Source: an uncultured Alphaproteobacteria bacterium
GTDB lineage: Bacteria > Pseudomonadota > Alphaproteobacteria > Micavibrionales > UBA1664
Assembly (NCBI GenBank): GCA_943789475.1
Contig: CALSUG010000003.1
Location: forward strand, 124,001 to 188,000
Length of the DNA: 64,000 nucleotides
Reading direction: 5' to 3'
The notes beneath the pieces are model-generated. The model saw only the letters and a list, made by a program, of their open reading frames with translations. It was not told where the DNA came from and searched no databases. Shown here one piece after another: positions 1 to 64,000 of the stretch. The position numbers were made by a program, and so were the translations under genes. The first letter of the stretch is position 1, and every line of letters starts with the position of its first letter.

Positions 1-1009
1 CCGCACCAATCGAAATTGTGCTGTCATCAATACTTACTCCACCGTATCGAAAATTGACGGATGATGCTAATTTTTGATCCACGACTAATGCTTGATATAA
101 TCGCCCCGTATTTCCACCAATAATATTTTCAGCCACGGCAAACCCTAGTGATTTATCGTAATCTGTTCCCATGCCTGGTACGCGAAATAGTTTTTGATAT
201 ATGGGTTGACGAATAGATTCGTGCATATGTGTAACCGTTACTTGTCCATACATGTTTGGAACCTCTGGCCATGTCGGACGACTTATCGCTTCACCATTTT
301 CAATCTTACCGTATGTTTTTGCCGCCAATTCAAAAACATCTTTTGCGTTAATATCACCGCTAACCACTAATATTGCATTTTTAGGGGCATAATAATTTTT
401 ATAAAATGCACGCGCACCCTCAGGTGATAATTTTTTTAACTCTTGATCCCACCCAATAATTGGACGACCATATGGATGATTAATAAATAACGTGGCGCGC
501 ATCGCTTCATGCAATTGAGCCATCGGATTAGAATCAGTTCTTTGTTTACGCTCTTCCAACACAACATCACGTTCTGTTAATGCTTCCTCATCCTTAAAAT
601 TTAAATTTTTCATACGGTCCGATTCCATCAACATAACCGCTTCCAATTTATCTTTTGGAACTGTTTGGAAATATGCCGTAAAATCCCATGATGTAAATGC
701 ATTATCATTCCCGCCCCATGATTTTACCTTCTTTGAAAATTCACCCGAATCAACAAGATCACTTCCCTTAAACATCAAATGCTCTAAATAATGAGCAAGA
801 CCCGTTTCACCTGCAACTTCATCCGCGCCACCAATACGGTACCACACCATGTGCGTTACCGCGGGCGTACGATGGTTTTCAACCACAACAACCTGCATTG
901 CATTAGGCAATGTTATCGATTGTGCATTATAGATTTTATCGTTGGCATTCGCCTGACCCGATAGAGTATGAGACATAAATATTCCTATCAAAAAAATGAT
1001 TTTTTTCAT
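1..1009 (-). CDS. M16 family zinc peptidase (pitrilysin-like), partial at window edge
   Basis: The reading frame begins at the ATG ending at 1009 and runs off the left edge of the window, giving about 336 residues of a protein whose family is usually 430 to 470 residues per unit. A signal peptide precedes the mature part (cleavage probably after SGQANA). The inverted zinc motif HxxEH is seen as HYLEH at residues 73-77, followed by LMFKG, and a downstream conserved acidic stretch (TERDVVLEE) holds the expected third ligand. M16 peptidases of this type act in the periplasm on small or misfolded peptides. It is the last gene seen of the minus-strand run lspA, DUF3035, M16, an order common in Alphaproteobacteria. 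The family call is firm; the substrate is unknown. Confidence 0.93.
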   Translation of the reverse strand, partial: MKKIIFLIGIFMSHTLSGQANANDKIYNAQSITLPNAMQVVVVENHRTPAVTHMVWYRIGGADEVAGETGLAHYLEHLMFKGSDLVDSGEFSKKVKSWGGNDNAFTSWDFTAYFQTVPKDKLEAVMLMESDRMKNLNFKDEEALTERDVVLEERKQRTDSNPMAQLHEAMRATLFINHPYGRPIIGWDQELKKLSPEGARAFYKNYYAPKNAILVVSGDINAKDVFELAAKTYGKIENGEAISRPTWPEVPNMYGQVTVTHMHESIRQPIYQKLFRVPGMGTDYDKSLGFAVAENIIGGNTGRLYQALVVDQKLASSVNFRYGGVSIDDSTISIGA

Positions 1010-1054
1010 GGGATACAAGATAGCTCTTTTAGTGAAAAAAAGCCAATGGCAATA

Positions 1055-1564
1055 TTAAGGCGCCTCAACCTCATCATTACGTTTTTTTATGACCACGCCT
1101 TCACTTTTCAATCTTTCCAGCTCTTCCTTTGGATCAATCGGTGCTCCCTTGTTTTTATCATCACCAGAGAGAAATAATAATTTTTCCGCTGTTGTTCGCG
1201 TATCAATTGGTTCTTCGGAATCCACGACATCGCGAATGTTTGAATTATCTCCACTCACACCAATTTTTCCTAAAAAGCCATCAATTTTACTGTTTTGTTC
1301 ATTCGCAACACCAGTATCTTTGTTGATATCCTCAACACCAAAAACCGTTTGGCGCGCATCATCACGCGTTGAAATCTCCATTGGACGTGATGTACCAGGG
1401 CGCGGCGGGCGCAATGTATAATCAGGTGGAACAGATAACGGTGCACGCGTAATCACAGAAAACTCATCCGGGGCGACCTTTGCAAGCCCCAAATCTTCTT
1501 TTACATCTTGTGAACAAGCCGCCAATCCAGCTCCCATCAATCCAATCAATACTATTTTTTTCAT
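1055..1564 (-). CDS. DUF3035 lipoprotein (BamF-type)
   Basis: 169 residues. A lipoprotein signal ends in LAAC with the lipid-bearing cysteine at residue 17. The following segment PDEFSVITRAPLSVPP is the hallmark of DUF3035 proteins, one of which (BamF of Caulobacter) is a component of the outer-membrane beta-barrel assembly machine in that genus. The rest is low-complexity and charged, ending in a predicted helical tail. It starts 2 bases after the lspA stop codon, so it is probably co-transcribed and, fittingly, matured by the signal peptidase II encoded just upstream. Family membership is seen in the sequence; participation in the Bam complex is inferred from the family. Confidence 0.82.
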   Translation of the reverse strand: MKKIVLIGLMGAGLAACSQDVKEDLGLAKVAPDEFSVITRAPLSVPPDYTLRPPRPGTSRPMEISTRDDARQTVFGVEDINKDTGVANEQNSKIDGFLGKIGVSGDNSNIRDVVDSEEPIDTRTTAEKLLFLSGDDKNKGAPIDPKEELERLKSEGVVIKKRNDEVEAP

Positions 1565-1566
1565 TT

Positions 1567-2121
1567 TTATTTTTCGTCCTTTTTGTCCATGAAAAATCCA
1601 TGAACGAGTAATAATACAACACCTATACTAATCGCACTATCCGCAATGTTAAAGGCCGGCCAATGATATGTCCCCACATAAACATCAAAAAAATCAGCCA
1701 CAGCACCAAATCTAAAACGATCAATCACATTTCCAATGGCACCACCAATAATCATCCCCAACGATATTGCTTCTAACTTTGATGTCGATTTTATCAACCA
1801 TCGCATCATAATCATACAAATAATTCCTGCCAGAATAACAAGAGGCCATATGCCCATATTTTGTAACAACCCAAAACTAACCCCATGGTTCCAAACCATC
1901 GTCATATTGAAATTAGGTAACACAGGTACACTAATGAAGCCTAATTTCTCTGGTGCGCCCATAATCCATTCCAACAAACCAACAGATTCACCGGCATCAA
2001 GCGCAGGGCGCAACAACAATTCAATCGCCGCCCACTTGGATACTTGATCCAAAATCACAACGTCCAAGATAATTCCAAAACCCAAAATAAGGGGTAACTT
2101 ATTCATTCTATGCTCTTTCAT
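1567..2121 (-). CDS. lspA: Lipoprotein signal peptidase (signal peptidase II)
   Basis: 184 residues, close to the usual 160-185. Four membrane segments are evident. The two catalytic aspartates lie in the conserved blocks GNVIDRFRFGAVADF and FNIADSAISIG, and NHGVSFG matches the conserved N-terminal-half loop. The enzyme cuts prolipoproteins before the lipidated cysteine in the inner membrane. Its start codon overlaps the stop of the preceding M50/HlyD gene (TAATG), indicating translational coupling. This is unusual: lspA normally follows ileS, whereas here it is the fifth gene of an export-type operon. A second ATG five codons in (MNKLPLIL) is a possible alternative start. Confidence 0.96.
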   Translation of the reverse strand: MKEHRMNKLPLILGFGIILDVVILDQVSKWAAIELLLRPALDAGESVGLLEWIMGAPEKLGFISVPVLPNFNMTMVWNHGVSFGLLQNMGIWPLVILAGIICMIMMRWLIKSTSKLEAISLGMIIGGAIGNVIDRFRFGAVADFFDVYVGTYHWPAFNIADSAISIGVVLLLVHGFFMDKKDEK

Positions 2122-4232
2122 TAGTTGAAGCTTAATTCACGTCGTATAGTGTGAAAAGCATCTTTTATAAATTTTAAGGCCGCACTTTGCGCGGGCACAT
2201 TAATTTTAACCGTCCCACCCACAATATAAGGATAACCTTTATTATAATTATCCTTATCCAATTGCAATATCACTTTATAAATTGAATTAATTGATTTTAT
2301 TTGTCCTTCATCTTGTTGCGATGGAATTTGTCCACCATGTAACGATGATAAAACTTCAAAATCTAATATTTCATCATTAATCTCCTCATACGACAAAATT
2401 GAGGCATCTATACCGCCATACAATGTCTGCGCAGATCGAAAAATCGCCTTTTCGCCCTCCTTCAGGCGCTTCAAATCCTCTTCACCGACGTAAGCCGTAA
2501 TACGAAAATCGTGTGGTGTAATAACCCGCATTATATGATCTCTCACCCCAATGGCCTGCCCAACGGACAACCCATTATTGATATCAACGACTTGCCCATC
2601 GAAATTAGCATGCACAACCATAGTATTCGCCTTGGCCCTCAACCCATTCAATGTTTTAGATACCGTTTCAATATCAACATCAATGGAGGTTTGCCGACCA
2701 CGATATAAATCAGCGTTTGTTTGCTCACGCCTTTTTTGTAATTCTAATCCACGCAATGTCATTGTTTGTTTTTTAATTTCTGCATCTAAAAACACAGATG
2801 ACAAAACAACCAAAACATCACCCTTTTTAACGATTTGTCCTTGAATAACCTTCACGGCCTCTATTTTCGATGGTGATGGCGCAAATACGGATTGATATTC
2901 TTGTGCGTGCATCACCGCTGGCGCATGGACAACACCGCGCCACGGAATAACAAACGCCAATAGGGCAATTCCTAGCAATCCTGCAAATATTCGAAATCTT
3001 GTTTTATCCATAAAATTTTCTCGTTTATCCCACCACTTATTTATTTCATCCCAAATAGGCAATCCTATAAACCAAACCAACTCGAATATCATTGCGAATA
3101 ATCCCAATGGCTTCATAAATACATGATACACCAATATTGCAATCCCTAAAAATAATGACAATCGATATAACATTATAATCAGACCAAAGATCGTTAATTT
3201 TGTAGCAACAGTTGGTTCATAATCATGTGGTGCCCCTTCATTCCACCCCAAACATGTTCGACGAATAAATGCCCGCGCGTAATCAATTGCCACTGCATGT
3301 AAATTTTCTATCCCCGAATAATCACTAAGCACATAATACCCATCAAACCGCATTAATGGATTTAAGTTAATGAATAACGACCCAACAAGTGAAATCATGA
3401 TGATTGTGAAACATATCATTTGCCCCAATCCAGGCATCATAAAATTCCACAATATCAAGGCAATGGTTGCCAAATATAATTCTGACTGAATACCCGCCAA
3501 TCCAATGCGCATACGTGCCCGACGATCACCCAGCCGCCATGCCCCTGTGACCTCAGTATAAAACACAGGATACAGGACAATAAAAGCAACCCCCATATGG
3601 GGCACAGGCACATTATATATCTTAGCCATAAACCCATGTGCGAATTCATGAATGAATTTTATACATGTCAAAATAATTGCACTTAATATAATTCCTTCCG
3701 CAGAAAAAATCATCGTAAAGCTATTAAAAAATTCTTCTGACCTTGGCAATGTCATGACAATACCAACAAGCAATATTGTCATCATCACTACAAAAAAACT
3801 TTTTTCAAGCAACGGTCGAACATAAGGCAACATTCGTTTTAAAAAAGCATCCGGCCGAATAAGAGGTATCGTAAAATACAAATACCCATGCATCATTTTT
3901 TGCCAAATTGATTTTGATTTTGTCTCAGCCATCATTTGTTGCGTACCCGCAAGCAAACCATTCTCGGATAAAAACATGAGCAACGAAACAAGATCATCCT
4001 CATCAACACTTAATGATGTTTCAGCATTCACCATATCAATTAATTGATCACGATTATCGACTTTGTGAAACCGTGATAACAATTCAAATTCCGCCCAACC
4101 GATTTTAAAATATTGGTTAGAAGTTGGATGATATAATGTCCATTGGGGCGCACCATCACCACTTGCCGCCGAAGGATATAGTTTCAACAACGGATTTAGT
4201 GTTGGAAATATTTCACCATCACCGTCCATCAT
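2121..4232 (-). CDS. Site-2-type M50 protease fused to HlyD-like adaptor, with PqqD-like N-terminus
   Basis: 703 residues. Residues about 25-98 resemble a PqqD-like winged helix (YFKIGWAEFELLSRF, then a helical stretch ending NGLLAG), a fold that binds leader peptides in other systems. Residues about 140-400 form a multi-spanning membrane domain with the M50 zinc motif HEFAH at 195-199 and the second-ligand motif NPLMRFDGYY at 291-300. After a last membrane segment near 415-435, a biotinyl-lipoyl/HlyD-type periplasmic region with a hairpin follows (FAPSPSKIEAVKVIQGQIVKKGDVL is split across it). The gene abuts the GAF/HlyD gene upstream and overlaps lspA downstream. Zinc ligands look intact, so protease activity is plausible. 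The function is not known; context suggests a tripartite exporter in which this protein is the inner-membrane part. Confidence 0.8.
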   Translation of the reverse strand: MMDGDGEIFPTLNPLLKLYPSAASGDGAPQWTLYHPTSNQYFKIGWAEFELLSRFHKVDNRDQLIDMVNAETSLSVDEDDLVSLLMFLSENGLLAGTQQMMAETKSKSIWQKMMHGYLYFTIPLIRPDAFLKRMLPYVRPLLEKSFFVVMMTILLVGIVMTLPRSEEFFNSFTMIFSAEGIILSAIILTCIKFIHEFAHGFMAKIYNVPVPHMGVAFIVLYPVFYTEVTGAWRLGDRRARMRIGLAGIQSELYLATIALILWNFMMPGLGQMICFTIIMISLVGSLFINLNPLMRFDGYYVLSDYSGIENLHAVAIDYARAFIRRTCLGWNEGAPHDYEPTVATKLTIFGLIIMLYRLSLFLGIAILVYHVFMKPLGLFAMIFELVWFIGLPIWDEINKWWDKRENFMDKTRFRIFAGLLGIALLAFVIPWRGVVHAPAVMHAQEYQSVFAPSPSKIEAVKVIQGQIVKKGDVLVVLSSVFLDAEIKKQTMTLRGLELQKRREQTNADLYRGRQTSIDVDIETVSKTLNGLRAKANTMVVHANFDGQVVDINNGLSVGQAIGVRDHIMRVITPHDFRITAYVGEEDLKRLKEGEKAIFRSAQTLYGGIDASILSYEEINDEILDFEVLSSLHGGQIPSQQDEGQIKSINSIYKVILQLDKDNYNKGYPYIVGGTVKINVPAQSAALKFIKDAFHTIRRELSFN

Positions 4233-5522
4233 TTAAAAACCTGCTAAATTTCTTAATGCAATTAATGGTTTTCTAAACAAGGAATAGCCAAATATAGACC
4301 AGCTTGATTTAATTTTAGCTGTTCCTTGCCATCCAATTCTTAAGTTTAACTTTTCATTATATTGCGCCCGAATTTTATAGGTCAACAAACCATCAACATC
4401 CATCGATGCTTCATAGCCAATTGCAGAAATTTTTGCGTCATAGTTTTTCAACGGTTCTTGATTAAGGAAAAAAGCGACGTCGGTCCCGACACTAATTGGC
4501 AATAAAGATTGTGCCGGTATACGAACGAGCAATTCTACATTTTTAGGATCTGCGATCATCATTATTTTTTCACCTGTTGCCAGCGCCTTTCCCTTTAACG
4601 CGCTTGCATCTGAAAATACGGCAACACCATCGACTGGCGTAATGATTGATGTTTTATTTAATAAATTTTGTGCGTATTTTTTTTCAACTTTCAACACATC
4701 AATCTCAGATCTCAGCTTTTGTAAGTCTGCTTTTTTTTCTCCACTGCCTAGAGATTCAAACCCCGTACGTGACAACGATGATTGTGCAGCGATAACCTTT
4801 TGATTCGCACGGTCAAAATCTGATTGTAATTGCGTTTTGTCCATTTCCGCCAATTTTTGTCCGACAACCACATAATCACCTGGGCGAACGACCACATCAT
4901 CAATTACACCATCAAATGGTATGGATATCGTTATTGCCTGCGATGCGACAACCTCAACAGGGGCAGTCATACTTAACTGGACGGGGCAAAAAAATGTAAC
5001 AATCAACGCAACGATCGTTAATTTTTTAAATTTACCGCCACCAAATAATGATACATAGGATGATCGTGATTTACGAAGAGTAATATTATCCAACGATTGT
5101 TCGTAACATTCACGGACTTCTTGCAACAAACTCAATTCTTCATCGGAAAATTCTTTGTCACTCTCAATCCAAAGACCACCAACAACATGACCGTCATGTG
5201 TTTTAAAAATCATTAAATATTGTGCTTTTGCTCCCCACTCAACGCCATCATCATGACCTATCATTTGGATAAGATCAGATGATTTTTTATGCTTTTTTAT
5301 AAGATTTTTAAGCCATAATGCATAGGGACCAGACTTATCAATATTAACCGACCCTGAGGCTGTTTTTAAATCAATGTCGGGGCCATCACATGTCCAAAAA
5401 ATAGCTTGTTTATATGCAATCAAATCATGTGTTTTATTGGCAATAACAAAACCTATATCTTCGACCGATTGTGCGTCACGCGCTTGTTTTTGAAGGCCAA
5501 GAAGGAATGCTATTTTATTCAT
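4233..5522 (-). CDS. HlyD-family adaptor with N-terminal GAF-like domain
   Basis: 429 residues. The first ~145 residues are cytoplasmic and look like a GAF domain (VEDIGFVIANKTHDLI at the start, VVGGLWIESDKEFSDEEL near the end). One membrane segment follows at about 170-188 (LTIVALIVTFFCPVQLS), then a HlyD/RND-adaptor periplasmic region: lipoyl half-motif (PFDGVIDDVVVRPGDYV), a short coiled-coil hairpin, and the second lipoyl half (ITPVDGVAVF). The stop codon directly abuts the ATG of the M50 fusion gene. A sensory-type domain on the cytoplasmic side of an export adaptor is unusual; it may bind a ligand or a substrate. Family call is solid, role inferred. Confidence 0.8.
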   Translation of the reverse strand: MNKIAFLLGLQKQARDAQSVEDIGFVIANKTHDLIAYKQAIFWTCDGPDIDLKTASGSVNIDKSGPYALWLKNLIKKHKKSSDLIQMIGHDDGVEWGAKAQYLMIFKTHDGHVVGGLWIESDKEFSDEELSLLQEVRECYEQSLDNITLRKSRSSYVSLFGGGKFKKLTIVALIVTFFCPVQLSMTAPVEVVASQAITISIPFDGVIDDVVVRPGDYVVVGQKLAEMDKTQLQSDFDRANQKVIAAQSSLSRTGFESLGSGEKKADLQKLRSEIDVLKVEKKYAQNLLNKTSIITPVDGVAVFSDASALKGKALATGEKIMMIADPKNVELLVRIPAQSLLPISVGTDVAFFLNQEPLKNYDAKISAIGYEASMDVDGLLTYKIRAQYNEKLNLRIGWQGTAKIKSSWSIFGYSLFRKPLIALRNLAGF

Positions 5523-5525
5523 AAA

Positions 5526-6776
5526 TTAATGCGCCTGCGCTTCAAGAAAACCTGATATGCCCGCCTCTCTTATCTTACCAATATGCACTTGTGCTTGCCC
5601 GCTCATTCCTGGCAAAAGAGGCTCATCATAATTGTCCAACTGTGCACGAACTTGTATGGATTGACTTACCGGATCAACCTCACCGTAAATACGCGTTACA
5701 ACCGCCGTATAATCACGCCCCGTTTCCGTTAGTGCTAAATTCAATGGCGCACCCACATTAACCCAACGCAACCATATTGATGGCAACAAAAATTCCATAT
5801 CCAACGCACCTTCGGATACAACCTCCATCAATACGCGATCTGTCCGTGTATATTCACTGGCATTCGCCATTTTTTTAACAACACGGCCATTATAATCCGC
5901 CTTAATAACACAATCTTTCAAACGTGATTCCATCGCACGTTGTTTTGCCGTTGATTGCTTGTTCTCAACAGATGATTGTAATTTTTCCAAATGCGAGGCC
6001 AGTTCTAAATCAAATAAACGCGATGTTGTCAGTTGTTTTTGACGGGCAAATCGTTTTTCAGAATGTACCGCGTCCCATTCCGCGCGCAGATCATCACAAT
6101 GATATTCCAACAGCACATCACCCTTTTTAAAACGATCACCATTTTCAAAATAAATTGCCTTTAATTTTCCATCACGGCTACTCGAAACAACTGTTTTTTC
6201 GCGCGGCACTAAAACAGCCTCAACATCAAGAATCATTTGATCCACCTCGAACTCACCTTTCATCGCCGGAGGCATGTCATAATCACCACCAACCGCAGGT
6301 TCAATATTATTAAATGCTACTGCCATGGAATCACGATTTGCATCATTCATCATTGTTGAATTATTTGCCACTTGAATAAGGCGCACCTTCTCCACCTTAC
6401 CGTCAAATAACGATGATACATTGCTAACAATGTCATTTACATTTTCTTGTATCTCCAAATATCCAGATGTAGCAAAATCAACAACTGAACTTTGCCCCTG
6501 ATCTATTGTGTCTACCAAGTAATCATATCCATCCGCCACTGCGTTATGCATCACATCATAGCGATCAACAATTTTATCACCGACATCATGTTTTGTGTTT
6601 TCCAATGTCTTTATCGCACTGGAACCAGCATCCACTATCCCCACGTTCATGCGATAGTGCGTGTCTTGTAATTCACTCAAAACAGCCTCAACACGTTCAG
6701 GATAGAAATAATGAGCAGCGAAACTACCACCTGTCAATAATACAAGGCAAACCAATGAAATATATATTTTCATCAT
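5526..6776 (-). CDS. HlyD-type periplasmic adaptor protein
   Basis: 416 residues. An N-terminal hydrophobic segment (LVCLVLLTGGSFAAHYF) acts as signal or membrane anchor. Residues about 30-130 form an atypical polar helical region, after which comes the lipoyl/hairpin/lipoyl arrangement of membrane-fusion proteins: VVSSSRDGKLKAIYFENGD, a short hairpin, then VIKADYNGRVVKKM, and a beta-barrel region ending near PLLPGMSGQAQVHIGK. The ATG overlaps the stop of the TolC-like gene by four bases (ATGA) and the next gene starts 3 bases downstream. It presumably bridges the inner-membrane parts to the TolC-like channel. Confidence 0.85.
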   Translation of the reverse strand: MMKIYISLVCLVLLTGGSFAAHYFYPERVEAVLSELQDTHYRMNVGIVDAGSSAIKTLENTKHDVGDKIVDRYDVMHNAVADGYDYLVDTIDQGQSSVVDFATSGYLEIQENVNDIVSNVSSLFDGKVEKVRLIQVANNSTMMNDANRDSMAVAFNNIEPAVGGDYDMPPAMKGEFEVDQMILDVEAVLVPREKTVVSSSRDGKLKAIYFENGDRFKKGDVLLEYHCDDLRAEWDAVHSEKRFARQKQLTTSRLFDLELASHLEKLQSSVENKQSTAKQRAMESRLKDCVIKADYNGRVVKKMANASEYTRTDRVLMEVVSEGALDMEFLLPSIWLRWVNVGAPLNLALTETGRDYTAVVTRIYGEVDPVSQSIQVRAQLDNYDEPLLPGMSGQAQVHIGKIREAGISGFLEAQAH

Positions 6777-8230
6777 ATTTCTACCTCACTATCAAATGGT
6801 GACAAACCAAGCGTACCCATCATATCCATATATGCCTGTTGCATTTGCGCATAGGCTTGAAATTTTTCAACCTCTTGTGATACAGCACCCGCCCGTGCCA
6901 TAAATTCAGCAAAACCTGACGTTGCGCCCAATCCTTTTTTAATCGCCTCAGCATAAGCCTGTCGTTTTGCTTGCTTTTCTTGAATAACAGTTGATTTATA
7001 ATTTTCCTCAGCCATCGCAATACGCACTTGCCCAATGTGCACCTGCGCCATGATCGCAGCTGTCAACGCCTGACGTCTTACCTCACCTAAATATTCTTTA
7101 TTTTTTGATGCCTGGTATCGCGAAGGAAGTGAAATAAAATCACTTATGCTTTGTGTAATAGCACCTGAAAGATTAGACCATGTGTGTGTGTCTAAAAATT
7201 TATTACTGTCATAATTTTGAGCATAAACAAGATTCAACCCAGGAAACGTCTTAACAATTTCACGTTGTGTCTGTCGCACAGCCTGATTTTTCTTTAAAAA
7301 CTCTTCTCGAATTTCAGATCTATTTTGAAGAGCTATACTGATTAATTTTTCTATTTTTTTATTATCATTTGATATTTTAAATTTATCTTTTACGTCCTCA
7401 GGGCGTGTTACAAGTGCAATATTTTGAGATAATGGAACTGCGGTGATCGCCTTTAATTCCAACTCAGTTAAAGAAAGACTTTCACGCATCTCATTAATTT
7501 TTTTAACACGGTCTTGAATATCAACAATACGGCTTGTTACATCAGACAATCCTAACAAACGCTCCCTATCTGCGACGTTAATTGATTTTTCAAATTTTTG
7601 AGCATCTTCTAACAGTTGTCCTGTATGATCCTGCCCTTGCTGTCCAGCATATGCCTGCCAATAAGCATTAAAAACATCTCGCTGTATATTTTGCCTTACT
7701 TTCTCAACACGTTCTGATGCTATATCCGCCTGCTCGCTTGCTGTTTTTCCATCAAGATATGCAATAACACTATCCAAAATATTCCACTGCGCTTGCAGAT
7801 CAAAAAGGCGGCGCGCCTTTTCCGACGAAGTTGACGGTTCCAGTGATTGTGTTCCTGTTAAAATGGATTCACTGGATGAGGCGGCATTATTATTGCGACG
7901 TGTAAAAGTTCCGGAAGCCTTAAAATTTGGCATTCCTTCAAATTGAGTAAGCGTTACATTATCTTGCGCCATGATGGTTTCAAGTGCCGCGACATGGCCA
8001 TCAAGGTTCAATTCAAGCGCCCTCTCCACAGCTTGATCAAGCGTAAGATAAAGAGTATTAACAGCGATTAAAGGTGAGTGATTTTCAAGAATTTCACGAT
8101 CTTTTTCAATTTGTGAAAGATGCACAGGACCATCAAGCTCGATCGCATCGCGTGACGCACATCCAGTTAAAAAAAACCCACAAACAAGCGGTATTGCAAC
8201 CGCTTTTGCTGACAACCTTATATCTTTCAT
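6773..8230 (-). CDS. TolC-like outer-membrane efflux lipoprotein
   Basis: 485 residues. A signal peptide ends in a lipobox LTGC (Cys24). The remainder is rich in long amphipathic helices, with the TolC-family opening LYLTLDQAVERALELNLD and an internal second repeat beginning near residue 290 (SIALQNRSEIREEFLKKNQAVRQ). The length is typical. It is the first gene of the minus-strand run that continues through two adaptors and the M50 fusion into lspA. No ABC, MFS or RND pump lies in the run. It is the outer-membrane exit of whatever this system exports. Confidence 0.88.
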   Translation of the reverse strand: MKDIRLSAKAVAIPLVCGFFLTGCASRDAIELDGPVHLSQIEKDREILENHSPLIAVNTLYLTLDQAVERALELNLDGHVAALETIMAQDNVTLTQFEGMPNFKASGTFTRRNNNAASSSESILTGTQSLEPSTSSEKARRLFDLQAQWNILDSVIAYLDGKTASEQADIASERVEKVRQNIQRDVFNAYWQAYAGQQGQDHTGQLLEDAQKFEKSINVADRERLLGLSDVTSRIVDIQDRVKKINEMRESLSLTELELKAITAVPLSQNIALVTRPEDVKDKFKISNDNKKIEKLISIALQNRSEIREEFLKKNQAVRQTQREIVKTFPGLNLVYAQNYDSNKFLDTHTWSNLSGAITQSISDFISLPSRYQASKNKEYLGEVRRQALTAAIMAQVHIGQVRIAMAEENYKSTVIQEKQAKRQAYAEAIKKGLGATSGFAEFMARAGAVSQEVEKFQAYAQMQQAYMDMMGTLGLSPFDSEVEI

Positions 8231-8344
8231 ATATTGACCAATGCGGAAACCGCAAGAATACTCAAATACCAGTGTACATATTCGTGGATAGATGCAAAAT
8301 AAAAATTGCTTAACAGCCTCATATAATTAGGCAATACTGATTCC
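8231..8344. promoter_or_regulatory. Divergent intergenic region between TolC-like operon and moxR-like gene
   Basis: 114 bases separate the divergently read TolC-like gene and the MoxR gene. On the plus strand TTGACC (8234-8239) is followed after 17 bases by AATACT, an acceptable sigma-70-type pair, and a TATAAT hexamer lies at 8322-8327 but without a matching -35. A small hairpin GCGG-AAA-CCGC lies inside the first spacer. No Shine-Dalgarno sequence precedes the MoxR ATG. Promoters must lie here for both directions; the exact elements are uncertain. Confidence 0.4.
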
Positions 8345-9334
8345 ATGACAGTTTTACCTGAAATTCTCAACCTCAAACAACAAGTAATGAAATCCATCAT
8401 TGGGCAAGAAGAGATTGTTGATCATTTAATGCTCAGCATGCTTTCGAATGGCCATTTACTTATCGAAGGTTTGCCCGGTCTCGCAAAAACACGTGCCATT
8501 AAATCACTGGCCGACAACATGGAATGTGATTTTAAACGCATTCAATTTGCGCCCGACCTCACATCCGCTGACATCACCGGCCGTGAAACATTATTCACGC
8601 ACGAAGATGGCAAACATAGTTATAAATTTGAACCCGGCCCTGTTTTTGGAAACCTCGTTCTTGCTGATGAAGTCAACCGTGCACCTGCAAAGGCTCAGTC
8701 TTGTATTTTAGAAGCGATGGAAGAACGCCAAGTCACCGTTGCTGCAGTCGGGCATAAATTACCTAAATTATTCATGGTGATGGCCACAATGAATCCCGTT
8801 GAACAACATGGAACAAACCCCATGGCCGAAGCTCAATTAGATCGTTTTATGATGCACGTTATTGTTGACTATCCTGATGAGGAAAGTGAAGTTAAGGTTC
8901 TGCGTCTTGTTCGAGGAGAGGAAGAAACCATTGTCAGTAATGATAAAGCAAAAAAAGAAGGAAAGAAAAAAGTTACGCAAGAAACAATTTTCACTGCGCG
9001 ATCCGAAATCGACAAAATTACGATTTCACCACAAATGGAGCGTTATATCATCGATATTGTTTTTGCAACACGCTATCCCGAGCGATACAGCTATCAATTA
9101 AAATCATGTATCAAAACAGGCGTCAGCCCCCGTGGCTCACTTGCGATTGATCGCGCTGCACGCTCCCACGCATGGTTTACAGGAAACACAGAAGTTCAAC
9201 CGAAAAACATTCACGGAATTTTACATTCGTGCCTACGTCACAGAATTCCAATTCCTGATGAAGCAAAAAAAGACAATGTTACATCGGATGTTGTTATTGA
9301 CGAACTTCTAAACGTTGTCAAAATTCCAGAATAG
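8345..9334 (+). CDS. MoxR-family AAA+ ATPase (orphan)
   Basis: 329 residues, the usual length for MoxR proteins. Walker A is GLPGLAKT at residues 42-49, Walker B LVLADEV at about 104-110, sensor 1 lies in MVMATMNPVEQHGT, and a lid region follows (SPRGSLAIDRAARSHAW). MoxR ATPases are chaperone-like and usually sit next to DUF58 and VWA-domain genes that they activate. Here neither partner is present: upstream is the divergent export operon and downstream the convergent flgL, whose stop codon abuts this one. A charged insertion (about residues 195-215, KAKKEGKKKVTQE) interrupts the region between ATPase core and lid. Function in this setting is unknown. Confidence 0.93.
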   Translation: MTVLPEILNLKQQVMKSIIGQEEIVDHLMLSMLSNGHLLIEGLPGLAKTRAIKSLADNMECDFKRIQFAPDLTSADITGRETLFTHEDGKHSYKFEPGPVFGNLVLADEVNRAPAKAQSCILEAMEERQVTVAAVGHKLPKLFMVMATMNPVEQHGTNPMAEAQLDRFMMHVIVDYPDEESEVKVLRLVRGEEETIVSNDKAKKEGKKKVTQETIFTARSEIDKITISPQMERYIIDIVFATRYPERYSYQLKSCIKTGVSPRGSLAIDRAARSHAWFTGNTEVQPKNIHGILHSCLRHRIPIPDEAKKDNVTSDVVIDELLNVVKIPE

Positions 9335-10255
9335 TCATCTGACGTAATCAGCTAAATTCAGTTTTAACATTGTTGCCGTTACAGAATAAGATGCCTCAAG
9401 TTGCGTTTCCAATTGCTTCAATCTTGTTGACGCTTCGGCCAAGTCAACCTCACGAATATCTGCAATTTGATTTTCAATCAAAAGCAAATCTTCAGAATTT
9501 GCCGATTTTTGTGTCTCTAATGTCTGAGCATCCTGAGAAATAGCGGCCCTCATAACAGCAACCTCGTCAATTCCCTCTTGCATAATACGATATGCCTCAG
9601 TCAACGTATCTTGATCTGTCGGATTAGTTAAAATCAAATCATACCCACGAATAATTTTTTCAAAGCTTGGGCCATTTGCTTGCACACCATAATTAACAAA
9701 AAAACCATCCGATGCCTCAACACGTTGCACATAACTGTCACCTTGATAATAATCAAAATCTGCTACGGATGGCCCTGGCAAAACAAATAATTGCCCGCCA
9801 AAAGCTGGATCACTTAAATCAACTGGAATTGTTTGTGTGGCTGCACCTGCAAATAAATAACGATTTGCGACTTGTGTATTCAAATTTCCAGCGACTTGAT
9901 CCATTTTTGTTTGCGCAATATTTGCTAAATCAGTCCCCTGAGATCCAAAACCTGAAATTGTCGCGGACAAATCAGCAACGAATTGCTGTGTTTGTCCCAA
10001 AATTGATCCTAAAGCATCATACATAATGTCCGTACGATCCGCTGCTAATTGAATGTTTTCTGTCTGTTGAGAAATACGATCATAATCAGATTCTAGATTA
10101 AGAAGACGAGAAGTGCCTCCTGCAATTCCCTCATAACGAGTTGAGGTAACTCCACTCGAAACTTGAACCTGTGTTTTCGCATAATTTGATTGCAATCTTA
10201 AATTATTTGCTAAAATCCCGCTCGTTTGTGTAAAGCTTGCTATACGATCAACCAT
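9335..10255 (-). CDS. flgL: Flagellar hook-associated protein 3 (hook-filament junction)
   Basis: 306 residues, standard for FlgL. The N-terminal D0/D1 helices (ILANNLRLQSNYAKTQVQVSSG) and the C-terminal helix (LEASYSVTATMLKLNLADY) match the flagellin superfamily, and position directly after flgK supports FlgL rather than flagellin. It forms the junction ring between FlgK and the filament. It is the last gene of the flgD-flgE-FlgN-like-flgK-flgL run, 13 bases after flgK. Confidence 0.93.
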   Translation of the reverse strand: MVDRIASFTQTSGILANNLRLQSNYAKTQVQVSSGVTSTRYEGIAGGTSRLLNLESDYDRISQQTENIQLAADRTDIMYDALGSILGQTQQFVADLSATISGFGSQGTDLANIAQTKMDQVAGNLNTQVANRYLFAGAATQTIPVDLSDPAFGGQLFVLPGPSVADFDYYQGDSYVQRVEASDGFFVNYGVQANGPSFEKIIRGYDLILTNPTDQDTLTEAYRIMQEGIDEVAVMRAAISQDAQTLETQKSANSEDLLLIENQIADIREVDLAEASTRLKQLETQLEASYSVTATMLKLNLADYVR

Positions 10256-10268
10256 AATATTTTTCCTT

Positions 10269-12011
10269 CTACCTTACTGCGCTCAACAATGTGTCAAACA
10301 ATTCCTGAATCGTAGCCAACATCGTTGCGGAAGCTTCATACTTAGCTTCCAAATCAATCAAGTGAGCCATTTCTTCATCAATATTTACTCCTGATAAATT
10401 TTCCAATGTCGACTTTGTTTCATTCATCAAGGATTGACTAATCTTCACCTTATCCGCTGCATTTTTTGCAGAAAATGCAGCATCCGAAATAATCTTATCA
10501 ATATACTTATCAATGGATTCTGTTTGTGTTGCAAAATTACCAGCCGCATTAAATGTAAAATTAGCCGTTAAAGCATCCCGTAAATTATTCACCGTACTTG
10601 AATCACCCGGAGCAACCCCAACATCTCCGATCGCCAGTGCCCCAGAAGTTAAAGTTCCAGAAGATAAAAATTCAGGATTATTCAACAAATACTGCGACAC
10701 GACAACATCGTCTGCCCCCGTTCCATCAAAAATATTATTCAAACCAAAATAATGTGACGCTCCCAAATTATTTGGCCCAACATCACTAGTCAATTCATTC
10801 ATTGACACGCCTTCACCTGCGTTGTTTGCAACGATTTGAAAACGCCCATCAGGTGCCGCAATACTCGCTGTCACATCAGGGCCAAGAATTGCATTAATAT
10901 CCGCAATCATATCGCCAACAGTCGCATACCCGGCCATATTAAAATCAGCCGTATTTTGAACGACACCCCCAGCATCAAGAGTTGCAATTCTAAAATTCCC
11001 AGTTGCCGCCAAGGCATCACCAGCAGCAACCCCGACAACATCGCCCAACAATGCTGTTCGTGCAGGAAATGATGCTCCCTGATTACTAACACGATTAACT
11101 TCCGTTATCATTACACTTGAAAATTCATCAAATTTTGCCTGTTCAGACACAAGAAGAGTGTCCCTAAGGTCAATCAAACCACCAATTTTACCACTTGAAA
11201 TAACGGGTGTTAAATCAAATCCATCCAAATCAATCGCACCAAAACCTGCTGGATACAACGTTGTTTTGTCCAAATTTGTATTAGCTGCATATGCAATCGT
11301 ATGCGCACGAGAATCCAATAAAGGTCGACCATTTGTATAAATTTGTATTTCGCCGTCGTTGTTTTCAAAGTAATCAATGTCAATGAACGCCGCGACCTTT
11401 TCCAATTCAACCCGACGATCATCCTCAAGGTTGGCCGTACTCTGCCCTGCGACATTTGCCTCAATGATCATTTCATTAATGTCGGCAATTTTTTGAAGGG
11501 AATTATTGACTTCAGTTACAGACCTCTCTATCTTGGAATCCACTTGCAATCGATACTCTTGTACAGAATCCGATACACGGTTCAATTCTCGTGCTAAAAT
11601 TTCCGCAGCATCAATAACATTTGATTTTAACGACGCATCCTCTGGTGTAGCCGATAATTTTGCTAAATTTGTTGCAAAATTGTCTGCAAATGAAGCTAAT
11701 GAGTTATCACCATTAGTTGTCCCCAATTGTGCTGAATATTGCGTCATATATGTCGAAATTGTATCATGAAGAGAGGCTATTGTTGTATCCTCGATCAAGT
11801 TTTCAAACAAATACAAATTGTAATCAACCGTTTCTAATGAAGTACTAAACGCAACTGTTTGACCATTAACCGATAAATAATTTGTTTCGATTTCTTTACG
11901 AGTATAGCCAGGCTTATCCGCATTCGTCACATTCGACGATGTTGTATAAATTTTAGCTTCGGTATTTCTTATCCCCGCAAAGGATGTATGTAGTGCCGAT
12001 GTTAGTGCCAT
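10269..12011 (-). CDS. flgK: Flagellar hook-associated protein 1
   Basis: 580 residues. The start (ALTSALHTSFAGIRNTEAKIYTTSSNVTNADKPGYTRKE) carries the flagellar rod/hook signature in the characteristic FlgK form, and the C-terminus (LSGVNIDEEMAHLIDLEAKYEASATM) is the conserved D0 helix. The middle is variable, as expected. FlgK caps the hook and starts the junction to the filament. It lies between a small helical gene likely to encode its chaperone and flgL. Confidence 0.94.
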   Translation of the reverse strand: MALTSALHTSFAGIRNTEAKIYTTSSNVTNADKPGYTRKEIETNYLSVNGQTVAFSTSLETVDYNLYLFENLIEDTTIASLHDTISTYMTQYSAQLGTTNGDNSLASFADNFATNLAKLSATPEDASLKSNVIDAAEILARELNRVSDSVQEYRLQVDSKIERSVTEVNNSLQKIADINEMIIEANVAGQSTANLEDDRRVELEKVAAFIDIDYFENNDGEIQIYTNGRPLLDSRAHTIAYAANTNLDKTTLYPAGFGAIDLDGFDLTPVISSGKIGGLIDLRDTLLVSEQAKFDEFSSVMITEVNRVSNQGASFPARTALLGDVVGVAAGDALAATGNFRIATLDAGGVVQNTADFNMAGYATVGDMIADINAILGPDVTASIAAPDGRFQIVANNAGEGVSMNELTSDVGPNNLGASHYFGLNNIFDGTGADDVVVSQYLLNNPEFLSSGTLTSGALAIGDVGVAPGDSSTVNNLRDALTANFTFNAAGNFATQTESIDKYIDKIISDAAFSAKNAADKVKISQSLMNETKSTLENLSGVNIDEEMAHLIDLEAKYEASATMLATIQELFDTLLSAVR

Positions 12012-12014
12012 ACC

Positions 12015-12320
12015 TTAATCTTTCCTTTTATCCGTTTGTGGTTTCAAATACGCCAAACATGCCTCTGACATTTTCTTGACTTTATCTATATCTTCATTTT
12101 TGTTATCTAACTGTTCCGTGATATCGACAATCATCTTATCGACATTAACCAACACGCCCGCAAGAAAGTTTTTAGCGTCATATTCTTGAGTTTCATCAAG
12201 GTTAGACATTTCGCGACCTATAATTTTGATATCGCACATTACTTGATCAACATCCTCCAACAAAGCATCACTGCTCATTGATTTATATTTTTCTAAAATT
12301 TGCGCGATATCATTATTCAT
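12015..12320 (-). CDS. Small helical protein in the flagellar operon, FlgN-like by position
   Basis: 101 residues, no signal peptide, strongly acidic and almost entirely helical, with heptad-like stretches (QILEKYKSMSSDALLEDV; QLDNKNEDIDKVKKM). It lies 9 bases after flgE and 3 bases before flgK. FlgN, the export chaperone for FlgK and FlgL, is a helical protein of about this size and often maps beside its clients. No FlgN motif is recognised with certainty, so this is an inference from size, composition and position. Confidence 0.45.
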   Translation of the reverse strand: MNNDIAQILEKYKSMSSDALLEDVDQVMCDIKIIGREMSNLDETQEYDAKNFLAGVLVNVDKMIVDITEQLDNKNEDIDKVKKMSEACLAYLKPQTDKRKD

Positions 12321-12329
12321 CTATTTAAC

Positions 12330-13718
12330 CTATCTTACAGCACCGATTAATGTTTCGAACATATCATCTACTGCACTCAAAATTTGCGCCGCAGAAGAGT
12401 ATGCCTGTTGAGCAACAATCATTTTATTAAACTCTTCTGATGTATCAACAGTTGATAATTCCAAAGAAGATGCCTCGATATTACCCGCATTCCCTTCGGT
12501 TGGTAAACGCAAGTTATAACTACCCGCTTGTTCGTTTTCATCATAGACCGTTCCACGAACATTCGTTAACCCTTCAGGATTTGGAAATGTTGCAATTGGA
12601 ATTTGATAGATCGGACGACGCACACCATTATCAAATACCGCCGTAACAAGACCACTATTATCAATAGTCACACCACTAAATTGTCCAAAACGAACACCAT
12701 CCTGTTCAATGGCATCAATATCTAATGATGGCGGATTCGAGCTGGATGCAAATTGTGTCAGACCATCAAATAATCCTTGTGTACCAAGATCAAGATTAAA
12801 TGTTATATCATTTGCACCTGTACCCGTTGGTAGCCCAAGACCTGTAATATCTGCACTCATTGGGGCAGCAGGACCAACAGCACCAACCCCAACAAACGCA
12901 CCTGCGACCCAGTTTCCTGTTTGTGTTGTGTTGATTGAACCATCACCACTAAATGTAACTTGTAACGTTCGTGTTCCAGCACCAAAATCAATATCGCCAA
13001 CATCACCTGCGCCCACAGACGTCAAATACGGATCTGTGTATTCAACTGCCCATGTATTTACAGCAGTTTTTCTCCATGTTTGTTCAACCGTCAAACTATT
13101 ACCCAGCTCATCAAAAATTTCAATAGCAGTAACAAATTCATTCGTTCCCGGAATACCTGGTGCAACCCATATAGGGCCATCGGACGGAAGATTAATCCCC
13201 AATTCAACTTCACTAGTAACACCAGCCGTACCAGAAATTGTGTCCAAATCAATCGGAACAAGCGAATTCAAGTCATTAGAGTTTGCTGCAGTAACAACAC
13301 CGTCAATATCTGTTCTCTGCCCCAACAAAATCATTCCTTCGTTATTAATCAACAAACCATTTTCATCAGTTGAAAAATTTCCATTTCGTGAATAGGTAAA
13401 TCCAGACGGTTGATTTGTCGCATCATCACTAACAACAAAGAAACCTTGACCATTAATCGCAATATTGGTCGATATACCCGTGTTTTGAACAAGTCCTTGC
13501 TCTGTGATTTGCTGTGCCGTATCAAATGTCACACCACCACCAACTTGGTTTGTTGCCGTTGCAGCCGACGCACTTGTAATCAAAGATTCAAAAGCAATCG
13601 TTCTTTTCTTATATGCGGTAGTACTCGCATTCGCGATATTTTCAGACACAGCTGCGATTGCCGCACTTTGCCCCCTCAGCCCCGATACCGAGGCGTTTAA
13701 TGCACTTCCTAAACTCAT
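12330..13718 (-). CDS. flgE: Flagellar hook protein
   Basis: 462 residues. The N-terminus (SLGSALNASVSGLRGQSAAIAAVSENIANASTTAYKKR) is the flagellar rod/hook family signature; the extension past an FlgG-like core, the ALLGQ-like hook segments and the C-terminal helix (SEEFNKMIVAQQAYSSAAQILSAVDDMFETLIG) identify FlgE. FlgE polymerises to the hook. It follows flgD (hook cap) in the same orientation, with a good Shine-Dalgarno (AAGGAG) just before the ATG. Confidence 0.94.
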   Translation of the reverse strand: MSLGSALNASVSGLRGQSAAIAAVSENIANASTTAYKKRTIAFESLITSASAATATNQVGGGVTFDTAQQITEQGLVQNTGISTNIAINGQGFFVVSDDATNQPSGFTYSRNGNFSTDENGLLINNEGMILLGQRTDIDGVVTAANSNDLNSLVPIDLDTISGTAGVTSEVELGINLPSDGPIWVAPGIPGTNEFVTAIEIFDELGNSLTVEQTWRKTAVNTWAVEYTDPYLTSVGAGDVGDIDFGAGTRTLQVTFSGDGSINTTQTGNWVAGAFVGVGAVGPAAPMSADITGLGLPTGTGANDITFNLDLGTQGLFDGLTQFASSSNPPSLDIDAIEQDGVRFGQFSGVTIDNSGLVTAVFDNGVRRPIYQIPIATFPNPEGLTNVRGTVYDENEQAGSYNLRLPTEGNAGNIEASSLELSTVDTSEEFNKMIVAQQAYSSAAQILSAVDDMFETLIGAVR

Positions 13719-13756
13719 AATTTTTCTCCTTTTACAGTTTAATTATCTTTTTAAAT

Positions 13757-14461
13757 TTAAATATTTGTTCCGCTGTTGCCCGTTTCTACCAATTTCAAAA
13801 CATCACTTGATCTAAATGAAACATCACCGGCAGTCAGATAGCTGGTTTTTCCATCCGATCGGACACCATCTACGACAATTCTAGATGTTGTTTGCGTATT
13901 TAATTTCGCACCATCACCATCTTTTGCCTGAATATTTAGGTATAACGGTGTTCCTACAGGCAAATTGGCTCCTGTCAAATCTAATGACGCAGATTGCGCT
14001 CCCGCGGAAATACTTCCTTCGGCTTCACCCACTTTATTTCCATCACCATCCGTAATCGTCAAGAGAACCTCACTTGGGCTTCCCTCAACAATATAAGACC
14101 ACTCAACACTGTCGCCTTGAACAACACCAATATTGGTTGCAACTTCGACTTCTTTGCCTATGTATTCAAACGATGCCGCGCTCGCACTTGTTTTTAACAA
14201 ATCATTCGTTGTTGATAATTTTTCATTCGTTTCAATACCTTGCTCTAATATAGAGTAACGTGTTAATTGCGCTGTAAAATCTTTAGTATCCATAGGATCC
14301 AATGGATTTTGGTTCGACAATTGCGTCAAAAGGATATTAAGAAAATCAACTTTTTCTTTTTGCGCCTTTTCCTTTGCAATTTCTTCCGCTGTTTTATCAC
14401 CCGCATCCACCTGTGATGACGGTATAATCGTTTGCTGACTTAAGACTGATGCAATACTCAT
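13757..14461 (-). CDS. flgD: Flagellar hook-capping protein (basal-body rod modification)
   Basis: 234 residues from the ATG ending at 14461. This start is preferred over an upstream GTG ending at 14500 because AAGGTG lies 9 bases before it and the protein then begins in the usual way (MSIASVLSQQ). The N-terminal scaffolding part has the family block KVDFLNILLTQLSNQNPLDPMD with TKDFTAQLTRYSILEQG, followed by the FLN-like and tudor-like beta regions. FlgD caps the growing hook. First gene of the minus-strand flagellar run, about 108 bases downstream of a sigma-54 promoter match. Confidence 0.94.
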   Translation of the reverse strand: MSIASVLSQQTIIPSSQVDAGDKTAEEIAKEKAQKEKVDFLNILLTQLSNQNPLDPMDTKDFTAQLTRYSILEQGIETNEKLSTTNDLLKTSASAASFEYIGKEVEVATNIGVVQGDSVEWSYIVEGSPSEVLLTITDGDGNKVGEAEGSISAGAQSASLDLTGANLPVGTPLYLNIQAKDGDGAKLNTQTTSRIVVDGVRSDGKTSYLTAGDVSFRSSDVLKLVETGNSGTNI

Positions 14462-14568
14462 AATTCTTATCACCTTTTGTACACATCTCAAGAAATGCAC
14501 GTTGTTTGCTTTATACAGATGAATAGCACCTTCAAATCATGGCGATATTCTGTCCGCGGTTTGGACAT

Positions 14569-14584
14569 TGCAAAACCCATGCCA
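14569..14584 (-). promoter_or_regulatory. Sigma-54 promoter for flgD operon
   Basis: Read on the minus strand the sequence is TGGCATGGGTTTTGCA, against the consensus TGGCACGNNNNTTGCA. The invariant GG (-24) and GC (-12) are exactly 10 bases apart. The predicted start of transcription would lie about 95 bases before the flgD ATG. Sigma-54 control of hook genes is known in Alphaproteobacteria such as Caulobacter. Confidence 0.82.
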
Positions 14585-14759
14585 AAGATAAAATTTAACG
14601 CAGCAACACAGCAACACAGCAATGATGCGAATACAAAAGTATGCATTTCACACTCTCCTTGTTTTAAAAAAACAACTTACTAATATGTGTTTACTACATG
14701 GAAAAAGCGTTCAACTCTTTTTCTTTTACAAACTTTAAAAAACATAGGGAGAACCACAA

Positions 14760-17168
14760 ATGACAACGATCACAGGAACATTGGCAAACGACACACTCAT
14801 CGGAACAGGCGACAATTCAGAAATAATCTACGCCCTTGACGGTGATGATATCATCTATACAGGTTGGGGAAATGGAAGCCATATTTACGGTGGAAATGGT
14901 GATGATCGTATCATAGCAAGCACAAATATTAACAACTATCCAGAGAGCGTCAAAAGTAAATTTTACGGAGGTGATGGAAGTGATACATATGTGTTTAATG
15001 CAAATTCTATGGCGATAAATATCCTAGAAGACGAAATCACAAGTGGTACAGACACAGTGGAATTTGGAGCAGGAATAACCCTGTCAGACTTAATGATACA
15101 AGGAAATGCAGGGTCTGATTTAGGAATTTGGTACTCAAATTTTTTACAAGATTTTGTAGAGGGGGCCGATATAGTCATAGATGACCAGGCCTTATCAACA
15201 CGTGTTGAAAAAATAACGTTTGATAACGGGGAAACATACACTCTCAGTTTTGGTAATAGTTTCGAGTTTCCCGCTTTTTCAGGAGATATGCATAATGTAA
15301 CAGCAAATAATAACGACAACGAAGTTTACCTAGCGAAAGGGTATTATAATTTTCATGCTGGTGCTGGTAATGATATTATTCATGGGACAGATGATCGGAA
15401 TCACGCCGGTGGCGGTTACGGTCAAAGAGATTTTGTTTTCGGAGAAGATGGTGACGACATAATCTACGGTTATGGTGGTGGTGACAACCTACATGGTGGT
15501 AACGGCAACGATATTTTAGATGCCGGCACAGGATACGATAGTAGTAGCAATCTGTATGGCGGCAACGGCAACGATCTCCTTATTAGTGGCGATTTTTCTG
15601 GAGGAGGATATGGAAGCAACATGGACGGTGGTGATGGTGATGACATCTTGCATATCAGAAGCTATAGCGCTTCCGCTGCAGGTGGTAACGGATCTGATGA
15701 ACTACATGTTAAACATATGATACCAGATGAACATTTAGCTGCTAACTCTTACATTAACATGTTCGGTGGAGCTGGAAATGATGTTTACATTTACAACCGC
15801 GATGATGCAAATGACGCAATATCACGCAAAGCCGAGATAAGAGATGATGCAGGAAGTTATGACACCATTTTTTTAGATGGTGATTTCAACATAACAACAA
15901 CAGCAAATAATTTTGCTATTACTGAGCTACATCCAACGAGCCCCTCCTCACCATATTATATGATTGGAATAAATGATAATTTTGCCGGAAACGTGATTGA
16001 ACGTGTTGTCTTTTCAGATGGATCCATTTATTCGTATGGTACATCTAGAGTTCTGTCTCAAATCGTTGCGACATCAGGTAACGATACAATTTACCTATCT
16101 GCGTGGCATGATGAATTTTATGCCCTTGGTGGTGATGATACGATTTATGCGTTGGAACGCGATGATATCGTCGATGGCGGGTCGGGTAATGACACATTAT
16201 ATGGTGAACATGGTAATGACACCCTAATCGGTGGTTCTGGGAACGACATTCTTGATGGTGGTATTGGTAACGATACGATCAGTTATGCTTCTGCATCCGC
16301 CGCAGTTGTTGTAAAATTGGGCAGTAATTTCACATTTGATGATGGTGATGGTGGAACAGACACATTGTCATCCATTGAAAATATAACTGGATCTGCATTC
16401 AATGACGACCTGCGTGGAACCAATGACGTCAACATTATCCATGGAGGTAATGGCGATGACAATATCTATGGTTATTTCGGCGATGACGAATTATACGGTG
16501 GTGCGGGTGACGACTTCCTTACAGGTGCCGAAGATAACGACACATTATATGGTGAAGATGGCGCCGACGAATTATGGGGCGGTTTAGGTGACGATACACT
16601 CCATGGGGGCGATGGTGATGATGCTAAACTAGATGGTGGATCGGGTAACGACACTATTTACGGTGATGCAGGGAACGATACGCTCTATGGTCGCGCAGGA
16701 AATGACACATTAAACGGTGGTGATGGTGACGATGTTTTCTATGGTGAAGACGGCAATGACATTATTGATGGTGGTGATGGACAAGACTTTATCCTTGCCG
16801 GCGCAGGTGACGACATATTAAATGGTGGTTTAGGTTATGATCGTTTATATGGAGGAACAGGTGCAGATACGTTTGTCTTTACGGATTATTCTCAATATAC
16901 AAGCATCTATGATCGCGTGCATGATTTTAACGCCGCAGATGGTGATGTCTTAGATATCTCTGATTTGATCTCCGCTTATGACCCACTAACGGAAAGCATA
17001 GGTGATTATGTCTGGGTCGATCAAAATGCCGCACGTTCATATATTTATATTGACAATGATGGGGCGGGCACGAATGCATCGATGGAATATGCAATCCGTA
17101 TGGAAGGGGTATTTTGGGACAATTCAGACCTCGCTACACTTATCACAGACGGAACCATGATTATCTAA
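14760..17168 (+). CDS. RTX calcium-binding repeat protein, type I secretion substrate
   Basis: 802 residues with no N-terminal signal peptide. It opens with a short RTX block (GTLANDTLIGTGD), has further nonapeptide blocks around residues 30-60 and 200-310, and a long continuous array at about 440-700 of the form GGxGxDxL (for example YGGAGDDFLTG, LNGGDGDDVFYGEDGND). The array ends in GGTGADTFVF and a DVLDISDLI segment, the arrangement of the type I secretion C-terminal target region. The nonapeptides bind calcium after export. No enzymatic domain is recognised in the ~300 non-repeat residues. A Shine-Dalgarno GGGAGAA precedes the ATG. The gene lies between the flgD operon and the flagellin gene, and a type I exporter is encoded 5 kb downstream, its likely route. 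Confidence 0.9.
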   Translation: MTTITGTLANDTLIGTGDNSEIIYALDGDDIIYTGWGNGSHIYGGNGDDRIIASTNINNYPESVKSKFYGGDGSDTYVFNANSMAINILEDEITSGTDTVEFGAGITLSDLMIQGNAGSDLGIWYSNFLQDFVEGADIVIDDQALSTRVEKITFDNGETYTLSFGNSFEFPAFSGDMHNVTANNNDNEVYLAKGYYNFHAGAGNDIIHGTDDRNHAGGGYGQRDFVFGEDGDDIIYGYGGGDNLHGGNGNDILDAGTGYDSSSNLYGGNGNDLLISGDFSGGGYGSNMDGGDGDDILHIRSYSASAAGGNGSDELHVKHMIPDEHLAANSYINMFGGAGNDVYIYNRDDANDAISRKAEIRDDAGSYDTIFLDGDFNITTTANNFAITELHPTSPSSPYYMIGINDNFAGNVIERVVFSDGSIYSYGTSRVLSQIVATSGNDTIYLSAWHDEFYALGGDDTIYALERDDIVDGGSGNDTLYGEHGNDTLIGGSGNDILDGGIGNDTISYASASAAVVVKLGSNFTFDDGDGGTDTLSSIENITGSAFNDDLRGTNDVNIIHGGNGDDNIYGYFGDDELYGGAGDDFLTGAEDNDTLYGEDGADELWGGLGDDTLHGGDGDDAKLDGGSGNDTIYGDAGNDTLYGRAGNDTLNGGDGDDVFYGEDGNDIIDGGDGQDFILAGAGDDILNGGLGYDRLYGGTGADTFVFTDYSQYTSIYDRVHDFNAADGDVLDISDLISAYDPLTESIGDYVWVDQNAARSYIYIDNDGAGTNASMEYAIRMEGVFWDNSDLATLITDGTMII

Positions 17169-17176
17169 CCCATTAC

Positions 17177-17209
17177 AATTGCTCCTAAAAATTATATTTA
17201 GGAGCAATT
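17177..17209 (+). terminator. Rho-independent terminator after RTX gene
   Basis: Perfect 13-bp stem: left arm AATTGCTCCTAAA (17177-17189), 7-base loop, right arm TTTAGGAGCAATT (17197-17209), ending in TTT and an AT-rich tail. It lies 9 bases after the RTX stop codon and separates that gene from flagellin. Confidence 0.85.
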
Positions 17210-17444
17210 TAACTTCTTATTAACTTTTCCAAGATATTCTTATTTGTAATACGAATTTGACTTGAAAAAGTTGGTATAAAAATTTGAAAAACCATTTTTA
17301 CTCTTTTTTCTATCTTCCAAATCAGGTTTAATGCGTACTAATCGTTGAATATTTCATCATGAAATGTTTTTCGGTGAGGTTATCAGGATGATGACCTTTA
17401 AATATAAAATGAATGGCTAATTAATATAGAAAAGGAGATCTATC
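17210..17444 (+). promoter_or_regulatory. Flagellin upstream region and leader
   Basis: 235 AT-rich bases without a gene. No clean sigma-54 or sigma-28 promoter was found; TTGGTATAAAAATTTGA near 17272 keeps the GG but lacks the -12 GC. A small hairpin ATTTCA-TCA-TGAAAT (17351-17365) followed by GTTTTT lies in what is probably the leader. The flagellin start has a strong Shine-Dalgarno, AAAGGAGAT. Confidence 0.35.
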
Positions 17445-18278
17445 ATGCCTAGTATTGCAACTAACGTCGCGGCTAACCAGTCGCTATTTTATCTAAACCG
17501 TAACTCTGAAAATCAATCAAGCTCACTTGGGAAAATCTCATCTGGTTCACGTATTGTGAAGGCGTCTGACGATGCTGCTGGTGCTGCGGTTTCTGACCAA
17601 CTACAATCAGATATCACGTCTCTTAATGTGGTTGCTCAAACTGTTAAACAAGTTGATTCTTTGCTTCAGATTGCTGACGGTGGATTACAACGTGTTGGTG
17701 AAATCCTACAGCGACTAAAAGGATTGGCTACACAGTTTAACTCGGGAACACTTGACGCTACATCACAAGGATTTATTAACGATGAATATGACGCCTTGGG
17801 TGCTGAATTAGCTCTTGTTAAAAGTTCTACTACTTTTAATGGTACAGCTCTTTTAGACGGTGCATTCACACAAACCGTTGTTTTCGGTGTTGCTGCTACT
17901 GACACATTGGCGATCGATTTGACAACAGGTACTGTTGGTGCAAACACCACTGACGTCGATCTTGCTGGTTTAGGTTTACCTGCTATTGGTACAGGTATTA
18001 CTGGTGCTGGTGACATTACAACTATTGATACAGCTATTGGTAATGTTGGTACTGCTCGTGCTACTGTTGGTGCGTTACAATCTGCTGTTGAGTTTCAAGG
18101 CGAGGTTGTTTCCACACAAATTAACAACTTGGGTGCTGCAAAATCTGCGATTGCTGATGTTGATATTGCACAAGAGCAAACAAACTTTACGAACTTCCAG
18201 GTTTTGACTGAAGCAGCTATTGCTGGATTGTCACAAGCAAACCAAATCTCTCAATCGCTATTATCATTATTAAGATAA
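17445..18278 (+). CDS. Flagellin
   Basis: 277 residues, a short flagellin. The N-terminal helices carry the conserved pattern (FYLNRNSENQSSSLGKISSGSRI, with VKASDDAAG) and the C-terminus the conserved ending (NFQVLTEAAIAGLSQANQISQSLLSLL). The central variable region is small and Thr/Gly/Ala-rich, so outer D2/D3 domains are largely missing. It is preceded by AAAGGAGAT and followed by fliD. Codon use is visibly more regular than in neighbours (GCT, GGT, ACT), fitting high expression. Only this one flagellin is seen in the window. Confidence 0.96.
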   Translation: MPSIATNVAANQSLFYLNRNSENQSSSLGKISSGSRIVKASDDAAGAAVSDQLQSDITSLNVVAQTVKQVDSLLQIADGGLQRVGEILQRLKGLATQFNSGTLDATSQGFINDEYDALGAELALVKSSTTFNGTALLDGAFTQTVVFGVAATDTLAIDLTTGTVGANTTDVDLAGLGLPAIGTGITGAGDITTIDTAIGNVGTARATVGALQSAVEFQGEVVSTQINNLGAAKSAIADVDIAQEQTNFTNFQVLTEAAIAGLSQANQISQSLLSLLR

Positions 18279-18318
18279 TAATTAACTGTATAGTTAAGCG
18301 ATTATCTATAAAAAAAAT

Positions 18319-18344
18319 CGGATATCCCTCCATAGGGTTATCCG
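18319..18344 (+). terminator. Hairpin after flagellin gene, probable terminator
   Basis: An 11-bp stem with one mismatch: CGGATATCCCT (18319-18329), loop CCAT, AGGGTTATCCG (18334-18344). The following bases are CCTTTAAT rather than a clear T run, so termination strength is uncertain; a run of seven A precedes the stem. It may also protect the 3' end of the flagellin mRNA. Confidence 0.55.
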
Positions 18345-18359
18345 CCTTTAATAAAAAAT

Positions 18360-18376
18360 TTGGCAAGATACTTGCA
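18360..18376 (+). promoter_or_regulatory. Sigma-54 promoter for fliD
   Basis: TTGGCAAGATACTTGCA matches the sigma-54 consensus, with GG at 18362-18363 and GC at 18374-18375 separated by exactly 10 bases. The predicted transcript begins near 18388, leaving a leader of about 70 bases before the fliD ATG. Confidence 0.8.
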
Positions 18377-18458
18377 GGGCTATTTGCAAAAGGAATAAAA
18401 ACATTAAATAATTTTATTATTTTTACAAATAACCAGTTAGAGGACAACAGGTAGTAAT

Positions 18459-20156
18459 ATGACAGTATCACAAGTTGGAACACGTGTTTTTGTTGCCGGA
18501 ACATCATCTGGTATTGATACAGCTGCCCTTATTGATGCTGCAGTTCAACAACGAACAATTCGTGCAGATCGATTACAAGTCGAAATTGATAAAAATACAG
18601 CTCGTGTTGGCGCCTATCAAGAATTAGAAACGTTAAGCGCCAATCTAGAAACTGCACTAGATCAATTAAAAGGCCGTCCTGGTCGTTTTGACGATAACGA
18701 AAGCGCCTTTGATTTAAAATCAGGAACAGTCACCACATCAAATGGATCTGATTTTTCAACCATTCTGGACATTGCCATCGATAAAGATGCCATCGCAGGA
18801 TCTTATGAAATTGAAGTTACTCAATTGGCCCATGCACACAAGGTTATTGGAACATCCGTCGCAGATCAAGATGCCGATTTAGGGTACACGGGTGCATTTG
18901 ACCTTGGCCTATCTGGTGGTGGCGCAACCTCTAATATAAATGTTGTTGCAACCGATTCTTTAGCTGAAATAGCTGCTAAAATAAATGCAGAATCTGAAAC
19001 AACCGGTGTAAGTGCTTCCATTATAAAAGTATCAGAAACAGAGTATCAATTATCCCTAACAGGCAACGAAACAAATAAAAATATTGAGGTCACAGGTGTA
19101 ACCGGGACCGATGTTTTGAATTCAGTTGGTGTAACCGATGGCATTGGTGGTTTCAATAATGTTTTACAAATTGCGCAAGAATCAATCGTTGAATTTGATG
19201 GCGTAACGATAACACGTAATGACAACAATTATGATGATTTAGTGTCAGGTATAACCCTAGATTTAAAATCCGCATCTCCCGGCACTACAATCACATTAGA
19301 TGTTGATAATGACACTGCTGCCGTTAAAGATGCTATTAATAAATTCATAGATTCTTATAATGCATTACGAGATTTTATCGTAAAAAATCAGCAAATCAGT
19401 TCAGATGGAGAAGTTTCCAGCGATTCCGTATTATTTAGCGATAACCTATTAAACGGCGTTGCGGATCTTCTCACGAACATTTTAACTGAAAATTTTGGAA
19501 ATGGCGGTAACATTCAAACAATTCGTGACCTTGGCATAACCATTGGTAACAATAACAAACTAGAAATTTCTGACGAAATAAAATTAGATAACGCCATCTT
19601 AAGTAATTTTGATGAAGTTCGCGAAGCATTTGGTGCGTCATCAAGCACGAACAACCCTGAATTTACTTTACTGTCATCAAACACAACAAATAATCTATTC
19701 CGTGAAAATCACCCTATCGGTGTAAAAACAGACGGAGCCGGAAACATTACCGCCGTTGAGGTTGACACAAATAGCAGTCTTTTTGATTTTTCTGGCAGCA
19801 CATTTACAGGTAAAGAAGGAACAGCCTATGAAGGCTTAACTTTTTCTTATCAAGGAACGGCTCTAAGTATCTCATTAGAATTTAGTTTTTCACAGGGGAT
19901 AGCTGATCGTCTTATTAATTCCGTCGACGCGTATACAAATAGTGCGACAGGACTTATAGCCCAAGAGAAAGCTCAATTACAGGAACAAAACACAGAAAAA
20001 CTGGCTGATGCACAGGAAATTCGTGATAAGGCCGAAATTTACAGAATTAATCAGATCGAAAAGTTTGCTGATTTTGAGGCAAAGTTGGCACAATTGGAGA
20101 TTTTAAAAAGTCAAATTCGTGCTATATTGGGAAATACAAATGATGATAATAAGTAA
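18459..20156 (+). CDS. fliD: Flagellar filament cap protein
   Basis: 565 residues. The beginning (GTSSGIDTAALIDAAVQQRTIRADRLQ) is the FliD N-terminal motif, and the C-terminal part carries the conserved FliD_C pattern (GIADRLINSVDAYTNSATGLIAQEKAQL) followed by a coiled coil. FliD caps the filament and folds exported flagellin. It has its own sigma-54 promoter match and is followed by fliS. Confidence 0.95.
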   Translation: MTVSQVGTRVFVAGTSSGIDTAALIDAAVQQRTIRADRLQVEIDKNTARVGAYQELETLSANLETALDQLKGRPGRFDDNESAFDLKSGTVTTSNGSDFSTILDIAIDKDAIAGSYEIEVTQLAHAHKVIGTSVADQDADLGYTGAFDLGLSGGGATSNINVVATDSLAEIAAKINAESETTGVSASIIKVSETEYQLSLTGNETNKNIEVTGVTGTDVLNSVGVTDGIGGFNNVLQIAQESIVEFDGVTITRNDNNYDDLVSGITLDLKSASPGTTITLDVDNDTAAVKDAINKFIDSYNALRDFIVKNQQISSDGEVSSDSVLFSDNLLNGVADLLTNILTENFGNGGNIQTIRDLGITIGNNNKLEISDEIKLDNAILSNFDEVREAFGASSSTNNPEFTLLSSNTTNNLFRENHPIGVKTDGAGNITAVEVDTNSSLFDFSGSTFTGKEGTAYEGLTFSYQGTALSISLEFSFSQGIADRLINSVDAYTNSATGLIAQEKAQLQEQNTEKLADAQEIRDKAEIYRINQIEKFADFEAKLAQLEILKSQIRAILGNTNDDNK

Positions 20157-20172
20157 TGTACAAAGCACATCA

Positions 20173-20628
20173 ATGACACACGATAATACACCATACCATA
20201 ATGCGGCTAACGCCTATGGCCAAGCGCAACATGCGAATATTAGCGGCTTTGAAGTCGTTTGTGAACTGTACAAAGGTATGATCCGTTTTGTAGGACAAGC
20301 CAAGGAGGCCTACAAAATTGGTAAACTTGATGACATGTGTACGCACATTGAAAAAATAAATAAAATTTTAATCGCTTTACAATCTCACCTGGATTTTGAA
20401 CAAGGTGGTGAGGCATCTGTCTTTTTGAACGATTTTTACAATGGTATTTTTGCTAAACTGTTTAAAGTATTACGTGCAGATGATCCTGAAGCTGAATTTG
20501 ATGAAGTTTACGAAATTCTAAAGCCCGTTGCTAAAATTTGGGAAAATCACGCCGAAAATGCAAAAAAAGGCACTCCTGACACACATGTAGCTATGCCAGA
20601 TCTTCCTAATACAGCAACAGAACAATAA
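20173..20628 (+). CDS. fliS: Flagellin export chaperone
   Basis: 151 residues from the ATG at 20173. ATGs at 20140 and 20143, inside the end of fliD, are in frame and would add about 10 residues; none of the starts has a convincing Shine-Dalgarno, so translation may be coupled to fliD. The sequence has the FliS layout: NAANAYGQ near the start, a helix with VCELYKGMIRFVGQAKEAY, and a later helix (KINKILIALQSHLDFEQGGEAS). The tail after about residue 130 is disordered. FliS binds flagellin before export. Confidence 0.88.
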   Translation: MTHDNTPYHNAANAYGQAQHANISGFEVVCELYKGMIRFVGQAKEAYKIGKLDDMCTHIEKINKILIALQSHLDFEQGGEASVFLNDFYNGIFAKLFKVLRADDPEAEFDEVYEILKPVAKIWENHAENAKKGTPDTHVAMPDLPNTATEQ

Positions 20629-20716
20629 TTTTATTTCTTACATAAAATTCATAACGATTTTGAAACAAATCAAAATTGAAATATCTGGGCATCTGTAAAA
20701 ATTACAGGTACACTGG

Positions 20717-20722
20717 TACAAT
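20717..20722 (+). promoter_or_regulatory. Possible -10 element before the secretin-N protein operon
   Basis: TACAAT lies 29 bases before the ATG at 20751. The matching -35 (TGTAAA, 17 bases upstream) is weak and falls in a small hairpin CTGTAA-AAA-TTACAG (20693-20707), which could be an operator. Support is modest. Confidence 0.35.
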
Positions 20723-20750
20723 AGAGTGGATTTAAAAGTAAAAAAATAAC

Positions 20751-21233
20751 ATGAAAAAATTAGTTTACCTTCTTGCGTGCCTATTTATCTCTGGCCAAGC
20801 CTTAGCTATCGATATTTCACCAGATAGCCCTCGTATCATCCAGTTATCCGAAGACGCATCTAGCGTTATTGTTGGGAACCCTGAACACGCATCTGTAGCC
20901 ATGGATAACCCTCGCTTACTTCTTATCACTGCAAAACGCCCTGGCATGACAGGATTAACCATTCTCGGTAAAAATGGACAAGTGATATTACAAGAAAATT
21001 TAATTGTTAATGGCCCTACACAAAATTTTATTCGCATAAAAAATGCCTGCGTCAACGGCGGTGATAATTGTCAACCAACCCGCATGTTTCATTGCAAAAA
21101 AGGCACCGCATGCAACAACGTTATTGTAAGTGAGCCAACTGTTTCTGGCCAAGGTGGTGGTGCATCCAACAACAGTGGAGAACAATCTCTTGCACCTGAT
21201 TTGGGTGAAGGTTTAACAGGATCGGAGGAATAA
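20751..21233 (+). CDS. Periplasmic protein with pilus/secretin N-terminal domain (CpaC-N-like)
   Basis: 160 residues. A signal peptide is cleaved after GQALA. Residues about 20-95 resemble the pilus-formation N-terminal domain of CpaC/RcpA secretins: short beta strands with a conserved SVIVGNPEHASVAMDNPRL stretch and RPGMTGLTILGKNG. The secretin pore domain is missing. The C-terminal part holds four cysteines (NACVNGG, DNCQP, FHCKK, ACNN) and a Gly/Ser-rich tail, unusual for the family. It is followed after 2 bases by a TPR lipoprotein. Stand-alone domains of this sort occur with Tad pili and with some secretion operons; here type I secretion genes follow. Confidence 0.7.
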   Translation: MKKLVYLLACLFISGQALAIDISPDSPRIIQLSEDASSVIVGNPEHASVAMDNPRLLLITAKRPGMTGLTILGKNGQVILQENLIVNGPTQNFIRIKNACVNGGDNCQPTRMFHCKKGTACNNVIVSEPTVSGQGGGASNNSGEQSLAPDLGEGLTGSEE

Positions 21234-21235
21234 TC

Positions 21236-21922
21236 ATGAAGTATCTAGCTCTCGTTTCATTATTCATTTTACCATCACTGTCCGCTTGTAAAACAACCCC
21301 CGATGAATATGGACTGGGTGATCCCATAAAGCCCCTGAGTCAACAAGAACAAGTAATGGTGTCGGCGCGTAATGCGGCACTGGAAGCAAAATATAATCAC
21401 ATTGAAAAAGGCGCTCTATCTAGTGCTGAAAAATTATATCGCAACAAACCGAACGCACAAAACGCACTAAGTTATAGTGGCCTTTTGAGGCAAGTAAACA
21501 TGGTGCATGAAGCACAAATGATCCTCAAACCATTCGCCATCGATCCAGCCTGGACATCACCTAGTATTTTAAACGAATATACAAAAATAAAATTATCGAT
21601 TGGCGATTTCGAACAAGCACAAATTTTTGCTCAAGAAGCGATGACACTTGATGACATGAATGCAGAATCACAAATGTTATTAGGTGTTTCCGTTGACGCA
21701 CAAGGCCATCACCAAGCGGCAGAAAACCACTTTCAACAAGCTCTCATCAAAGCAAATCTAAACCCAGAATTACAATCAACAATCAACAACAACCTTGCTT
21801 TATCTTTATTAGCACAAGGAAAAAATGATGAGGCCAATGCCTTGTTACAAAAAATAAACAGCCCATCCTCACAACAAAACAGCGTGATTAACGCCAATAA
21901 ATCATTCCTAAAAAAACTATAA
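21236..21922 (+). CDS. TPR-repeat lipoprotein, TadD-like
   Basis: 228 residues. Lipobox LSAC with Cys18. About four TPR-like helix pairs span residues 60-200 (for example SAEKLYRNKPNAQNALSYSG; GHHQAAENHFQQALIKANLNPEL). TadD lipoproteins, found with Tad pili and fused to this operon type in other bacteria, have this form. It starts 2 bases after the CpaC-N-like gene and precedes a TolC-like gene. Its role as an outer-membrane assembly factor is inferred. Confidence 0.68.
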   Translation: MKYLALVSLFILPSLSACKTTPDEYGLGDPIKPLSQQEQVMVSARNAALEAKYNHIEKGALSSAEKLYRNKPNAQNALSYSGLLRQVNMVHEAQMILKPFAIDPAWTSPSILNEYTKIKLSIGDFEQAQIFAQEAMTLDDMNAESQMLLGVSVDAQGHHQAAENHFQQALIKANLNPELQSTINNNLALSLLAQGKNDEANALLQKINSPSSQQNSVINANKSFLKKL

Positions 21923-22006
21923 ACCAAGTCTATCCTAATGCTTGCCGTAATTATGCGAAGCATATAACATTTTGAATTATATTCATTGCAAGGGTTCACC
22001 TGTTTT

Positions 22007-23368
22007 ATGCTTCACCTATTACGTTTATTATCAATTTCAAGCGCACTTACACTGATGAGTGGTGTTTCTACACAAGCAGAAACACTCGATGAAGCTATTG
22101 CAAAAGCAGTAAAAAATCATCCGGCTATTATGGCTGTTATGGCAAATGAAACAGCATCAAAGGAAGATGTAAATCAAGAAAAATCATACTACTACCCTAC
22201 AGCAAGCGCCTCAGCCAGCTTTGGTCGCATTTATGCGGATAACACAACAACGCGCGGATTAACCGTGTCACGTGGCGCTGGGTATTCTTGGTTTGGTGAA
22301 GGATCTGGATCACTGTCTCAAAAATTATACGATTTCAATGCAACACGTTATAGTATAAACGCTGCAAAAGCCCGCCACCAATCTGCTGGCGCAAATCTTG
22401 ATGCACAAATATTATCTATTGGATTACAAGCTGCACAAGCTTACTTACAGCTGTTGCGTGCTCAGGACTTATTAAACATTGCCAATGAAAACAAAAAAGA
22501 TATCGAATCCTATTACAACCGCATCAAAACCGCATTTGATAACGACGGTGCAGATGAATCAGAAGTTTCGCGTGCCCAAGACTTCTTATCGTTATCCAAG
22601 AATATGGTTTTGCAATATCAATCTGATCTTAAAATCGCAGAAGCTGGATATAAAGAAGTCATAGGTAACAGGCCACAACAGAAATTAAAACAACCTTCTA
22701 TTGATTTATCGGCGACACCTAAAACGTTAGATGAGGCTATCAGTATAGCACTCACAAGACATCCACAAATCAACTCATCTGCATTAGAGGTCAAAGCGAC
22801 TACACAAGATCTTCAACGTGAAAAAACATCTATATACCCTGAGTTGAATGCAGAACTGTCTTATCTAGAAAAAGATCAAAAAGATATTATTGGGGGAGAG
22901 TCTTCCGATGGTCGAGCCCTTATCCGTATGAATTGGGATTATTCATTAGGTGGTACGGAAACAGCCGCGAAACGACGGGCTGCAGCCTTACAACAAGAGG
23001 CTGAATTCAACCTAACAGCACTTAATCGTGTTATAGAACGTGATGTTGAAATTGCATGGCACTCACTAAATCTTGCGCGAAAAAAGAAAAATAACGAAGC
23101 TGATCGTCTAGATGCTGCAAAAAAAACATTAGCAACATACAAAGAACAGTATGAGGGATCACAACGATCTATCCTCGACTTAATGACCGTGAAAAATAGC
23201 TACTTTACTGCACAACAAGATTATTTAAATGTCACATTACAAGAAATGAACGCGGTTTATACATTAATGAATGCGATGGGAACTAAATTCTACAAATCAA
23301 ATGATATTGTTGCTACCAAACATTATTCAACCTCCGGCGTTAAAGTTTCAAAACCAATAAAGGAATAG
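22007..23368 (+). CDS. TolC-family outer-membrane protein of type I secretion (LapE-like)
   Basis: 453 residues from the ATG at 22007; an in-frame TTG at 21986 is less likely. Signal peptide cleaved near STQAE, then the family opening TLDEAIAKAVKNHPAI. Two repeats of long helices are seen, the second opening with TLDEAISIALTRHPQI. It differs from the TolC-like lipoprotein at 6.8-8.2 kb by lacking a lipobox and by its clear two-repeat symmetry. It precedes the ABC and adaptor genes of the same exporter with a 6-base gap. Confidence 0.9.
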   Translation: MLHLLRLLSISSALTLMSGVSTQAETLDEAIAKAVKNHPAIMAVMANETASKEDVNQEKSYYYPTASASASFGRIYADNTTTRGLTVSRGAGYSWFGEGSGSLSQKLYDFNATRYSINAAKARHQSAGANLDAQILSIGLQAAQAYLQLLRAQDLLNIANENKKDIESYYNRIKTAFDNDGADESEVSRAQDFLSLSKNMVLQYQSDLKIAEAGYKEVIGNRPQQKLKQPSIDLSATPKTLDEAISIALTRHPQINSSALEVKATTQDLQREKTSIYPELNAELSYLEKDQKDIIGGESSDGRALIRMNWDYSLGGTETAAKRRAAALQQEAEFNLTALNRVIERDVEIAWHSLNLARKKKNNEADRLDAAKKTLATYKEQYEGSQRSILDLMTVKNSYFTAQQDYLNVTLQEMNAVYTLMNAMGTKFYKSNDIVATKHYSTSGVKVSKPIKE

Positions 23369-23374
23369 TGTGCC

Positions 23375-25477
23375 ATGACAAAAGAGAACGTTGCGACAAC
23401 TGATCCACTTCTCCAGTGCTTGGTGCATTTAACGGCTCATTATGGTCAGGCTCAATCTAGTGAATCACTAACCTCCAATTTAGCTTATACCGATAAAGGT
23501 ATGGATATTCCTTTATTTCAACAGGCTGCGCTAAATGCACGCCTACGTACAAAACTCGATAAGCGTGATTTAAAATCAATTACATCTGAACTATGCCCTG
23601 TTGTTGTAATATTGAAAGGAAATGAAGATGTTGTTCTTCACGATATTACTGATGGCAAAGTGAGTGTTTATCGTCCATCGGAAAACAAAAAACGAACCCT
23701 CAAACTAGAAACGTTAGAGGCGGAATACACGGGATATACCTTACTCATCCATAAATTCAGTGAACGTCGAGCACAAGAAAGACATTGGTTTTGGAGCATT
23801 GTTCGCAATAATCGCCCCATATATCGAAAAGTCGCCATTGCAGCTGTTTTAATCAATCTATTTGGACTCGTTAGCCCCCTTTTCATCATGAATGTTTATG
23901 ATCGCGTTATTCCAAACAACGCATTCGAAACGGGTTGGGTTTTGGCGATTGCCGCGCTCACCATTTTTGGATTTGATTTTATTATTCGAACATTACGCGG
24001 ATATTTCATCGACCTTGCAGGGCGTAAAATTGACGTGATTGTTGGGCGTCGTATTTACGATCATTTGCTCAATATGAAACTCGCGCATAAACCACAAAGC
24101 AGTGGCGCATTCGCAAATATGATCCGTGAATTTGAAGGTATTAAAGAGTTTTGTACCTCGGCCACATTAACCGCTATTATCGATTTACCATTTGCTCTAC
24201 TGTTTATTTTCGCTATTTATCTGTTAGCGGGAAATATAGCGCTCATTTTACTAGCGATCATGGTAATCGTGACTATCATTGGGTACGCCCTACAATTTCC
24301 ACTCAAAAAATTAGTACGTGAAGCAATGCAGTCAGCCGAAGCAAAACACGGATTATTGATTGAAACAATTAACGGTCTTGAAACAATAAAATTGACTCGC
24401 GCAGATGGACAAATGCGATCTAAATACGAGGCACATCTTGGTGATTCTGCAACAGTTTCACAAACATCACGCTTTTTCTCATCCATGGCTGTTAATTTTG
24501 CTACACTATTTCAACAATCCGCATCGATCATTGTTGTCTTATTCGGCATGTATATGGTCGAAGATGGTACTCTAACCATGGGTGCCCTAATTGCCGCGGT
24601 TATTATGGGCGGAAAGGCTATTGCACCCATTGGACAAATCGCTGCATTGGTCACAAAATTTCATACAGTAAAAGGATCGCTCAACACACTAAATGCACTA
24701 ATGGCCGCGCCCGTTGAACGTCCAGAGGGCAAACGTTTTTTAAACCGTCCTGACCTAAAAGGTGACATTGCACTCGATCGTGTCTCATTCACGTACCCAA
24801 ATGATCAACGTAAAATTCTGGATGGTATTTCATTGTCAATTACGGCTGGTGAAAAGGTAGGAATAGTCGGGCGTATTGGTTCAGGGAAAAGCACATTAAC
24901 CAAGATTATCGCAGGATTATATGATGCCACCGAAGGTGATGTATTTGTTGATGGGACGGACACAAGACAAATTGATCCAGCCGATCTCCGCAAAACAATC
25001 GGTTATGTGGCACAGGAAACAATTCTTTTCCGCGGTTCTGTTCGCGACAATATCATCACAGGGAATCCCCAAGCCACCGACGAAGAAATACTAAATGCCG
25101 CAAAAAAATCAGGTGTACATGATTTTATTGCACGCCATCCGATGGGATATGATGCACCTGTAGGCGAACGTGGCGATGGATTGTCAGGCGGTCAAAAGCA
25201 ATGTGTTTCACTGGCACGTGCCTTTGTCACAAATCCAAAAATCATTCTCGCAGATGAACCAACAAACGATATGGATACTCAGGCAGAAGAGCAATTTATC
25301 AACCATATGCAAGGATTATCACAAGACAAAACATTGATCTTGATTACACACAGACAAAGCCTGTTAAAATTAGTTGATCGCCTAATCATTATCGATCAAG
25401 GAAAACTTGTGGCTGATGGTCCCCGTGACAAAGTGATCGCAGCAATTAATGGAGATGGAGGTTCCTCTGATGAATAA
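23375..25477 (+). CDS. Type I secretion ABC transporter (LapB/LssB-like)
   Basis: 700 residues. Residues about 1-140 are a C39-like domain without the catalytic cysteine, as is typical for exporters of RTX and large adhesins that are not cleaved during export. Five to six membrane segments span about 150-420. The ATPase has Walker A GRIGSGKST (499-507), signature LSGGQ (603-607) and Walker B IILADEP (623-629). The ATG follows AAGGAA. Length and order (outer-membrane protein, ABC, adaptor) match the LapEBC class. Likely cargo: the RTX protein at 14.8 kb and the FecR/cadherin protein at 29-31.9 kb. Confidence 0.94.
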   Translation: MTKENVATTDPLLQCLVHLTAHYGQAQSSESLTSNLAYTDKGMDIPLFQQAALNARLRTKLDKRDLKSITSELCPVVVILKGNEDVVLHDITDGKVSVYRPSENKKRTLKLETLEAEYTGYTLLIHKFSERRAQERHWFWSIVRNNRPIYRKVAIAAVLINLFGLVSPLFIMNVYDRVIPNNAFETGWVLAIAALTIFGFDFIIRTLRGYFIDLAGRKIDVIVGRRIYDHLLNMKLAHKPQSSGAFANMIREFEGIKEFCTSATLTAIIDLPFALLFIFAIYLLAGNIALILLAIMVIVTIIGYALQFPLKKLVREAMQSAEAKHGLLIETINGLETIKLTRADGQMRSKYEAHLGDSATVSQTSRFFSSMAVNFATLFQQSASIIVVLFGMYMVEDGTLTMGALIAAVIMGGKAIAPIGQIAALVTKFHTVKGSLNTLNALMAAPVERPEGKRFLNRPDLKGDIALDRVSFTYPNDQRKILDGISLSITAGEKVGIVGRIGSGKSTLTKIIAGLYDATEGDVFVDGTDTRQIDPADLRKTIGYVAQETILFRGSVRDNIITGNPQATDEEILNAAKKSGVHDFIARHPMGYDAPVGERGDGLSGGQKQCVSLARAFVTNPKIILADEPTNDMDTQAEEQFINHMQGLSQDKTLILITHRQSLLKLVDRLIIIDQGKLVADGPRDKVIAAINGDGGSSDE

Positions 25478-26804
25478 TTCAGAAGAAGAAAAAAAGACAA
25501 CCGATCTCGATTTTATGAGCGACATTAATGCAGCAACACGCCTGCAACCATCTTGGCAAGCAAACATTTTACTTTATGTTATTTGCGCGCTCTTCATCTT
25601 TATTGTTGTTTGGGCAAACATCGCAAAATTAGAAGTTATCACACGGGGTGAAGGAAAAGTTGTTCCAACCAGCGAAATCCAACTGGTTCAATCATTGGAG
25701 GGTGGAATACTAGCCGAATTAAACATCAGTGAAGGTGACAAAGTTGAAAAAGGGCAGATATTAGCCCGCATTGAAAATGTTGCCTTCGCATCAGAAGAAC
25801 GCGGTATTGAGGCACAATCACTCGCCCTAACATTAAAACAATCACGTCTCAATGCCGAAAGTGAAGATCGTAAATTCACAATCACCGATGATCTAAAATT
25901 ACAAAATATGACATTGGCAAATAATGAGATCGCCCTCTATCAATCGCGTCAAAATGGACTGCAAAAATCATTGGCCGTGGCCGATGAAATTGTGAATAAA
26001 AACGAAGCCAATTTAAAAGAAATTGATGCCACAATTAAACGCCTGCGTGATTCAAAAAATTTGCTATCACAACAATTAAAAATTACGCGTAATTTGGTCG
26101 CAAAAAATGCAATGCCAAAATTAGAAGCATTAAAACAAGAACGTGAATTTTCAGAAATTTCAGGAAATTTAAATGCATCTATCCAGCGTAAAAAGGCATT
26201 ACAGGCCGACCTTGCCGCGGCAAAAAACACACGTGAGGAAACAAAGGCAAAATTCAAATCCGAGGCATTAACTGAATTAAGTCAGGTTGAAACGCAATTA
26301 GCAGGATTAAAAGAATCCCTCACCGCCGCGGGTGATCGCGTTGACCGTACCGAATTACGTGCACCTGCCGCTGGTGTCGTCAAAACAATTAATCAAAAAA
26401 CAATTGGCGGTGTTGTCGATCCCTCAATGAAATTAATTGAAATTGTTCCATTGGATGATGATTTAAAAATAACGGCAAAAATTTTACCTGCCGACATCGC
26501 ATTTTTAAAAATTAACCAAGATGTGAATGTCAAAATCACGGCCTATGACTCATCAAAATTTGGTGCATTGCGCGGAAAATTAAAACGCATCAGCGCCGAT
26601 ACGATAGAAGATAAAGAAGGCAATATCTTTTTTGAAATTGATGTGATCACCGATAAAAATTATCTAGGTTCACAAGATGCGCCGCTGCCTATTATTCCAG
26701 GTATGATCGCCGAAACCGAAATCATCACCGGCAAACGTACCGTTATGTATTACCTTGCCAAACCTTTCCTTCGTGCGCGTGATCGCGCAATGACGGAACA
26801 ATAA
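25470..26804 (+). CDS. Type I secretion HlyD-family adaptor (LapC-like)
   Basis: 444 residues from the ATG at 25470, which has GGAGG 8 bases upstream and overlaps the end of the ABC gene by 8 bases; an in-frame ATG at 25449 lacks such a site. One membrane segment at about 31-52 (ILLYVICALFIFIVVW), lipoyl half EGGILAELNISEGDKVEKGQ, a long coiled-coil hairpin (about 85-275), second lipoyl half RAPAAGVVKTI, and a C-terminal beta domain ending PGMIAETEIITGKRTVMYYL, the HlyD family signature. It connects the ABC transporter to the outer-membrane channel. Confidence 0.94.
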   Translation: MNNSEEEKKTTDLDFMSDINAATRLQPSWQANILLYVICALFIFIVVWANIAKLEVITRGEGKVVPTSEIQLVQSLEGGILAELNISEGDKVEKGQILARIENVAFASEERGIEAQSLALTLKQSRLNAESEDRKFTITDDLKLQNMTLANNEIALYQSRQNGLQKSLAVADEIVNKNEANLKEIDATIKRLRDSKNLLSQQLKITRNLVAKNAMPKLEALKQEREFSEISGNLNASIQRKKALQADLAAAKNTREETKAKFKSEALTELSQVETQLAGLKESLTAAGDRVDRTELRAPAAGVVKTINQKTIGGVVDPSMKLIEIVPLDDDLKITAKILPADIAFLKINQDVNVKITAYDSSKFGALRGKLKRISADTIEDKEGNIFFEIDVITDKNYLGSQDAPLPIIPGMIAETEIITGKRTVMYYLAKPFLRARDRAMTEQ

Positions 26805-26815
26805 GGTCATACAAT

Positions 26816-29032
26816 ATGAAACGCGCACTCACATCAAAATGGACACAAATTATTTTGATGGTTGGGCTTGTTTTCACACTCGCAATTTCTAGTTTTTCAA
26901 ATTTTCAAGTTAAAGACAGATTAAAATTTATTGCCTTTGATACACTTAACAAAATACATCCTCGCGAACGTACCGATGATATCATCATTGTTGATATAGA
27001 TGAGGAAACACTTAATCGTCTTGGTCAATGGCCAATGCCACGTAATATTTTGGCCGACATGATAACCGCCATGAAAAAATTTGGTACAAAGGCCACAGTA
27101 TTCGATATGGTTTTTGCCGAAGAAGACAGGTCATCCCCTCACTTGTTAAGTAAAAATTCTAATTTAACTTTGCCCGATGATTTACCCAATTATGATGCAA
27201 TTTTTGGAGACACGATTAAAAATACAAAAAACATCGTGACCGGATTTGTTGTCGCACGCGCAAAAGAAACACGCCGCCCACCACATATTGCAAGCCCAAT
27301 ACGTATTAAAAAAAATGACAAAACAAACCTTATAAAATCAACCCTACCTTTAAAAGGTGTCGCAACAAATTTACCCATTATAACAAAAAATGTTGCAGGG
27401 AATGGTTTGTTTTTGGCGACCCCTTCGGTTGATGGAATTATTCGTGAAATACCACTTCTCATTAATTTTAATAAAACTCTATATCCTACATTGTCATTAG
27501 AAGGATTACGCGTTGCCCATAACCGCAAAGAATTTCTCAAAGTTTTACCAAATAAAAAAGGAGACAGTGAATACCACATTCATATCGGAGAAAGTGGATT
27601 ATCCCTTCCTATCGAACGAAACGGAAAATTTTTAATTAAATATCGTGAAATGAATCGTGCCCACGATTATTTATCAATGTACAAAATCTTTGACCCAAAA
27701 TTCAAAGATGAAGTTCACAAAAAATTAAACGGTCGAATCGCTTTCATAGGGACAAGCGCCGAAGGGTTAAAAGATATTCGATCAACACCATTAAATATTT
27801 TTGTACCTGGAGTTGAGATTCACGCAAACGTCACAGAACAAATTTTACAACAAGATTTCCTCTATCGTTACGATATCATCGCACAACAAGTTGAGGCATT
27901 ATTCATTCTTGTATTTGGTTTAGCTCTTGTCATTTGTTCATTATTCATAGGGGCTGTTTTATTAACCAGTATATCAACACTGGCATTCTTTGTGGCCTTT
28001 GGTGCATCTTACTATGCCTACATGACGCACGACATGTTGTTTGATCCAATCACACCATCATTAGCTATTTTAGTTATTTTTATCGCCACAACTATATTTA
28101 ATTACATCCGTTCCGAGTCAATGGCGAAAGAAATACGTGGCGCGTTCGGCCTGTACATTTCTCCTGATTTTATGGAAGAATTAACGGACAATCCTGACAA
28201 ATTAAAGCTAGGTGGAGAAATGAGAGAGCTTAGCGTTCTATTCACCGACATTCGTAATTTCACAACCATTTCTGAAAGCATGACACCCGAAGAATTAATT
28301 AATACGATGAATGACTTCCTGACCCCAATGTCAGATGAGGTGATGAACCATCGCGGAACAATCGATAAATATATGGGTGATGCCATGATGGCATTTTGGA
28401 ACGCACCATTAGATGATGAGGATCATGCAAAACATGCCGTACAGGCAGCATTAAAAATGAAATCATCTCTTATTCCCGTGAACAAAGCACTGGCGGAAAA
28501 GGCAAAAAAAGAAGGGCGAGAGCCGCTAGTCTTAGCCGCAGGCATGGGCATTAATACGGGTCTATGTTCCGTGGGCAACATGGGATCAAAACAACGATTT
28601 GCGTATTCTGCACTCGGTGATGCCGTCAACCTTGCCTCACGGTTAGAAGGACAAACAAAATCATATGGACTAGAATTATTGGTCGGTGAAGAAACAGTCG
28701 GGAAAATCAAGAAATTCGCGAACGTTGAAATTGACAAAATTCAAGTTAAAGGAAAAACAAAGCCTGTTCGTATCTTTACTGTATTAGGTAATGAAGATAT
28801 AGGACAAAAAACATCATTCCGTAAATTCAAAATCGCACACAAGCGTTTTATTCGTGATTATCGCGCACAACGGTTCGAAGATGCGGCTATTAAATTGCAA
28901 AATTTGATGATCAACAAATATGCCACGGATTTAAAAATCTATTACACAATCATGATGGATCGCATGGAAGATTTTCAAAAAAATACACCATCCCACGATT
29001 GGGATGGCGTTTACGTTGCCACATCAAAATAA
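26816..29032 (+). CDS. CHASE2-domain adenylate cyclase (class III)
   Basis: 738 residues. One membrane segment near the N-terminus, a periplasmic CHASE2 domain (about 45-345, with DDIIIVDIDEETLNRLGQWP and the conserved GKIAFIGTSAEG-like block GRIAFIGTSAEGLKD), three membrane segments (about 360-430), then a class III cyclase domain (about 465-650). Metal-binding aspartates are in LFTDIRNF and the GDAMMAFWNAP block; SALGDAVNLASRLEG is the conserved third motif. It starts 11 bases after the adaptor gene, so it is probably in the type I secretion operon. Product is most likely cAMP; the residues setting ATP versus GTP choice were not modelled. Three CNB proteins nearby are candidate receptors. 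Confidence 0.9.
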   Translation: MKRALTSKWTQIILMVGLVFTLAISSFSNFQVKDRLKFIAFDTLNKIHPRERTDDIIIVDIDEETLNRLGQWPMPRNILADMITAMKKFGTKATVFDMVFAEEDRSSPHLLSKNSNLTLPDDLPNYDAIFGDTIKNTKNIVTGFVVARAKETRRPPHIASPIRIKKNDKTNLIKSTLPLKGVATNLPIITKNVAGNGLFLATPSVDGIIREIPLLINFNKTLYPTLSLEGLRVAHNRKEFLKVLPNKKGDSEYHIHIGESGLSLPIERNGKFLIKYREMNRAHDYLSMYKIFDPKFKDEVHKKLNGRIAFIGTSAEGLKDIRSTPLNIFVPGVEIHANVTEQILQQDFLYRYDIIAQQVEALFILVFGLALVICSLFIGAVLLTSISTLAFFVAFGASYYAYMTHDMLFDPITPSLAILVIFIATTIFNYIRSESMAKEIRGAFGLYISPDFMEELTDNPDKLKLGGEMRELSVLFTDIRNFTTISESMTPEELINTMNDFLTPMSDEVMNHRGTIDKYMGDAMMAFWNAPLDDEDHAKHAVQAALKMKSSLIPVNKALAEKAKKEGREPLVLAAGMGINTGLCSVGNMGSKQRFAYSALGDAVNLASRLEGQTKSYGLELLVGEETVGKIKKFANVEIDKIQVKGKTKPVRIFTVLGNEDIGQKTSFRKFKIAHKRFIRDYRAQRFEDAAIKLQNLMINKYATDLKIYYTIMMDRMEDFQKNTPSHDWDGVYVATSK

Positions 29033-29043
29033 ATTTTTATTGT

Positions 29044-31857
29044 TTAAACAATACCACCTGTTGATGCACCTTCGATATTAGCTTCAATCAGGACACTTCC
29101 TAAAGTCGCATGAGAATATTCAACAAATGTTTCGTCACCTCGAGCAACTGTTCCTGCTTCTTTTGTAAAACCATGGTTCGTTAAATTGACATCCGATCCT
29201 TCGTGATTAAAGTACAAACCATTTTTGGAATCCGGTCCTCCAAGAGTGTCATTACCAGGCCCCATTGCAAATCTAATTTCACCACTATCTGATGTTCTCA
29301 AAAGATCTTTCAAATCCTGCAGATTTAATTTCAATTCGTCGTAACTATCAACAAACCTAATTTCTTCAATAGATTTTAAATCAGCACTATTACCAGAAGC
29401 GTTAGATACAGTGCTCGTAAAATCAAACGTTTGCATCCCTAAGCCACCTTTCAGTTTTATCATATCATAGCCGCCTCCACCCTTGATAAATTTAAAGTCA
29501 TCGTCACCAAGGATCATTGTGTTATTCGCACCATCGCCAAATACAATATCATTATTAGATGACAGTGTATCTACACCCGTTCCAGTCACGTGTTCTACAT
29601 CACCTGCAAAAACAATGATATTCTTAAAATCTGTGTTTCCACCGCCATCGTTCAAATTAACACCAATATTAAATGTATCTGACGTAATTGACGATGTTCC
29701 TGATACATTGCTTGATCCACCGTCTGAGCTGATCGTATAATTACCACCATCATCATATATTGCGTATCCTGATTTTAATTTTAACGCAACATGAGCACCA
29801 TCATCAATAATTTCAAAAAATTCATTGGTCCCACCTACTTTAAACAGATTGCCAGCAAGATTAAAATCACCTGCATTAAAAACATCGCCATCAGGATCGT
29901 TAGTATGAAGCCTTGTAATAACAGCCCCATCTACACCAAATGGAACTACACCATCGATATCACCTGTTACACTAAATCTATCTTCCAACACACTATGAAT
30001 TGTGGGATTTTCATTCACATCATCTACACCAATTGTAACCGTTTTCGTGTATGTATTACCGTTTCCGTCATTAACCTCAATATCCAAGTCATATGACGAG
30101 GTTATTTCAAAATTTAATGCACCTGCAACATGAATCTCATCCCCTGATATTGAAAATTTTCCAGCGGCATTACCACCCGTGATTGAATATGTGTATGTTC
30201 CAGCAGCATCAGCATCCGCAGCAGACAAAACACCAACAACTGTACTCGCCGATGAATTCTCAGCCACGTTACTATTCGTTAAATTGATATTTGTTGGTGA
30301 TTCATCATTAATATCATCAATGGATACACTAACCGTATAATTTGAATACGCGTTTGCACCATCTGTCTGTGTAATTTCGACAGAAATACTTGTTTCTGTT
30401 TCATAATCAAATTGAGCACCACTAACAGCAACTAATTTTAAAACACCGCCGACTTCACGAACTTCAAAACGAGAATCATTTGTTGAAAATGATGTGTGAT
30501 GTGAAACGTTATCATCAACTTCCGAAAAAGTAAGATTTGCAATTTCCGTATCACTAGCCAACCCTGAAGCTTCATCATTTTCACTAATACTCGCTAAGAT
30601 TACTGTATCGCCTGTAATTTCTGCAGACTCATTTGTATCTTTCACCTCTATATTATACGATTTCGCCGTCACTTCACCCGTATCATTATTCACTGCACGC
30701 ACGCGAACCTCATGTGTATCATTCGCTTCTGCATTACCAGAATTTGTACCAACAAATGAAACAACACCTGTTGTTGAATCAATAACAAATTTTCCACCTG
30801 CATCATTGGTAAGACTATACGTCACATTTTCTGCACCACTGCTCAACGCCATTTGTCCAATAACAACACTAACGGACGAACCATCTACGTTCTCATCCAA
30901 ATCCACTTTATTATTTACAACTAATGAATCAGGTTTCGTTAAAACTGAGATATCTGCTTGTTCATTTTCTTTGTCTGCCTCTTCACGATTGGCCATTTTT
31001 TTTGCTCGCTTTGCCTTTGCACGATGAGCACGAGCTTCTTTAACAACTTCCCCCTGACCGTCTGAATTTTCTAAATTTAATTCTTGAGCAACCTGAGCCT
31101 CTTTTACCTCTTCTAAAAGCGCTTCTTCGGCAGTTTCATCAACAACCTCCTCTGCGCTTGCCTCTTTATCTTCCACTTGATCTTCTGCCGCATTTTCAGC
31201 AGCATCTTTTTTATCCTCTGTTGTTACCTTAGATTGATCCTGTTTAATTTGATCATCAAAAGATGAAAATAAAGATGAACTTACAGATTTAACTCCACTA
31301 TAATCATTTGCAACACGTGAAACATCCAATGTTTTTGGCTCACTTGGCGCAATCTCACGTGATGATAATAGCACCGTATCAAATTGATTCGTTAACAATC
31401 GTTCGCCACCATCGTTACGCACAACAATGGCCCCCTCTAATACAGAGACCTGACTTTCACCACCTGGAACAATTTTACCACCAATAATAGTACCGCGAAT
31501 ACCAATTGATCCAACAGGTGTGTCAATTTCAACACTATCTGGGTTCTCACGACCAATTAAACCCGATGTATACATGAACACACCACGAACAACTGAAAAA
31601 TCCTGATCGCCAGATTCTGACGCAGGATCAAAAACAAATTCATCAATAGAAATACGAGCATCTTCAGAAACGGCAAACGAACTATCATCAACAAAACCAA
31701 TATTTACGGCACCATCACCTTCGGTTTCCACAATATCACCAATATAAACCTCCGCCCCCAGTGTGATTGGTTCTTCACTACCGTCCGTACGAATAATTTT
31801 GGCAATACCTGTGATTTCGGTAACTTCACCGATTTGATCTGGATTTGTATAAGTCAT
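29044..31857 (-). CDS. FecR-domain / cadherin-like repeat surface protein, probable type I substrate
   Basis: 937 residues, no signal peptide. Residues about 5-150 form a FecR-like domain (GDIVETEGDGAVNIGFVDDSS; TPVGSIGIRGTIIGG). A long charged, Glu/Lys/Ala-rich linker follows (about 190-305). Three cadherin-like repeats lie at about 310-640 (LDENVDG; YETETSISVEITQTDG; VAENSSASTVVGVLSAADAD), and the C-terminus has a degenerate RTX-like segment (VFGDGANNTMILGDDD; MGPGNDTLGG). Such proteins are exported by LapBCE-type systems. The gene converges on the cyclase gene of that operon with an 11-base gap, and AGGGGA precedes its ATG. Adhesin function is inferred. Confidence 0.83.
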   Translation of the reverse strand: MTYTNPDQIGEVTEITGIAKIIRTDGSEEPITLGAEVYIGDIVETEGDGAVNIGFVDDSSFAVSEDARISIDEFVFDPASESGDQDFSVVRGVFMYTSGLIGRENPDSVEIDTPVGSIGIRGTIIGGKIVPGGESQVSVLEGAIVVRNDGGERLLTNQFDTVLLSSREIAPSEPKTLDVSRVANDYSGVKSVSSSLFSSFDDQIKQDQSKVTTEDKKDAAENAAEDQVEDKEASAEEVVDETAEEALLEEVKEAQVAQELNLENSDGQGEVVKEARAHRAKAKRAKKMANREEADKENEQADISVLTKPDSLVVNNKVDLDENVDGSSVSVVIGQMALSSGAENVTYSLTNDAGGKFVIDSTTGVVSFVGTNSGNAEANDTHEVRVRAVNNDTGEVTAKSYNIEVKDTNESAEITGDTVILASISENDEASGLASDTEIANLTFSEVDDNVSHHTSFSTNDSRFEVREVGGVLKLVAVSGAQFDYETETSISVEITQTDGANAYSNYTVSVSIDDINDESPTNINLTNSNVAENSSASTVVGVLSAADADAAGTYTYSITGGNAAGKFSISGDEIHVAGALNFEITSSYDLDIEVNDGNGNTYTKTVTIGVDDVNENPTIHSVLEDRFSVTGDIDGVVPFGVDGAVITRLHTNDPDGDVFNAGDFNLAGNLFKVGGTNEFFEIIDDGAHVALKLKSGYAIYDDGGNYTISSDGGSSNVSGTSSITSDTFNIGVNLNDGGGNTDFKNIIVFAGDVEHVTGTGVDTLSSNNDIVFGDGANNTMILGDDDFKFIKGGGGYDMIKLKGGLGMQTFDFTSTVSNASGNSADLKSIEEIRFVDSYDELKLNLQDLKDLLRTSDSGEIRFAMGPGNDTLGGPDSKNGLYFNHEGSDVNLTNHGFTKEAGTVARGDETFVEYSHATLGSVLIEANIEGASTGGIV

Positions 31858-31995
31858 GGTTCTGTATCCCCTAAGTATATTTCATTTTCAGCCCATTACA
31901 CGAACATGCGTAATGCCGATTTATACGTCTTATACTTTCATAGAATACACATGAAATATTAATAACCCGTTACCAATATTTCGAATTTTAAATAA
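31858..31995 (-). promoter_or_regulatory. Upstream region of the FecR/cadherin gene
   Basis: 138 AT-rich bases hold the promoter of the FecR/cadherin gene and the 3' flank of the CNB-EAL gene, both on the minus strand. TATAAG and TATAAA hexamers occur on the minus strand near 31930, without a good -35. No terminator is seen for the upstream sequence. Confidence 0.25.
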
Positions 31996-33192
31996 TTAAT
32001 GGTGCAATAGCCATTCTGTAAGCTTATCCTCAGGTTGAGGTTTAGAATATTTATATCCTTGTGCCATTTCACAATCGGATTCGAGTAAAAGTTCTTCTTC
32101 TCTGTTTTCTTCAATTCCTTCGGCAACAAGCGACATATTTAAACTTTTTGCCAAATTAATAATACCCTTGACTAAATTAAGGGCACTTTCATCTTTTGTC
32201 ATTTGGACAACAAAACTGCGATCAATTTTCAAAGTATCAATCGGGTAATGATGCAAATAAGAAAGAGATGAATAACCCGTTCCAAAATCATCGATCGCAA
32301 TTTTAAATCCTGCGTCACGACATGCCTGCAGCATGCTTCGCACCTTTTCAGGATTATTCATCAACAATCGCTCCGTCATTTCAATTTTAATATCAGATGG
32401 CTTGACTTGTGTTCTTTCACACACGGCCAATAACTTTGTTAAAAACTCAGGGTGCAACATATCAATCGCTGTAAAATTGACACTCATAAAAGCATTTTGA
32501 TCAATATGAGGATTTGCTTTTTTCATACGGTGCAACGCATTTGCAGCTTCTTCCACTGCCCAATCTGATGCTTCGACAATTAACCCGCTATCCTCAGCAA
32601 TTGGAATAAACAAATTTGGAGGCATGAATCCTTTTTCAGGATGTATCCAACGCATTAAGGCTTCGAACCCTTTAATCTCTTTCGTTTCAAGATCTATTAT
32701 CGGTTGGTAATATAACATCAATTCATCATTATGAATTGCGTGTTTAAATTCGTTTGCCGTTTTTAAATGGCCTATCGCTTTACCACTCTGTGTAATTTGC
32801 TTCTCATGCGCCTCTGTCGAATCAGGGTTATCACTTTCACCAAAAACATTAACTCTTGTAATTGTGTCGCGATATCGACCTAAAATAACCTTCGTAACAA
32901 TTTTCATGATCGGATCGGATGATTCCAGCCGATGTTGAAAATCTTGCTCTGTAATTTTTATAACAGTACAGTCTTTAATCGCACGCACACTTGCGGTTCT
33001 GCGTTTTCTATCCACCAAGGCCATTTCACCAATAATTGCTCCGGCACCTCTTGTCGCAAGGATTTGTGTCGATCCATCGGGATGATTAATAAAAATCTCA
33101 ACGGATCCATCATCAATGATGTAAGCACAATCACCAATTGTGCCTTGCTCCATAATCATTTCACCGCTATTAAATTTTATAGTTTTCGTCAT
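31996..33192 (-). CDS. Cyclic-nucleotide-binding domain fused to EAL phosphodiesterase
   Basis: 398 residues. Residues about 1-120 form a CNB domain (IDDGSVEIFINHPDG; GAIIGEMALVDRKRRTASVRAI, where GEMAL and RTAS form the phosphate-binding cassette). Residues about 150-395 are an EAL domain with EAL itself (GFEALMRW), the catalytic Asn (SVNFT), IEMTE, DDFGTGYSS, the lysine in LKIDRSF, VAEGIE and QGYKYSKP. All metal and catalytic residues look intact, so c-di-GMP hydrolysis is expected, controlled by a cyclic nucleotide. No membrane segment. A paralogue with the same layout lies at 54.4-55.6 kb. Confidence 0.92.
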   Translation of the reverse strand: MTKTIKFNSGEMIMEQGTIGDCAYIIDDGSVEIFINHPDGSTQILATRGAGAIIGEMALVDRKRRTASVRAIKDCTVIKITEQDFQHRLESSDPIMKIVTKVILGRYRDTITRVNVFGESDNPDSTEAHEKQITQSGKAIGHLKTANEFKHAIHNDELMLYYQPIIDLETKEIKGFEALMRWIHPEKGFMPPNLFIPIAEDSGLIVEASDWAVEEAANALHRMKKANPHIDQNAFMSVNFTAIDMLHPEFLTKLLAVCERTQVKPSDIKIEMTERLLMNNPEKVRSMLQACRDAGFKIAIDDFGTGYSSLSYLHHYPIDTLKIDRSFVVQMTKDESALNLVKGIINLAKSLNMSLVAEGIEENREEELLLESDCEMAQGYKYSKPQPEDKLTEWLLHH

Positions 33193-33243
33193 AGCCCCTA
33201 TTATTCCTCATTCACATTAAAGCATCAATTGGTTAACTAACTA

Positions 33244-33272
33244 TTGACAGGAATGTTATTAATCCGTTAAAA
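33244..33272 (+). promoter_or_regulatory. Promoter for rpmJ
   Basis: TTGACA (33244-33249), a perfect -35, is followed after exactly 17 bases by TTAAAA (33267-33272). Transcription would start about 25 bases before the rpmJ ATG. The -10 box is imperfect. Confidence 0.5.
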
Positions 33273-33302
33273 GCAGAGCAGAATTAATTAAGGATAAGAG
33301 TT

Positions 33303-33428
33303 ATGAAAGTTGTAAATTCATTAAAAAGTTTAAAAACACGTGGACGTTCATGTAAAGTTGTTCGTCGTAAAGGACGTGTTTACGTGATTGATCCTAACAA
33401 TCCACGTAACAAAGCTCGTCAAGGGTAA
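33303..33428 (+). CDS. rpmJ: 50S ribosomal protein L36
   Basis: 41 residues: [14 protein letters not shown] at the start and [10 protein letters not shown] at the end match L36. It lacks the CxxC...C...H zinc site of the C+ form and has a single cysteine, the C- form typical of Alphaproteobacteria. AAGGA lies about 9 bases before the ATG. It stands alone, as rpmJ commonly does in this class. Confidence 0.95.
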
Positions 33429-33463
33429 TTGACAACCTCGTATAAATATCAGAACATTTTTCC

Positions 33464-33808
33464 ATGAAACAAGTTACTGATTGTCAAATATTAACTGATG
33501 GACAAGTTGTCTTTAGAGAAGGGCAACCTGCATCCATAGTTTACCTTATCGCTCATGGTGAAATTGAATTACTTAAAGTCGGTGAGAACAATAAAATAGA
33601 ATCCATATCAACATCGATAGCCGGCGATTTCATCGGTGTAAAAGGACTTGTTGACGCAAAAAATTATACAGCGACAGCAAAGGTTAAGGGCGCAGCCACC
33701 ATAATTCCAATTGCCCGTGAAAAAATTGACCACGAACTCAGTAAACTTGATAAATTAACATTGAACATCATAAGTTCAACAATAAAAAAATCAGATACAA
33801 TCGCGTAA
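33464..33808 (+). CDS. Stand-alone cyclic-nucleotide-binding domain protein
   Basis: 114 residues that are almost wholly one CNB beta-roll (LTDGQVVFREGQPASIVYLIAHGEIELLKVGENNK, with GDFIGVKGLVDAKNYTATAKV). The phosphate-binding cassette is altered: the usual GE-(6-8)-RxA is read as GVKGLVDAKNYTATA, lacking the arginine, so cyclic nucleotide binding is doubtful. No output domain follows. It lies between rpmJ and mreB in the same direction. It might be a regulatory subunit or adaptor; the partner is unknown. Confidence 0.75.
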   Translation: MKQVTDCQILTDGQVVFREGQPASIVYLIAHGEIELLKVGENNKIESISTSIAGDFIGVKGLVDAKNYTATAKVKGAATIIPIAREKIDHELSKLDKLTLNIISSTIKKSDTIA

Positions 33809-33864
33809 AATTATCTGTATTTTTTCGTGTGTAATTCCTTTTTTACACTTTCCACCCACATTGA

Positions 33865-34953
<1,089 letters not shown>

Positions 34954-35045
34954 AAACATAACCTTGCCCAAATCAAACAAACGTTTTATCATGAGATTCG
35001 TACAAGCCTATTGAATAAATCTTAATATTTCTTTAATGCTATAAA

Positions 35046-35057
35046 TTGTACGTACAA
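35046..35057. promoter_or_regulatory. Perfect palindrome upstream of mreC
   Basis: TTGTACGTACAA is a perfect 12-base palindrome 36 bases before the mreC start, in the 139-base gap that separates mreC from mreB. A TATAAA-type hexamer directly precedes it. It may be an operator for a separate mreC promoter; no regulator is identified. Confidence 0.35.
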
Positions 35058-35092
35058 CAAACCTCATACAATGTGTGAGATAGGGGTTTAAA

Positions 35093-35992
35093 TTGGGAAA
35101 AAGTTCGATTGGATTGGGGTTAACCACCCGTGAAATGTCCATATCAACATGTCAGGATCGTAAGGTTGGAAAAACTGCATCAGTTTTCCTTGCACTATCC
35201 GTCTCCCTTTTAATAACCAACATTATTTCAACCGATTTTTCAAATAAAACAAAACATTTCATTTCTGATTACACATTGGGTATATCCGATGCATTAACAA
35301 CCCCTGTTAATGCCCTATCTGATAAAATTGCTAGGGTTAAAACCATGTGGGAAATACAAGAAACACATGACATGTTATCCCAAGAAAATGAACGTTTGAT
35401 GCAATGGTATCAAACGGCCAATCGTTTGGATGCTGAAAACAAGGCTCTTCGCGAACTATTGAAAATGAAAGATGACAACGCCGTATCGTATAGGGCGGGA
35501 CAAGTTATCGACGATACAAAAACACAATATTCACACACAATTCTTGTTCGCCTTGGTGAAAATGATGGCCTTGAAAAAGGTCGCGGTGTCCTAAGCCATG
35601 AAGGGTTGATTGGTCGCGTTATTGAAACAGGAAGAGAAACATCTCGCGTTCTATTATTAAGTGACGTTAACTCGCGCATCCCAGTGACCATTGATGGCTT
35701 AAGCGATCGTGCCATATTAGCCGGCACAAATAATGGTGACCCTATCTTAGATCACTTACCCGAGACAAATGGAGTGAAACCAGGTCAAAAAATCATAACA
35801 TCTGGTCATGGTGGTATTTTTCCATACGGTGTTCCCGTTGGTGAAACATATTTGACAGACAATAATCAAATTGCCGTTCGTCCATATGCAACTCCTGAAC
35901 GTGCATCGTATGTGCAAGTCGTTGACTATGGCGTTCCAGCAGGATCAACATCACGATCTGTTGCATCGTCATCATTACCCACCCTACGATAA
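35093..35992 (+). CDS. mreC: Rod shape-determining protein MreC
   Basis: 299 residues starting at TTG (35093), chosen because AGGGG lies 6 bases upstream; an ATG at 35135 is possible. One membrane segment (about 27-45), a coiled coil (about 75-115, WEIQETHDMLSQENERLMQW), and the MreC beta domain (LVRLGENDGLEKGRGVLSHEGLIGRV; VKPGQKIITSGHGGIFPYGVPVGE). MreC links MreB/MreD with PBP2 in the periplasm. Confidence 0.94.
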   Translation: MGKSSIGLGLTTREMSISTCQDRKVGKTASVFLALSVSLLITNIISTDFSNKTKHFISDYTLGISDALTTPVNALSDKIARVKTMWEIQETHDMLSQENERLMQWYQTANRLDAENKALRELLKMKDDNAVSYRAGQVIDDTKTQYSHTILVRLGENDGLEKGRGVLSHEGLIGRVIETGRETSRVLLLSDVNSRIPVTIDGLSDRAILAGTNNGDPILDHLPETNGVKPGQKIITSGHGGIFPYGVPVGETYLTDNNQIAVRPYATPERASYVQVVDYGVPAGSTSRSVASSSLPTLR

Positions 35993-36000
35993 GGTAAACA

Positions 36001-36522
36001 ATGTCTTTACTTGATTTAAAGGACAATAAACCATCAAAGGTTAAGGCATTCCCTGCCTATATTATCAACATCGTCATTCTTGTACTTTCAATGCGCTCAC
36101 TTGATTTTTTAGCCATTGAAAATGTTCACAGTATTTTTTTCCTAACACCTCTTTTTTACTGGATCATTCATAAACCCGCCATCACACCATTATGGTTTAT
36201 TTTCCTAAGCGGACTCGCCATTGATTTTGCTATTGATGGATTATTGGGATTGCATGCCTTTTTGTTCGTAACCCTAACAATGATTTTATTTAAAATTCGT
36301 CGCATTATCTTGTCCCAACCTGCATTATATCACTATCTCATGTTTGCTATCATCGTATGTGGGTTTGAAATTATTCGTTGGTGCATGGCAAGTCTTTTAA
36401 CGTGGGAATTGTGGAGTCTTTGGCCATCCCTTCTTGCCATCGTTATTAATATTGTGGCTTATGGACCGATCTTACTTGTCCTTAAAGGGGTGCACCGTGT
36501 AATGTCTGGATATGGTCGATAA
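36001..36522 (+). CDS. mreD: Rod shape-determining membrane protein MreD
   Basis: 173 residues with five hydrophobic segments and the family feature FLSGLAIDFAIDGLLGLHAF. It starts 8 bases after mreC and overlaps the PBP2 start by 11 bases. MreD is the small integral-membrane subunit of the elongasome. Confidence 0.9.
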   Translation: MSLLDLKDNKPSKVKAFPAYIINIVILVLSMRSLDFLAIENVHSIFFLTPLFYWIIHKPAITPLWFIFLSGLAIDFAIDGLLGLHAFLFVTLTMILFKIRRIILSQPALYHYLMFAIIVCGFEIIRWCMASLLTWELWSLWPSLLAIVINIVAYGPILLVLKGVHRVMSGYGR

Positions 36523-38376
36523 CACCTCCAACAAAAAACAATTCGGACGACGCGCCTTTACCCTTGGCTTGTTAAGCACCGCATTATACGGAGGGTTATT
36601 TTCACGTTTAGGGTGGTTACAAATTGTTGATGGACAACAATATCAAACATTATCCGATCGCAACCGTATTCACGTCAACCTTACAACACCTGTACGTGGT
36701 TACATCCTTGACCGCCATGGCAAAATGTTGGCTTATAACGAACAAAATTTTCGCGTACAAATTATCCCCGAACAAACCCAAGACATTCAACAATCACTCG
36801 ACAATCTCGCCCGTATTATTGACCTGCGCCCATCGGAAAAAGAAGAAATCATCAAAAGATCAAAAAAACAGGCACGCTTTATCCCTGTTAAAATTAAAGA
36901 CAACCTGAATTGGGAAGATGTGTCTGCGATTGAAATATCACTTCCCGATCTTCCTGGTATTTCCATTGATGTAGGACAAAAACGACTTTACCCCTACGAC
37001 AAACATTTTGCTCATATTGTTGGATACGTTGGTCGTGTCAATGACAGGGAAATGACAAATGATCCAATCCTACGTCTACCCGACTTTCAAATTGGAAAAA
37101 CAGGACTAGAAAAACAATTTGAAAAGCGACTCCGTGGTCGCGCGGGAACAAAATCTATCGAAGTAAATAGCGCAGGCCGTATGGTACGTGAACTTAACGA
37201 AGAAAAAGGCGTCATTGGACGCACCATTACAACAACCATTGATATTGACCTGCAAAAAAAGGTCATGAAAATTTTATCACGCGAAAAATCAGCCTCCGCC
37301 ATTGTTATGGATGTGCATAGTGGCGCCGTCTATGCCTGCGCATCATATCCATCTTTTGACCCAAACCTATTTGCCACGCGACTTCCACAAAAAACATGGG
37401 ATGGATTACTCAAAAACCCAGGAAAACCATTAAATGATAAAGCGCTATCAGGGCAATACCCACCAGGTTCAACCTTTAAAATGATTACGGCTCTGGCAGC
37501 GCTAGAGGGCAGGAATTATAGATGAAGAAACAAATTTTTTCTGTAATGGGCATCACGATGTTAACAAAGAACGTTTTCATTGCTGGAAACGATCCGGACA
37601 CGGATACACAAATGTTTATACAGCCTTAGAGGAATCCTGTGACGTATTCTTTTATAACATAGCCGAAGAATTAGGTATCGAACGTATCGCCAATATGGCG
37701 CGCCGTTTTGGTCTTGGACAGGTTTATGATCTACACCTACCACAAGAGTCCGCGGGGCTCGTTCCTGATAAAAATTGGAAATTAGGAAAACTGGGTACTG
37801 ATTGGCATTTGGGTGAGACCATTAATACAACGATTGGGCAAGGACACTTACTAACTACTCCGTTGCAATTAGCCGTCATGACATCACGCATTGCCAATGG
37901 TGGATATGCCGTTGAACCATGGATTGTTGCCCATGATGGACATTATCACACACGTAAACGTCAACAACAATGGCCCAAGATGCGATTAAGCAATCGCGAA
38001 CTTCGCATGGTGCAACGGGGTATGGAACTTGTGATTGCAGGAAAAGATGGCACGGCAAAATCATCCGCAATTCAAATAGACTCTCAAGAAATGGCGGGGA
38101 AAAACTGGAACCGCGCAGGTTCGCCGTATTACAATGGCGGAACGTCGCGCGGGATTATTGTCCCAAGATGACATTATTTGGAAACATCGACATCATGCTC
38201 TATTTGTTGGCTATGCCCCCTATAATAACCCACAATATGCAGTATCCGTCGTTGTTGAACATGGAGGAAGCGGATCAGGAACCGCCGCCCCACTTGCACG
38301 CGATATTCTCAAAGCTACCCAAGATATAGCACCTGCAAAAACAAAAATATCGACAACGCCCATAAAACCAGATTAA
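36512..38376 (+). pseudogene. mrdA: Penicillin-binding protein 2 gene interrupted by two +1 frameshifts
   Basis: Three in-order reading-frame pieces together give a full PBP2 of 620 residues if one base is removed at two places. Piece 1 (36512 to about 37507) has the membrane anchor, dimerisation domain and catalytic STFK (residues 320-323). After GGG at 37507-37509 the frame shifts; the restored frame reads AGIIDEETNFFCNGHH and contains the second motif SCD. After AAAAA at 38100-38104 it shifts again; the restored frame reads AGKTGTAQVRRI, with the KTG motif right at the break. All catalytic motifs and both flanks are otherwise intact, so the breaks are recent or are sequence errors. PBP2 is the transpeptidase of rod elongation. 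rodA, usually next, is absent here. Confidence 0.9.
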
Positions 38377-38382
38377 ATTTCA

Positions 38383-38928
38383 ATGGATACACACACTATT
38401 TTAATTAATCTTATTGGCTTCGTTGCATGTTCTCTCACAATTTTTAGCTTTCAACGCAAAGAGCCTCGACAAATATTTTTTACCCAAATATTTTCGTCAC
38501 TACTGTGGAGTATTCATTTCTTTTTTTTAGGTGCGACGGCAGGGGCATTAATAAACTTAACTAACATGACGCGTAAAACGGCGCTTGTATACATTAATGA
38601 TAAATATACAAAAATATTTGCTGCGCTCTTGCTATGCTTTGTTTGGACATTATTTTTTACATTCGTATATTCAAAAACAACCGATTTACTTCCCCTTGCT
38701 GCAAATACTATTGGTATAAGTTTTTTCTTTGTCCGTAAAAATCGCTATATAACCGCACGTATTTCAATTATCGGTGCCTTACTATGGTTAAGTTATGGAT
38801 TCATAGAACAATCATATCCATCAATCATCACAGAGATATTCATTATAAGTTCGATTATTATTGGCATGGTTAGACACGAAGAGAAACCTTTTACACTTTT
38901 AAGAACGAAACCAGAGAATAAAAAATAA
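38383..38928 (+). CDS. YgjV-like inner-membrane protein
   Basis: 181 residues with six hydrophobic segments. The first helix and loop (LINLIGFVACSLTIFSFQRKEPRQIF) and the repeat TNMTRKTALVY resemble the YgjV family of small inner-membrane proteins of unknown function. It begins 6 bases after the PBP2 stop, in the place where rodA is often found, but has no RodA feature and is far too short. Confidence 0.7.
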   Translation: MDTHTILINLIGFVACSLTIFSFQRKEPRQIFFTQIFSSLLWSIHFFFLGATAGALINLTNMTRKTALVYINDKYTKIFAALLLCFVWTLFFTFVYSKTTDLLPLAANTIGISFFFVRKNRYITARISIIGALLWLSYGFIEQSYPSIITEIFIISSIIIGMVRHEEKPFTLLRTKPENKK

Positions 38929-39122
38929 CATAGCTCAATGATTTTGAACTATAATCAATTATGAAATACCATAAAGCCGTTACAATAGTGAAAAATAAAA
39001 AACCTACGTCGTTTAAGTCGGAATCAATAATATCAACAACTTAGAAACCATTATTTAAACTTAACCGACTTAAATGCCTTTATAATAAAGACAAACCGTT
39101 CAAAGTTCGCTATTTATACCCC
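38929..39122 (+). promoter_or_regulatory. Intergenic region with 10-bp inverted repeats upstream of exchanger gene
   Basis: 194 bases without a gene. TTTAAGTCGG (39012-39021) and CCGACTTAAA (39065-39074) are perfect inverted repeats 43 bases apart. TATAAT lies at 39081-39086 just after the second arm, so the arm could overlap a promoter and act as an operator; a clear -35 is missing. The pair could also form a long-loop RNA hairpin. Confidence 0.4.
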
Positions 39123-40121
39123 ATGGAATTTTTATCACAATTTGACGTTATTATCTTATCACTTGCGACCCTCATTTTAGGGATGGTTATCCTTGTTAAA
39201 GGGGGCGACCTGACCATTGATGGTGCGGTTGAAATTGCTCATCATTATGGCATGCCACCATTATTGGTTGGATTCACCATTGTCGCCTTTGGAACATCAC
39301 TGCCTGAACTCATTGCATCCATCAACGCCAATATCAACGGTATGCCAGGTATAGCCGTTGGTGGTATGGTTGGATCAAACATATCCAACATCTTATTCGT
39401 TGGGGGGGTGTGTGCCATCATCGCACCGCTTGCGGCGAACATATCCGCATTGCGTAATGATTTTGTTGGCTTGGCACTCGTCACATTGGCATGGTCATGG
39501 ATATTAATCACTATGCCGGTTACACCAATCATCGGCGTTGCCACCATCCTACTTCTTATCGCCTATGTCGTATTTCAATATTATTCTGCATCCAAAAATC
39601 CAGAACGCGCCGAGGCGATTATTGAAGCGGAACATGAATTAGAAGAACAAGCGCCAAAGAGTCATAAAAAGGCACTCATCATGCTTTTATTTGGATTGAT
39701 TGGATTGGCCGTTGGTGCGGAACTCCTCATCCGTGGTGCGGTCACAACGGCGCGTATCATTGGTATTCGTGAAAGTGTTATTGGCTTGACCATTGTTGCC
39801 ATTGGAACATCCCTGCCAGAACTCACAACCTGTGCCATTGCGGCCATGAAAAAACAAGGTGAAATGATTATCGGAAATATCATTGGATCAAATATATTCA
39901 ATCTCATGATGGTTTTGGGTGGTATCGGTATGATAAAATCATATTCAATTACCGATACGGAACCAACAATGATCGCACAAGATATCCCATTAATGATTGG
40001 GATCACAGCGATGTTTATCATTACATTACTTGTGTTTAAAAAATTACCACGATTTGTTGGTGTCCTCTATGCAGGTGGGTATCTTGCGTATATCATGTTA
40101 CTAGCGTACCAGTCATTATAA
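39123..40121 (+). CDS. Calcium/sodium antiporter, CaCA family (YrbG-like)
   Basis: 332 residues, about ten membrane helices in two inverted halves. Each half has the alpha-repeat: FTIVAFGTSLPELIASI followed by GGMVGSNISNI, and LTIVAIGTSLPELTT followed by IGNIIGSNIFNLM. The acidic ion-binding residues (PEL) are in place. It exchanges Ca2+ or K+ against Na+ across the inner membrane. Followed after 10 bases by a TerD gene in the same direction. Confidence 0.93.
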   Translation: MEFLSQFDVIILSLATLILGMVILVKGGDLTIDGAVEIAHHYGMPPLLVGFTIVAFGTSLPELIASINANINGMPGIAVGGMVGSNISNILFVGGVCAIIAPLAANISALRNDFVGLALVTLAWSWILITMPVTPIIGVATILLLIAYVVFQYYSASKNPERAEAIIEAEHELEEQAPKSHKKALIMLLFGLIGLAVGAELLIRGAVTTARIIGIRESVIGLTIVAIGTSLPELTTCAIAAMKKQGEMIIGNIIGSNIFNLMMVLGGIGMIKSYSITDTEPTMIAQDIPLMIGITAMFIITLLVFKKLPRFVGVLYAGGYLAYIMLLAYQSL

Positions 40122-40131
40122 GGTAAAGATC

Positions 40132-40713
40132 ATGAGCAATAATCAAGACGACACTATTAACCTGAACGAGGAAGACCGCACGGTAAAACAACTGCGTATT
40201 GCCGCGGGATGGGATTTAAAACAGTTCGACGGTGAAAATATAGATGTTGACCTTTCATGCTTTATCCTAAATAAGGATGAAAAAACACGTGAGGATTCAG
40301 ATTTTGTCTTTTACAACAATTTAAAATCTGCTGACTTGTCCGTTCGCCACCAAGGTGACAACCGCACAGGTATGGGCGAAGGTGATGACGAGGCAATTAT
40401 TGTTGATATTAGTGCTCTTCCATACGATGTTTACAAAATTGTGTTTGCCGTATCTATTTATATGGCCGATGAACGAGATCATACATTTAAACAAGTTGAA
40501 AATGCATTTGTGCGCATTGTAAACGAAGAAACGGATAAAGAGCTTGGCCGTGACGACATGAACGAAAGTTTTGGCGAAGCAACCGCGATGAAATTTTGCG
40601 AAATTGAGCGTATCGGTACAGATTGGCATCTCCGCACAATAAAAGAGCCCACACCAGGCGGGCTCAAATCAATTGCAGAAGGCTATGATTGTATCATTGC
40701 CTCAATCGGATAA
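40132..40713 (+). CDS. TerD-family calcium-binding stress protein
   Basis: 193 residues. The TerD fold is evident: AAGWDLKQ, DVDLSCFILNKDEK, DFVFYNNLKS, RTGMGEGDDEAIIVDISALP with the acidic Ca2+-binding cluster, and the C-terminal GGLKSIAEGYD. TerD proteins are cytoplasmic or membrane-associated and linked to tellurite and general stress. Only a single ter gene is present, next to a Ca2+ exchanger, which hints at calcium handling. Its 3' end contains the terminator of the convergent purine nucleoside phosphorylase gene. Confidence 0.9.
   Translation: MSNNQDDTINLNEEDRTVKQLRIAAGWDLKQFDGENIDVDLSCFILNKDEKTREDSDFVFYNNLKSADLSVRHQGDNRTGMGEGDDEAIIVDISALPYDVYKIVFAVSIYMADERDHTFKQVENAFVRIVNEETDKELGRDDMNESFGEATAMKFCEIERIGTDWHLRTIKEPTPGGLKSIAEGYDCIIASIG
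40641..40665 (-). terminator. Terminator of the phosphorylase gene inside the terD coding region
   Basis: Read on the minus strand: GAGCCC (40665-40660), 9-base loop, GGGCTC (40650-40645), then TTTTATTG. The 3' T run is on the minus strand only, so it should end the transcript from the phosphorylase gene although it lies within the last 75 bases of the convergent terD-like gene. Confidence 0.65.
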
Positions 40714-40717
40714 TTTA

Positions 40718-41536
40718 TTATACGTTTTTAACAAATTGTTTAAATAACGCTTCCATTTTTGGTTTTGCCTCTTCTGCACCATCCAATGTTTGATCATGGC
40801 TCAGTTCAATATCACTCATCCCTGCGGCTAAATTCGTTACGGCCGACACACCAACAACGCGAAGACCACAATGATTTGCAATAATGTTTTCCGCAACCGT
40901 GGACATACCAACAAGGTCTGCCCCCATCAATTTCATCATGTTGATTTCGGCAGGAGTTTCAAATGTTGGCCCCATAACGGCTAAATATGTCCCTTCACCA
41001 ATACGAACATCAGCTTCTTTTGCCGATTGACGCATTGCATTTTGAAGGTCCATGTCCCATGCTTCATCCATACCTGGGAAACGTGGTCCCCACTCATCGT
41101 CATTCAAACCAATTAATGGGTTCGTCCCTTGGAAATTAATATGATCTGTAATCATAACAGGGGTTCCAACGGGATTTTCAACACGGAAAGATCCAGCTGC
41201 ATTTGTAAGCGCCAATATTTCAACACCAACCGCTTTTAATGTTCTAATCATCACTTTTAAATTTGGAATTTTATCCAAACCTTCATAAAGATGAACTCGT
41301 CCTTTCAAGCAGATAACTGACACATCATTCAACTTACCGATATGCATTTCACCCGAGTGCCCTTCAACAGATGGCTTTGGAAAACCAGGAAGGTCTGTAT
41401 ATTGGATAACAGTGACATCAGTTAATGATTTTGCCAAATCACCTAGGCCAGACCCCAATGTAATAGCCATTTTCGGCGTTTCACCATTAAGTTTTGATAA
41501 AATAATTTCTTTTGATTGCTGGATAAGATCGTTCAT
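40718..41536 (-). CDS. Purine-nucleoside phosphorylase
   Basis: 272 residues from the ATG ending at 41536, chosen because AAAGGA lies 9 bases upstream; an in-frame start at 41605 would overlap the neighbouring gene. Family blocks: ITLGSGLGDLA, VEGHSGEMHIG, GRVHLYEG, TNAAGSFRVENPVG, VMGPTFETPAE and GMSTVAENIIANHCGL. This is the trimeric PNP class for guanosine/inosine (PunA/DeoD2 type), producing base plus ribose 1-phosphate for purine salvage. The length is normal. Confidence 0.94.
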   Translation of the reverse strand: MNDLIQQSKEIILSKLNGETPKMAITLGSGLGDLAKSLTDVTVIQYTDLPGFPKPSVEGHSGEMHIGKLNDVSVICLKGRVHLYEGLDKIPNLKVMIRTLKAVGVEILALTNAAGSFRVENPVGTPVMITDHINFQGTNPLIGLNDDEWGPRFPGMDEAWDMDLQNAMRQSAKEADVRIGEGTYLAVMGPTFETPAEINMMKLMGADLVGMSTVAENIIANHCGLRVVGVSAVTNLAAGMSDIELSHDQTLDGAEEAKPKMEALFKQFVKNV

Positions 41537-41601
41537 AAAATTTTCCTTTAATTTATTTGGCGTCAGACTATCAACAGATCCATGAAAGAACAATGACAAA
41601 A

Positions 41602-42267
41602 TCAAATGGCAAGTCGACGTGATTGTATTTGCCGTGACAGAAATGTTGCCTCTGATTTTTGGCGTCTCTGGTTTTCTCTTAAAAACTCATGAGATGCAGA
41701 TATTCCTAACCATTGATATGGAACGTCTACTTTATCTGCGTAAATTTGAGATAGCTTATCTTTTTCAAAAACACTTCCCACACCGACAAGTGATGCAGAA
41801 TTTTTGGGTGCTATCATCGGCTCATATATTTGCGAAAAATTTTCACATTCCATTAAAAAATGTTGATTTACCTCTATCCATCCACCAACGGTCATAACAA
41901 TTTTAGCATTTGATCGAGCAATACGGTCGCTCCACCTTTGTGGTGAATTTTTTGAATCAATTGTATTGGCTAATGCATTTCGTTCATCTACATTTGTTGC
42001 GCTAGAAAAATGATTGAACGACATCCGTGTCCACGATGTATTACGACCATTTGGGACATGAGAAATAAAGACAGCATCATATTGATAATCTTCATTCAAA
42101 AAATTACGATTATCTTCAAAATTAATCGCATCAAATATTGGATTATCACTCACCGAAACGCATGATGCCCGCAAATATTCTAATGCAGGCATCACAAATT
42201 TGTAGTCATTGGATTGAGGATCATTTTCAAATCCTCTGAATCCTCCAACAACCGCAATTTTCGTCAT
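41602..42267 (-). CDS. Unknown protein, 221 residues
   Basis: Not recognised. Soluble, no signal peptide. The N-terminus (KIAVVGGFRGF) looks like a nucleotide-fold first strand. Other visible stretches are DAVFISHVPNGRNTSWTR and KIVMTVGGWIEVNQHFL, which resemble alternating strands and helices. It is read together with the 126-residue gene that precedes it by 3 bases. Composition and codon use match the neighbours. Confidence 0.7.
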   Translation of the reverse strand: MTKIAVVGGFRGFENDPQSNDYKFVMPALEYLRASCVSVSDNPIFDAINFEDNRNFLNEDYQYDAVFISHVPNGRNTSWTRMSFNHFSSATNVDERNALANTIDSKNSPQRWSDRIARSNAKIVMTVGGWIEVNQHFLMECENFSQIYEPMIAPKNSASLVGVGSVFEKDKLSQIYADKVDVPYQWLGISASHEFLRENQRRQKSEATFLSRQIQSRRLAI

Positions 42268-42270
42268 TAA

Positions 42271-42651
42271 TTACAAACGTACCGTACGGTGGCGTGACGG
42301 TGTTACAACCGTTTCTCGAACTTGTGCGCCACCACCATATGGAAGAAGTTGGGCATCTCTACGCTTTTTGTCTTCCGCATTAAGTTGAGAAACCACTTCA
42401 CCAAGCTTTGGTAATTCATTAGATCCACGAGTTCTCTCAATATCAGCAGAATTAATAACCACTGTTTCTGTATCTCTCCAAAAATATGGAATGATATGCG
42501 GTTGGCTATTATCATCAGCGTCCATCATACGTTGAAATTCATGAATTTCACCATTGGCACGCACACGAAACGTTTTTGTACGGTCAAGGTCTTTAGCATT
42601 TTGTGAAAAAATTAGAACTAGACGTTCAGGTAGGTTGGAGTCAGTTGTCAT
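42271..42651 (-). CDS. Unknown protein, 126 residues
   Basis: Not recognised. Soluble, mixed alpha/beta, with ERLVLIFSQNAKDLDRTKTFRV at the N-terminus and an Arg-rich C-terminal tail (VTPSRHRTVRL). A Shine-Dalgarno-like AAGGAAG precedes the ATG. It forms a two-gene unit with the 221-residue unknown protein; the two probably act together. Confidence 0.68.
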   Translation of the reverse strand: MTTDSNLPERLVLIFSQNAKDLDRTKTFRVRANGEIHEFQRMMDADDNSQPHIIPYFWRDTETVVINSADIERTRGSNELPKLGEVVSQLNAEDKKRRDAQLLPYGGGAQVRETVVTPSRHRTVRL

Positions 42652-42806
42652 TGGTTTCTTCCTTTATATATCTAAGTTGGACGCTATAAATAACACAACA
42701 CTTTCAAAAAAACAACAATTATTTTCACATAACACTTGACGGTACAATTTATCACCCTATTATAAAAATCACCTTTTAACCGACTGAAAACAGAAAGGTC
42801 ATCAAA

Positions 42807-43148
42807 ATGACGCATCTCCCAACACTCCAAGATATTGTAAATTCAACACGCGAACATATTGTTGAAATGACATTTCACAATTGTTTGGACGCACAAACAC
42901 TCACCAATATATTTCTTGCTGCCACCCTATCCTCACAAACAACAACATCCCCTCATCCCGACATTATAAAACTGGATATTAAAGACACTCTTTGTAGAGT
43001 AATTTTTTCTAATTCAGGGGCTCAATCAAATATGATGGGAAATTTAGAGAGATTAATTAACGAACGTATTCCACAACATGTGCAAGACGAACTTAATATA
43101 TCATATACAAAATCAACCAACACATATCCTAAACGCGCAGTTGCCTAA
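42807..43148 (+). CDS. Unknown protein, 113 residues, upstream of guaA
   Basis: Not recognised. Small soluble protein with possible helix (LQDIVNSTREHIVEMTF) and strand (PDIIKLDIKDTLCRVIF) regions. AGAAAGG lies before the ATG. It ends 12 bases before the guaA start and is likely co-transcribed with it. Confidence 0.6.
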   Translation: MTHLPTLQDIVNSTREHIVEMTFHNCLDAQTLTNIFLAATLSSQTTTSPHPDIIKLDIKDTLCRVIFSNSGAQSNMMGNLERLINERIPQHVQDELNISYTKSTNTYPKRAVA

Positions 43149-43160
43149 AGGAACAATCTA

Positions 43161-44729
43161 ATGCATAACATGTCCATGGAACACGATAATATACTAATCA
43201 TAGATTTTGGATCACAAGTCACACAACTTATCGCGCGACGCGTGCGTGAACATGGTGTTTATTGTGAAATTTGGCCATTTAATGACGCCGCCGAAGAACG
43301 CATAAAGGCCTATAACCCTCAGGCAATTATCTTGTCTGGCGGACCATGTAGTGTGACTGAAGAAAACTCCCCCCGCGCACCACAATGTGTTTTTGAAATG
43401 GGCATCCCCATTCTGGGCATTTGTTACGGTCAACAAACCATGGTTACACAATTGGGAGGAACGGTTGAGGCCGGTCATGATGGTGAATTTGGTCGTGCCG
43501 AAATCGATGTTGTTAACGATGCCGCACTATTTGGCTCAACATGGAGCAAGGGCGACACACCAACCGTATGGATGAGCCACGGCGATCGTGTCACCGATAT
43601 TCCAAATGGTTTCAATGTTGTCGCCACATCCAACGGCGCACCATTTGCCATTATTGCAAATGAAGAGAAAAGATTTTACGGCATTCAATTCCATCCAGAA
43701 GTTGCCCATACACAAAATGGGACCGATCTTATTCGTAATTTTATCATTGATATCGCAGGATGTTCCGGTGACTGGACCATGGCCTCTTATAAAGACGAAG
43801 CCATTGCAAAAATCCGTGAGCAGGTCGGTAATGACAAAGTTGTTTGTGGATTATCCGGCGGTGTTGATAGTTCTGTTGCAGCTATTCTTATTCATGAGGC
43901 CATCGGCGATCAGTTAACCTGTATATATGTTGACACAGGCACAATGCGTAAAGGTGAGAGTGAACAGGTTGTTAACCTGTTCCGTGATCATTATAACATT
44001 CCACTCATACACGAAGACGCAAGCGATCTTTTCCTTGGAAAATTAGAAGGTGTTAGCGACCCTGAACAAAAACGTAAGATCATCGGCAATACATTTATTG
44101 ATGTGTTTGATGACTGTTCATCCCGCATTGGTGGCGCACAATGGTTGGCACAAGGGACATTATATCCTGATGTCATCGAAAGCGTTAGCTTTACTGGCGG
44201 ACCATCCGTAACAATTAAATCACACCATAATGTTGGCGGATTACCCGAAAAAATGAATTTGAAAATTCTAGAACCGCTACGTGAGCTATTCAAAGACGAA
44301 GTGCGCGTTCTTGGGAAAGAATTAGGACTTAATGATGATTTTATATCACGCCACCCATTCCCAGGACCTGGATTGGCCGTGCGATGCCCTGGTGAACTAA
44401 CACGTGAAAAACTAGATATTTTGCGCGAAGCAGATGCCGTTTATTTGGACGCTATCCGCAAAGAAGGTTTATACAATGAAATATGGCAGGCATTTGCCGT
44501 TATCCTTCCCGTTAAAACGGTTGGTGTGATGGGTGATGGACGCACATATGATTATGCATGTGCATTGCGTGCGGTAACGTCAACAGATGGAATGACAGCT
44601 GACTTTTACCCGTTTGAAATGGATTTTCTATCCCGTGTGGCAACGCGCATTATTAATGAGGTAAAGGGAATCAACCGTGTCACATATGATATTACCTCAA
44701 AACCCCCAGGCACCATTGAATGGGAATAA
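43161..44729 (+). CDS. guaA: GMP synthase (glutamine-hydrolysing)
   Basis: 522 residues. The glutaminase domain has the nucleophile in GICYGQQ (Cys88) and FHPEV; the ATP-pyrophosphatase domain has the P-loop GLSGGVDSS; the C-terminal dimerisation domain ends in [18 protein letters not shown]. Converts XMP to GMP. AAGGA lies 7 bases before the ATG. Three methionines (1, 4, 6) could serve as start. Confidence 0.98.
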
Positions 44730-44737
44730 ACTCAGAC

Positions 44738-44770
44738 AAAATAAAACCGCCTTTAAGGCGGTTTTATTTT
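44738..44770. terminator. Bidirectional rho-independent terminator between guaA and the convergent gene
   Basis: A perfect 14-bp stem: arms 44738-44751 and 44757-44770 with loop TTTAA; the core is ACCGCC/GGCGGT flanked by A runs and T runs, so it can end transcription from either side. It lies 8 bases after the guaA stop and 27 bases before the end of the minus-strand gene. Confidence 0.93.
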
Positions 44771-44797
44771 ACAATTACCAGTTACTATTTTTAAAAA

Positions 44798-46048
44798 TTA
44801 ATTCCCAGAGTTAGCCTTACGAACCTTAACATTTAACGATTCTATAGCAGGTTCTCTGTTCACCACAACTGTTGCACTAGTTGACAAAGCGATCGCTTCC
44901 AATAATTTCATTTGCTGTATTTGAATATAATTATTCAATACATTTTGAAATAAAATAGAGCTGAGATAAGCCTTATCTGTTGTAAAAAATTTCTGCTTTG
45001 AATAGTTAGGATTCATAAAACCAATCGCTAATGCTTCTAGCTGCCCCATATGACTTCCTTGACCACCAGGCAATAATTTTTCTCGCGTTGCTGCATCTAA
45101 AAAATCACCCTCTTCTAAAATTTCTTTTAAATAGGGAACTGCAGCTGACCCTGTTCCATCAACCTTATTATTTGCAATTAAGTTATTTAACACAGTATTA
45201 AATATAGACATTTCTGCTTTTAATCTCTCCGATTCAATAAACAAAACTTTTCCATCTGTTTTAGGATCTTCCAAAACATCTGGTGATACATCCAGTATTG
45301 TCCGTGTTTGTGTCATCAATTTTTCAAAATAATCAACCTTAGCAAGGTCGTCATCTGTGATTGCCCTATTATTCAAAACACTAGACGCCGATAAATGTAC
45401 ATTAGTTCCATCACCACCACAAAAACTATTTTTTGCCCCATTCCCCTGTGCAGAACACAATGCAACCGTTTCCTCTTCAAACAATTTTCTCATCCCATCG
45501 ACAAGGCCATTTTCAAATGTTGTGCCGGCCTCATTATTAATGGCCGCCATAGTGGATGCATTTCGTGCGTCGGCATACGCACTTGCACGAGAGTAAGCAG
45601 GCCCCATACCACGACTGGTCGTCAGCAAGGAACAATTATTTTCCGCTATATCACTGTTATTAATAACTGTTGTTACATTATGACCTTCACGGGCTGTCGT
45701 CGCCGCATTTTGGCTTGCCCCCTGCGCAACATTTACTCGCTGCACATCCGACCCCGTCAAAGATGTTAAGGCTTGTTTGGCCATCAATTGAAGGTTTTTA
45801 ATAATCGCATTCGCCGCCTCTAAATTAGAATCAATGATCGGCTGAGTTTCATCCGCTCCGATTTTTACATCAATCCCTGAACCTCCACCTGCAGATATTG
45901 CCTCCGCTGGAACATGCGCAGCTTCTGATGATCCGCTTGATCCCGTTGATGTCGAACCACCGGGGTTAACCGGTACAGCATAGCCTTCATTAACAAAACA
46001 AGCAGTTGCCATTACAGTTACAAAGAATGCCAAAATAAATTTATGCAT
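44798..46048 (-). CDS. Unknown secreted protein divergent from the Dot/Icm genes
   Basis: 416 residues. A signal peptide is cleaved near EGYA. A Gly/Ser-rich segment follows (about 28-58), then long helices. Four cysteines in the mature part (NNCSLL, VALCSAQG, SFCGG) may pair. The C-terminal helix LNNYIQIQQMKLLEAIALSTSATVVVNREP vaguely recalls minor pilus components of type IV systems, but no family is identified. It is divergent from dotI and shares a 195-base intergenic region with it, so a role with the Dot/Icm apparatus is possible but unproven. Confidence 0.7.
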   Translation of the reverse strand: MHKFILAFFVTVMATACFVNEGYAVPVNPGGSTSTGSSGSSEAAHVPAEAISAGGGSGIDVKIGADETQPIIDSNLEAANAIIKNLQLMAKQALTSLTGSDVQRVNVAQGASQNAATTAREGHNVTTVINNSDIAENNCSLLTTSRGMGPAYSRASAYADARNASTMAAINNEAGTTFENGLVDGMRKLFEEETVALCSAQGNGAKNSFCGGDGTNVHLSASSVLNNRAITDDDLAKVDYFEKLMTQTRTILDVSPDVLEDPKTDGKVLFIESERLKAEMSIFNTVLNNLIANNKVDGTGSAAVPYLKEILEEGDFLDAATREKLLPGGQGSHMGQLEALAIGFMNPNYSKQKFFTTDKAYLSSILFQNVLNNYIQIQQMKLLEAIALSTSATVVVNREPAIESLNVKVRKANSGN

Positions 46049-46243
46049 AAAAACCCTTTAATTAAATATCAAATATTTTTCTTATTCTTTCAAATTTAGC
46101 ACAAAATCGTTAAGAATTTATTATAGTTTACCTGAGCATGTACAAAAAACCAGTTTTTTTTATGAAGATAACCTCTATAAAATATAACAAAAAACGCATA
46201 ATATTAATGGCCAAAGAACAAGAAAAACAGTAATCTATACGTC
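46049..46243. promoter_or_regulatory. Divergent control region between unknown secreted protein and dotI
   Basis: 195 very AT-rich bases that must hold promoters for both directions. No convincing -35/-10 pair, operator or hairpin was found. The dotI ATG lacks a clear Shine-Dalgarno. Confidence 0.3.
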
Positions 46244-46948
46244 ATGAGCGCACAACAAAACAAACAGCCACAAAAAAGACAGGCTCCGTCACAAGCGAAA
46301 AATCCAAACAAGCCCGAGGTCACATCTCCCCTTGGCAATGTTGTTATTCGCAATCAATTTTACCGTGACGGGTATCGTACACTTATAAAAATAGCCGTTA
46401 TTGAGGCTATTGCTATCGTCGGACTTATCGCCACATTTGTTGTTTTTTTAAACATATACACACCTACACGCACCTATTTTGCCACAACAGAGGACGGCCG
46501 CGTTGTACCAATGATAGCCCTTTCACAGGCAAATTTGAGCAAACCCGCACTTTTATCATGGGCTGCACAAGCCGCCAGCGAGACTATGACTTTTGGATTT
46601 CACGATTATCGTCGTCGTTTGCAAGAGTCGTCACGTCATTTTACACGCCGTGGATGGGGAAGCTTTACAAAGGCTTTGCAGGATTCCGGTATGATTGAAA
46701 CTGTAACAAGCAATCGTCAAGTTATATCCGCAACACCTCGATCTGCGCCTACAATTTTAGCAGAAGGACTTATGCCGACAGGGGTTTACAGGTGGGAAGT
46801 CGAAATGCCTATGCTAATCACATATGAACTTGGCCAATCACGACGCAGCGACACTATGAACATCCGATTGGTTATTGTGCGTGTACCCAAATTAGAAAGC
46901 GCAAATGGTGTTGGCATCGAGCAATGGATAGCCTATAAAGGGTCGTAA
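46244..46948 (+). CDS. dotI: Type IVB secretion inner-membrane protein DotI/IcmL (TraM-like)
   Basis: 234 residues. After a Gln/Lys-rich N-terminus comes the family block IRNQFYRDGYRTLIKIA, one membrane segment (about 47-69), TPTRTYFATTEDGRVVPM, a periplasmic NTF2-like domain with HFTRRGWGSFTKALQDSGMI and YRWEVEMPMLITYE. This matches DotI/IcmL of Legionella and TraM of IncI plasmids, which form part of the inner-membrane complex. First gene of dotI-dotH-dotG-dotF order. Confidence 0.9.
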   Translation: MSAQQNKQPQKRQAPSQAKNPNKPEVTSPLGNVVIRNQFYRDGYRTLIKIAVIEAIAIVGLIATFVVFLNIYTPTRTYFATTEDGRVVPMIALSQANLSKPALLSWAAQAASETMTFGFHDYRRRLQESSRHFTRRGWGSFTKALQDSGMIETVTSNRQVISATPRSAPTILAEGLMPTGVYRWEVEMPMLITYELGQSRRSDTMNIRLVIVRVPKLESANGVGIEQWIAYKGS

Positions 46949-46976
46949 AATAATATTTTGTCATAAGGTGAAAAAC

Positions 46977-48089
46977 ATGACTGACGTCAATACTGTCATT
47001 CAACAAACATTTAAAACACTTGTATTTAGTGGATTTTTGTCATTAACCGCACACACGGCTTTGGCACAATCTAGTAATCCATTAGATCAATTTAGAAAAT
47101 CAAACGCGGATAATGGTCAATCACCTACACAACAAGTTCCTGCACGACCTGTTGTTTCCATGCACAATAACCAATTACCCCCTCCAACAATTGGAGGGAC
47201 ACAGCAAGGTGGTTTACAACAATCAGCCATTAATCAGGCTCTACAAAACTACAATCTTGATGGAGGAATGTCACTAGAAGAACGACAAGCTGAAACAGAG
47301 CGTATGGCACGCGAGGCTGCTTTTGAAGCAACAATGAATGGTGCTTTCCCACTGAAACCTGAAGAAATTATGGACATTTTAGATCGTTACCGTGATATAC
47401 GCGAAGCCTCAGAAAGTCGTATCGGTGGCGCACCGAAACCAGAAATTACAATGCAATCAGTCTCTCTAGATCCAGGTTCACTGCCTCCCGTTATACAGTT
47501 GTCGCCAGGTTACGTTACAACTTTAAATATCGTTGATATGACTGGACAACCTTGGCCTATACAAGATTTAAGCTGGGGTGGAAATTTTGAAATTATTCAA
47601 CCAAAAGAAGGTGAAAACATCGTTCGTATTAGCCCGATGAAAGCACATGAAGTTGGCAACCTATCTATTCGCCTTCTCGATTTAAAAACACCCGTTATTT
47701 TTTCATTAAGTACTCAATTGGAAAAAGTACAATATCGATTTGATGCGCAAATTCCTGAATATGGCCCTTATGCAGAAACGCCACTTATCGACAACGGTCC
47801 TTCGATAACGAGTGCGCAAGCTGGTGGAGAAGATATTCTTCGTATTCTTGATGGCACACCGCCTGCTGGTGCAAAAAAATTAAACGTTGAGGGAGCTGAC
47901 GGGCGTACAATCGCCTATGATCTTGGCGGTCAAACCTATGTTCGCACCCCGTTAACATTGCTCTCACCAGGATGGAGCAACTCCATAACTTCCGCTGATG
48001 GAACAAATGTTTACATTATTAATAAATCTCCTGTCCTTCTTTTATCCGATAATGGAAAAATGACACGAGCCATGATTGAATATAATTAA
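46977..48089 (+). CDS. dotH: Type IVB secretion outer-membrane core protein DotH/IcmK (TraN-like)
   Basis: 370 residues from the ATG at 46977, which has AAGGTG 6 bases upstream; an in-frame GTG at 46968 is less likely. Signal peptide (TAHTALAQ). A Gln-rich linker is followed by helices (EERQAETERMAREAAFEA) and the conserved beta domain: LPPVIQLSPGYVTTLNIVDMTGQPWPIQ, and LTLLSPGWSNSITSADGTNVYII. This is the DotH/IcmK pattern, a component of the outer-membrane core complex with DotG. Spacing to dotI and dotG is short. Confidence 0.88.
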   Translation: MTDVNTVIQQTFKTLVFSGFLSLTAHTALAQSSNPLDQFRKSNADNGQSPTQQVPARPVVSMHNNQLPPPTIGGTQQGGLQQSAINQALQNYNLDGGMSLEERQAETERMAREAAFEATMNGAFPLKPEEIMDILDRYRDIREASESRIGGAPKPEITMQSVSLDPGSLPPVIQLSPGYVTTLNIVDMTGQPWPIQDLSWGGNFEIIQPKEGENIVRISPMKAHEVGNLSIRLLDLKTPVIFSLSTQLEKVQYRFDAQIPEYGPYAETPLIDNGPSITSAQAGGEDILRILDGTPPAGAKKLNVEGADGRTIAYDLGGQTYVRTPLTLLSPGWSNSITSADGTNVYIINKSPVLLLSDNGKMTRAMIEYN

Positions 48090-48100
48090 GGTTAAAAAAT

Positions 48101-49423
48101 ATGAACGATTTTAACGACGACGATTTTGACAATTTCGATGACAACAGCTTTGAAGATTTCAATTCAGAAAATTCTTTAAAAGATGTCTGGCAAAACAATC
48201 CTTTAATAAAAATTTTTGCTGTTATTGGAGGTATAATATTGGTTATAGCCGCTATTATGATTTTTTCTGGAGATAAAGACGACAAAGAATCACGTATTTC
48301 AAACGCACCTGATGATCGCGAAATTCTCGGTGGTGAAATATCACAAAACTATGCTGATGTTTTAGAAGAAGTAAACGAACAACGACTTGATCGTGCCGTA
48401 CAAACAGGAACAAGCACTATCCCTATGCTTATTAATCCTGAAGAACAAGAACTTCTAACTGAAGTAGAAGAAACACCACCTTACGAAGAATTTGATCCCT
48501 TAGCAACGTTTCGTTCAGCCATGGAAGAGCCAAAGGCAACTATAATTGAAGAAGAACCAGTTCTTATTGCACCACAAAACCTTGCACCTGTGCAACAACC
48601 TGTTGCAATGCCCAGTCCAGAAGCCATTCAAGCACTTGCTCAAGCCATGGCCACGGATGTTAGTGGTATTTTAGGAAACCACAATCCGACAAATCCAAAA
48701 ATTCAACAAGTAACATCAAAAGATTACTTTAAAAATTTAGCTGCAGCCGAGTTATCCGCCCAGCAGGGCACAATGGTAGATACAGATGGTGACGGAATTC
48801 CCGACACACCGTTAAATAATTCAACTTCTAGCAACATAACTTATTCTGCCGACGATAGTGGTGAAGTTGTCCAAACAATTCTTGTTCCTGCTGGCGACAT
48901 AAATTACGCCCAACTCTTGACAGAAGCCAACAGCGATGTTCCTGGGCCTATTTTAGCCCAACTAGTCTCTGGCCCTTTGGCTGGTGCACGCCTCTTGGGA
49001 CAATTCTCACTCAGGGATGAATATTTGGTTCTCTCTTTTAATTCAATTATCATTGACGGAATCAATCAACCTATATCTGCTGTTGCTATCGACCCATCAA
49101 CAACACTTCCTGGTGTTGCCTCGGATGTAGATCGTCGCTATTGGACACGTGTTTTCTTACCAGCTGCCGCTAAATTTTTGGAAGGTGTGGGATCTGCCAT
49201 CGCACAAGATTCAGAAACAACGGTTACTGTATCAGGTGACACTGTTGTCGAGGAGACAAAGGCTCTTGATTTTGAACAAGAAATTGGAAGAGGTGTTGAA
49301 GAGGGTTTTTCCGAAATTGCTGAATTCATGGACAATGAAGCTGATTCTACAAAAATTCTTGTGCGTGTAGCACGAGGAACCGCCCTTGGAATTTTATTCA
49401 CAGAACCTGTTTTGGAGCAATAA
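48101..49423 (+). CDS. dotG: Type IVB secretion channel protein DotG/IcmE (TraO-like), short form
   Basis: 440 residues. A very acidic N-terminus (Asp/Phe/Asn-rich, 1-25), one membrane segment at 36-55, a variable linker (60-220), and a C-terminal VirB10-like domain (about 250-440): LVSGPLAGARLLGQFSL, YLVLSFNSIIIDG, AVAIDPSTTLPG, VDRRYWTRVFLPAAAKFLEGVGSAI. Legionella DotG is about 1,050 residues because of pentapeptide-like repeats, which are missing here. A DTDGDGIPD segment (227-235), like a calcium-binding thrombospondin type 3 motif, lies before the VirB10 domain. DotG spans the periplasm as the central channel. AAGG precedes the ATG. Confidence 0.9.
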   Translation: MNDFNDDDFDNFDDNSFEDFNSENSLKDVWQNNPLIKIFAVIGGIILVIAAIMIFSGDKDDKESRISNAPDDREILGGEISQNYADVLEEVNEQRLDRAVQTGTSTIPMLINPEEQELLTEVEETPPYEEFDPLATFRSAMEEPKATIIEEEPVLIAPQNLAPVQQPVAMPSPEAIQALAQAMATDVSGILGNHNPTNPKIQQVTSKDYFKNLAAAELSAQQGTMVDTDGDGIPDTPLNNSTSSNITYSADDSGEVVQTILVPAGDINYAQLLTEANSDVPGPILAQLVSGPLAGARLLGQFSLRDEYLVLSFNSIIIDGINQPISAVAIDPSTTLPGVASDVDRRYWTRVFLPAAAKFLEGVGSAIAQDSETTVTVSGDTVVEETKALDFEQEIGRGVEEGFSEIAEFMDNEADSTKILVRVARGTALGILFTEPVLEQ

Positions 49424-49426
49424 ATT

Positions 49427-50725
49427 ATGGACGATAATATAAATAAATCAGATGATATAAACATTGATCCATTAGAAAATGATCAACTTGCGCAAGAACT
49501 CTCTGATACGTTTGAGGAACCATTTGATGAAACCAGCGACAACAGTACCTTTTCAAACGACGATTGGGATGAGGAAATCGAGAGTGATTTTTATGAAGGC
49601 GAAAATGTAACCACAAGCCATTCTCCAAAATCACAAATAAATTGGTTTAATATTGGCGTTTTTGGTTTTGTTGGTATTGCCGCTATTGTTCTTGGATACG
49701 ATCAATTTATCGGTAGTGCACCAACACCCGTCTCTGTTATCCAACAAAAACCTGCCTCGCAAGCTCCTTCATTACAAGAAAAACAAGATTTAGCACAGCA
49801 AGCTATCTCTGGTACTCTAAACACCCCAACATCTCCCCAAGGATTTCTAGGAAACCCCGATATATTGGCCGATGCAAATAATGAAGAACAAGTCACTAAA
49901 CAACACAATGCAGATAACGATTTGTTCAATGTGTTAGACACCCCACCATCTTATGAAGATGATCTAGAAGATATGTTATCAACACTAAAACAACCAGCAG
50001 CTCCGAAAAAAAATGATATTGAAAAAATTGAAACTATAGAAACCATTGATACACTTCCGTTACCTTCTGATGCACATACGAAGATAAAACAAACACCTAC
50101 CACGTCCGTATCAAACAATACAGATATCTCCCCATCCTTACCTGTGATGCAAACAATCGAAACTGTTGCTGTTAAAGATGATACAAGTGATATAGCTATT
50201 AATGCCTCCACATCATCCATTGAAGAAACAACGGAAAGTTCACCAACGACGGCTACTACATCCGCTGATATTATCAAGATTTCGTCGCAGGTTGAGACGT
50301 TGAGTACACGACTTAATGATCTCACCTCAAGAATGGATACCATCATGGACAAAATGGATGCTGAACCCATTATGGCTGCACCAGCGCCAGCACCTGATAA
50401 CGCCCTCATTTCAAAAATGGAAGCGACCATTGCAACACTTGAAAAACGCGTTGAAACATTATCAAAAGCAAAACCTCCTGTAACAAAACGCTCAACAAAA
50501 ACTGTAACTAAGAAAAAGGTAACACCAAAAATTTCAAAACCTAAAGTCGTTTGGGAACTGCGTGGCGCATCACCAGATCAAGCCTATGTTGCACAAAAAG
50601 GTACACAAAATTTGCGCACTGTTGCTGTTGGCGAAAGCTTGAATGGCGTTGGGCGTATTACCTCAATCGCAATTGAAAACAACAGATGGGTTGTCCGCGG
50701 GACAAGTGGTATTATTACCCAATAA
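49427..50725 (+). CDS. Inner-membrane protein in the DotF/IcmG (TraP) position
   Basis: 432 residues. Acidic cytoplasmic N-terminus (1-70), one membrane segment at 73-90, a long low-complexity Thr/Ser/Asp-rich region, a coiled coil (about 285-350, with SQVETLSTRLNDLTSRMDT and MEATIATLEKRVETL), a Lys-rich stretch and a small beta domain at the end (KVVWELRGASPDQAYV; NNRWVVRGTSGII). DotF/IcmG and TraP share this layout, membrane segment plus coiled coil plus C-terminal domain, and follow dotG in both Legionella and IncI plasmids. The assignment rests on order and layout, not on a clear motif. Starts 3 bases after dotG. Confidence 0.55.
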   Translation: MDDNINKSDDINIDPLENDQLAQELSDTFEEPFDETSDNSTFSNDDWDEEIESDFYEGENVTTSHSPKSQINWFNIGVFGFVGIAAIVLGYDQFIGSAPTPVSVIQQKPASQAPSLQEKQDLAQQAISGTLNTPTSPQGFLGNPDILADANNEEQVTKQHNADNDLFNVLDTPPSYEDDLEDMLSTLKQPAAPKKNDIEKIETIETIDTLPLPSDAHTKIKQTPTTSVSNNTDISPSLPVMQTIETVAVKDDTSDIAINASTSSIEETTESSPTTATTSADIIKISSQVETLSTRLNDLTSRMDTIMDKMDAEPIMAAPAPAPDNALISKMEATIATLEKRVETLSKAKPPVTKRSTKTVTKKKVTPKISKPKVVWELRGASPDQAYVAQKGTQNLRTVAVGESLNGVGRITSIAIENNRWVVRGTSGIITQ

Positions 50726-50784
50726 AATCACCTGTTGACAAAAGAACAAAAATAGAACATTATTTCCTCATCCACACAATAAGT

Positions 50785-50826
50785 GCGCCTGTATAAATCC
50801 CCTCCGATTTTACAGGTGTTTTTTTA
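50785..50826 (+). terminator. Rho-independent terminator of the dotI-dotF operon
   Basis: GCGCCTGTA (50785-50793) pairs with TACAGGTGT (50811-50819) using two G-T pairs, extended by AAAT/ATTT around a bulge, and is followed by a run of T to 50826. It ends the four-gene Dot/Icm unit 60 bases after the last stop codon. Confidence 0.82.
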
Positions 50827-50856
50827 TTTTCATCCCTTAACGAAAGAGATAACAAC

Positions 50857-51189
50857 ATGACAACGCTTCCTATGGACAGTGATAACAACCCTATTCCAGC
50901 ATTAACCCTTAACCCAAATGGTGCTCATGCGATTAATGTAACAAGTGTAAGTGCACGCAACATAGCAGCGTTCGAAATCGATACACGTGTTATAAGCATT
51001 TACGCTACGGATGACGTTTTCATTCGATTTGGTGATACAATGGTCACAGCAAACAGTACCGATCATTTTTTTCCAAAAGGACTCTATTACGATTTTTCGA
51101 TTGGTGGAGATAAAGTTATGCATACGCCCTATGTAGCGGTTTTAGCCGCAAATGCAGATTGCTATCTTTATATATCTGAAAAACAATAA
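50857..51189 (+). CDS. Small unknown protein, 110 residues
   Basis: Not assigned. Beta-rich, no signal peptide. The pattern INVTSVSARNIAAFEIDTRVISIYATDDVFIRFGD... with a late LYISEKQ recalls small beta proteins seen in phage structural modules of Proteobacteria, but no phage genes surround it. GAAAGAGA precedes the ATG. It stands between the Dot/Icm terminator and putA. Confidence 0.65.
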   Translation: MTTLPMDSDNNPIPALTLNPNGAHAINVTSVSARNIAAFEIDTRVISIYATDDVFIRFGDTMVTANSTDHFFPKGLYYDFSIGGDKVMHTPYVAVLAANADCYLYISEKQ

Positions 51190-51230
51190 TTTCTTACCGC
51201 GCATAAAACAATTCATGATATCCTGTGTTC

Positions 51231-54200
51231 ATGGATGAGTTTTATGCGCTAAAGTTCAAAGATGAAAATTTGGTTATTCCAAATTTGCTAAAAACATTAG
51301 AAAAAACGCATAGCCGCAAAAAATACATAGAACAACAGACACGTGTGTTCATAGAAACCATTCGCGCGAAGAAAAACGAAACATCAGGATTTAATGCTCT
51401 GATGCAATCTTATGATTTAACTTCAGAAGAAGGTTTGGCCTTGATGACATTAGCCGAAGCCTTACTTCGTATTCCAGACACAAATACGGCAAATGATTTG
51501 ATCCAAGATAAATTATCCGATGGGGATTGGTCAAATTTATTTGATAATGCCGATAGTTTTCTTGGCAAATTTTCTGGATACGGCTTGTCTTTTTCACAAA
51601 AAATATTAGATAGCATGATTGGAAAAATGGGGATGCCCATCATTCGCAAAGCCTGTGTCGAGGCTATGCGATTAATGGGAAAAACGTTTGTCTTGGGGCG
51701 TGATATAGACGAAGCGATCGAAGAATCTCAGTCTGGATTAACACACGGATATAGTTATAATTTTGACATGCTGGGCGAAGGGGCACGCACCAGTGCCGAC
51801 GCTCAATATTATTTCGAGGCCTATACCCATGCCATTCGCACGATTGGACAATCAACAAGTACAACACAACATATTTTCAAACGCCCTGGCATTTCGATAA
51901 AATTATCTGCCCTATATCCACGATTTGAATTTGCACAACATAAGAAATGTGCTCCTTTCCTCACTGCAAAATTACAAGAGTTATGTATTATTGCTGCTGA
52001 ATATAATATTAACCTGACTGTTGATGCCGAAGAATGCGATCGCCTAACAACCTCACTTTCTATTATTAAAAATATTACACAACACCCTATTTTAAAAACA
52101 TGGGACGGGTTTGGATTCGCTGTGCAAGCCTATCACAAACGTGCGAACGCTATCATTGATAAAGCAATCTTGTGGGCACAATCCGCCGAACAAAAAATAT
52201 CTATCCGCCTTGTCAAAGGTGCTTATTGGGACAGTGAAATCAAGCATGCCCAAGTTGAAGGTCATGAGGGGTATCCCGTATTTACACGTAAAGAAAACAC
52301 AGATCTGTCCTATTTGGCGTGTGCACATAAATTGTTAAATAATCGTGACGTGATCGTCCCCATGTTTGGTACACATAATGCACAAACGGTTGCTGCCATT
52401 TTGGATATAGCCGATGCTGATAAAACAGGTTTTATCTTTCAACGCTTACATGGAATGGGCGAGCAATTGCACGATCAAATCTTATCTATGGACGTGCCTT
52501 CTTGCGTTTATGCGCCTGTTGGAACTCACAAATATTTATTAGCTTATTTAGTCAGGCGATTGTTAGAAAACGGTGCAAACTCGTCTTTTGTTAATAAAAT
52601 TTATGATGATGACACATCAATTAATGATTTGACCCAACATCCAATTGATTTGGTTATGGCGAATAAGGATAATCACGCTCATCCCCAAATCCCCTTACCA
52701 TCTCAAATTTATAAGAAGCGCACAAACTCTTCTGGGTTAGATTTATTTGAAGAGACACCATTAACATCCCTATTCGAAACAATAAAAAACTACGAAGATA
52801 CAAAAATTGATGCCCCCTGCATTATAAACGGTATCGATATCACCGATGGATATAATGTTCCAAATGAAAATCCATCCAACCATCATGACATTATTGGTCA
52901 CACAACATACGCCACAGATGATAACATCACGATGGCTTATTATAATTTAGAAAACGGATTCATATCATGGAATGCGTGTGATGTTGAGATACGGGTATCA
53001 GCACTTGAAAAAATTGCTGATCTATACGAAGAAAATACAAACGAACTTATGGCAATATTAATCCGTGAGGCAGGAAAAACAATTCCTGATGCCATTGCTG
53101 AAATCCGTGAAGCTGTTGATTTTTGCCGTTATTACGCCGTACAAGCTCGTAGCGATTTTAAATTAAAAGAGCTTGAAGGTCCCACCGGTGAAACCAATAC
53201 CCTGCAATTAGAAGGTCGTGGAATATTTGCGTGTATATCACCATGGAATTTCCCTTTAGCCATTTTCACTGGGCAAATTGTCGCCGCTCTTGTCGCGGGT
53301 AATGCTGTTTTGATTAAACCTGCGGAGCAAACACCCGCTATCGCCACATATGCTGTTCGATTAATGTTGGCAGCAGGTATTCCTGACAATGTCATCGCCC
53401 TCATCCAAGGTGATGGACTAATCGGTGAAAAAATTATTACTCATCCATCTCTAGCAGGCGTTGCATTCACAGGATCAACAGATGTTGCCAAAATTATCCA
53501 ACGACAATTGGCGAATAAAGATGGCGCGATCATTCCATTCATCGCCGAAACAGGCGGGTTAAATGCGATGATTGTCGACAGCACAGCATTACCCGAACAA
53601 GTTACCGATGATGTTTTATATTCCGCCTTTGGATCAGCCGGGCAACGATGTTCGGCCCTACGCATTTTATGTGTTCAAAATGACGTCGCGGACGAAATAA
53701 TTACAATGATAAAAGGTGCGATGGACCATTTAACCGTTGGTGATCCATCATGCCTATCTACAGACATTGGCCCCATTATTGATGAAGAAGCAAAACGCAA
53801 CCTTGTCAATTACCGCATTCAATTGGAAGGCACCGCACAAGAAACACTAGAAACACCGCATGATGAACGTCTTGAGGCCTATGGCACTTTCTTCACCCCT
53901 TTCATGGCAGAAATGAATGAAATTGATTTAATTAATACAGAGGCCTTTGGCCCTATCCTACATATTATCCGTTACAAGGAAGACGAGCTTGAGAACCTTA
54001 TTGAAAAAATTAATGAAAAAGGATTTGGCCTCACCTTTGGATTACACAGTCGTATCCAAGGCAAACACGGTAAAATTTCAAAATTAATAAAGGCGGGTAA
54101 CATTTACATTAATCGCGGTCAAACAGGTGCCGTTGTCGGTGTTCAACCATTTGGCGGGCAAGGATTATCAGGCACAGGACCAAAAGCTGGTGGCCCGCAT

Positions 54201-54284
54201 TACCTTCATGCCTTTACGACCGAAAAATCCATCAGCGACAATATAACCGCGTCAGGTGGTAATGCGACATTAGTGAATTTATAA
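51231..54284 (+). CDS. putA: Bifunctional proline dehydrogenase / glutamate-semialdehyde dehydrogenase
   Basis: 1,017 residues from the ATG at 51231 (a GTG two codons earlier is possible; neither has a Shine-Dalgarno). The proline dehydrogenase barrel (about 80-470) has VKGAYWDSEIKHAQ, MFGTHNAQTV and the YLVRRLLENGANSSFV motif for substrate and FAD. The aldehyde dehydrogenase part (about 520-1015) has ISPWNFPLAIFTGQIVAAL, GVAFTGSTDVAKII, the general base in AETGG and the catalytic cysteine in SAGQRCSALRIL. No N-terminal ribbon-helix-helix domain, so it does not act as a repressor. Oxidises proline to glutamate at the inner membrane. Confidence 0.95.
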   Translation: MDEFYALKFKDENLVIPNLLKTLEKTHSRKKYIEQQTRVFIETIRAKKNETSGFNALMQSYDLTSEEGLALMTLAEALLRIPDTNTANDLIQDKLSDGDWSNLFDNADSFLGKFSGYGLSFSQKILDSMIGKMGMPIIRKACVEAMRLMGKTFVLGRDIDEAIEESQSGLTHGYSYNFDMLGEGARTSADAQYYFEAYTHAIRTIGQSTSTTQHIFKRPGISIKLSALYPRFEFAQHKKCAPFLTAKLQELCIIAAEYNINLTVDAEECDRLTTSLSIIKNITQHPILKTWDGFGFAVQAYHKRANAIIDKAILWAQSAEQKISIRLVKGAYWDSEIKHAQVEGHEGYPVFTRKENTDLSYLACAHKLLNNRDVIVPMFGTHNAQTVAAILDIADADKTGFIFQRLHGMGEQLHDQILSMDVPSCVYAPVGTHKYLLAYLVRRLLENGANSSFVNKIYDDDTSINDLTQHPIDLVMANKDNHAHPQIPLPSQIYKKRTNSSGLDLFEETPLTSLFETIKNYEDTKIDAPCIINGIDITDGYNVPNENPSNHHDIIGHTTYATDDNITMAYYNLENGFISWNACDVEIRVSALEKIADLYEENTNELMAILIREAGKTIPDAIAEIREAVDFCRYYAVQARSDFKLKELEGPTGETNTLQLEGRGIFACISPWNFPLAIFTGQIVAALVAGNAVLIKPAEQTPAIATYAVRLMLAAGIPDNVIALIQGDGLIGEKIITHPSLAGVAFTGSTDVAKIIQRQLANKDGAIIPFIAETGGLNAMIVDSTALPEQVTDDVLYSAFGSAGQRCSALRILCVQNDVADEIITMIKGAMDHLTVGDPSCLSTDIGPIIDEEAKRNLVNYRIQLEGTAQETLETPHDERLEAYGTFFTPFMAEMNEIDLINTEAFGPILHIIRYKEDELENLIEKINEKGFGLTFGLHSRIQGKHGKISKLIKAGNIYINRGQTGAVVGVQPFGGQGLSGTGPKAGGPHYLHAFTTEKSISDNITASGGNATLVNL

Positions 54285-54366
54285 ATATATTGGTGGTTAC
54301 ATTTTATTAATACTTTGTCTTTAGTGTAGTGTGTGTCATACAAAAATAAGAATAATAATATCGAAC

Positions 54367-55602
54367 ATGGACCCACAATCATTGCACGTTAAACGTAAAA
54401 TTTTTAAAGCAGGAGAGCAAATATTTGCCGAAGGCGATATTCGTGATCATGCCTACATTTTGGAAGAAGGTTCCGTCGATATTATTCGCGCACTGAATGG
54501 AAAAGGCGAAACACGTGTTGCGACACTAAATGCTGGTGATCTTTTCGGTGAAATGGCACTAATGGAACCAGGATTGCGCTCTGCAACGGCTATTGCAAAA
54601 AACAAATGCATTGCCTTTATAATATCTTCGTCCGTATTAGAAGATCGTCTACAAGGGCTTGATCCTGTTGTCACATCATTGTTTAGCATGTTGATTGAGC
54701 GCTATCGTTTTTCACGCATTGAAAAAGATCACAACGATGAAATTATGGGTCGTGTTATGGGGGATGCCGGCAAAGCATTCCACAGCCCGAATGCAGCACT
54801 TAGCCAATTTGCCTCACGCAAAACAGATGCTTTAAAGGAATTAGCACTAGAACAAGAAATTCGCCGTGCGCTTGATAATTGTGATTTCAAACCTTATCTA
54901 CAACCCATTGTGTCCTTAACCGATCAAAAAATAATTGGTTTTGAAACATTGATTAGATGGCATCATAAAACACGTGGCGTTATCATGCCTGATGATTTTA
55001 TTCCGATTGCCGAGCGCATGAATCTCATTCAAGCGATTGATCGTAAGATGTTAGAAATGGCTTGTGATATTATACCTAAAATGCACAAAGCCGTAGAAGG
55101 GGCAGACAAACCATTTATTAGTGTGAACTTATCAGGTGTGAATTTTGAAGACAATTCGATGGTCATGGGAATTGGCGAAGTTTTGAAAAATGCGAATGTC
55201 GATCCAAAGCATATCAAACTTGAAATTACCGAAAGTGCCTTTATCGGTAATGCCGATAATGCTGCAAAAATTCTTGATGGTTTAAAAGAACTCGGTGTTT
55301 CCATCGCCTTGGATGATTTTGGTGTAGGGTACAGCTCACTTGGCTATCTTCACCGATTTGCCATTGATGGCATCAAAATAGACAAAAGCTTTACTCACCG
55401 TGCTCGTGATAATAAAAAAGGCATGGATATTGTTGCAGCCATTATCGGATTGGCAAAAACATTTGATCTTGGCGTAATTGCGGAAGGTATCGAAACACAA
55501 GATGATATGGATAAATTAACCCAGATTGGATGTGTCGAAGGACAAGGATATTTATTCAGCAAGCCCCTCACCGTTGATGAAGCGTTAAAAACACTCCATT
55601 AA
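54367..55602 (+). CDS. Second CNB-EAL protein
   Basis: 411 residues from the ATG at 54367; an in-frame GTG at 54331 is possible. CNB domain at about 8-130 (EEGSVDIIRALNG; GDLFGEMALMEPGLRSATAIA: the cassette keeps GEMAL and R-SAT). EAL domain at about 165-405: the motif reads ETL (GFETLIRWHH), with SVNLS, LEITES, DDFGVGYSSLGYLHRF, IKIDKSF, IAEGIET and QGYLFSKP. The catalytic Glu, Asn, Asp-Asp and Lys are kept, so activity is likely. Same layout as the protein at 32-33.2 kb, but the two are clearly diverged. Confidence 0.92.
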   Translation: MDPQSLHVKRKIFKAGEQIFAEGDIRDHAYILEEGSVDIIRALNGKGETRVATLNAGDLFGEMALMEPGLRSATAIAKNKCIAFIISSSVLEDRLQGLDPVVTSLFSMLIERYRFSRIEKDHNDEIMGRVMGDAGKAFHSPNAALSQFASRKTDALKELALEQEIRRALDNCDFKPYLQPIVSLTDQKIIGFETLIRWHHKTRGVIMPDDFIPIAERMNLIQAIDRKMLEMACDIIPKMHKAVEGADKPFISVNLSGVNFEDNSMVMGIGEVLKNANVDPKHIKLEITESAFIGNADNAAKILDGLKELGVSIALDDFGVGYSSLGYLHRFAIDGIKIDKSFTHRARDNKKGMDIVAAIIGLAKTFDLGVIAEGIETQDDMDKLTQIGCVEGQGYLFSKPLTVDEALKTLH

Positions 55603-55664
55603 AACTACGAAACTTAAACGACTCAATTTTATAAAATTGTTATTTACCAGATAGTTAACCATAA

Positions 55665-55690
55665 AAAAGCGACTTAATTAAGTCGCTTTT
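55665..55690. terminator. Bidirectional terminator between CNB-EAL gene and the convergent unknown gene
   Basis: A perfect 26-base palindrome: AAAAGCGACTT, central AATT, AAGTCGCTTTT. A runs and T runs flank the core in both directions. It ends 6 bases before the stop of the minus-strand gene. Confidence 0.9.
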
Positions 55691-55696
55691 AATCAT

Positions 55697-56350
55697 TTAT
55701 GATACTGGCACATCAACTCGTGATGTCAAATCAGTGACTAGCGGATCATCTTCCATCATTTCGATCATACCTGATGGTTGGATTGCAAAATTTGATAGGA
55801 ACAACGCGTTTGAATAATAAACAATCGCATCACATAGGAAATGACCATCATCATTCTTACCTTCATATGATGCAGGACGTAAAACACCTTCGATTGCACG
55901 ACGTGTACCTTCATCCAAATCTTGTGGCATCCCATATGTATCCATTGTTTCGGATACAAGAAAGGGACCCTCTTCACCACGCACAAAGAAACAGAAAAAG
56001 CGAAGGTAATCTAAAACATTATCATCTGTCACCTTGATTGGCGCCTCTGCATTTGTCATGTGAATCGGCGGTGATGTTCCATCTAAGCGTGTTAATTCAC
56101 CCTTATGCGTTAAGTAATACACGCACAAGTGTGATGGATCCCAATTTGTATCACGCAAGCGAACTAACGCTACATTTTGATAAAAAGGCAATTGGCGCCA
56201 GTGGATTTCTGTTGTTCCAATTTCTGGCTTGTGTTTACCGTCAATTTCACCAACTTTATCGAAAAACCCTTGCTTTTCTGCATCATTTACGGCATTCCAC
56301 AGATCATCATCTTGTAACGAAAATCTGTTCTGAACCTTAGTATCACTCAT
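55697..56350 (-). CDS. Conserved-looking unknown protein, 217 residues
   Basis: No named family recognised. Soluble, acidic, with several regular stretches (IHWRQLPFYQNVALVRLRDTNWDPS, LCVYYLTHKGELTRLDGTSPPIH, YLRFFCFFVRGEEGPFLV) that look structured rather than random. It is the only minus-strand gene between putA and rpmH and has its own terminator. Function is unknown. Confidence 0.75.
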   Translation of the reverse strand: MSDTKVQNRFSLQDDDLWNAVNDAEKQGFFDKVGEIDGKHKPEIGTTEIHWRQLPFYQNVALVRLRDTNWDPSHLCVYYLTHKGELTRLDGTSPPIHMTNAEAPIKVTDDNVLDYLRFFCFFVRGEEGPFLVSETMDTYGMPQDLDEGTRRAIEGVLRPASYEGKNDDGHFLCDAIVYYSNALFLSNFAIQPSGMIEMMEDDPLVTDLTSRVDVPVS

Positions 56351-56476
56351 TTAAAAACCCTTTTTTTAATTTTATTGTCTTATATTACGTGTGCGCGTAA
56401 ACAACGGCAAGCTTTGATTTGACATTTTCTTTTTTTAAGACTATAACCTGTTCAGAATTAAAAAAGGATTAAAGAA

Positions 56477-56611
56477 ATGAAACGTACTTTTCAACCAAGT
56501 AACCTAGTTCGCGCACGTCGTCATGGTTTCCGTTCACGCATGGCAACTGTTGGTGGCCGTAAAGTTATCAACGCACGTCGTAGACAAGGTCGTAAAAAAC
56601 TAAGTGCTTAA
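56477..56611 (+). CDS. rpmH: 50S ribosomal protein L34
   Basis: 44 residues: [19 protein letters not shown] and the end [11 protein letters not shown] are the L34 signature. AAGGA lies 8 bases upstream. It is followed at once by rnpA, the usual order. Confidence 0.98.
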
Positions 56612-56630
56612 TACAGCCTTAGATGCAGAA

Positions 56631-56990
56631 ATGAATAATTGCTCAGGCCGTTTGAAAAAACGGCCTGAATTTTTATGTGTCGCCCAAAAAGGTAAAAAAT
56701 GGGTTTCTACTGGTGTTGTTATTCAATCACTTGAAACAAACACAAACGCCGTTCGTTTTGGTTTCACCGCCACAAAAAAAATTGGTAACGCTGTTATACG
56801 CAATCGTGCTAAACGCCGTCTACGCGCGATCGCATATACGTTATATAACGACCATCAATTATCATTTAAATCTGCAGATATCGTTTTTATCGCTCGCGAT
56901 GTCACGACGACATATGACTGGGACCAATTACTAAAAGACGCAAAATGGTGCCTTAAACGTCTCGAAATATCGACTAAAAACTCTGATTAA
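56631..56990 (+). CDS. rnpA: Ribonuclease P protein component
   Basis: 119 residues from the ATG at 56631; a GTG at 56604 overlapping the rpmH stop is in frame and cannot be excluded. Family features: [44 protein letters not shown] (the RNR motif) and [11 protein letters not shown]. Helps the P RNA mature tRNA 5' ends. The usual next genes (yidD, yidC) are absent; a convergent phnA-like gene overlaps the last 4 bases. Confidence 0.93.
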
Positions 56991-57313
56991 ATCTTTTTTA
57001 TAAACTGAGATTTTAATCCCATAGGGCCAATTCCCGGAATTTTACAATCAATATTATGGTCTCCATCGACAAGACGTATCCCTTTAACTTTTGTTCCTAC
57101 CTTTACAACGGATGATGCCCCCTTCACCTTAAGATCTTTAATTACCGTCACATCATCACCATCCGCTAACGGTGTGCCATTTGCATCCTTGATAACAGGT
57201 GCTTCGACCTCGTTCCATTCATGCCCACATTCAGGACAATTCAAAACACTATCAATTTCATATGCCAATTCCGAATTACATTCAGGGCACGGCGGTAATG
57301 TTTGCTCAGGCAT
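56987..57313 (-). CDS. PhnA/YjdM-family zinc-ribbon protein
   Basis: 108 residues, the family's normal length. A zinc ribbon ([22 protein letters not shown] is split here as CPEC at 9-12 and CPEC at 31-34) is followed by the PhnA C-terminal barrel ([54 protein letters not shown]). The historic phosphonate link of PhnA is not supported biochemically for this subfamily. It overlaps rnpA tail to tail by 4 bases. Confidence 0.93.
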
Positions 57314-57326
57314 TTCTTCTCTTTCT

Positions 57327-58293
57327 TTATAGGTAAATCACATTATCGCGATCAACAGGGATAGACAATGATGGAATGTCAACTTTCAAAATGTTGCGCA
57401 AACGTTGCTTTGATATTTTATCCATCGGCAACTTTGACAATCGCCTCTCTTGGTTTTTTAATATTTTTGTAGCCATCGTATTTATTGCCGATTGACCTGA
57501 CACTTTATACCCAATTTTGACTATCTGTTGAAATTGTTTGGTCAAATTTTCAGGTACTGAAATCCCAAATTCTATATCCGTTATCTTTCATTTTTTTCTG
57601 TAACAGGAATGACATTTCATCCGCACTATATGGTTTACAATGCACTACACGACGACTTAACGCTTTAAATTTAGGATAATTTTGTAAAAATCTATCATAG
57701 ATTTTTCGTGACATTGACATCATCAACTAGTGTTTGCACTGACTGATCAAATGTTTGTTTCAAAATAATATCTAACAATATATCTTCCCAATCATGCCAA
57801 TCCGCAATCGCAGGACGCGGATTTTCAACCAACTCATCAAAACCATCCAAATATATAGAGCGCCCCGAACCACTATCAAAAACTTTTATTCAGATGTTTC
57901 TTAGTGTCCGATACATAATGATAGATTGCTTCATTGACATTAATTCGACAAATACCCGATTTCATTGTTATATCCGCTTCACTATAAAATGACGAAAGTT
58001 TATTTGACACTTCTCGATGACAACCGACACCTGTAAAAACAACAATTTTTTGGTAATCCCAAAGAGCCTCCTGATAAGTTATGACGTTTACGCAAACTGT
58101 AAAATTTTTTAGATTTTATAATTTCTTGCAAATACATTTTTAAATCCGAATGCCCAACAACACCATCGACATAACTGTGTAATTTTTCCTGTTCTTCCTC
58201 AACAATCGTTTTAATGCTCCTTGATAGTATGCGTTTTTTACGCTCCTCTTGGCTTTCTTTAGTAAAGTAATGCATTGGATTTTTTTTAGGCAT
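57327..58293 (-). pseudogene. CbxX/CfqX-like AAA ATPase gene with four +1 frameshifts and degenerate Walker motifs
   Basis: Five in-order frame pieces join into one 320-residue protein if one base is removed near 58080, 57885, 57715 and 57570. The restored protein follows the CbxX/SpoVK layout: VVGHSDLK (for LVGL), IVVFTGVGCHREV (for xxFTGNPGTGKT), INVNEAIYHYVSDTKK (for sensor region VGxT), GRSIYLDGFDEL (for GVLFIDEAYxL), FLQNYPKFKALSRR and PYSADEMSFLLQKKMKDNGYR. Walker A has lost the lysine and Thr, and Walker B reads YLDGF. It would therefore be ATPase-dead even with an intact frame. It is 80 bases upstream of frmB and 13 bases after the phnA-like start. Either a decaying gene or an intact pseudo-ATPase with sequence errors. 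Confidence 0.75.
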
Positions 58294-58370
58294 GGTTACG
58301 ACGCTCCTCTATATCAACCTTGCTATAGGATATAGGGTCAAAAAATCCATCTTCAAGAGGTAAAATGAAT

Positions 58371-59210
58371 TTATTTTAAAATATTTTGCGCATGATGGCG
58401 AAGGTGATCGCCTATAAAACTTTGTATAAAGAAATAACTATGGTCATATCCATCTTGCAAACGAAGGTTTAATTTTTGCTCAACCTTGGCACAAGCATCT
58501 TCAAATAGTTCAGGTTTCAACTGTTCCCTCAAAAAATTATCGCCCAAACCTTGGTCAATTAGTATCTCAATATTCTTTTTTTGAGAACTTTCAACAAGGT
58601 GGCACGCATCATGTTTTGTCCACTCAATCTCATCATCACCTAAATAGCCGTTAAAAGCCTTTTGCCCCCATGGGACTTGTGACGGTGCAACGATCGGCGA
58701 GAACGCAGACACAGATTGATACAGGTCTGGATGTTTTAAAAACAACGTTAGTGCACCATGTCCTCCCATTGAATGCCCCATAATACCCTGACGTTCACTA
58801 TCAATTGGAAAATTGTCCGCGATCAATGAACGTAATTCTTTGACAATATATGCTTCCATTTGAAAGTGTTTTGCCCACGGGGTTTGCGTTGCATTAATAT
58901 AAAATCCTGCGCCTTTCCCAAAATCATATGAATCCACATCATCGGGCACATCATCACCGCGCGGTGATGTATCGGGTGCAATCACAATCAATCCCAATTC
59001 CGCGGCAACACCATAAGCCCCAGCTTTACTTGTAAAATTATCATGCGTACATGTAAGACCCGATAAAAATGTAACGGCTGGACACACCCCATCTTTCACC
59101 TGTGGTGGTAAAAAGATAGAAAAACGCATATCGCACGATAGTGACGTCGAAGCATGTTCCCATACTTGTAATTCACCACCATGACATTGATGAGATTCGA
59201 TTTGTTTCAT
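58371..59210 (-). CDS. frmB: S-formylglutathione hydrolase
   Basis: 279 residues, the normal length. Esterase-D fold: FLSGLTCTHDNF near 50, DTSPRGDDVPDD, the nucleophile elbow GHSMGG (Ser147), and the catalytic histidine in DGYDHSYFFIQSFIGDH. Hydrolyses S-formylglutathione to formate and glutathione, the second step after FrmA. It begins 2 bases after frmA. Confidence 0.95.
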   Translation of the reverse strand: MKQIESHQCHGGELQVWEHASTSLSCDMRFSIFLPPQVKDGVCPAVTFLSGLTCTHDNFTSKAGAYGVAAELGLIVIAPDTSPRGDDVPDDVDSYDFGKGAGFYINATQTPWAKHFQMEAYIVKELRSLIADNFPIDSERQGIMGHSMGGHGALTLFLKHPDLYQSVSAFSPIVAPSQVPWGQKAFNGYLGDDEIEWTKHDACHLVESSQKKNIEILIDQGLGDNFLREQLKPELFEDACAKVEQKLNLRLQDGYDHSYFFIQSFIGDHLRHHAQNILK

Positions 59211-59212
59211 GA

Positions 59213-60334
<1,122 letters not shown>

Positions 60335-60388
60335 TCATTATTTTTTTATAGCCTTAGTAAATAACGAATTTTTAGCCTACTAGCAATT

Positions 60389-62188
60389 CTAAAACGCTTC
60401 CGCTTTCATCGCCATTAATGGTTCTGCACCAGACATCAATGATTTAAACCTAAAGTCTGCTTCGGGCAACATTTTTGTAAAGAAGAAGTTCGCTGTTTGC
60501 AGCTTTTCTTCATAAAATTCTTTTGATTGCTCCCCATCACCACTTTCAATTTTATCCAATGCCACCTTAACCATTTGTGCCCACATATACCCCATGGCCA
60601 CAAGTGCGAATTGACGCATATAATCGGTTGATGCTGCCCCCGCCTCATCAGGATTTTTTAACCCTTTTTGTGCAATTGTCGCCGTTGATTGTTGCAATTT
60701 CATAAAGGCCTTGGCCAACGGCATAACATATGGCGCCATATCCATATTTTCACCTTCAGTTTCAATAAATTTTTGTACAGGGTGGAAGAATCGGCGGAGC
60801 AAACGACCATAACCTTGCGCCAACTTACGCCCAACCAAATCTAATGCTTGGATACCATTTGTACCTTCATAAATTTCGGCAATACGTGCATCACGTACAT
60901 ATTGTTCAACACCATATTCAGCAATATAACCGTGACCACCATGGACCTGAACCGACAAATTAGCCACAACAGACCCCATATCCGTGAAGTACCCCTTCAT
61001 AATAGGTGTCAAAAGAGCCAAAAGATCATCCGCCTCTTGTCGTTTATCCGTGTCTGGCTCTTTATTTGAACCGTCCAGCGCCATTGCCCCCCAATAAGCC
61101 AACGCACGTGCCCCTTCTGTAAAGGCTTTCCCCGTTAGCAACATTTTACGTACATCGGGATGCACGATAATTGGATCGGCAGGTTTGTCTTCGAATTTTG
61201 TTCCGGTTAATGAACGCATTTGCAGGCGATCTTTGGCATATGCCACACCATTTTGGTATGCAACCTCTGCGATACCTAATCCCTGCATCGCAACCCCAAG
61301 ACGCGCCGCGTTCATCATTGCAAACATTGCACGCAATCCTTTGTGCGGTTCACCCACAAGCCATCCAATCGCATCATCATAATTCATCACACATGTTGAA
61401 TTTGCATGAATACCCATTTTATGTTCGATTGCACCACACACGGCACCGCTGTTGCGTTCGCCCAATGATCCATCTTCGTTCGCCAAATATTTTGGCACAA
61501 CAAATAATGAAATTCCTTTTACACCTTCTGGCGCATCAGGTAATCGCGCAAGGACAAGATGAACGATGTTCTCCGTTAAATCTTGTTCCCCAGCAGAAAT
61601 AAAAATTTTCGTTCCTGTGATTTTGTATGATCCATCGTCATTATCATCGGCTTTTGTTTTAATCAAACCAAGGTCAGTACCACAATGTGGTTCAGTCAAA
61701 TTCATTGTCCCCGACCATGTTCCATCAATCAGTTTTGGACAATAAAGTGCCTTTTGTTCATCCGTACCAAAGGAATGTATCGCCTCGTAACACCCTTGCG
61801 ACAAACCTGGATACATACCAAATGAGAAATTTGCGGCACAAATCATTTCCTGCATCACGGTATTCATTAATGCGGGCATCCCCATACCACCATATTCAGG
61901 ATCGGCGGATAATCCCGTCCATCCACCTTCGATGAAGGTTTGATATGCCTCTTTAAAACCTTTAGGTGTTGCGACCTCACCGTCCTTAAATGTGCATCCT
62001 TCTTGATCGCCAGATTGATTAATTGGAAATAGAACATCTTGGCAAATCTTTGCACCTTCTTCTAAGACAGGGTCAATCAAATCACGTGTAGCCTCTTCAT
62101 ATCCAGGAAGTTTACTTAACTTCTCAGCATTTAAAACTTCATGTAAAACAAAACGAATGTCATCTAATGGTGCATTATAAATCGGCAT
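60389..62188 (-). CDS. Acyl-CoA dehydrogenase, long (DmdC/FadE-like) form
   Basis: 599 residues, the long acyl-CoA dehydrogenase form. An N-terminal helical extension (residues 1-70), then the standard core: GWTGLSADPEYGGMGMP, WSGTMNLTEPHCGTDLGLI (FAD/substrate), IFISAGEQDLTENIVH, HGGHGYIAEYGVEQYVRDARIAEIYEGTNGIQALDLVGRK, with the catalytic base Glu in YEGTNG. A C-terminal helical domain follows (about 460-599). This type includes DmdC, which acts on methylmercaptopropionyl-CoA, and general fatty acyl-CoA dehydrogenases; the substrate cannot be told. A FadN-like gene lies 1 kb upstream on the same strand. Confidence 0.92.
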   Translation of the reverse strand: MPIYNAPLDDIRFVLHEVLNAEKLSKLPGYEEATRDLIDPVLEEGAKICQDVLFPINQSGDQEGCTFKDGEVATPKGFKEAYQTFIEGGWTGLSADPEYGGMGMPALMNTVMQEMICAANFSFGMYPGLSQGCYEAIHSFGTDEQKALYCPKLIDGTWSGTMNLTEPHCGTDLGLIKTKADDNDDGSYKITGTKIFISAGEQDLTENIVHLVLARLPDAPEGVKGISLFVVPKYLANEDGSLGERNSGAVCGAIEHKMGIHANSTCVMNYDDAIGWLVGEPHKGLRAMFAMMNAARLGVAMQGLGIAEVAYQNGVAYAKDRLQMRSLTGTKFEDKPADPIIVHPDVRKMLLTGKAFTEGARALAYWGAMALDGSNKEPDTDKRQEADDLLALLTPIMKGYFTDMGSVVANLSVQVHGGHGYIAEYGVEQYVRDARIAEIYEGTNGIQALDLVGRKLAQGYGRLLRRFFHPVQKFIETEGENMDMAPYVMPLAKAFMKLQQSTATIAQKGLKNPDEAGAASTDYMRQFALVAMGYMWAQMVKVALDKIESGDGEQSKEFYEEKLQTANFFFTKMLPEADFRFKSLMSGAEPLMAMKAEAF

Positions 62189-62267
62189 AATATTGGGATC
62201 CCACTTTGGTTATTGATTTGTACATTGAAATTGTACCATGATTTTATAAAAAGAAAATGAATGAGAA

Positions 62268-62540
62268 TTATTTATCGTTTTGCATACCAAAACGGATTTC
62301 ATCCAAAAGGCGGTTTCGTTTTTGGTCATCATTTTCAATATCCGATTTAACCTGATTTTTTAATTTTGACATTTTCAACGCATTCGCCATTTTTTGGATT
62401 TCTTCTTCACCCAACTCTTCACGCTTAGCTCGCAACTGTACAAAAAGTTTCTGTTTGGCATCAGATAAATGAGAAATATCAGTATTATATTTACTGACAC
62501 CGCCCTCTTTATCTTTTTTACTCTTTAAAAAACCAAACAT
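62268..62540 (-). CDS. Small charged helical protein, 90 residues
   Basis: Not assigned. Lys/Glu-rich, helical after a short hydrophobic start (MFGFLKSKK). It may be membrane-associated through that start. It lies 11 bases after the Cys-rich secreted protein gene and 79 bases before the acyl-CoA dehydrogenase start. Seems a genuine gene from its position and codon use. Confidence 0.6.
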   Translation of the reverse strand: MFGFLKSKKDKEGGVSKYNTDISHLSDAKQKLFVQLRAKREELGEEEIQKMANALKMSKLKNQVKSDIENDDQKRNRLLDEIRFGMQNDK

Positions 62541-62551
62541 ATATTATTCGC

Positions 62552-63085
62552 TTACCACCAATAACGAGGGTGTTTAATACCATCCGTTGTGACATCAATG
62601 AAATTTTTCTTTGGCGTGTTGTAATCTCCACAAGCGCTTCTATCGATTCTCGTATCCCCTCTTTCTCGAGTTCGTTTTTCACAAGATTTATTCGTATTCA
62701 TACAGGTTCCTTTTTCACTACCACCACCTCGATCTTCGTCACCTGTTCTCGTAACCTTCAATTTATATCCCGCTTTTTCACACGGTTTAAATGCCTGTCC
62801 TAATTGATAACTACCCTCGCCGTTTTGTACACAGCCAGAATATCGAGGTAATGCCGAACACTTTCTCTTTTTTATACGCCAAATAAATGTTCTTTTTTGA
62901 AGTCCACATGTCGCAGGAAAACCGCCTGGTGCACAGATCCAAATACCACAATGTGCTTCATATGTTGATTGAGATGGAGATGTGGGATGTGGACAATAAC
63001 CTGCATTCGCTTTGGAGGGGAGCATTGTCACAGTCAAAATTCCAAACACAAATGCTACGCACAAAAATAAAATATTCTTCATCAT
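62552..63085 (-). CDS. Cysteine-rich secreted protein of unknown function
   Basis: 177 residues. A signal peptide is cleaved after KANA. The mature part of about 150 residues holds ten cysteines (for example GYCPHP, HCGIWICAP, ATCGLQ, KRKCSA, SGCVQN, KPCEKAG, GTCMN, KSCEKR, SACGD), an even number suited to five disulfides, with many Arg/Lys and Gly. No family recognised. It lies between the FadN-like gene and a small helical gene on the same strand. Confidence 0.65.
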   Translation of the reverse strand: MMKNILFLCVAFVFGILTVTMLPSKANAGYCPHPTSPSQSTYEAHCGIWICAPGGFPATCGLQKRTFIWRIKKRKCSALPRYSGCVQNGEGSYQLGQAFKPCEKAGYKLKVTRTGDEDRGGGSEKGTCMNTNKSCEKRTRERGDTRIDRSACGDYNTPKKNFIDVTTDGIKHPRYWW

Positions 63086-63124
63086 ATCATTATATAAAAT
63101 TTGAATTAAATTTTCCTTAATTGA

Positions 63125-64000
63125 TTAATTGCGCAATGGTTTACCCTTGGTAAGCATATACTCAATACGTGCCATTGTACCTTCATTTTGAACCAGTTTC
63201 ATAAATTCTGTTCGTTCCAATTTCAACAAATCATCATCATTCATTGTCTCAGTCCAATCTGCCTTTTCACCACCAGTCAAAACACTCGCAAGTGCAGATG
63301 ATACAGTTACATCGTATGGAGTTGCCTTACCCGAACGACGTAAATCGACCACAGCAAGATCCAAAGCAGCTTTACCCGTTGGACCAGGAAGTCGAATTTT
63401 TTCATTTTTCTCTGGTGCAACGTATCCTTCGACCAGTTCCAACGCCTTTTGTTTGGCATCAAATAATAATCGATCGCGATTCATCGTCACACCGTCACTA
63501 TCGCGAAAATAAATCTCCTTGGCTTCCGCGCCCGATTTCGCAACGGTTGCCGTGGCAATCACCTCAAATGCCTTACGAATTGCACCCATTGGCGTTTTAT
63601 CAGGTGAGAACCATAGGCGATCACCATCAATCGCCTCCATGTTTTTCTTAAACTGTTGTTCCTCACGTTCTTTATAACGCAAAACAAGTTCTTTACATCC
63701 GCCCCATCCTGGAACAATACCAACACCGACTTCAACAAGGCCTGTGTATGTTTCGGCATGTAATTGCACATGATCGGAATGAAGCAAAATTTCACACCCT
63801 CCACCGAATGCAAAGCCAGATGGTGCAGATACAACAGGAAATGGTGCATGTTTTAGTGCCATATATGCACGTTGTCCGCCCGCCACGAACTCTTCAATTT
63901 GCGGGAACAAGGCTATATTCATCATAAATATAGCAAGACCTAAATTTGCTCCGGCACTAAAATGAGTCCCCTCATTATAAACAACTAATGCCTTATAATC
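63125..64000 (-). CDS. 3-hydroxyacyl-CoA dehydrogenase / enoyl-CoA hydratase (FadN-like), C-terminal part only
   Basis: Open from the right edge, about 291 residues to the stop at 63125; its start lies beyond the window. The visible part begins inside an enoyl-CoA hydratase fold: YKALVVYNEGTHFSAGANLGLA, then PVVSAPSGFAFGGGCEILLHSDHVQLHAETYTGLVEVGVGIVPGWGGCKEL, with the catalytic glutamates (E in GGGCEI and in VGVGIVPGWGG region). A C-terminal helical domain follows. In FadN-type proteins a 3-hydroxyacyl-CoA dehydrogenase precedes this hydratase-like domain. Acts in beta-oxidation, presumably with the acyl-CoA dehydrogenase downstream. Confidence 0.85.
   Translation of the reverse strand, partial: DYKALVVYNEGTHFSAGANLGLAIFMMNIALFPQIEEFVAGGQRAYMALKHAPFPVVSAPSGFAFGGGCEILLHSDHVQLHAETYTGLVEVGVGIVPGWGGCKELVLRYKEREEQQFKKNMEAIDGDRLWFSPDKTPMGAIRKAFEVIATATVAKSGAEAKEIYFRDSDGVTMNRDRLLFDAKQKALELVEGYVAPEKNEKIRLPGPTGKAALDLAVVDLRRSGKATPYDVTVSSALASVLTGGEKADWTETMNDDDLLKLERTEFMKLVQNEGTMARIEYMLTKGKPLRN

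Follow-up and report, generated by a model that had tools for sequence, protein, structure and literature searches.

A pump-free envelope gene set with a PqqD-M50-HlyD fusion protein probably processes and exports N-terminally tagged giant repeat proteins

The window analysed here is a 64,000-nucleotide stretch of contig CALSUG010000003.1 from an uncultured alphaproteobacterium of the Micavibrionales (assembly GCA_943789475.1). On its minus strand, positions 2121-8230 hold four ORFs encoding a TolC-like lipoprotein, a HlyD-type adaptor, a GAF-HlyD protein and a PqqD-M50-HlyD fusion (Table 1). The ORFs 6773-8230 and 5526-6776 share 4 bases, 5526-6776 and 4233-5522 are separated by 3 bases, and 4233-5522 abuts 2121-4232. 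No ABC, RND or MFS pump gene is found in this run by ORFs and Pfam. The four-gene set without a pump, as described in an earlier sequence-only reading, is thus confirmed. The TolC-like protein carries LTGC near its N-terminus, read by eye as lipobox-like. The 416-aa adaptor scores 103 bits with NCBIfam RND_mfp (cut-off 94.9), and Pfam HlyD_D23/HlyD_3 domains occur in three of the four proteins (416, 429 and 703 aa).

Table 1. Coordinates of the gene set and of its domains and motifs within the window.
Feature	Position	Strand	Evidence
TolC-like outer-membrane factor, putative lipoprotein, 485 aa	6773..8230	-	Pfam OEP, 54.5 bits
HlyD/RND-type periplasmic adaptor, 416 aa	5526..6776	-	Pfam HlyD_D23, 57.9 bits
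GAF-HlyD protein, 429 aa: GAF domain, membrane helix, periplasmic adaptor	4233..5522	-	Pfam, AlphaFold2 model, structural matches
GAF domain of GAF-HlyD, residues 1-160 (approximate)	5043..5522	-	AlphaFold2 model and structural matches
MacA-like adaptor domain, residues 174-412 of GAF-HlyD	4287..5003	-	3fpp_B, Z 16.8, rmsd 5.3, 233 aligned
PqqD-M50-HlyD fusion, 703 aa	2121..4232	-	Pfam, conservation, fold matches, profile-profile alignment
PqqD-like winged-helix domain, residues 29-94	3951..4148	-	hhalign to PqqD
M50 site-2-protease membrane core, residues 128-392	3057..3851	-	SpoIVFB (8vjl_A)
HEFAH zinc-binding motif, residues 195-199	3636..3650	-	H, E, H invariant in 39/39
NPLMRFDG motif, third zinc ligand D297	3339..3362	-	D297 invariant in 39/39
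Periplasmic adaptor domain of the fusion, behind M50, residues 432-685 (approximate)	2178..2939	-	MacA 9qgy_G

For the 429-aa protein, AlphaFold2 gives a model with a mean pLDDT of 90.4, and over about residues 1-160 this model matches the GAF domains 3mf0_A (Z 16.6, rmsd 2.7, 151 aligned) and 3ci6_B (Z 15.6, rmsd 2.8, 146 aligned). In the fusion protein, residues 29-94 match 25 genomic PqqD domains with an hhalign probability of 94.6% (E 7e-8, 64 columns). Among ten 110-column control segments in the profile-profile alignment, the one overlapping the N-terminus reaches 89.9% and the remaining nine at most 1.3%. Pfam searches with single proteins list no PqqD for the fusion (E<=1) or for 12 relatives (E<=0.1). 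PqqD is also not listed from PDB sequences or in the whole-model fold search of the fusion, the list of which is filled with adaptor matches, so that the N-terminus is effectively outside its reach. The domain reading made from the sequence alone, including a PqqD-like N-terminal region, is borne out by the profile match and the GAF fold. PqqD is a leader-binding fold, and we therefore count this domain in favour of an export role, with binding of a leader (the tag described below) as its predicted function.

The M50 core superimposes on SpoIVFB 8vjl_A (Z 10.8, rmsd 5.0, 169 aligned), and the adaptor domain behind it on MacA 9qgy_G (Z 16.8, rmsd 8.2, 220 aligned). Peptidase_M50 scores 29.3 bits in the 703-aa protein, above the Pfam cut-off of 27.2, and 24.1 bits, below it, in a six-frame genome search. 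As in SpoIVFB, the zinc site combines HExxH with an Asp in an NPxxRFDG-type motif, the signature of M50 site-2 proteases; it differs from SpoIVFB in having a PqqD domain ahead of the core and an adaptor domain after it. H195, E196, H199 and D297 show no variation in a set of 12 sequences or in one of 39, and both motifs are intact in all 80 named homologue loci. The lack of conservation of the zinc residues that would refute the sequence-only reading is thus not seen in these sets.

The fusion also resembles the daptide intramembrane metalloprotease NF041824 over residues 33-388 (159.5 bits). Together with the PqqD domain, this similarity fits a scheme of cleavage and export of a small peptide with a leader, the fusion taking the role of a pump, as in peptide-natural-product systems. 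However, 159.5 bits is far below the NF041824 cut-off of 300, and the window's protein differs from the daptide protease in its additional adaptor domain and its association with giant proteins. We consider this scheme very improbable, and the small-peptide substrate, one option of the sequence-only reading, is not upheld, since the partner recurring beside the set is a giant tagged protein.

The set is not undescribed either, contrary to what that reading held possible, since a very similar module was reported by Kamneva, Poudel and Ward in 2015 as the SecA_DEAD / type I-like module, defined by a secondary SecA_DEAD (PMC4452313). According to its authors, the module contains Peptidase_M50, GAF/HlyD, HlyD/biotin-lipoyl and sometimes OEP proteins and no ABC transporter, its M50 proteins could form an inner-membrane pore, and its broader biological role is termed completely unknown. 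The window's set likewise brings M50-HlyD, GAF-HlyD, HlyD and OEP together. It differs in the secondary SecA, as the window's genome has a single SecA_DEAD match, located in a frame of 950 aa. The main text of PMC4452313 contains none of the words PqqD, adhesin, cadherin, giant and LEPR. We suggest that what is new here is the likely substrate of the set, giant tagged proteins.

These candidate substrates are giant cadherin/Ig-repeat proteins with the N-terminal tag LExRxxFDGA or LExRxMLDAS. The tags are relatives of the NCBIfam LEPR-XLL domain NF012209 (LEPR-8K), with which they have in common the LExR core and the position where giant repeat proteins begin; the two forms named are those of the window's branch. 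In seven related genomes giants adjoin the gene set, and all eight of these giants carry LE[K/Q]RxxxDA near the start. They have 964 to 2,589 aa, three of these lengths being minima that run past the end of the stretch. LEPR-8K (E<=0.001) is found in none of 55 relatives; its 24-position model misses the variant of this lineage, and a lineage tag model was therefore built. The single tagged giant of the window's genome (2,567 aa, G000:C8:68042-75745) matches a tag model, A4, clearly (E 2e-9) and reaches 14.1 bits with NF012209, under the curated cut-off of 17. It lies on a contig other than that of the gene set, which we count against an export role. An initial loose tag pattern also caught TolC-like proteins (ALKYNLEARLKVMEEA), which a tighter pattern dropped. 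The tag pattern occurs within the first 135 residues of 61 of 975 ORFs and has no match in the other 345,158 residues. Beyond the window's relatives, the lineage model ranks 51 of 52 tagged ORFs above the first untagged one, though only 25 at E<=0.05.

By a crude hydropathy measure the tag is no clear signal peptide: none of 60 reaches 2.0, and the own-genome giant has 2.16. We do not take hydropathy as proof against a Sec signal, as values under 2.0 are also seen for collar-type proteins that are presumed to be secreted. The C-termini of the giants are conserved among the window's relatives and, separately, within Pseudomonas plus Pectobacterium. A C-terminal signal common to these taxa was rejected, as the two profiles do not match (hhalign probability 0.5%).

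The tag and the fusion occur together. Each of the 80 named loci was taken with flanks of up to 10 kb, and 61 of them have a tagged ORF no more than 10 kb away (60 in the ORF calls and 59 in a frame scan, two being shortened by contig ends). In the 59 frame-scan loci it is on the fusion's strand in 58 and within 5 kb in 57. Most of the 19 loci without a tag are incomplete stretches, but L095 and L098 span a full 22 kb, and these we count against the export role. Among 55 genomes, the window's included, a profile of the tags of the eight giants adjoining the set has strong matches (E<1e-7) in 11 of the 13 that carry the fusion and in none of the 42 that lack it. Four of the 11, the window's among them, were outside the profile's input and have the giant on a separate contig. 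The two fusion-bearing relatives without a tag are each less than 80% complete.

A larger survey covers 299 Pseudomonadota genomes, which are non-independent, may overlap with the rows of A4 and were scored for at most three fusion copies each. The main fusion form is present in 55, only a divergent form in 12 and neither in 232. At E<=0.005, A4 is found in 52/55, 0/12 and 1/232 of these groups, respectively, and at E<=0.05 in 55/55, 1/12 and 7/232. LEPR-XLL (E<=0.001) is found in 11 of the 12 divergent-only genomes versus none of the 232 fusion-negative ones; alone and at its curated cut-off, it marks 53 of 67 fusion-positive versus 11 of 232 fusion-negative genomes. When the two tag models are combined, either tag is found in 67/67 genomes with the M50 fusion versus 1/232 without, at cut-offs (0.005 and 0.0025) picked after the scores were inspected. 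The first fusion-negative LEPR-XLL match, in G265, has E 0.0027, just past the cut-off used. The sole fusion-negative A4 match at E<=0.005, in G292, covers only model positions 13-27, in a 310-aa frame.

This co-occurrence is an association and does not by itself demonstrate transport. The distribution is patchy and some copies are plasmid-borne, which would fit a tag and fusion that merely travel together on large, plastic, adhesin-rich genomes and plasmids with no joint function. Against this speak the combined-tag counts, the tracking of fusion copy number with tag copy number (Spearman 0.78, 55 genomes), the persistence of the association in genomes with the two genes on separate contigs, and its recurrence across many families. 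We regard mere co-travel as very improbable. Since genomes with the set almost always encode tagged giants, the set probably processes and exports them.

Type 1 secretion takes giant adhesin-type substrates, and LapD/LapG-type control acts on other adhesins. By analogy, the set could be a processing, release or surface-anchoring station, the M50-adaptor-TolC complex trimming, holding or releasing giants at the tag while they cross by a type 1 ABC exporter or Sec. The set has no inner-membrane motor among its parts, which fits such a station and counts against export. A complete type 1 set (OEP, ABC with a C39-like domain, HlyD), on which the sequence-only reading is silent, is located some 14 kb from the four genes, at 21986-26804 on the plus strand. 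A T1SS-like ABC ORF (E<=1e-74) is within 10 kb in 4 of the 80 named loci, all in Pseudomonas. We count the window's type 1 set and these Pseudomonas loci against the export role, and likewise a Vibrio LEPR-XLL giant with RTX and serralysin domains at its C-terminus (PMC10868602). On the other hand, a TolC-like protein and three adaptor domains belong to the set itself, and an ABC ORF of any kind is near in only 19/80 loci, always outside the set. At E<=1e-6, none of the ORFs in these loci resembles either RND protein of the window's genome, in line with the earlier claim that no pump is among the parts. An ABC or RND gene beside most homologues, which would have refuted the sequence-only reading, is thus not seen in these loci. 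The own-genome giant has cadherin-type repeats and no RTX repeats (Pfam, E<=0.001). The likelier client of the window's type 1 set would be an RTX protein that lies closer to it and carries a T1SS C-terminal domain. We therefore hold the station to be unlikely, though with a real chance of being correct. The adaptor and the TolC-like duct are common to the window's set, type 1 secretion and tripartite efflux (PMC8277102). However, those systems have an energised ABC, RND or MFS part, and the window's set contains the HlyD-type adaptor and TolC-like factor with no ABC exporter, the PqqD-M50-adaptor fusion standing instead.

We suggest, with a probability of roughly two in three, that the four genes encode a dedicated machine, spanning the envelope, for the processing and export of N-terminally tagged giant repeat proteins. 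In the cytoplasm, the PqqD domain of the fusion would bind a newly synthesised giant by its tag. The weakly hydrophobic segment at the tag would then enter the M50 core and probably be cleaved there. The three adaptor domains (of HlyD, GAF-HlyD and M50-HlyD) and the TolC-like lipoprotein would form the duct to the surface, and the GAF domain may act as a gate of the complex. A distinct pump-free route for giant adhesins, in which PqqD reads the LExR tag, an M50-adaptor gate cuts and TolC is the exit, is a more tentative form of this proposal, with somewhat under even odds.

Among the 299 genomes, at least two SecA matches are found in 9/12 with only the divergent fusion, 8/10 with both forms, 9/45 with only the main form and 1/232 with neither. 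The pump-free route might have two branches, one having its own SecA-like motor and canonical LEPR-XLL tags, the other, to which the window's set would belong, FDGA/LDAS tags without an extra SecA, a division that we put forward just as tentatively. As the secondary SecA of the sister branch is absent here, housekeeping Sec or another motor would have to serve. A MoxR gene (8345-9334) was rejected as the motor, as no similar ORF is labelled in the 80 named loci or the relatives' stretches.

In the literature searched, with preprints and most subscription papers outside its scope, we found no link between the tag and the gene set. The passages retrieved on LEPR-XLL, LEPRxLL or DUF4347 do not tie them to the set, and no paper among those searched assigns giant LEPR-XLL-type proteins their own export route. 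The module of 2015 without a role and the LEPR-XLL giants without a route thus each seem to answer the other. If the export machine proposed here is correct, signal, reader domain, protease and duct are defined for bacterial surface-type proteins that are among the largest, some of them encoded on plasmids of Escherichia coli. Against the proposal, on a Magnetospirillum plasmid the neighbour of the set is a 492-aa ELWxxDGT protein, the annotated start of which leaves it without a tag, and the annotated start of the Azospirillum B510 giant falls inside the tag region. In its favour, in E. coli, Kosakonia and Cupriavidus replicons the genes for giant, TolC, adaptor, GAF-HlyD and M50 stand in a single row.

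The four genes that the sequence-only reading had described as a possible export set without a pump are present on the minus strand, tightly packed in the order TolC-like factor, HlyD, GAF-HlyD and M50-HlyD. Pfam and NCBIfam confirm their OEP, HlyD and M50 domains, the M50 match of the fusion being close to the cut-off (29.3 versus 27.2 bits in the protein scan; 24.1 in the genome search). The zinc site is intact, as claimed: none of H195, E196, H199 and D297 varies across 39 sequences, and both zinc motifs are intact in 80/80 named homologues (the best 80 of 580 relatives). AlphaFold2 gives good models of the M50-HlyD and GAF-HlyD proteins (mean pLDDT 87.3 and 90.4, respectively). In structural comparison the former joins a MacA-like adaptor domain to an M50 core similar to SpoIVFB (Z 10.8, rmsd 5.0, 169 aligned), and the latter also has the adaptor domain, together with the expected GAF domain (Z about 16). 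The PqqD-like domain proposed for the fusion is recovered in profile-profile alignment with 25 PqqD domains from genomes (probability 94.6%, E 7e-8, 64 columns); of the control segments, ten in all, nine stay at or below 1.3%, and the tenth, which overlaps the N-terminus, reaches 89.9%. A lipoprotein signal peptidase gene overlaps the end of the M50 gene by one base. That place is taken in the nearest relative by an ORF of 248 aa, to which LspA of the window gives no match.

Coordinates of the features discussed (window positions unless a contig or locus is named)
Feature	Position	Strand	Description
Lipoprotein signal peptidase	1567-2121	-	LspA
Gene set	2121-8230	-	TolC-like factor, HlyD, GAF-HlyD, PqqD-M50-HlyD fusion (703 aa)
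RTX-repeat protein	14760-17168	+	T1SS C-terminal domain (TIGR03661)
Type 1 set	21986-26804	+	complete, OEP-ABC(C39-like)-HlyD
937-aa protein	29044-31857	-	FecR and cadherin domains
Own tagged giant	G000:C8:68042-75745 (L076:8042-15745)	+	2,567 aa, unlinked to set
'Tail fiber'-like ORFs, example	L143:7704-9370		small ORFs beside set
E. coli CX15 plasmid row	L223, L226		giant (4,459 aa, tag LESRQLFDGA), TolC, HlyD, GAF-HlyD, M50-HlyD

The fusion gene is found beyond a lone adaptor match in 13 of 55 genomes, comprising the window's own (1.97 Mb, 9 contigs) and its relatives. In seven of these 13 the set is adjoined by eight genes of giant proteins, all eight with a tag LE[K/Q]RxxxDA near the start; four were scanned with Pfam, with cadherin-like repeats in 4/4 and laminin-G-like domains in 3/4. 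The tag resembles the LEPR-XLL domain, a named NCBIfam domain (NF012209), under which one of four proteins scanned is listed at 13.8 bits, below the cut-off of 17. A profile of the eight tags matches at E<1e-7 11/13 fusion genomes versus 0/42 others (best E 0.0098), and both misses, G047 and G049, are less than 80% complete. Four of the 11 matched genomes, the window's own included, contributed nothing to the profile, and the giant and the set are there on different contigs. In the own giant Cadherin_3 is matched in ten stretches, and a C-type lectin match falls slightly short of its cut-off.

The same tie is seen in 299 Pseudomonadota genomes, of which 55 have the main form of the fusion (ten of them both forms), 12 only a divergent form and 232 none. 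A4, the profile model of the FDGA/LDAS tag (LExRxxFDGA / LExRxMLDAS), matches 52/55, 0/12 and 1/232 of these classes, respectively, at E<=0.005, and 55, 1 and 7 genomes at E<=0.05; giants of the three genomes missed at 0.005 start with LELRFIFDGA, LEPRTLFDGA and LEPRLIFDGA. NF012209, in turn, matches 11/12 divergent-only versus 0/232 fusion-negative genomes at E<=0.001 and 12/12 versus 0/232 at E<=0.0025, the next match being a 64-aa frame of a fusion-negative genome at 0.0027; LEPRLLLSAD exemplifies the sequence around these matches. At its curated cut-off it finds 64 genomes, by hand count 53/67 with the fusion and 11/232 without. Either tag, at 0.005 and 0.0025, cut-offs picked after the scores were seen, is present in 67/67 fusion genomes versus 1/232 without. 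Within the mixed families f8, f16 and f47, A4 at 0.005 matches by eye 3/4, 2/2 and 8/8 main-form genomes, and the sole fusion-negative match there is G292, in f16.

In named genomes, the best 80 of 580 relatives come mainly from Pseudomonas; Azospirillum, Nitrospira and Pectobacterium are among the other sources. Beside the fusion these 80 loci carry GAF-HlyD in 78, HlyD in 73 and the TolC-like gene in 33, many stretches stopping short of its position. A tagged ORF is present in 61/80; most of the 19 tag-less loci are short or have the start of the giant beyond the edge, and L095 and L098 have no tag although their stretches are full-length. The tag pattern is specific: it occurs within the first 135 residues of 61/975 ORFs and 0 times in 345,158 other residues. 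In 42 of these best 80 loci the set is accompanied by small ORFs that resemble 'tail fiber' (tail-collar-type) proteins. Between M50 and the giant, three Pseudomonas loci (L094, L107, L133) have by eye sulfotransferase-like and membrane glycosyltransferase-like ORFs, and L107 and L133 also a GNAT acetyltransferase-like one.

Relatives of the fusion are found in 51 plasmid records. The tagged giant, TolC, HlyD, GAF-HlyD and M50 form a single row on plasmids of E. coli CX15 (IncFIA/IncFIB/IncN) and Kosakonia cowanii and on the megaplasmid of Cupriavidus metallidurans CH34. The giant, TolC, HlyD and GAF-HlyD of Azospirillum B510 lie about 10 kb away from the M50 gene, and in Magnetospirillum MSR-1 a 492-aa protein adjoins, its annotated start being without the tag. 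The CX15 M50 gene is matched in 24/5,426 E. coli genomes, in 22 over at least 80%.

The pump-less gene set and the idea of M50 as a possible pore are already in the 2015 paper (PMC4452313), where a secondary SecA is the centre of the module. At least two SecA matches are found in 9/12 divergent-only genomes, 8/10 with both forms, 9/45 with the main form alone and 1/232 without the fusion; among fusion-bearing genomes the extra SecA is present in 23/26 with a LEPR-XLL match (E<=0.001) versus 9/41 without. Of the 12 stretches around divergent fusions, 9 have a SecA-like ORF close to the fusion; among the 80 named loci (the best of 580 relatives), one, L108, shows such an ORF. Hence, there appear to be two branches, with the window in the one without its own SecA. 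Each of the papers found mentions LEPR-XLL or DUF4347 a single time, in passing. The literature searched yielded no report of the tag-set tie, of a PqqD domain for the fusion or of the two-branch split; given the absence of the tie there, the new element is the substrate link, the gene set itself having been described previously.

We suggest the following route. The PqqD domain of the fusion, presumably at the cytoplasmic face since it is placed ahead of the first membrane helices, would be a natural reader of the giant's N-terminal tag and would bind it. In the tag, LExR precedes a stretch of weak hydrophobicity where the intramembrane protease could plausibly engage the chain and would probably cut it. 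The three adaptor domains and the TolC-like factor would make up the usual duct for transport, and GAF would gate the complex. A real alternative is that the giants cross through a type 1 ABC system: the window has a complete one of its own, and in four Pseudomonas loci (L119, L132, L136, L145) a type 1-like ABC exporter ORF (E<=1e-74) lies up to 10 kb upstream of the gene set. The window also encodes an RTX-repeat protein; flagellin, FliD and other genes stand between it and the type 1 set. The 937-aa protein of the window adjoins a CHASE2-cyclase gene.

Follow-up and report, generated by a model that had tools for sequence, protein, structure and literature searches.

A Dot/Icm-type type IVB secretion system in the chromosomes of Micavibrionales

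The dotI-dotH-dotG-dotF operon

The DNA considered here is a window of 64,000 nucleotides, positions 124001-188000 of contig C3, from the genome of an uncultured alphaproteobacterium of the order Micavibrionales (1.97 Mb in nine contigs, 97% complete). Four frames in this window, all of them intact, had been read in an earlier note as dotI, dotH, dotG and a gene in the DotF position, in canonical order, and Pfam, NCBIfam and hhalign agree with that reading. The gene dotI/icmL (46244..46948, plus strand), TraM-like and belonging to the inner-membrane complex, matches Pfam PF11393 (T4BSS_DotI_IcmL) at 5.5e-57; its product matches Legionella DotI (PDB 3wz4) at 4.4e-25 and R64 TraM at 5.2e-9. It is followed on the same strand by dotH/icmK of the outer-membrane core complex (46968..48089; Pfam PF12293, T4BSS_DotH_IcmK, 4.6e-76), the product of which matches the IcmK chain of Legionella in PDB 6x62 at 2.3e-51.

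The third gene, dotG/icmE (48101..49423, plus strand), encodes a short form of the VirB10-type protein, matching TrbI (Pfam) at 2e-11 and NCBIfam NF033900 at 7.7e-44. The NCBIfam DotG/IcmE match is confined to the C-terminal part of the protein. Against IcmE of PDB 9ngw (3.3e-23), residues 234-437 align with IcmE residues 837-1045 only. DotG is 440 aa long here versus 1048 aa in Legionella, which bears out the earlier description of a protein less than half the Legionella length and lacking the repeat region. Truncation of the gene was considered and ruled out because the orthologues across the order are also short, mostly 412-540 aa, and IncI TraO has 429 aa.

The protein encoded at 49427..50725 (plus strand), when queried alone, gave no significant match in Pfam or NCBIfam. 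It has an acidic N terminus, a single transmembrane stretch and a conserved C-terminal domain. An alignment of this domain from 23 orthologues (the window protein and 22 positional orthologues) matched plasmid TraP with 94.5% probability (7e-8) and an IcmG-like protein with 84% (7e-6) in hhalign, and the gene was on these grounds assigned to dotF/icmG (TraP-like). The C-terminal domain alone was used for this comparison; an iterated profile drifted into DotG via the acidic N terminus.

The dotI-H-G-F unit ends at a Rho-independent terminator (about 50785..50819, plus strand), as had been proposed. Its RNA fold of -15.5 kcal/mol (z -6.45; equalled by 0 of 200 shuffles) stands before a T run and is followed by TTTTTTTATTTT. 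A simple scanner missed this terminator because of a bulge. The genes beside the operon, guaA and putA, were assigned by reading the sequence alone. A 110-aa protein of unrecognised family, encoded between the dot operon and putA (50857-51189), is kept in UBA1664 (1e-40).

Several other features of the window were observed. A type I secretion cluster (TolC-like protein, C39-peptidase ABC transporter and HlyD) lies near a gene for a 937-aa FecR/cadherin protein (21986-26804 and 29044-31857). Two proteins share the same cNMP-binding and EAL architecture (31996-33192 and 54331-55602), one of which immediately follows putA and the dot operon. A penicillin-binding protein (PBP_dimer and transpeptidase) is split into two neighbouring frames, 36512-37525 and 37695-38171, and ftsK in a separately numbered stretch, locus L005 (its positions 14326-16993), seems broken too. 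Such frames point to possible indel errors in the assembly; the dot genes are intact.

A TraW/IcmX-like family beside dotI

According to the earlier note, the window held no other Dot/Icm genes. This is true of the rest of the set, with icmT just beyond the end of the window, and should be amended for a probable fifth gene at 44798..46048 on the minus strand. It encodes a divergent secreted protein of 416 aa that is likely, from comparison of profiles, to be a remote relative of TraW/IcmX (a VirB5-type channel subunit), and is retained at the same position in Micavibrio sp. UBA1664. The window copy queried alone had no Pfam, NCBIfam or conj_TraW match, and a three-sequence profile of it showed no link to a single TraW. 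A larger family profile compared with a TraW profile was needed; hhalign then gave 86.6% probability (4.5e-6) over 285 columns with the cysteines in register. One of ten family members, that of M. aeruginosavorus ARL-13, matched NCBIfam conj_TraW at 1.8e-5, below the cut-off. Searching PDB profiles with the family returned an EF-hand match only, judged to be due to chance, and an AlphaFold model of the 416-aa protein from two sequences was unusable (pLDDT 35).

The family adjoins dotI across the order, often as tandem copies; the window copy is single. ARL-13 has a pair of copies (448 and 399 aa); among the relatives, locus L056 carries four, L057 five, L060 three (469, 826 and 983 aa) and L062 two. 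The long proteins (L060 11140-16571, L056 40-7700, L057 498-8060) have no Pfam match. Read from the sequence, they carry repeat-rich N-terminal regions and reach 983 aa in total. According to reviews, the IcmX of Legionella is VirB5-like and forms with DotA a pentameric protochannel, which extends on activation (PMC12857230, PMC12981334).

The remaining machine at other loci

The earlier note had predicted that the remaining genes would be found elsewhere in the genome, and dotA, dotB, dotC, dotD, dotL, dotM, dotN, dotO and icmT are all there. Absence of dotB, dotL or dotO was to count against a type IVB secretion system (T4BSS); the three were looked for and are present in the 1.97 Mb genome. 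The T4BSS genes are dispersed over at least six loci. On contig C3, icmT lies at 189784, about 1.7-1.8 kb past the window end, and the genes for an SLT-domain protein, dotD, dotC and dotB are consecutive near 213-216 kb. On C5, dotA is at 79487. On C6, dotO at 90301 is followed by the gene for a 165-aa membrane protein. C8 carries DotE/IcmC-like and DotP/IcmD-like genes with dotN (133-135 kb), as well as dotM, the gene for a 177-aa membrane protein and dotL (175-180 kb), arranged like trbA-trbB-trbC on plasmids.

DotC, DotD, DotH and DotG were all found for the outer-membrane core, DotA, DotI and IcmT for the inner membrane, DotB and DotO as ATPases, and DotL, DotM and DotN for the coupling complex. 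DotO (6.9e-205) is 37% identical to IcmB of a Xanthomonas plasmid. DotB matches TIGR02524 (Dot/Icm DotB) at 1.9e-119 with 399 bits, under the strict cut-off of 463, and TraJ with 247 bits. DotL matches PDB IcmO at 2.2e-125 over residues 14-617; of its 808 residues those after 617 lie outside the Legionella match, which stops short of the IcmSW-binding tail. The DotM match is at 1e-52. DotN was found at 2.5e-99, its profile matches PDB IcmJ/DotN at 8e-33 and two DotN orthologues pass the NCBIfam cut-off. DotN alone is no marker of protein secretion, since TraT of IncI plasmids also matches the DotN profile weakly.

Distribution in the order and in Micavibrio aeruginosavorus

DotH is present, as a single copy each time, in 108 of the 114 genomes of the order and in 46 of its 47 genera; DotM is present in 105 of the 114 and in all 47 genera. 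Every one of the 114 genomes has DotH, DotM or both. The six genomes without DotH all have DotM and the nine without DotM all have DotH, so that incomplete assembly is the probable cause of the missing genes. When the class was sampled evenly, matches came from 15 of 386 genomes, five from this order and ten from others. The relatives show the gene order dotI-dotH-dotG-dotF-(DotE-like)-(DotP-like)-dotN-dotO, which is the Legionella gene order. Two to four tandem DotI paralogues stand upstream of dotH in some alphaproteobacterial genomes (loci L075, L076, L077 and L084). At locus L053 (3559-5096), there are three tandem DotP/IcmD-like genes of 129 aa; two of them score identically, which would fit a recent duplication.

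M. aeruginosavorus ARL-13 is an obligate epibiotic predator of bacteria, the genome paper of which excluded a type IV secretion system (T4SS) (PMC3189940). A paper of 2018 describes the mechanisms of Micavibrio predation as not well understood (PMC6145908). In ARL-13, about 28 kb hold the genes for an SLT-domain protein, dotD, dotC, dotB and icmT, two TraW/IcmX-like genes, dotI-H-G-F, a DotE-like gene, dotN, dotO and a homologue of the 165-aa protein gene; dotM-x-dotL lies apart from this cluster, near 0.41 Mb. Within the cluster, reading of the sequence shows genes resembling flgK and flgL of the flagellar hook (L050 13977-17332), which separate the TraW/IcmX-like genes from icmT-dotB. A second Micavibrio genome among those compared is presumably that of strain EPB. 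No prior report of a T4BSS or Dot/Icm in Micavibrio was found in the open-access literature, and Micavibrio is absent from both a 2024 comparison of predators and a 2025 T4SS review.

Inheritance and relation to plasmids

A phylogeny against plasmids, as the earlier note had suggested, was run for DotH and DotO. The DotH tree comprises 51 rows, including seven plasmid sequences and Legionella. The order forms a single clade (99/92), as do the alphaproteobacterial chromosomal sequences (99/83); the seven plasmid sequences are grouped separately, with Legionella on the chromosomal side (90/79). Taken together, the group labels require 10 changes on this tree, the minimum possible, compared with a mean of 29.8 for shuffled labels. 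The DotO tree, made from a gene that is on a different contig here, shows the families in the same arrangement; long branches make its plasmid root weak. In both trees the order stands apart from the sampled plasmids and the host families are tracked, which is what vertical inheritance would predict.

Plasmids with dotH number in thousands; the plasmid DotH proteins are only 25-34% identical. Among the plasmid matches, one dotH stood by itself beside an IS element on a plasmid of Roseomonas, and a partial DotH match came from a Streptomyces plasmid, a surprising host.

No relaxase or plasmid gene had been noticed near the operon, and none was seen among the window ORFs scanned. The PF03432 search and the loci examined likewise show no linked relaxase, plasmid or ICE genes, and the dot loci carry chromosomal genes. 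In the genome of the window, PF03432 occurs at C6:120366 and, below the cut-off, at C5:280780, each about 27 kb or more from dot genes. This relaxase domain was found in 21 of 55 genomes, and in neither ARL-13 nor EPB. Single-copy presence across the order, trees that follow the hosts and the lack of a linked relaxase (PF03432) tell against an origin from a plasmid or ICE, and that reading was rejected.

Proposed function

The core of the machine is complete and the machine is present throughout the order. DotC, DotD, DotH, DotG and DotF would make up its outer-membrane core. To the inner-membrane part would belong DotI, IcmT and the DotE/P-like proteins, with energy supplied by DotO and DotB. 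The DotL-DotM-DotN coupling complex would pick the substrates, and DotA together with the TraW/IcmX-like protein would form a central channel reaching the contacted cell. Such a machine could be the tool by which these bacteria act on attached cells, through contact-dependent export of proteins, above all into bacterial prey. Its assembly, its protein substrates and prey as its target are inferred. Protein injection is suggested by the coupling complex of Dot/Icm type, by the lack of a linked relaxase (PF03432) and by the predatory habit of the one cultured lineage. The use in host or prey interaction that the earlier note had put forward gains strength from the presence of this system in M. 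aeruginosavorus, an obligate predator, and may be called probable. With a probability of about 0.6, these genes may be taken for a chromosomal T4BSS, old and vertically inherited, that works by contact and exports proteins into the cells to which the bacteria attach, of which prey is the likeliest.

It is unlikely that the genes encode a domesticated conjugation machine still moving DNA, either by mobilising resident relaxase-bearing elements or by releasing or exchanging DNA between cells. MPF_I systems are mostly conjugative, as the abundance of dotH on plasmids illustrates, DotM-x-DotL has the arrangement of plasmid trbA-trbB-trbC, and a relaxase domain occurs in two places in the genome of the window and in a part of the others. 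However, the machine is universal and the relaxase, for which PF03432 only was searched, is patchy, being absent from both Micavibrio strains and from the surroundings of the dot genes, which in turn track the host families. An eukaryotic target (protists or algae), as in Legionella, would agree with DotH, DotI and DotB being closer to the Legionella proteins than to those of IncI, and with the presence of the system in other alphaproteobacterial genomes. This target is considered quite improbable when set against the one cultured lineage identified, M. aeruginosavorus, an obligate predator of bacteria (PMC3189940); moreover, eukaryotic-type effectors were not noticed in a non-systematic inspection. 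The split of the genes over at least six loci might also indicate a system in decay, or stray fragments with no relation to one another. This explanation is hardly credible and is contradicted by the intact frames and by conservation: all genes are single-copy, at least one marker is present in 114 of 114 genomes and ARL-13 has most of the genes in one cluster.

The reading as a T4BSS exporting proteins into attached cells can be carried further. A whole order of epibiotic predators might prey by means of an ancestral Dot/Icm system that injects into other bacteria, with diversified tandem IcmX/TraW-like channel-tip proteins setting its reach or prey range; this extension is tentative and on balance doubtful. 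The universal presence of a near-full Dot/Icm set in the order corrects the statement of the genome paper that there was no T4SS. It also names a set of genes, the removal of which would test the mechanism of Micavibrio predation directly. Dot/Icm thereby appears in a lineage of Alphaproteobacteria, beyond Legionellales and plasmids, as a system long resident in the chromosome, which bears on its origin.

Comparison with known systems

The T4BSS described here is of a known kind; what is new is the lineage and the peculiar expansion of the TraW/IcmX-like family. With the Dot/Icm of Legionella and Coxiella it shares, in the relatives within the order, the succession dotI-H-G-F, DotE/P-like genes, dotN and dotO, as well as DotN and DotL proteins that match PDB structures and a chromosomal location without a linked relaxase. 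Unlike that system, DotG is without the long repeat region, the genes of the window's genome are dispersed, and tandem TraW/IcmX-like paralogues stand beside dotI in the relatives.

Conjugation systems of IncI and IncL/M plasmids (MPF_I: traH-traY, trbA-C) are similar in that traM-N-O-P corresponds to dotI-H-G-F, traH-I-J to dotD-C-B and trbA-B-C to dotM-x-dotL, and in having a short DotG. They differ in that no relaxase, primase or plasmid genes are linked to the dot loci here, and their DotH, at the low identity given above, lies in the opposite part of the tree. The family of the 416-aa protein, a likely relative of plasmid TraW and Legionella IcmX, resembles them remotely across 285 columns and has conserved cysteines, a signal peptide and a place next to the core operon. 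In contrast to these, several genomes of the order carry the family as two to five tandem genes, some of them N-terminally extended.
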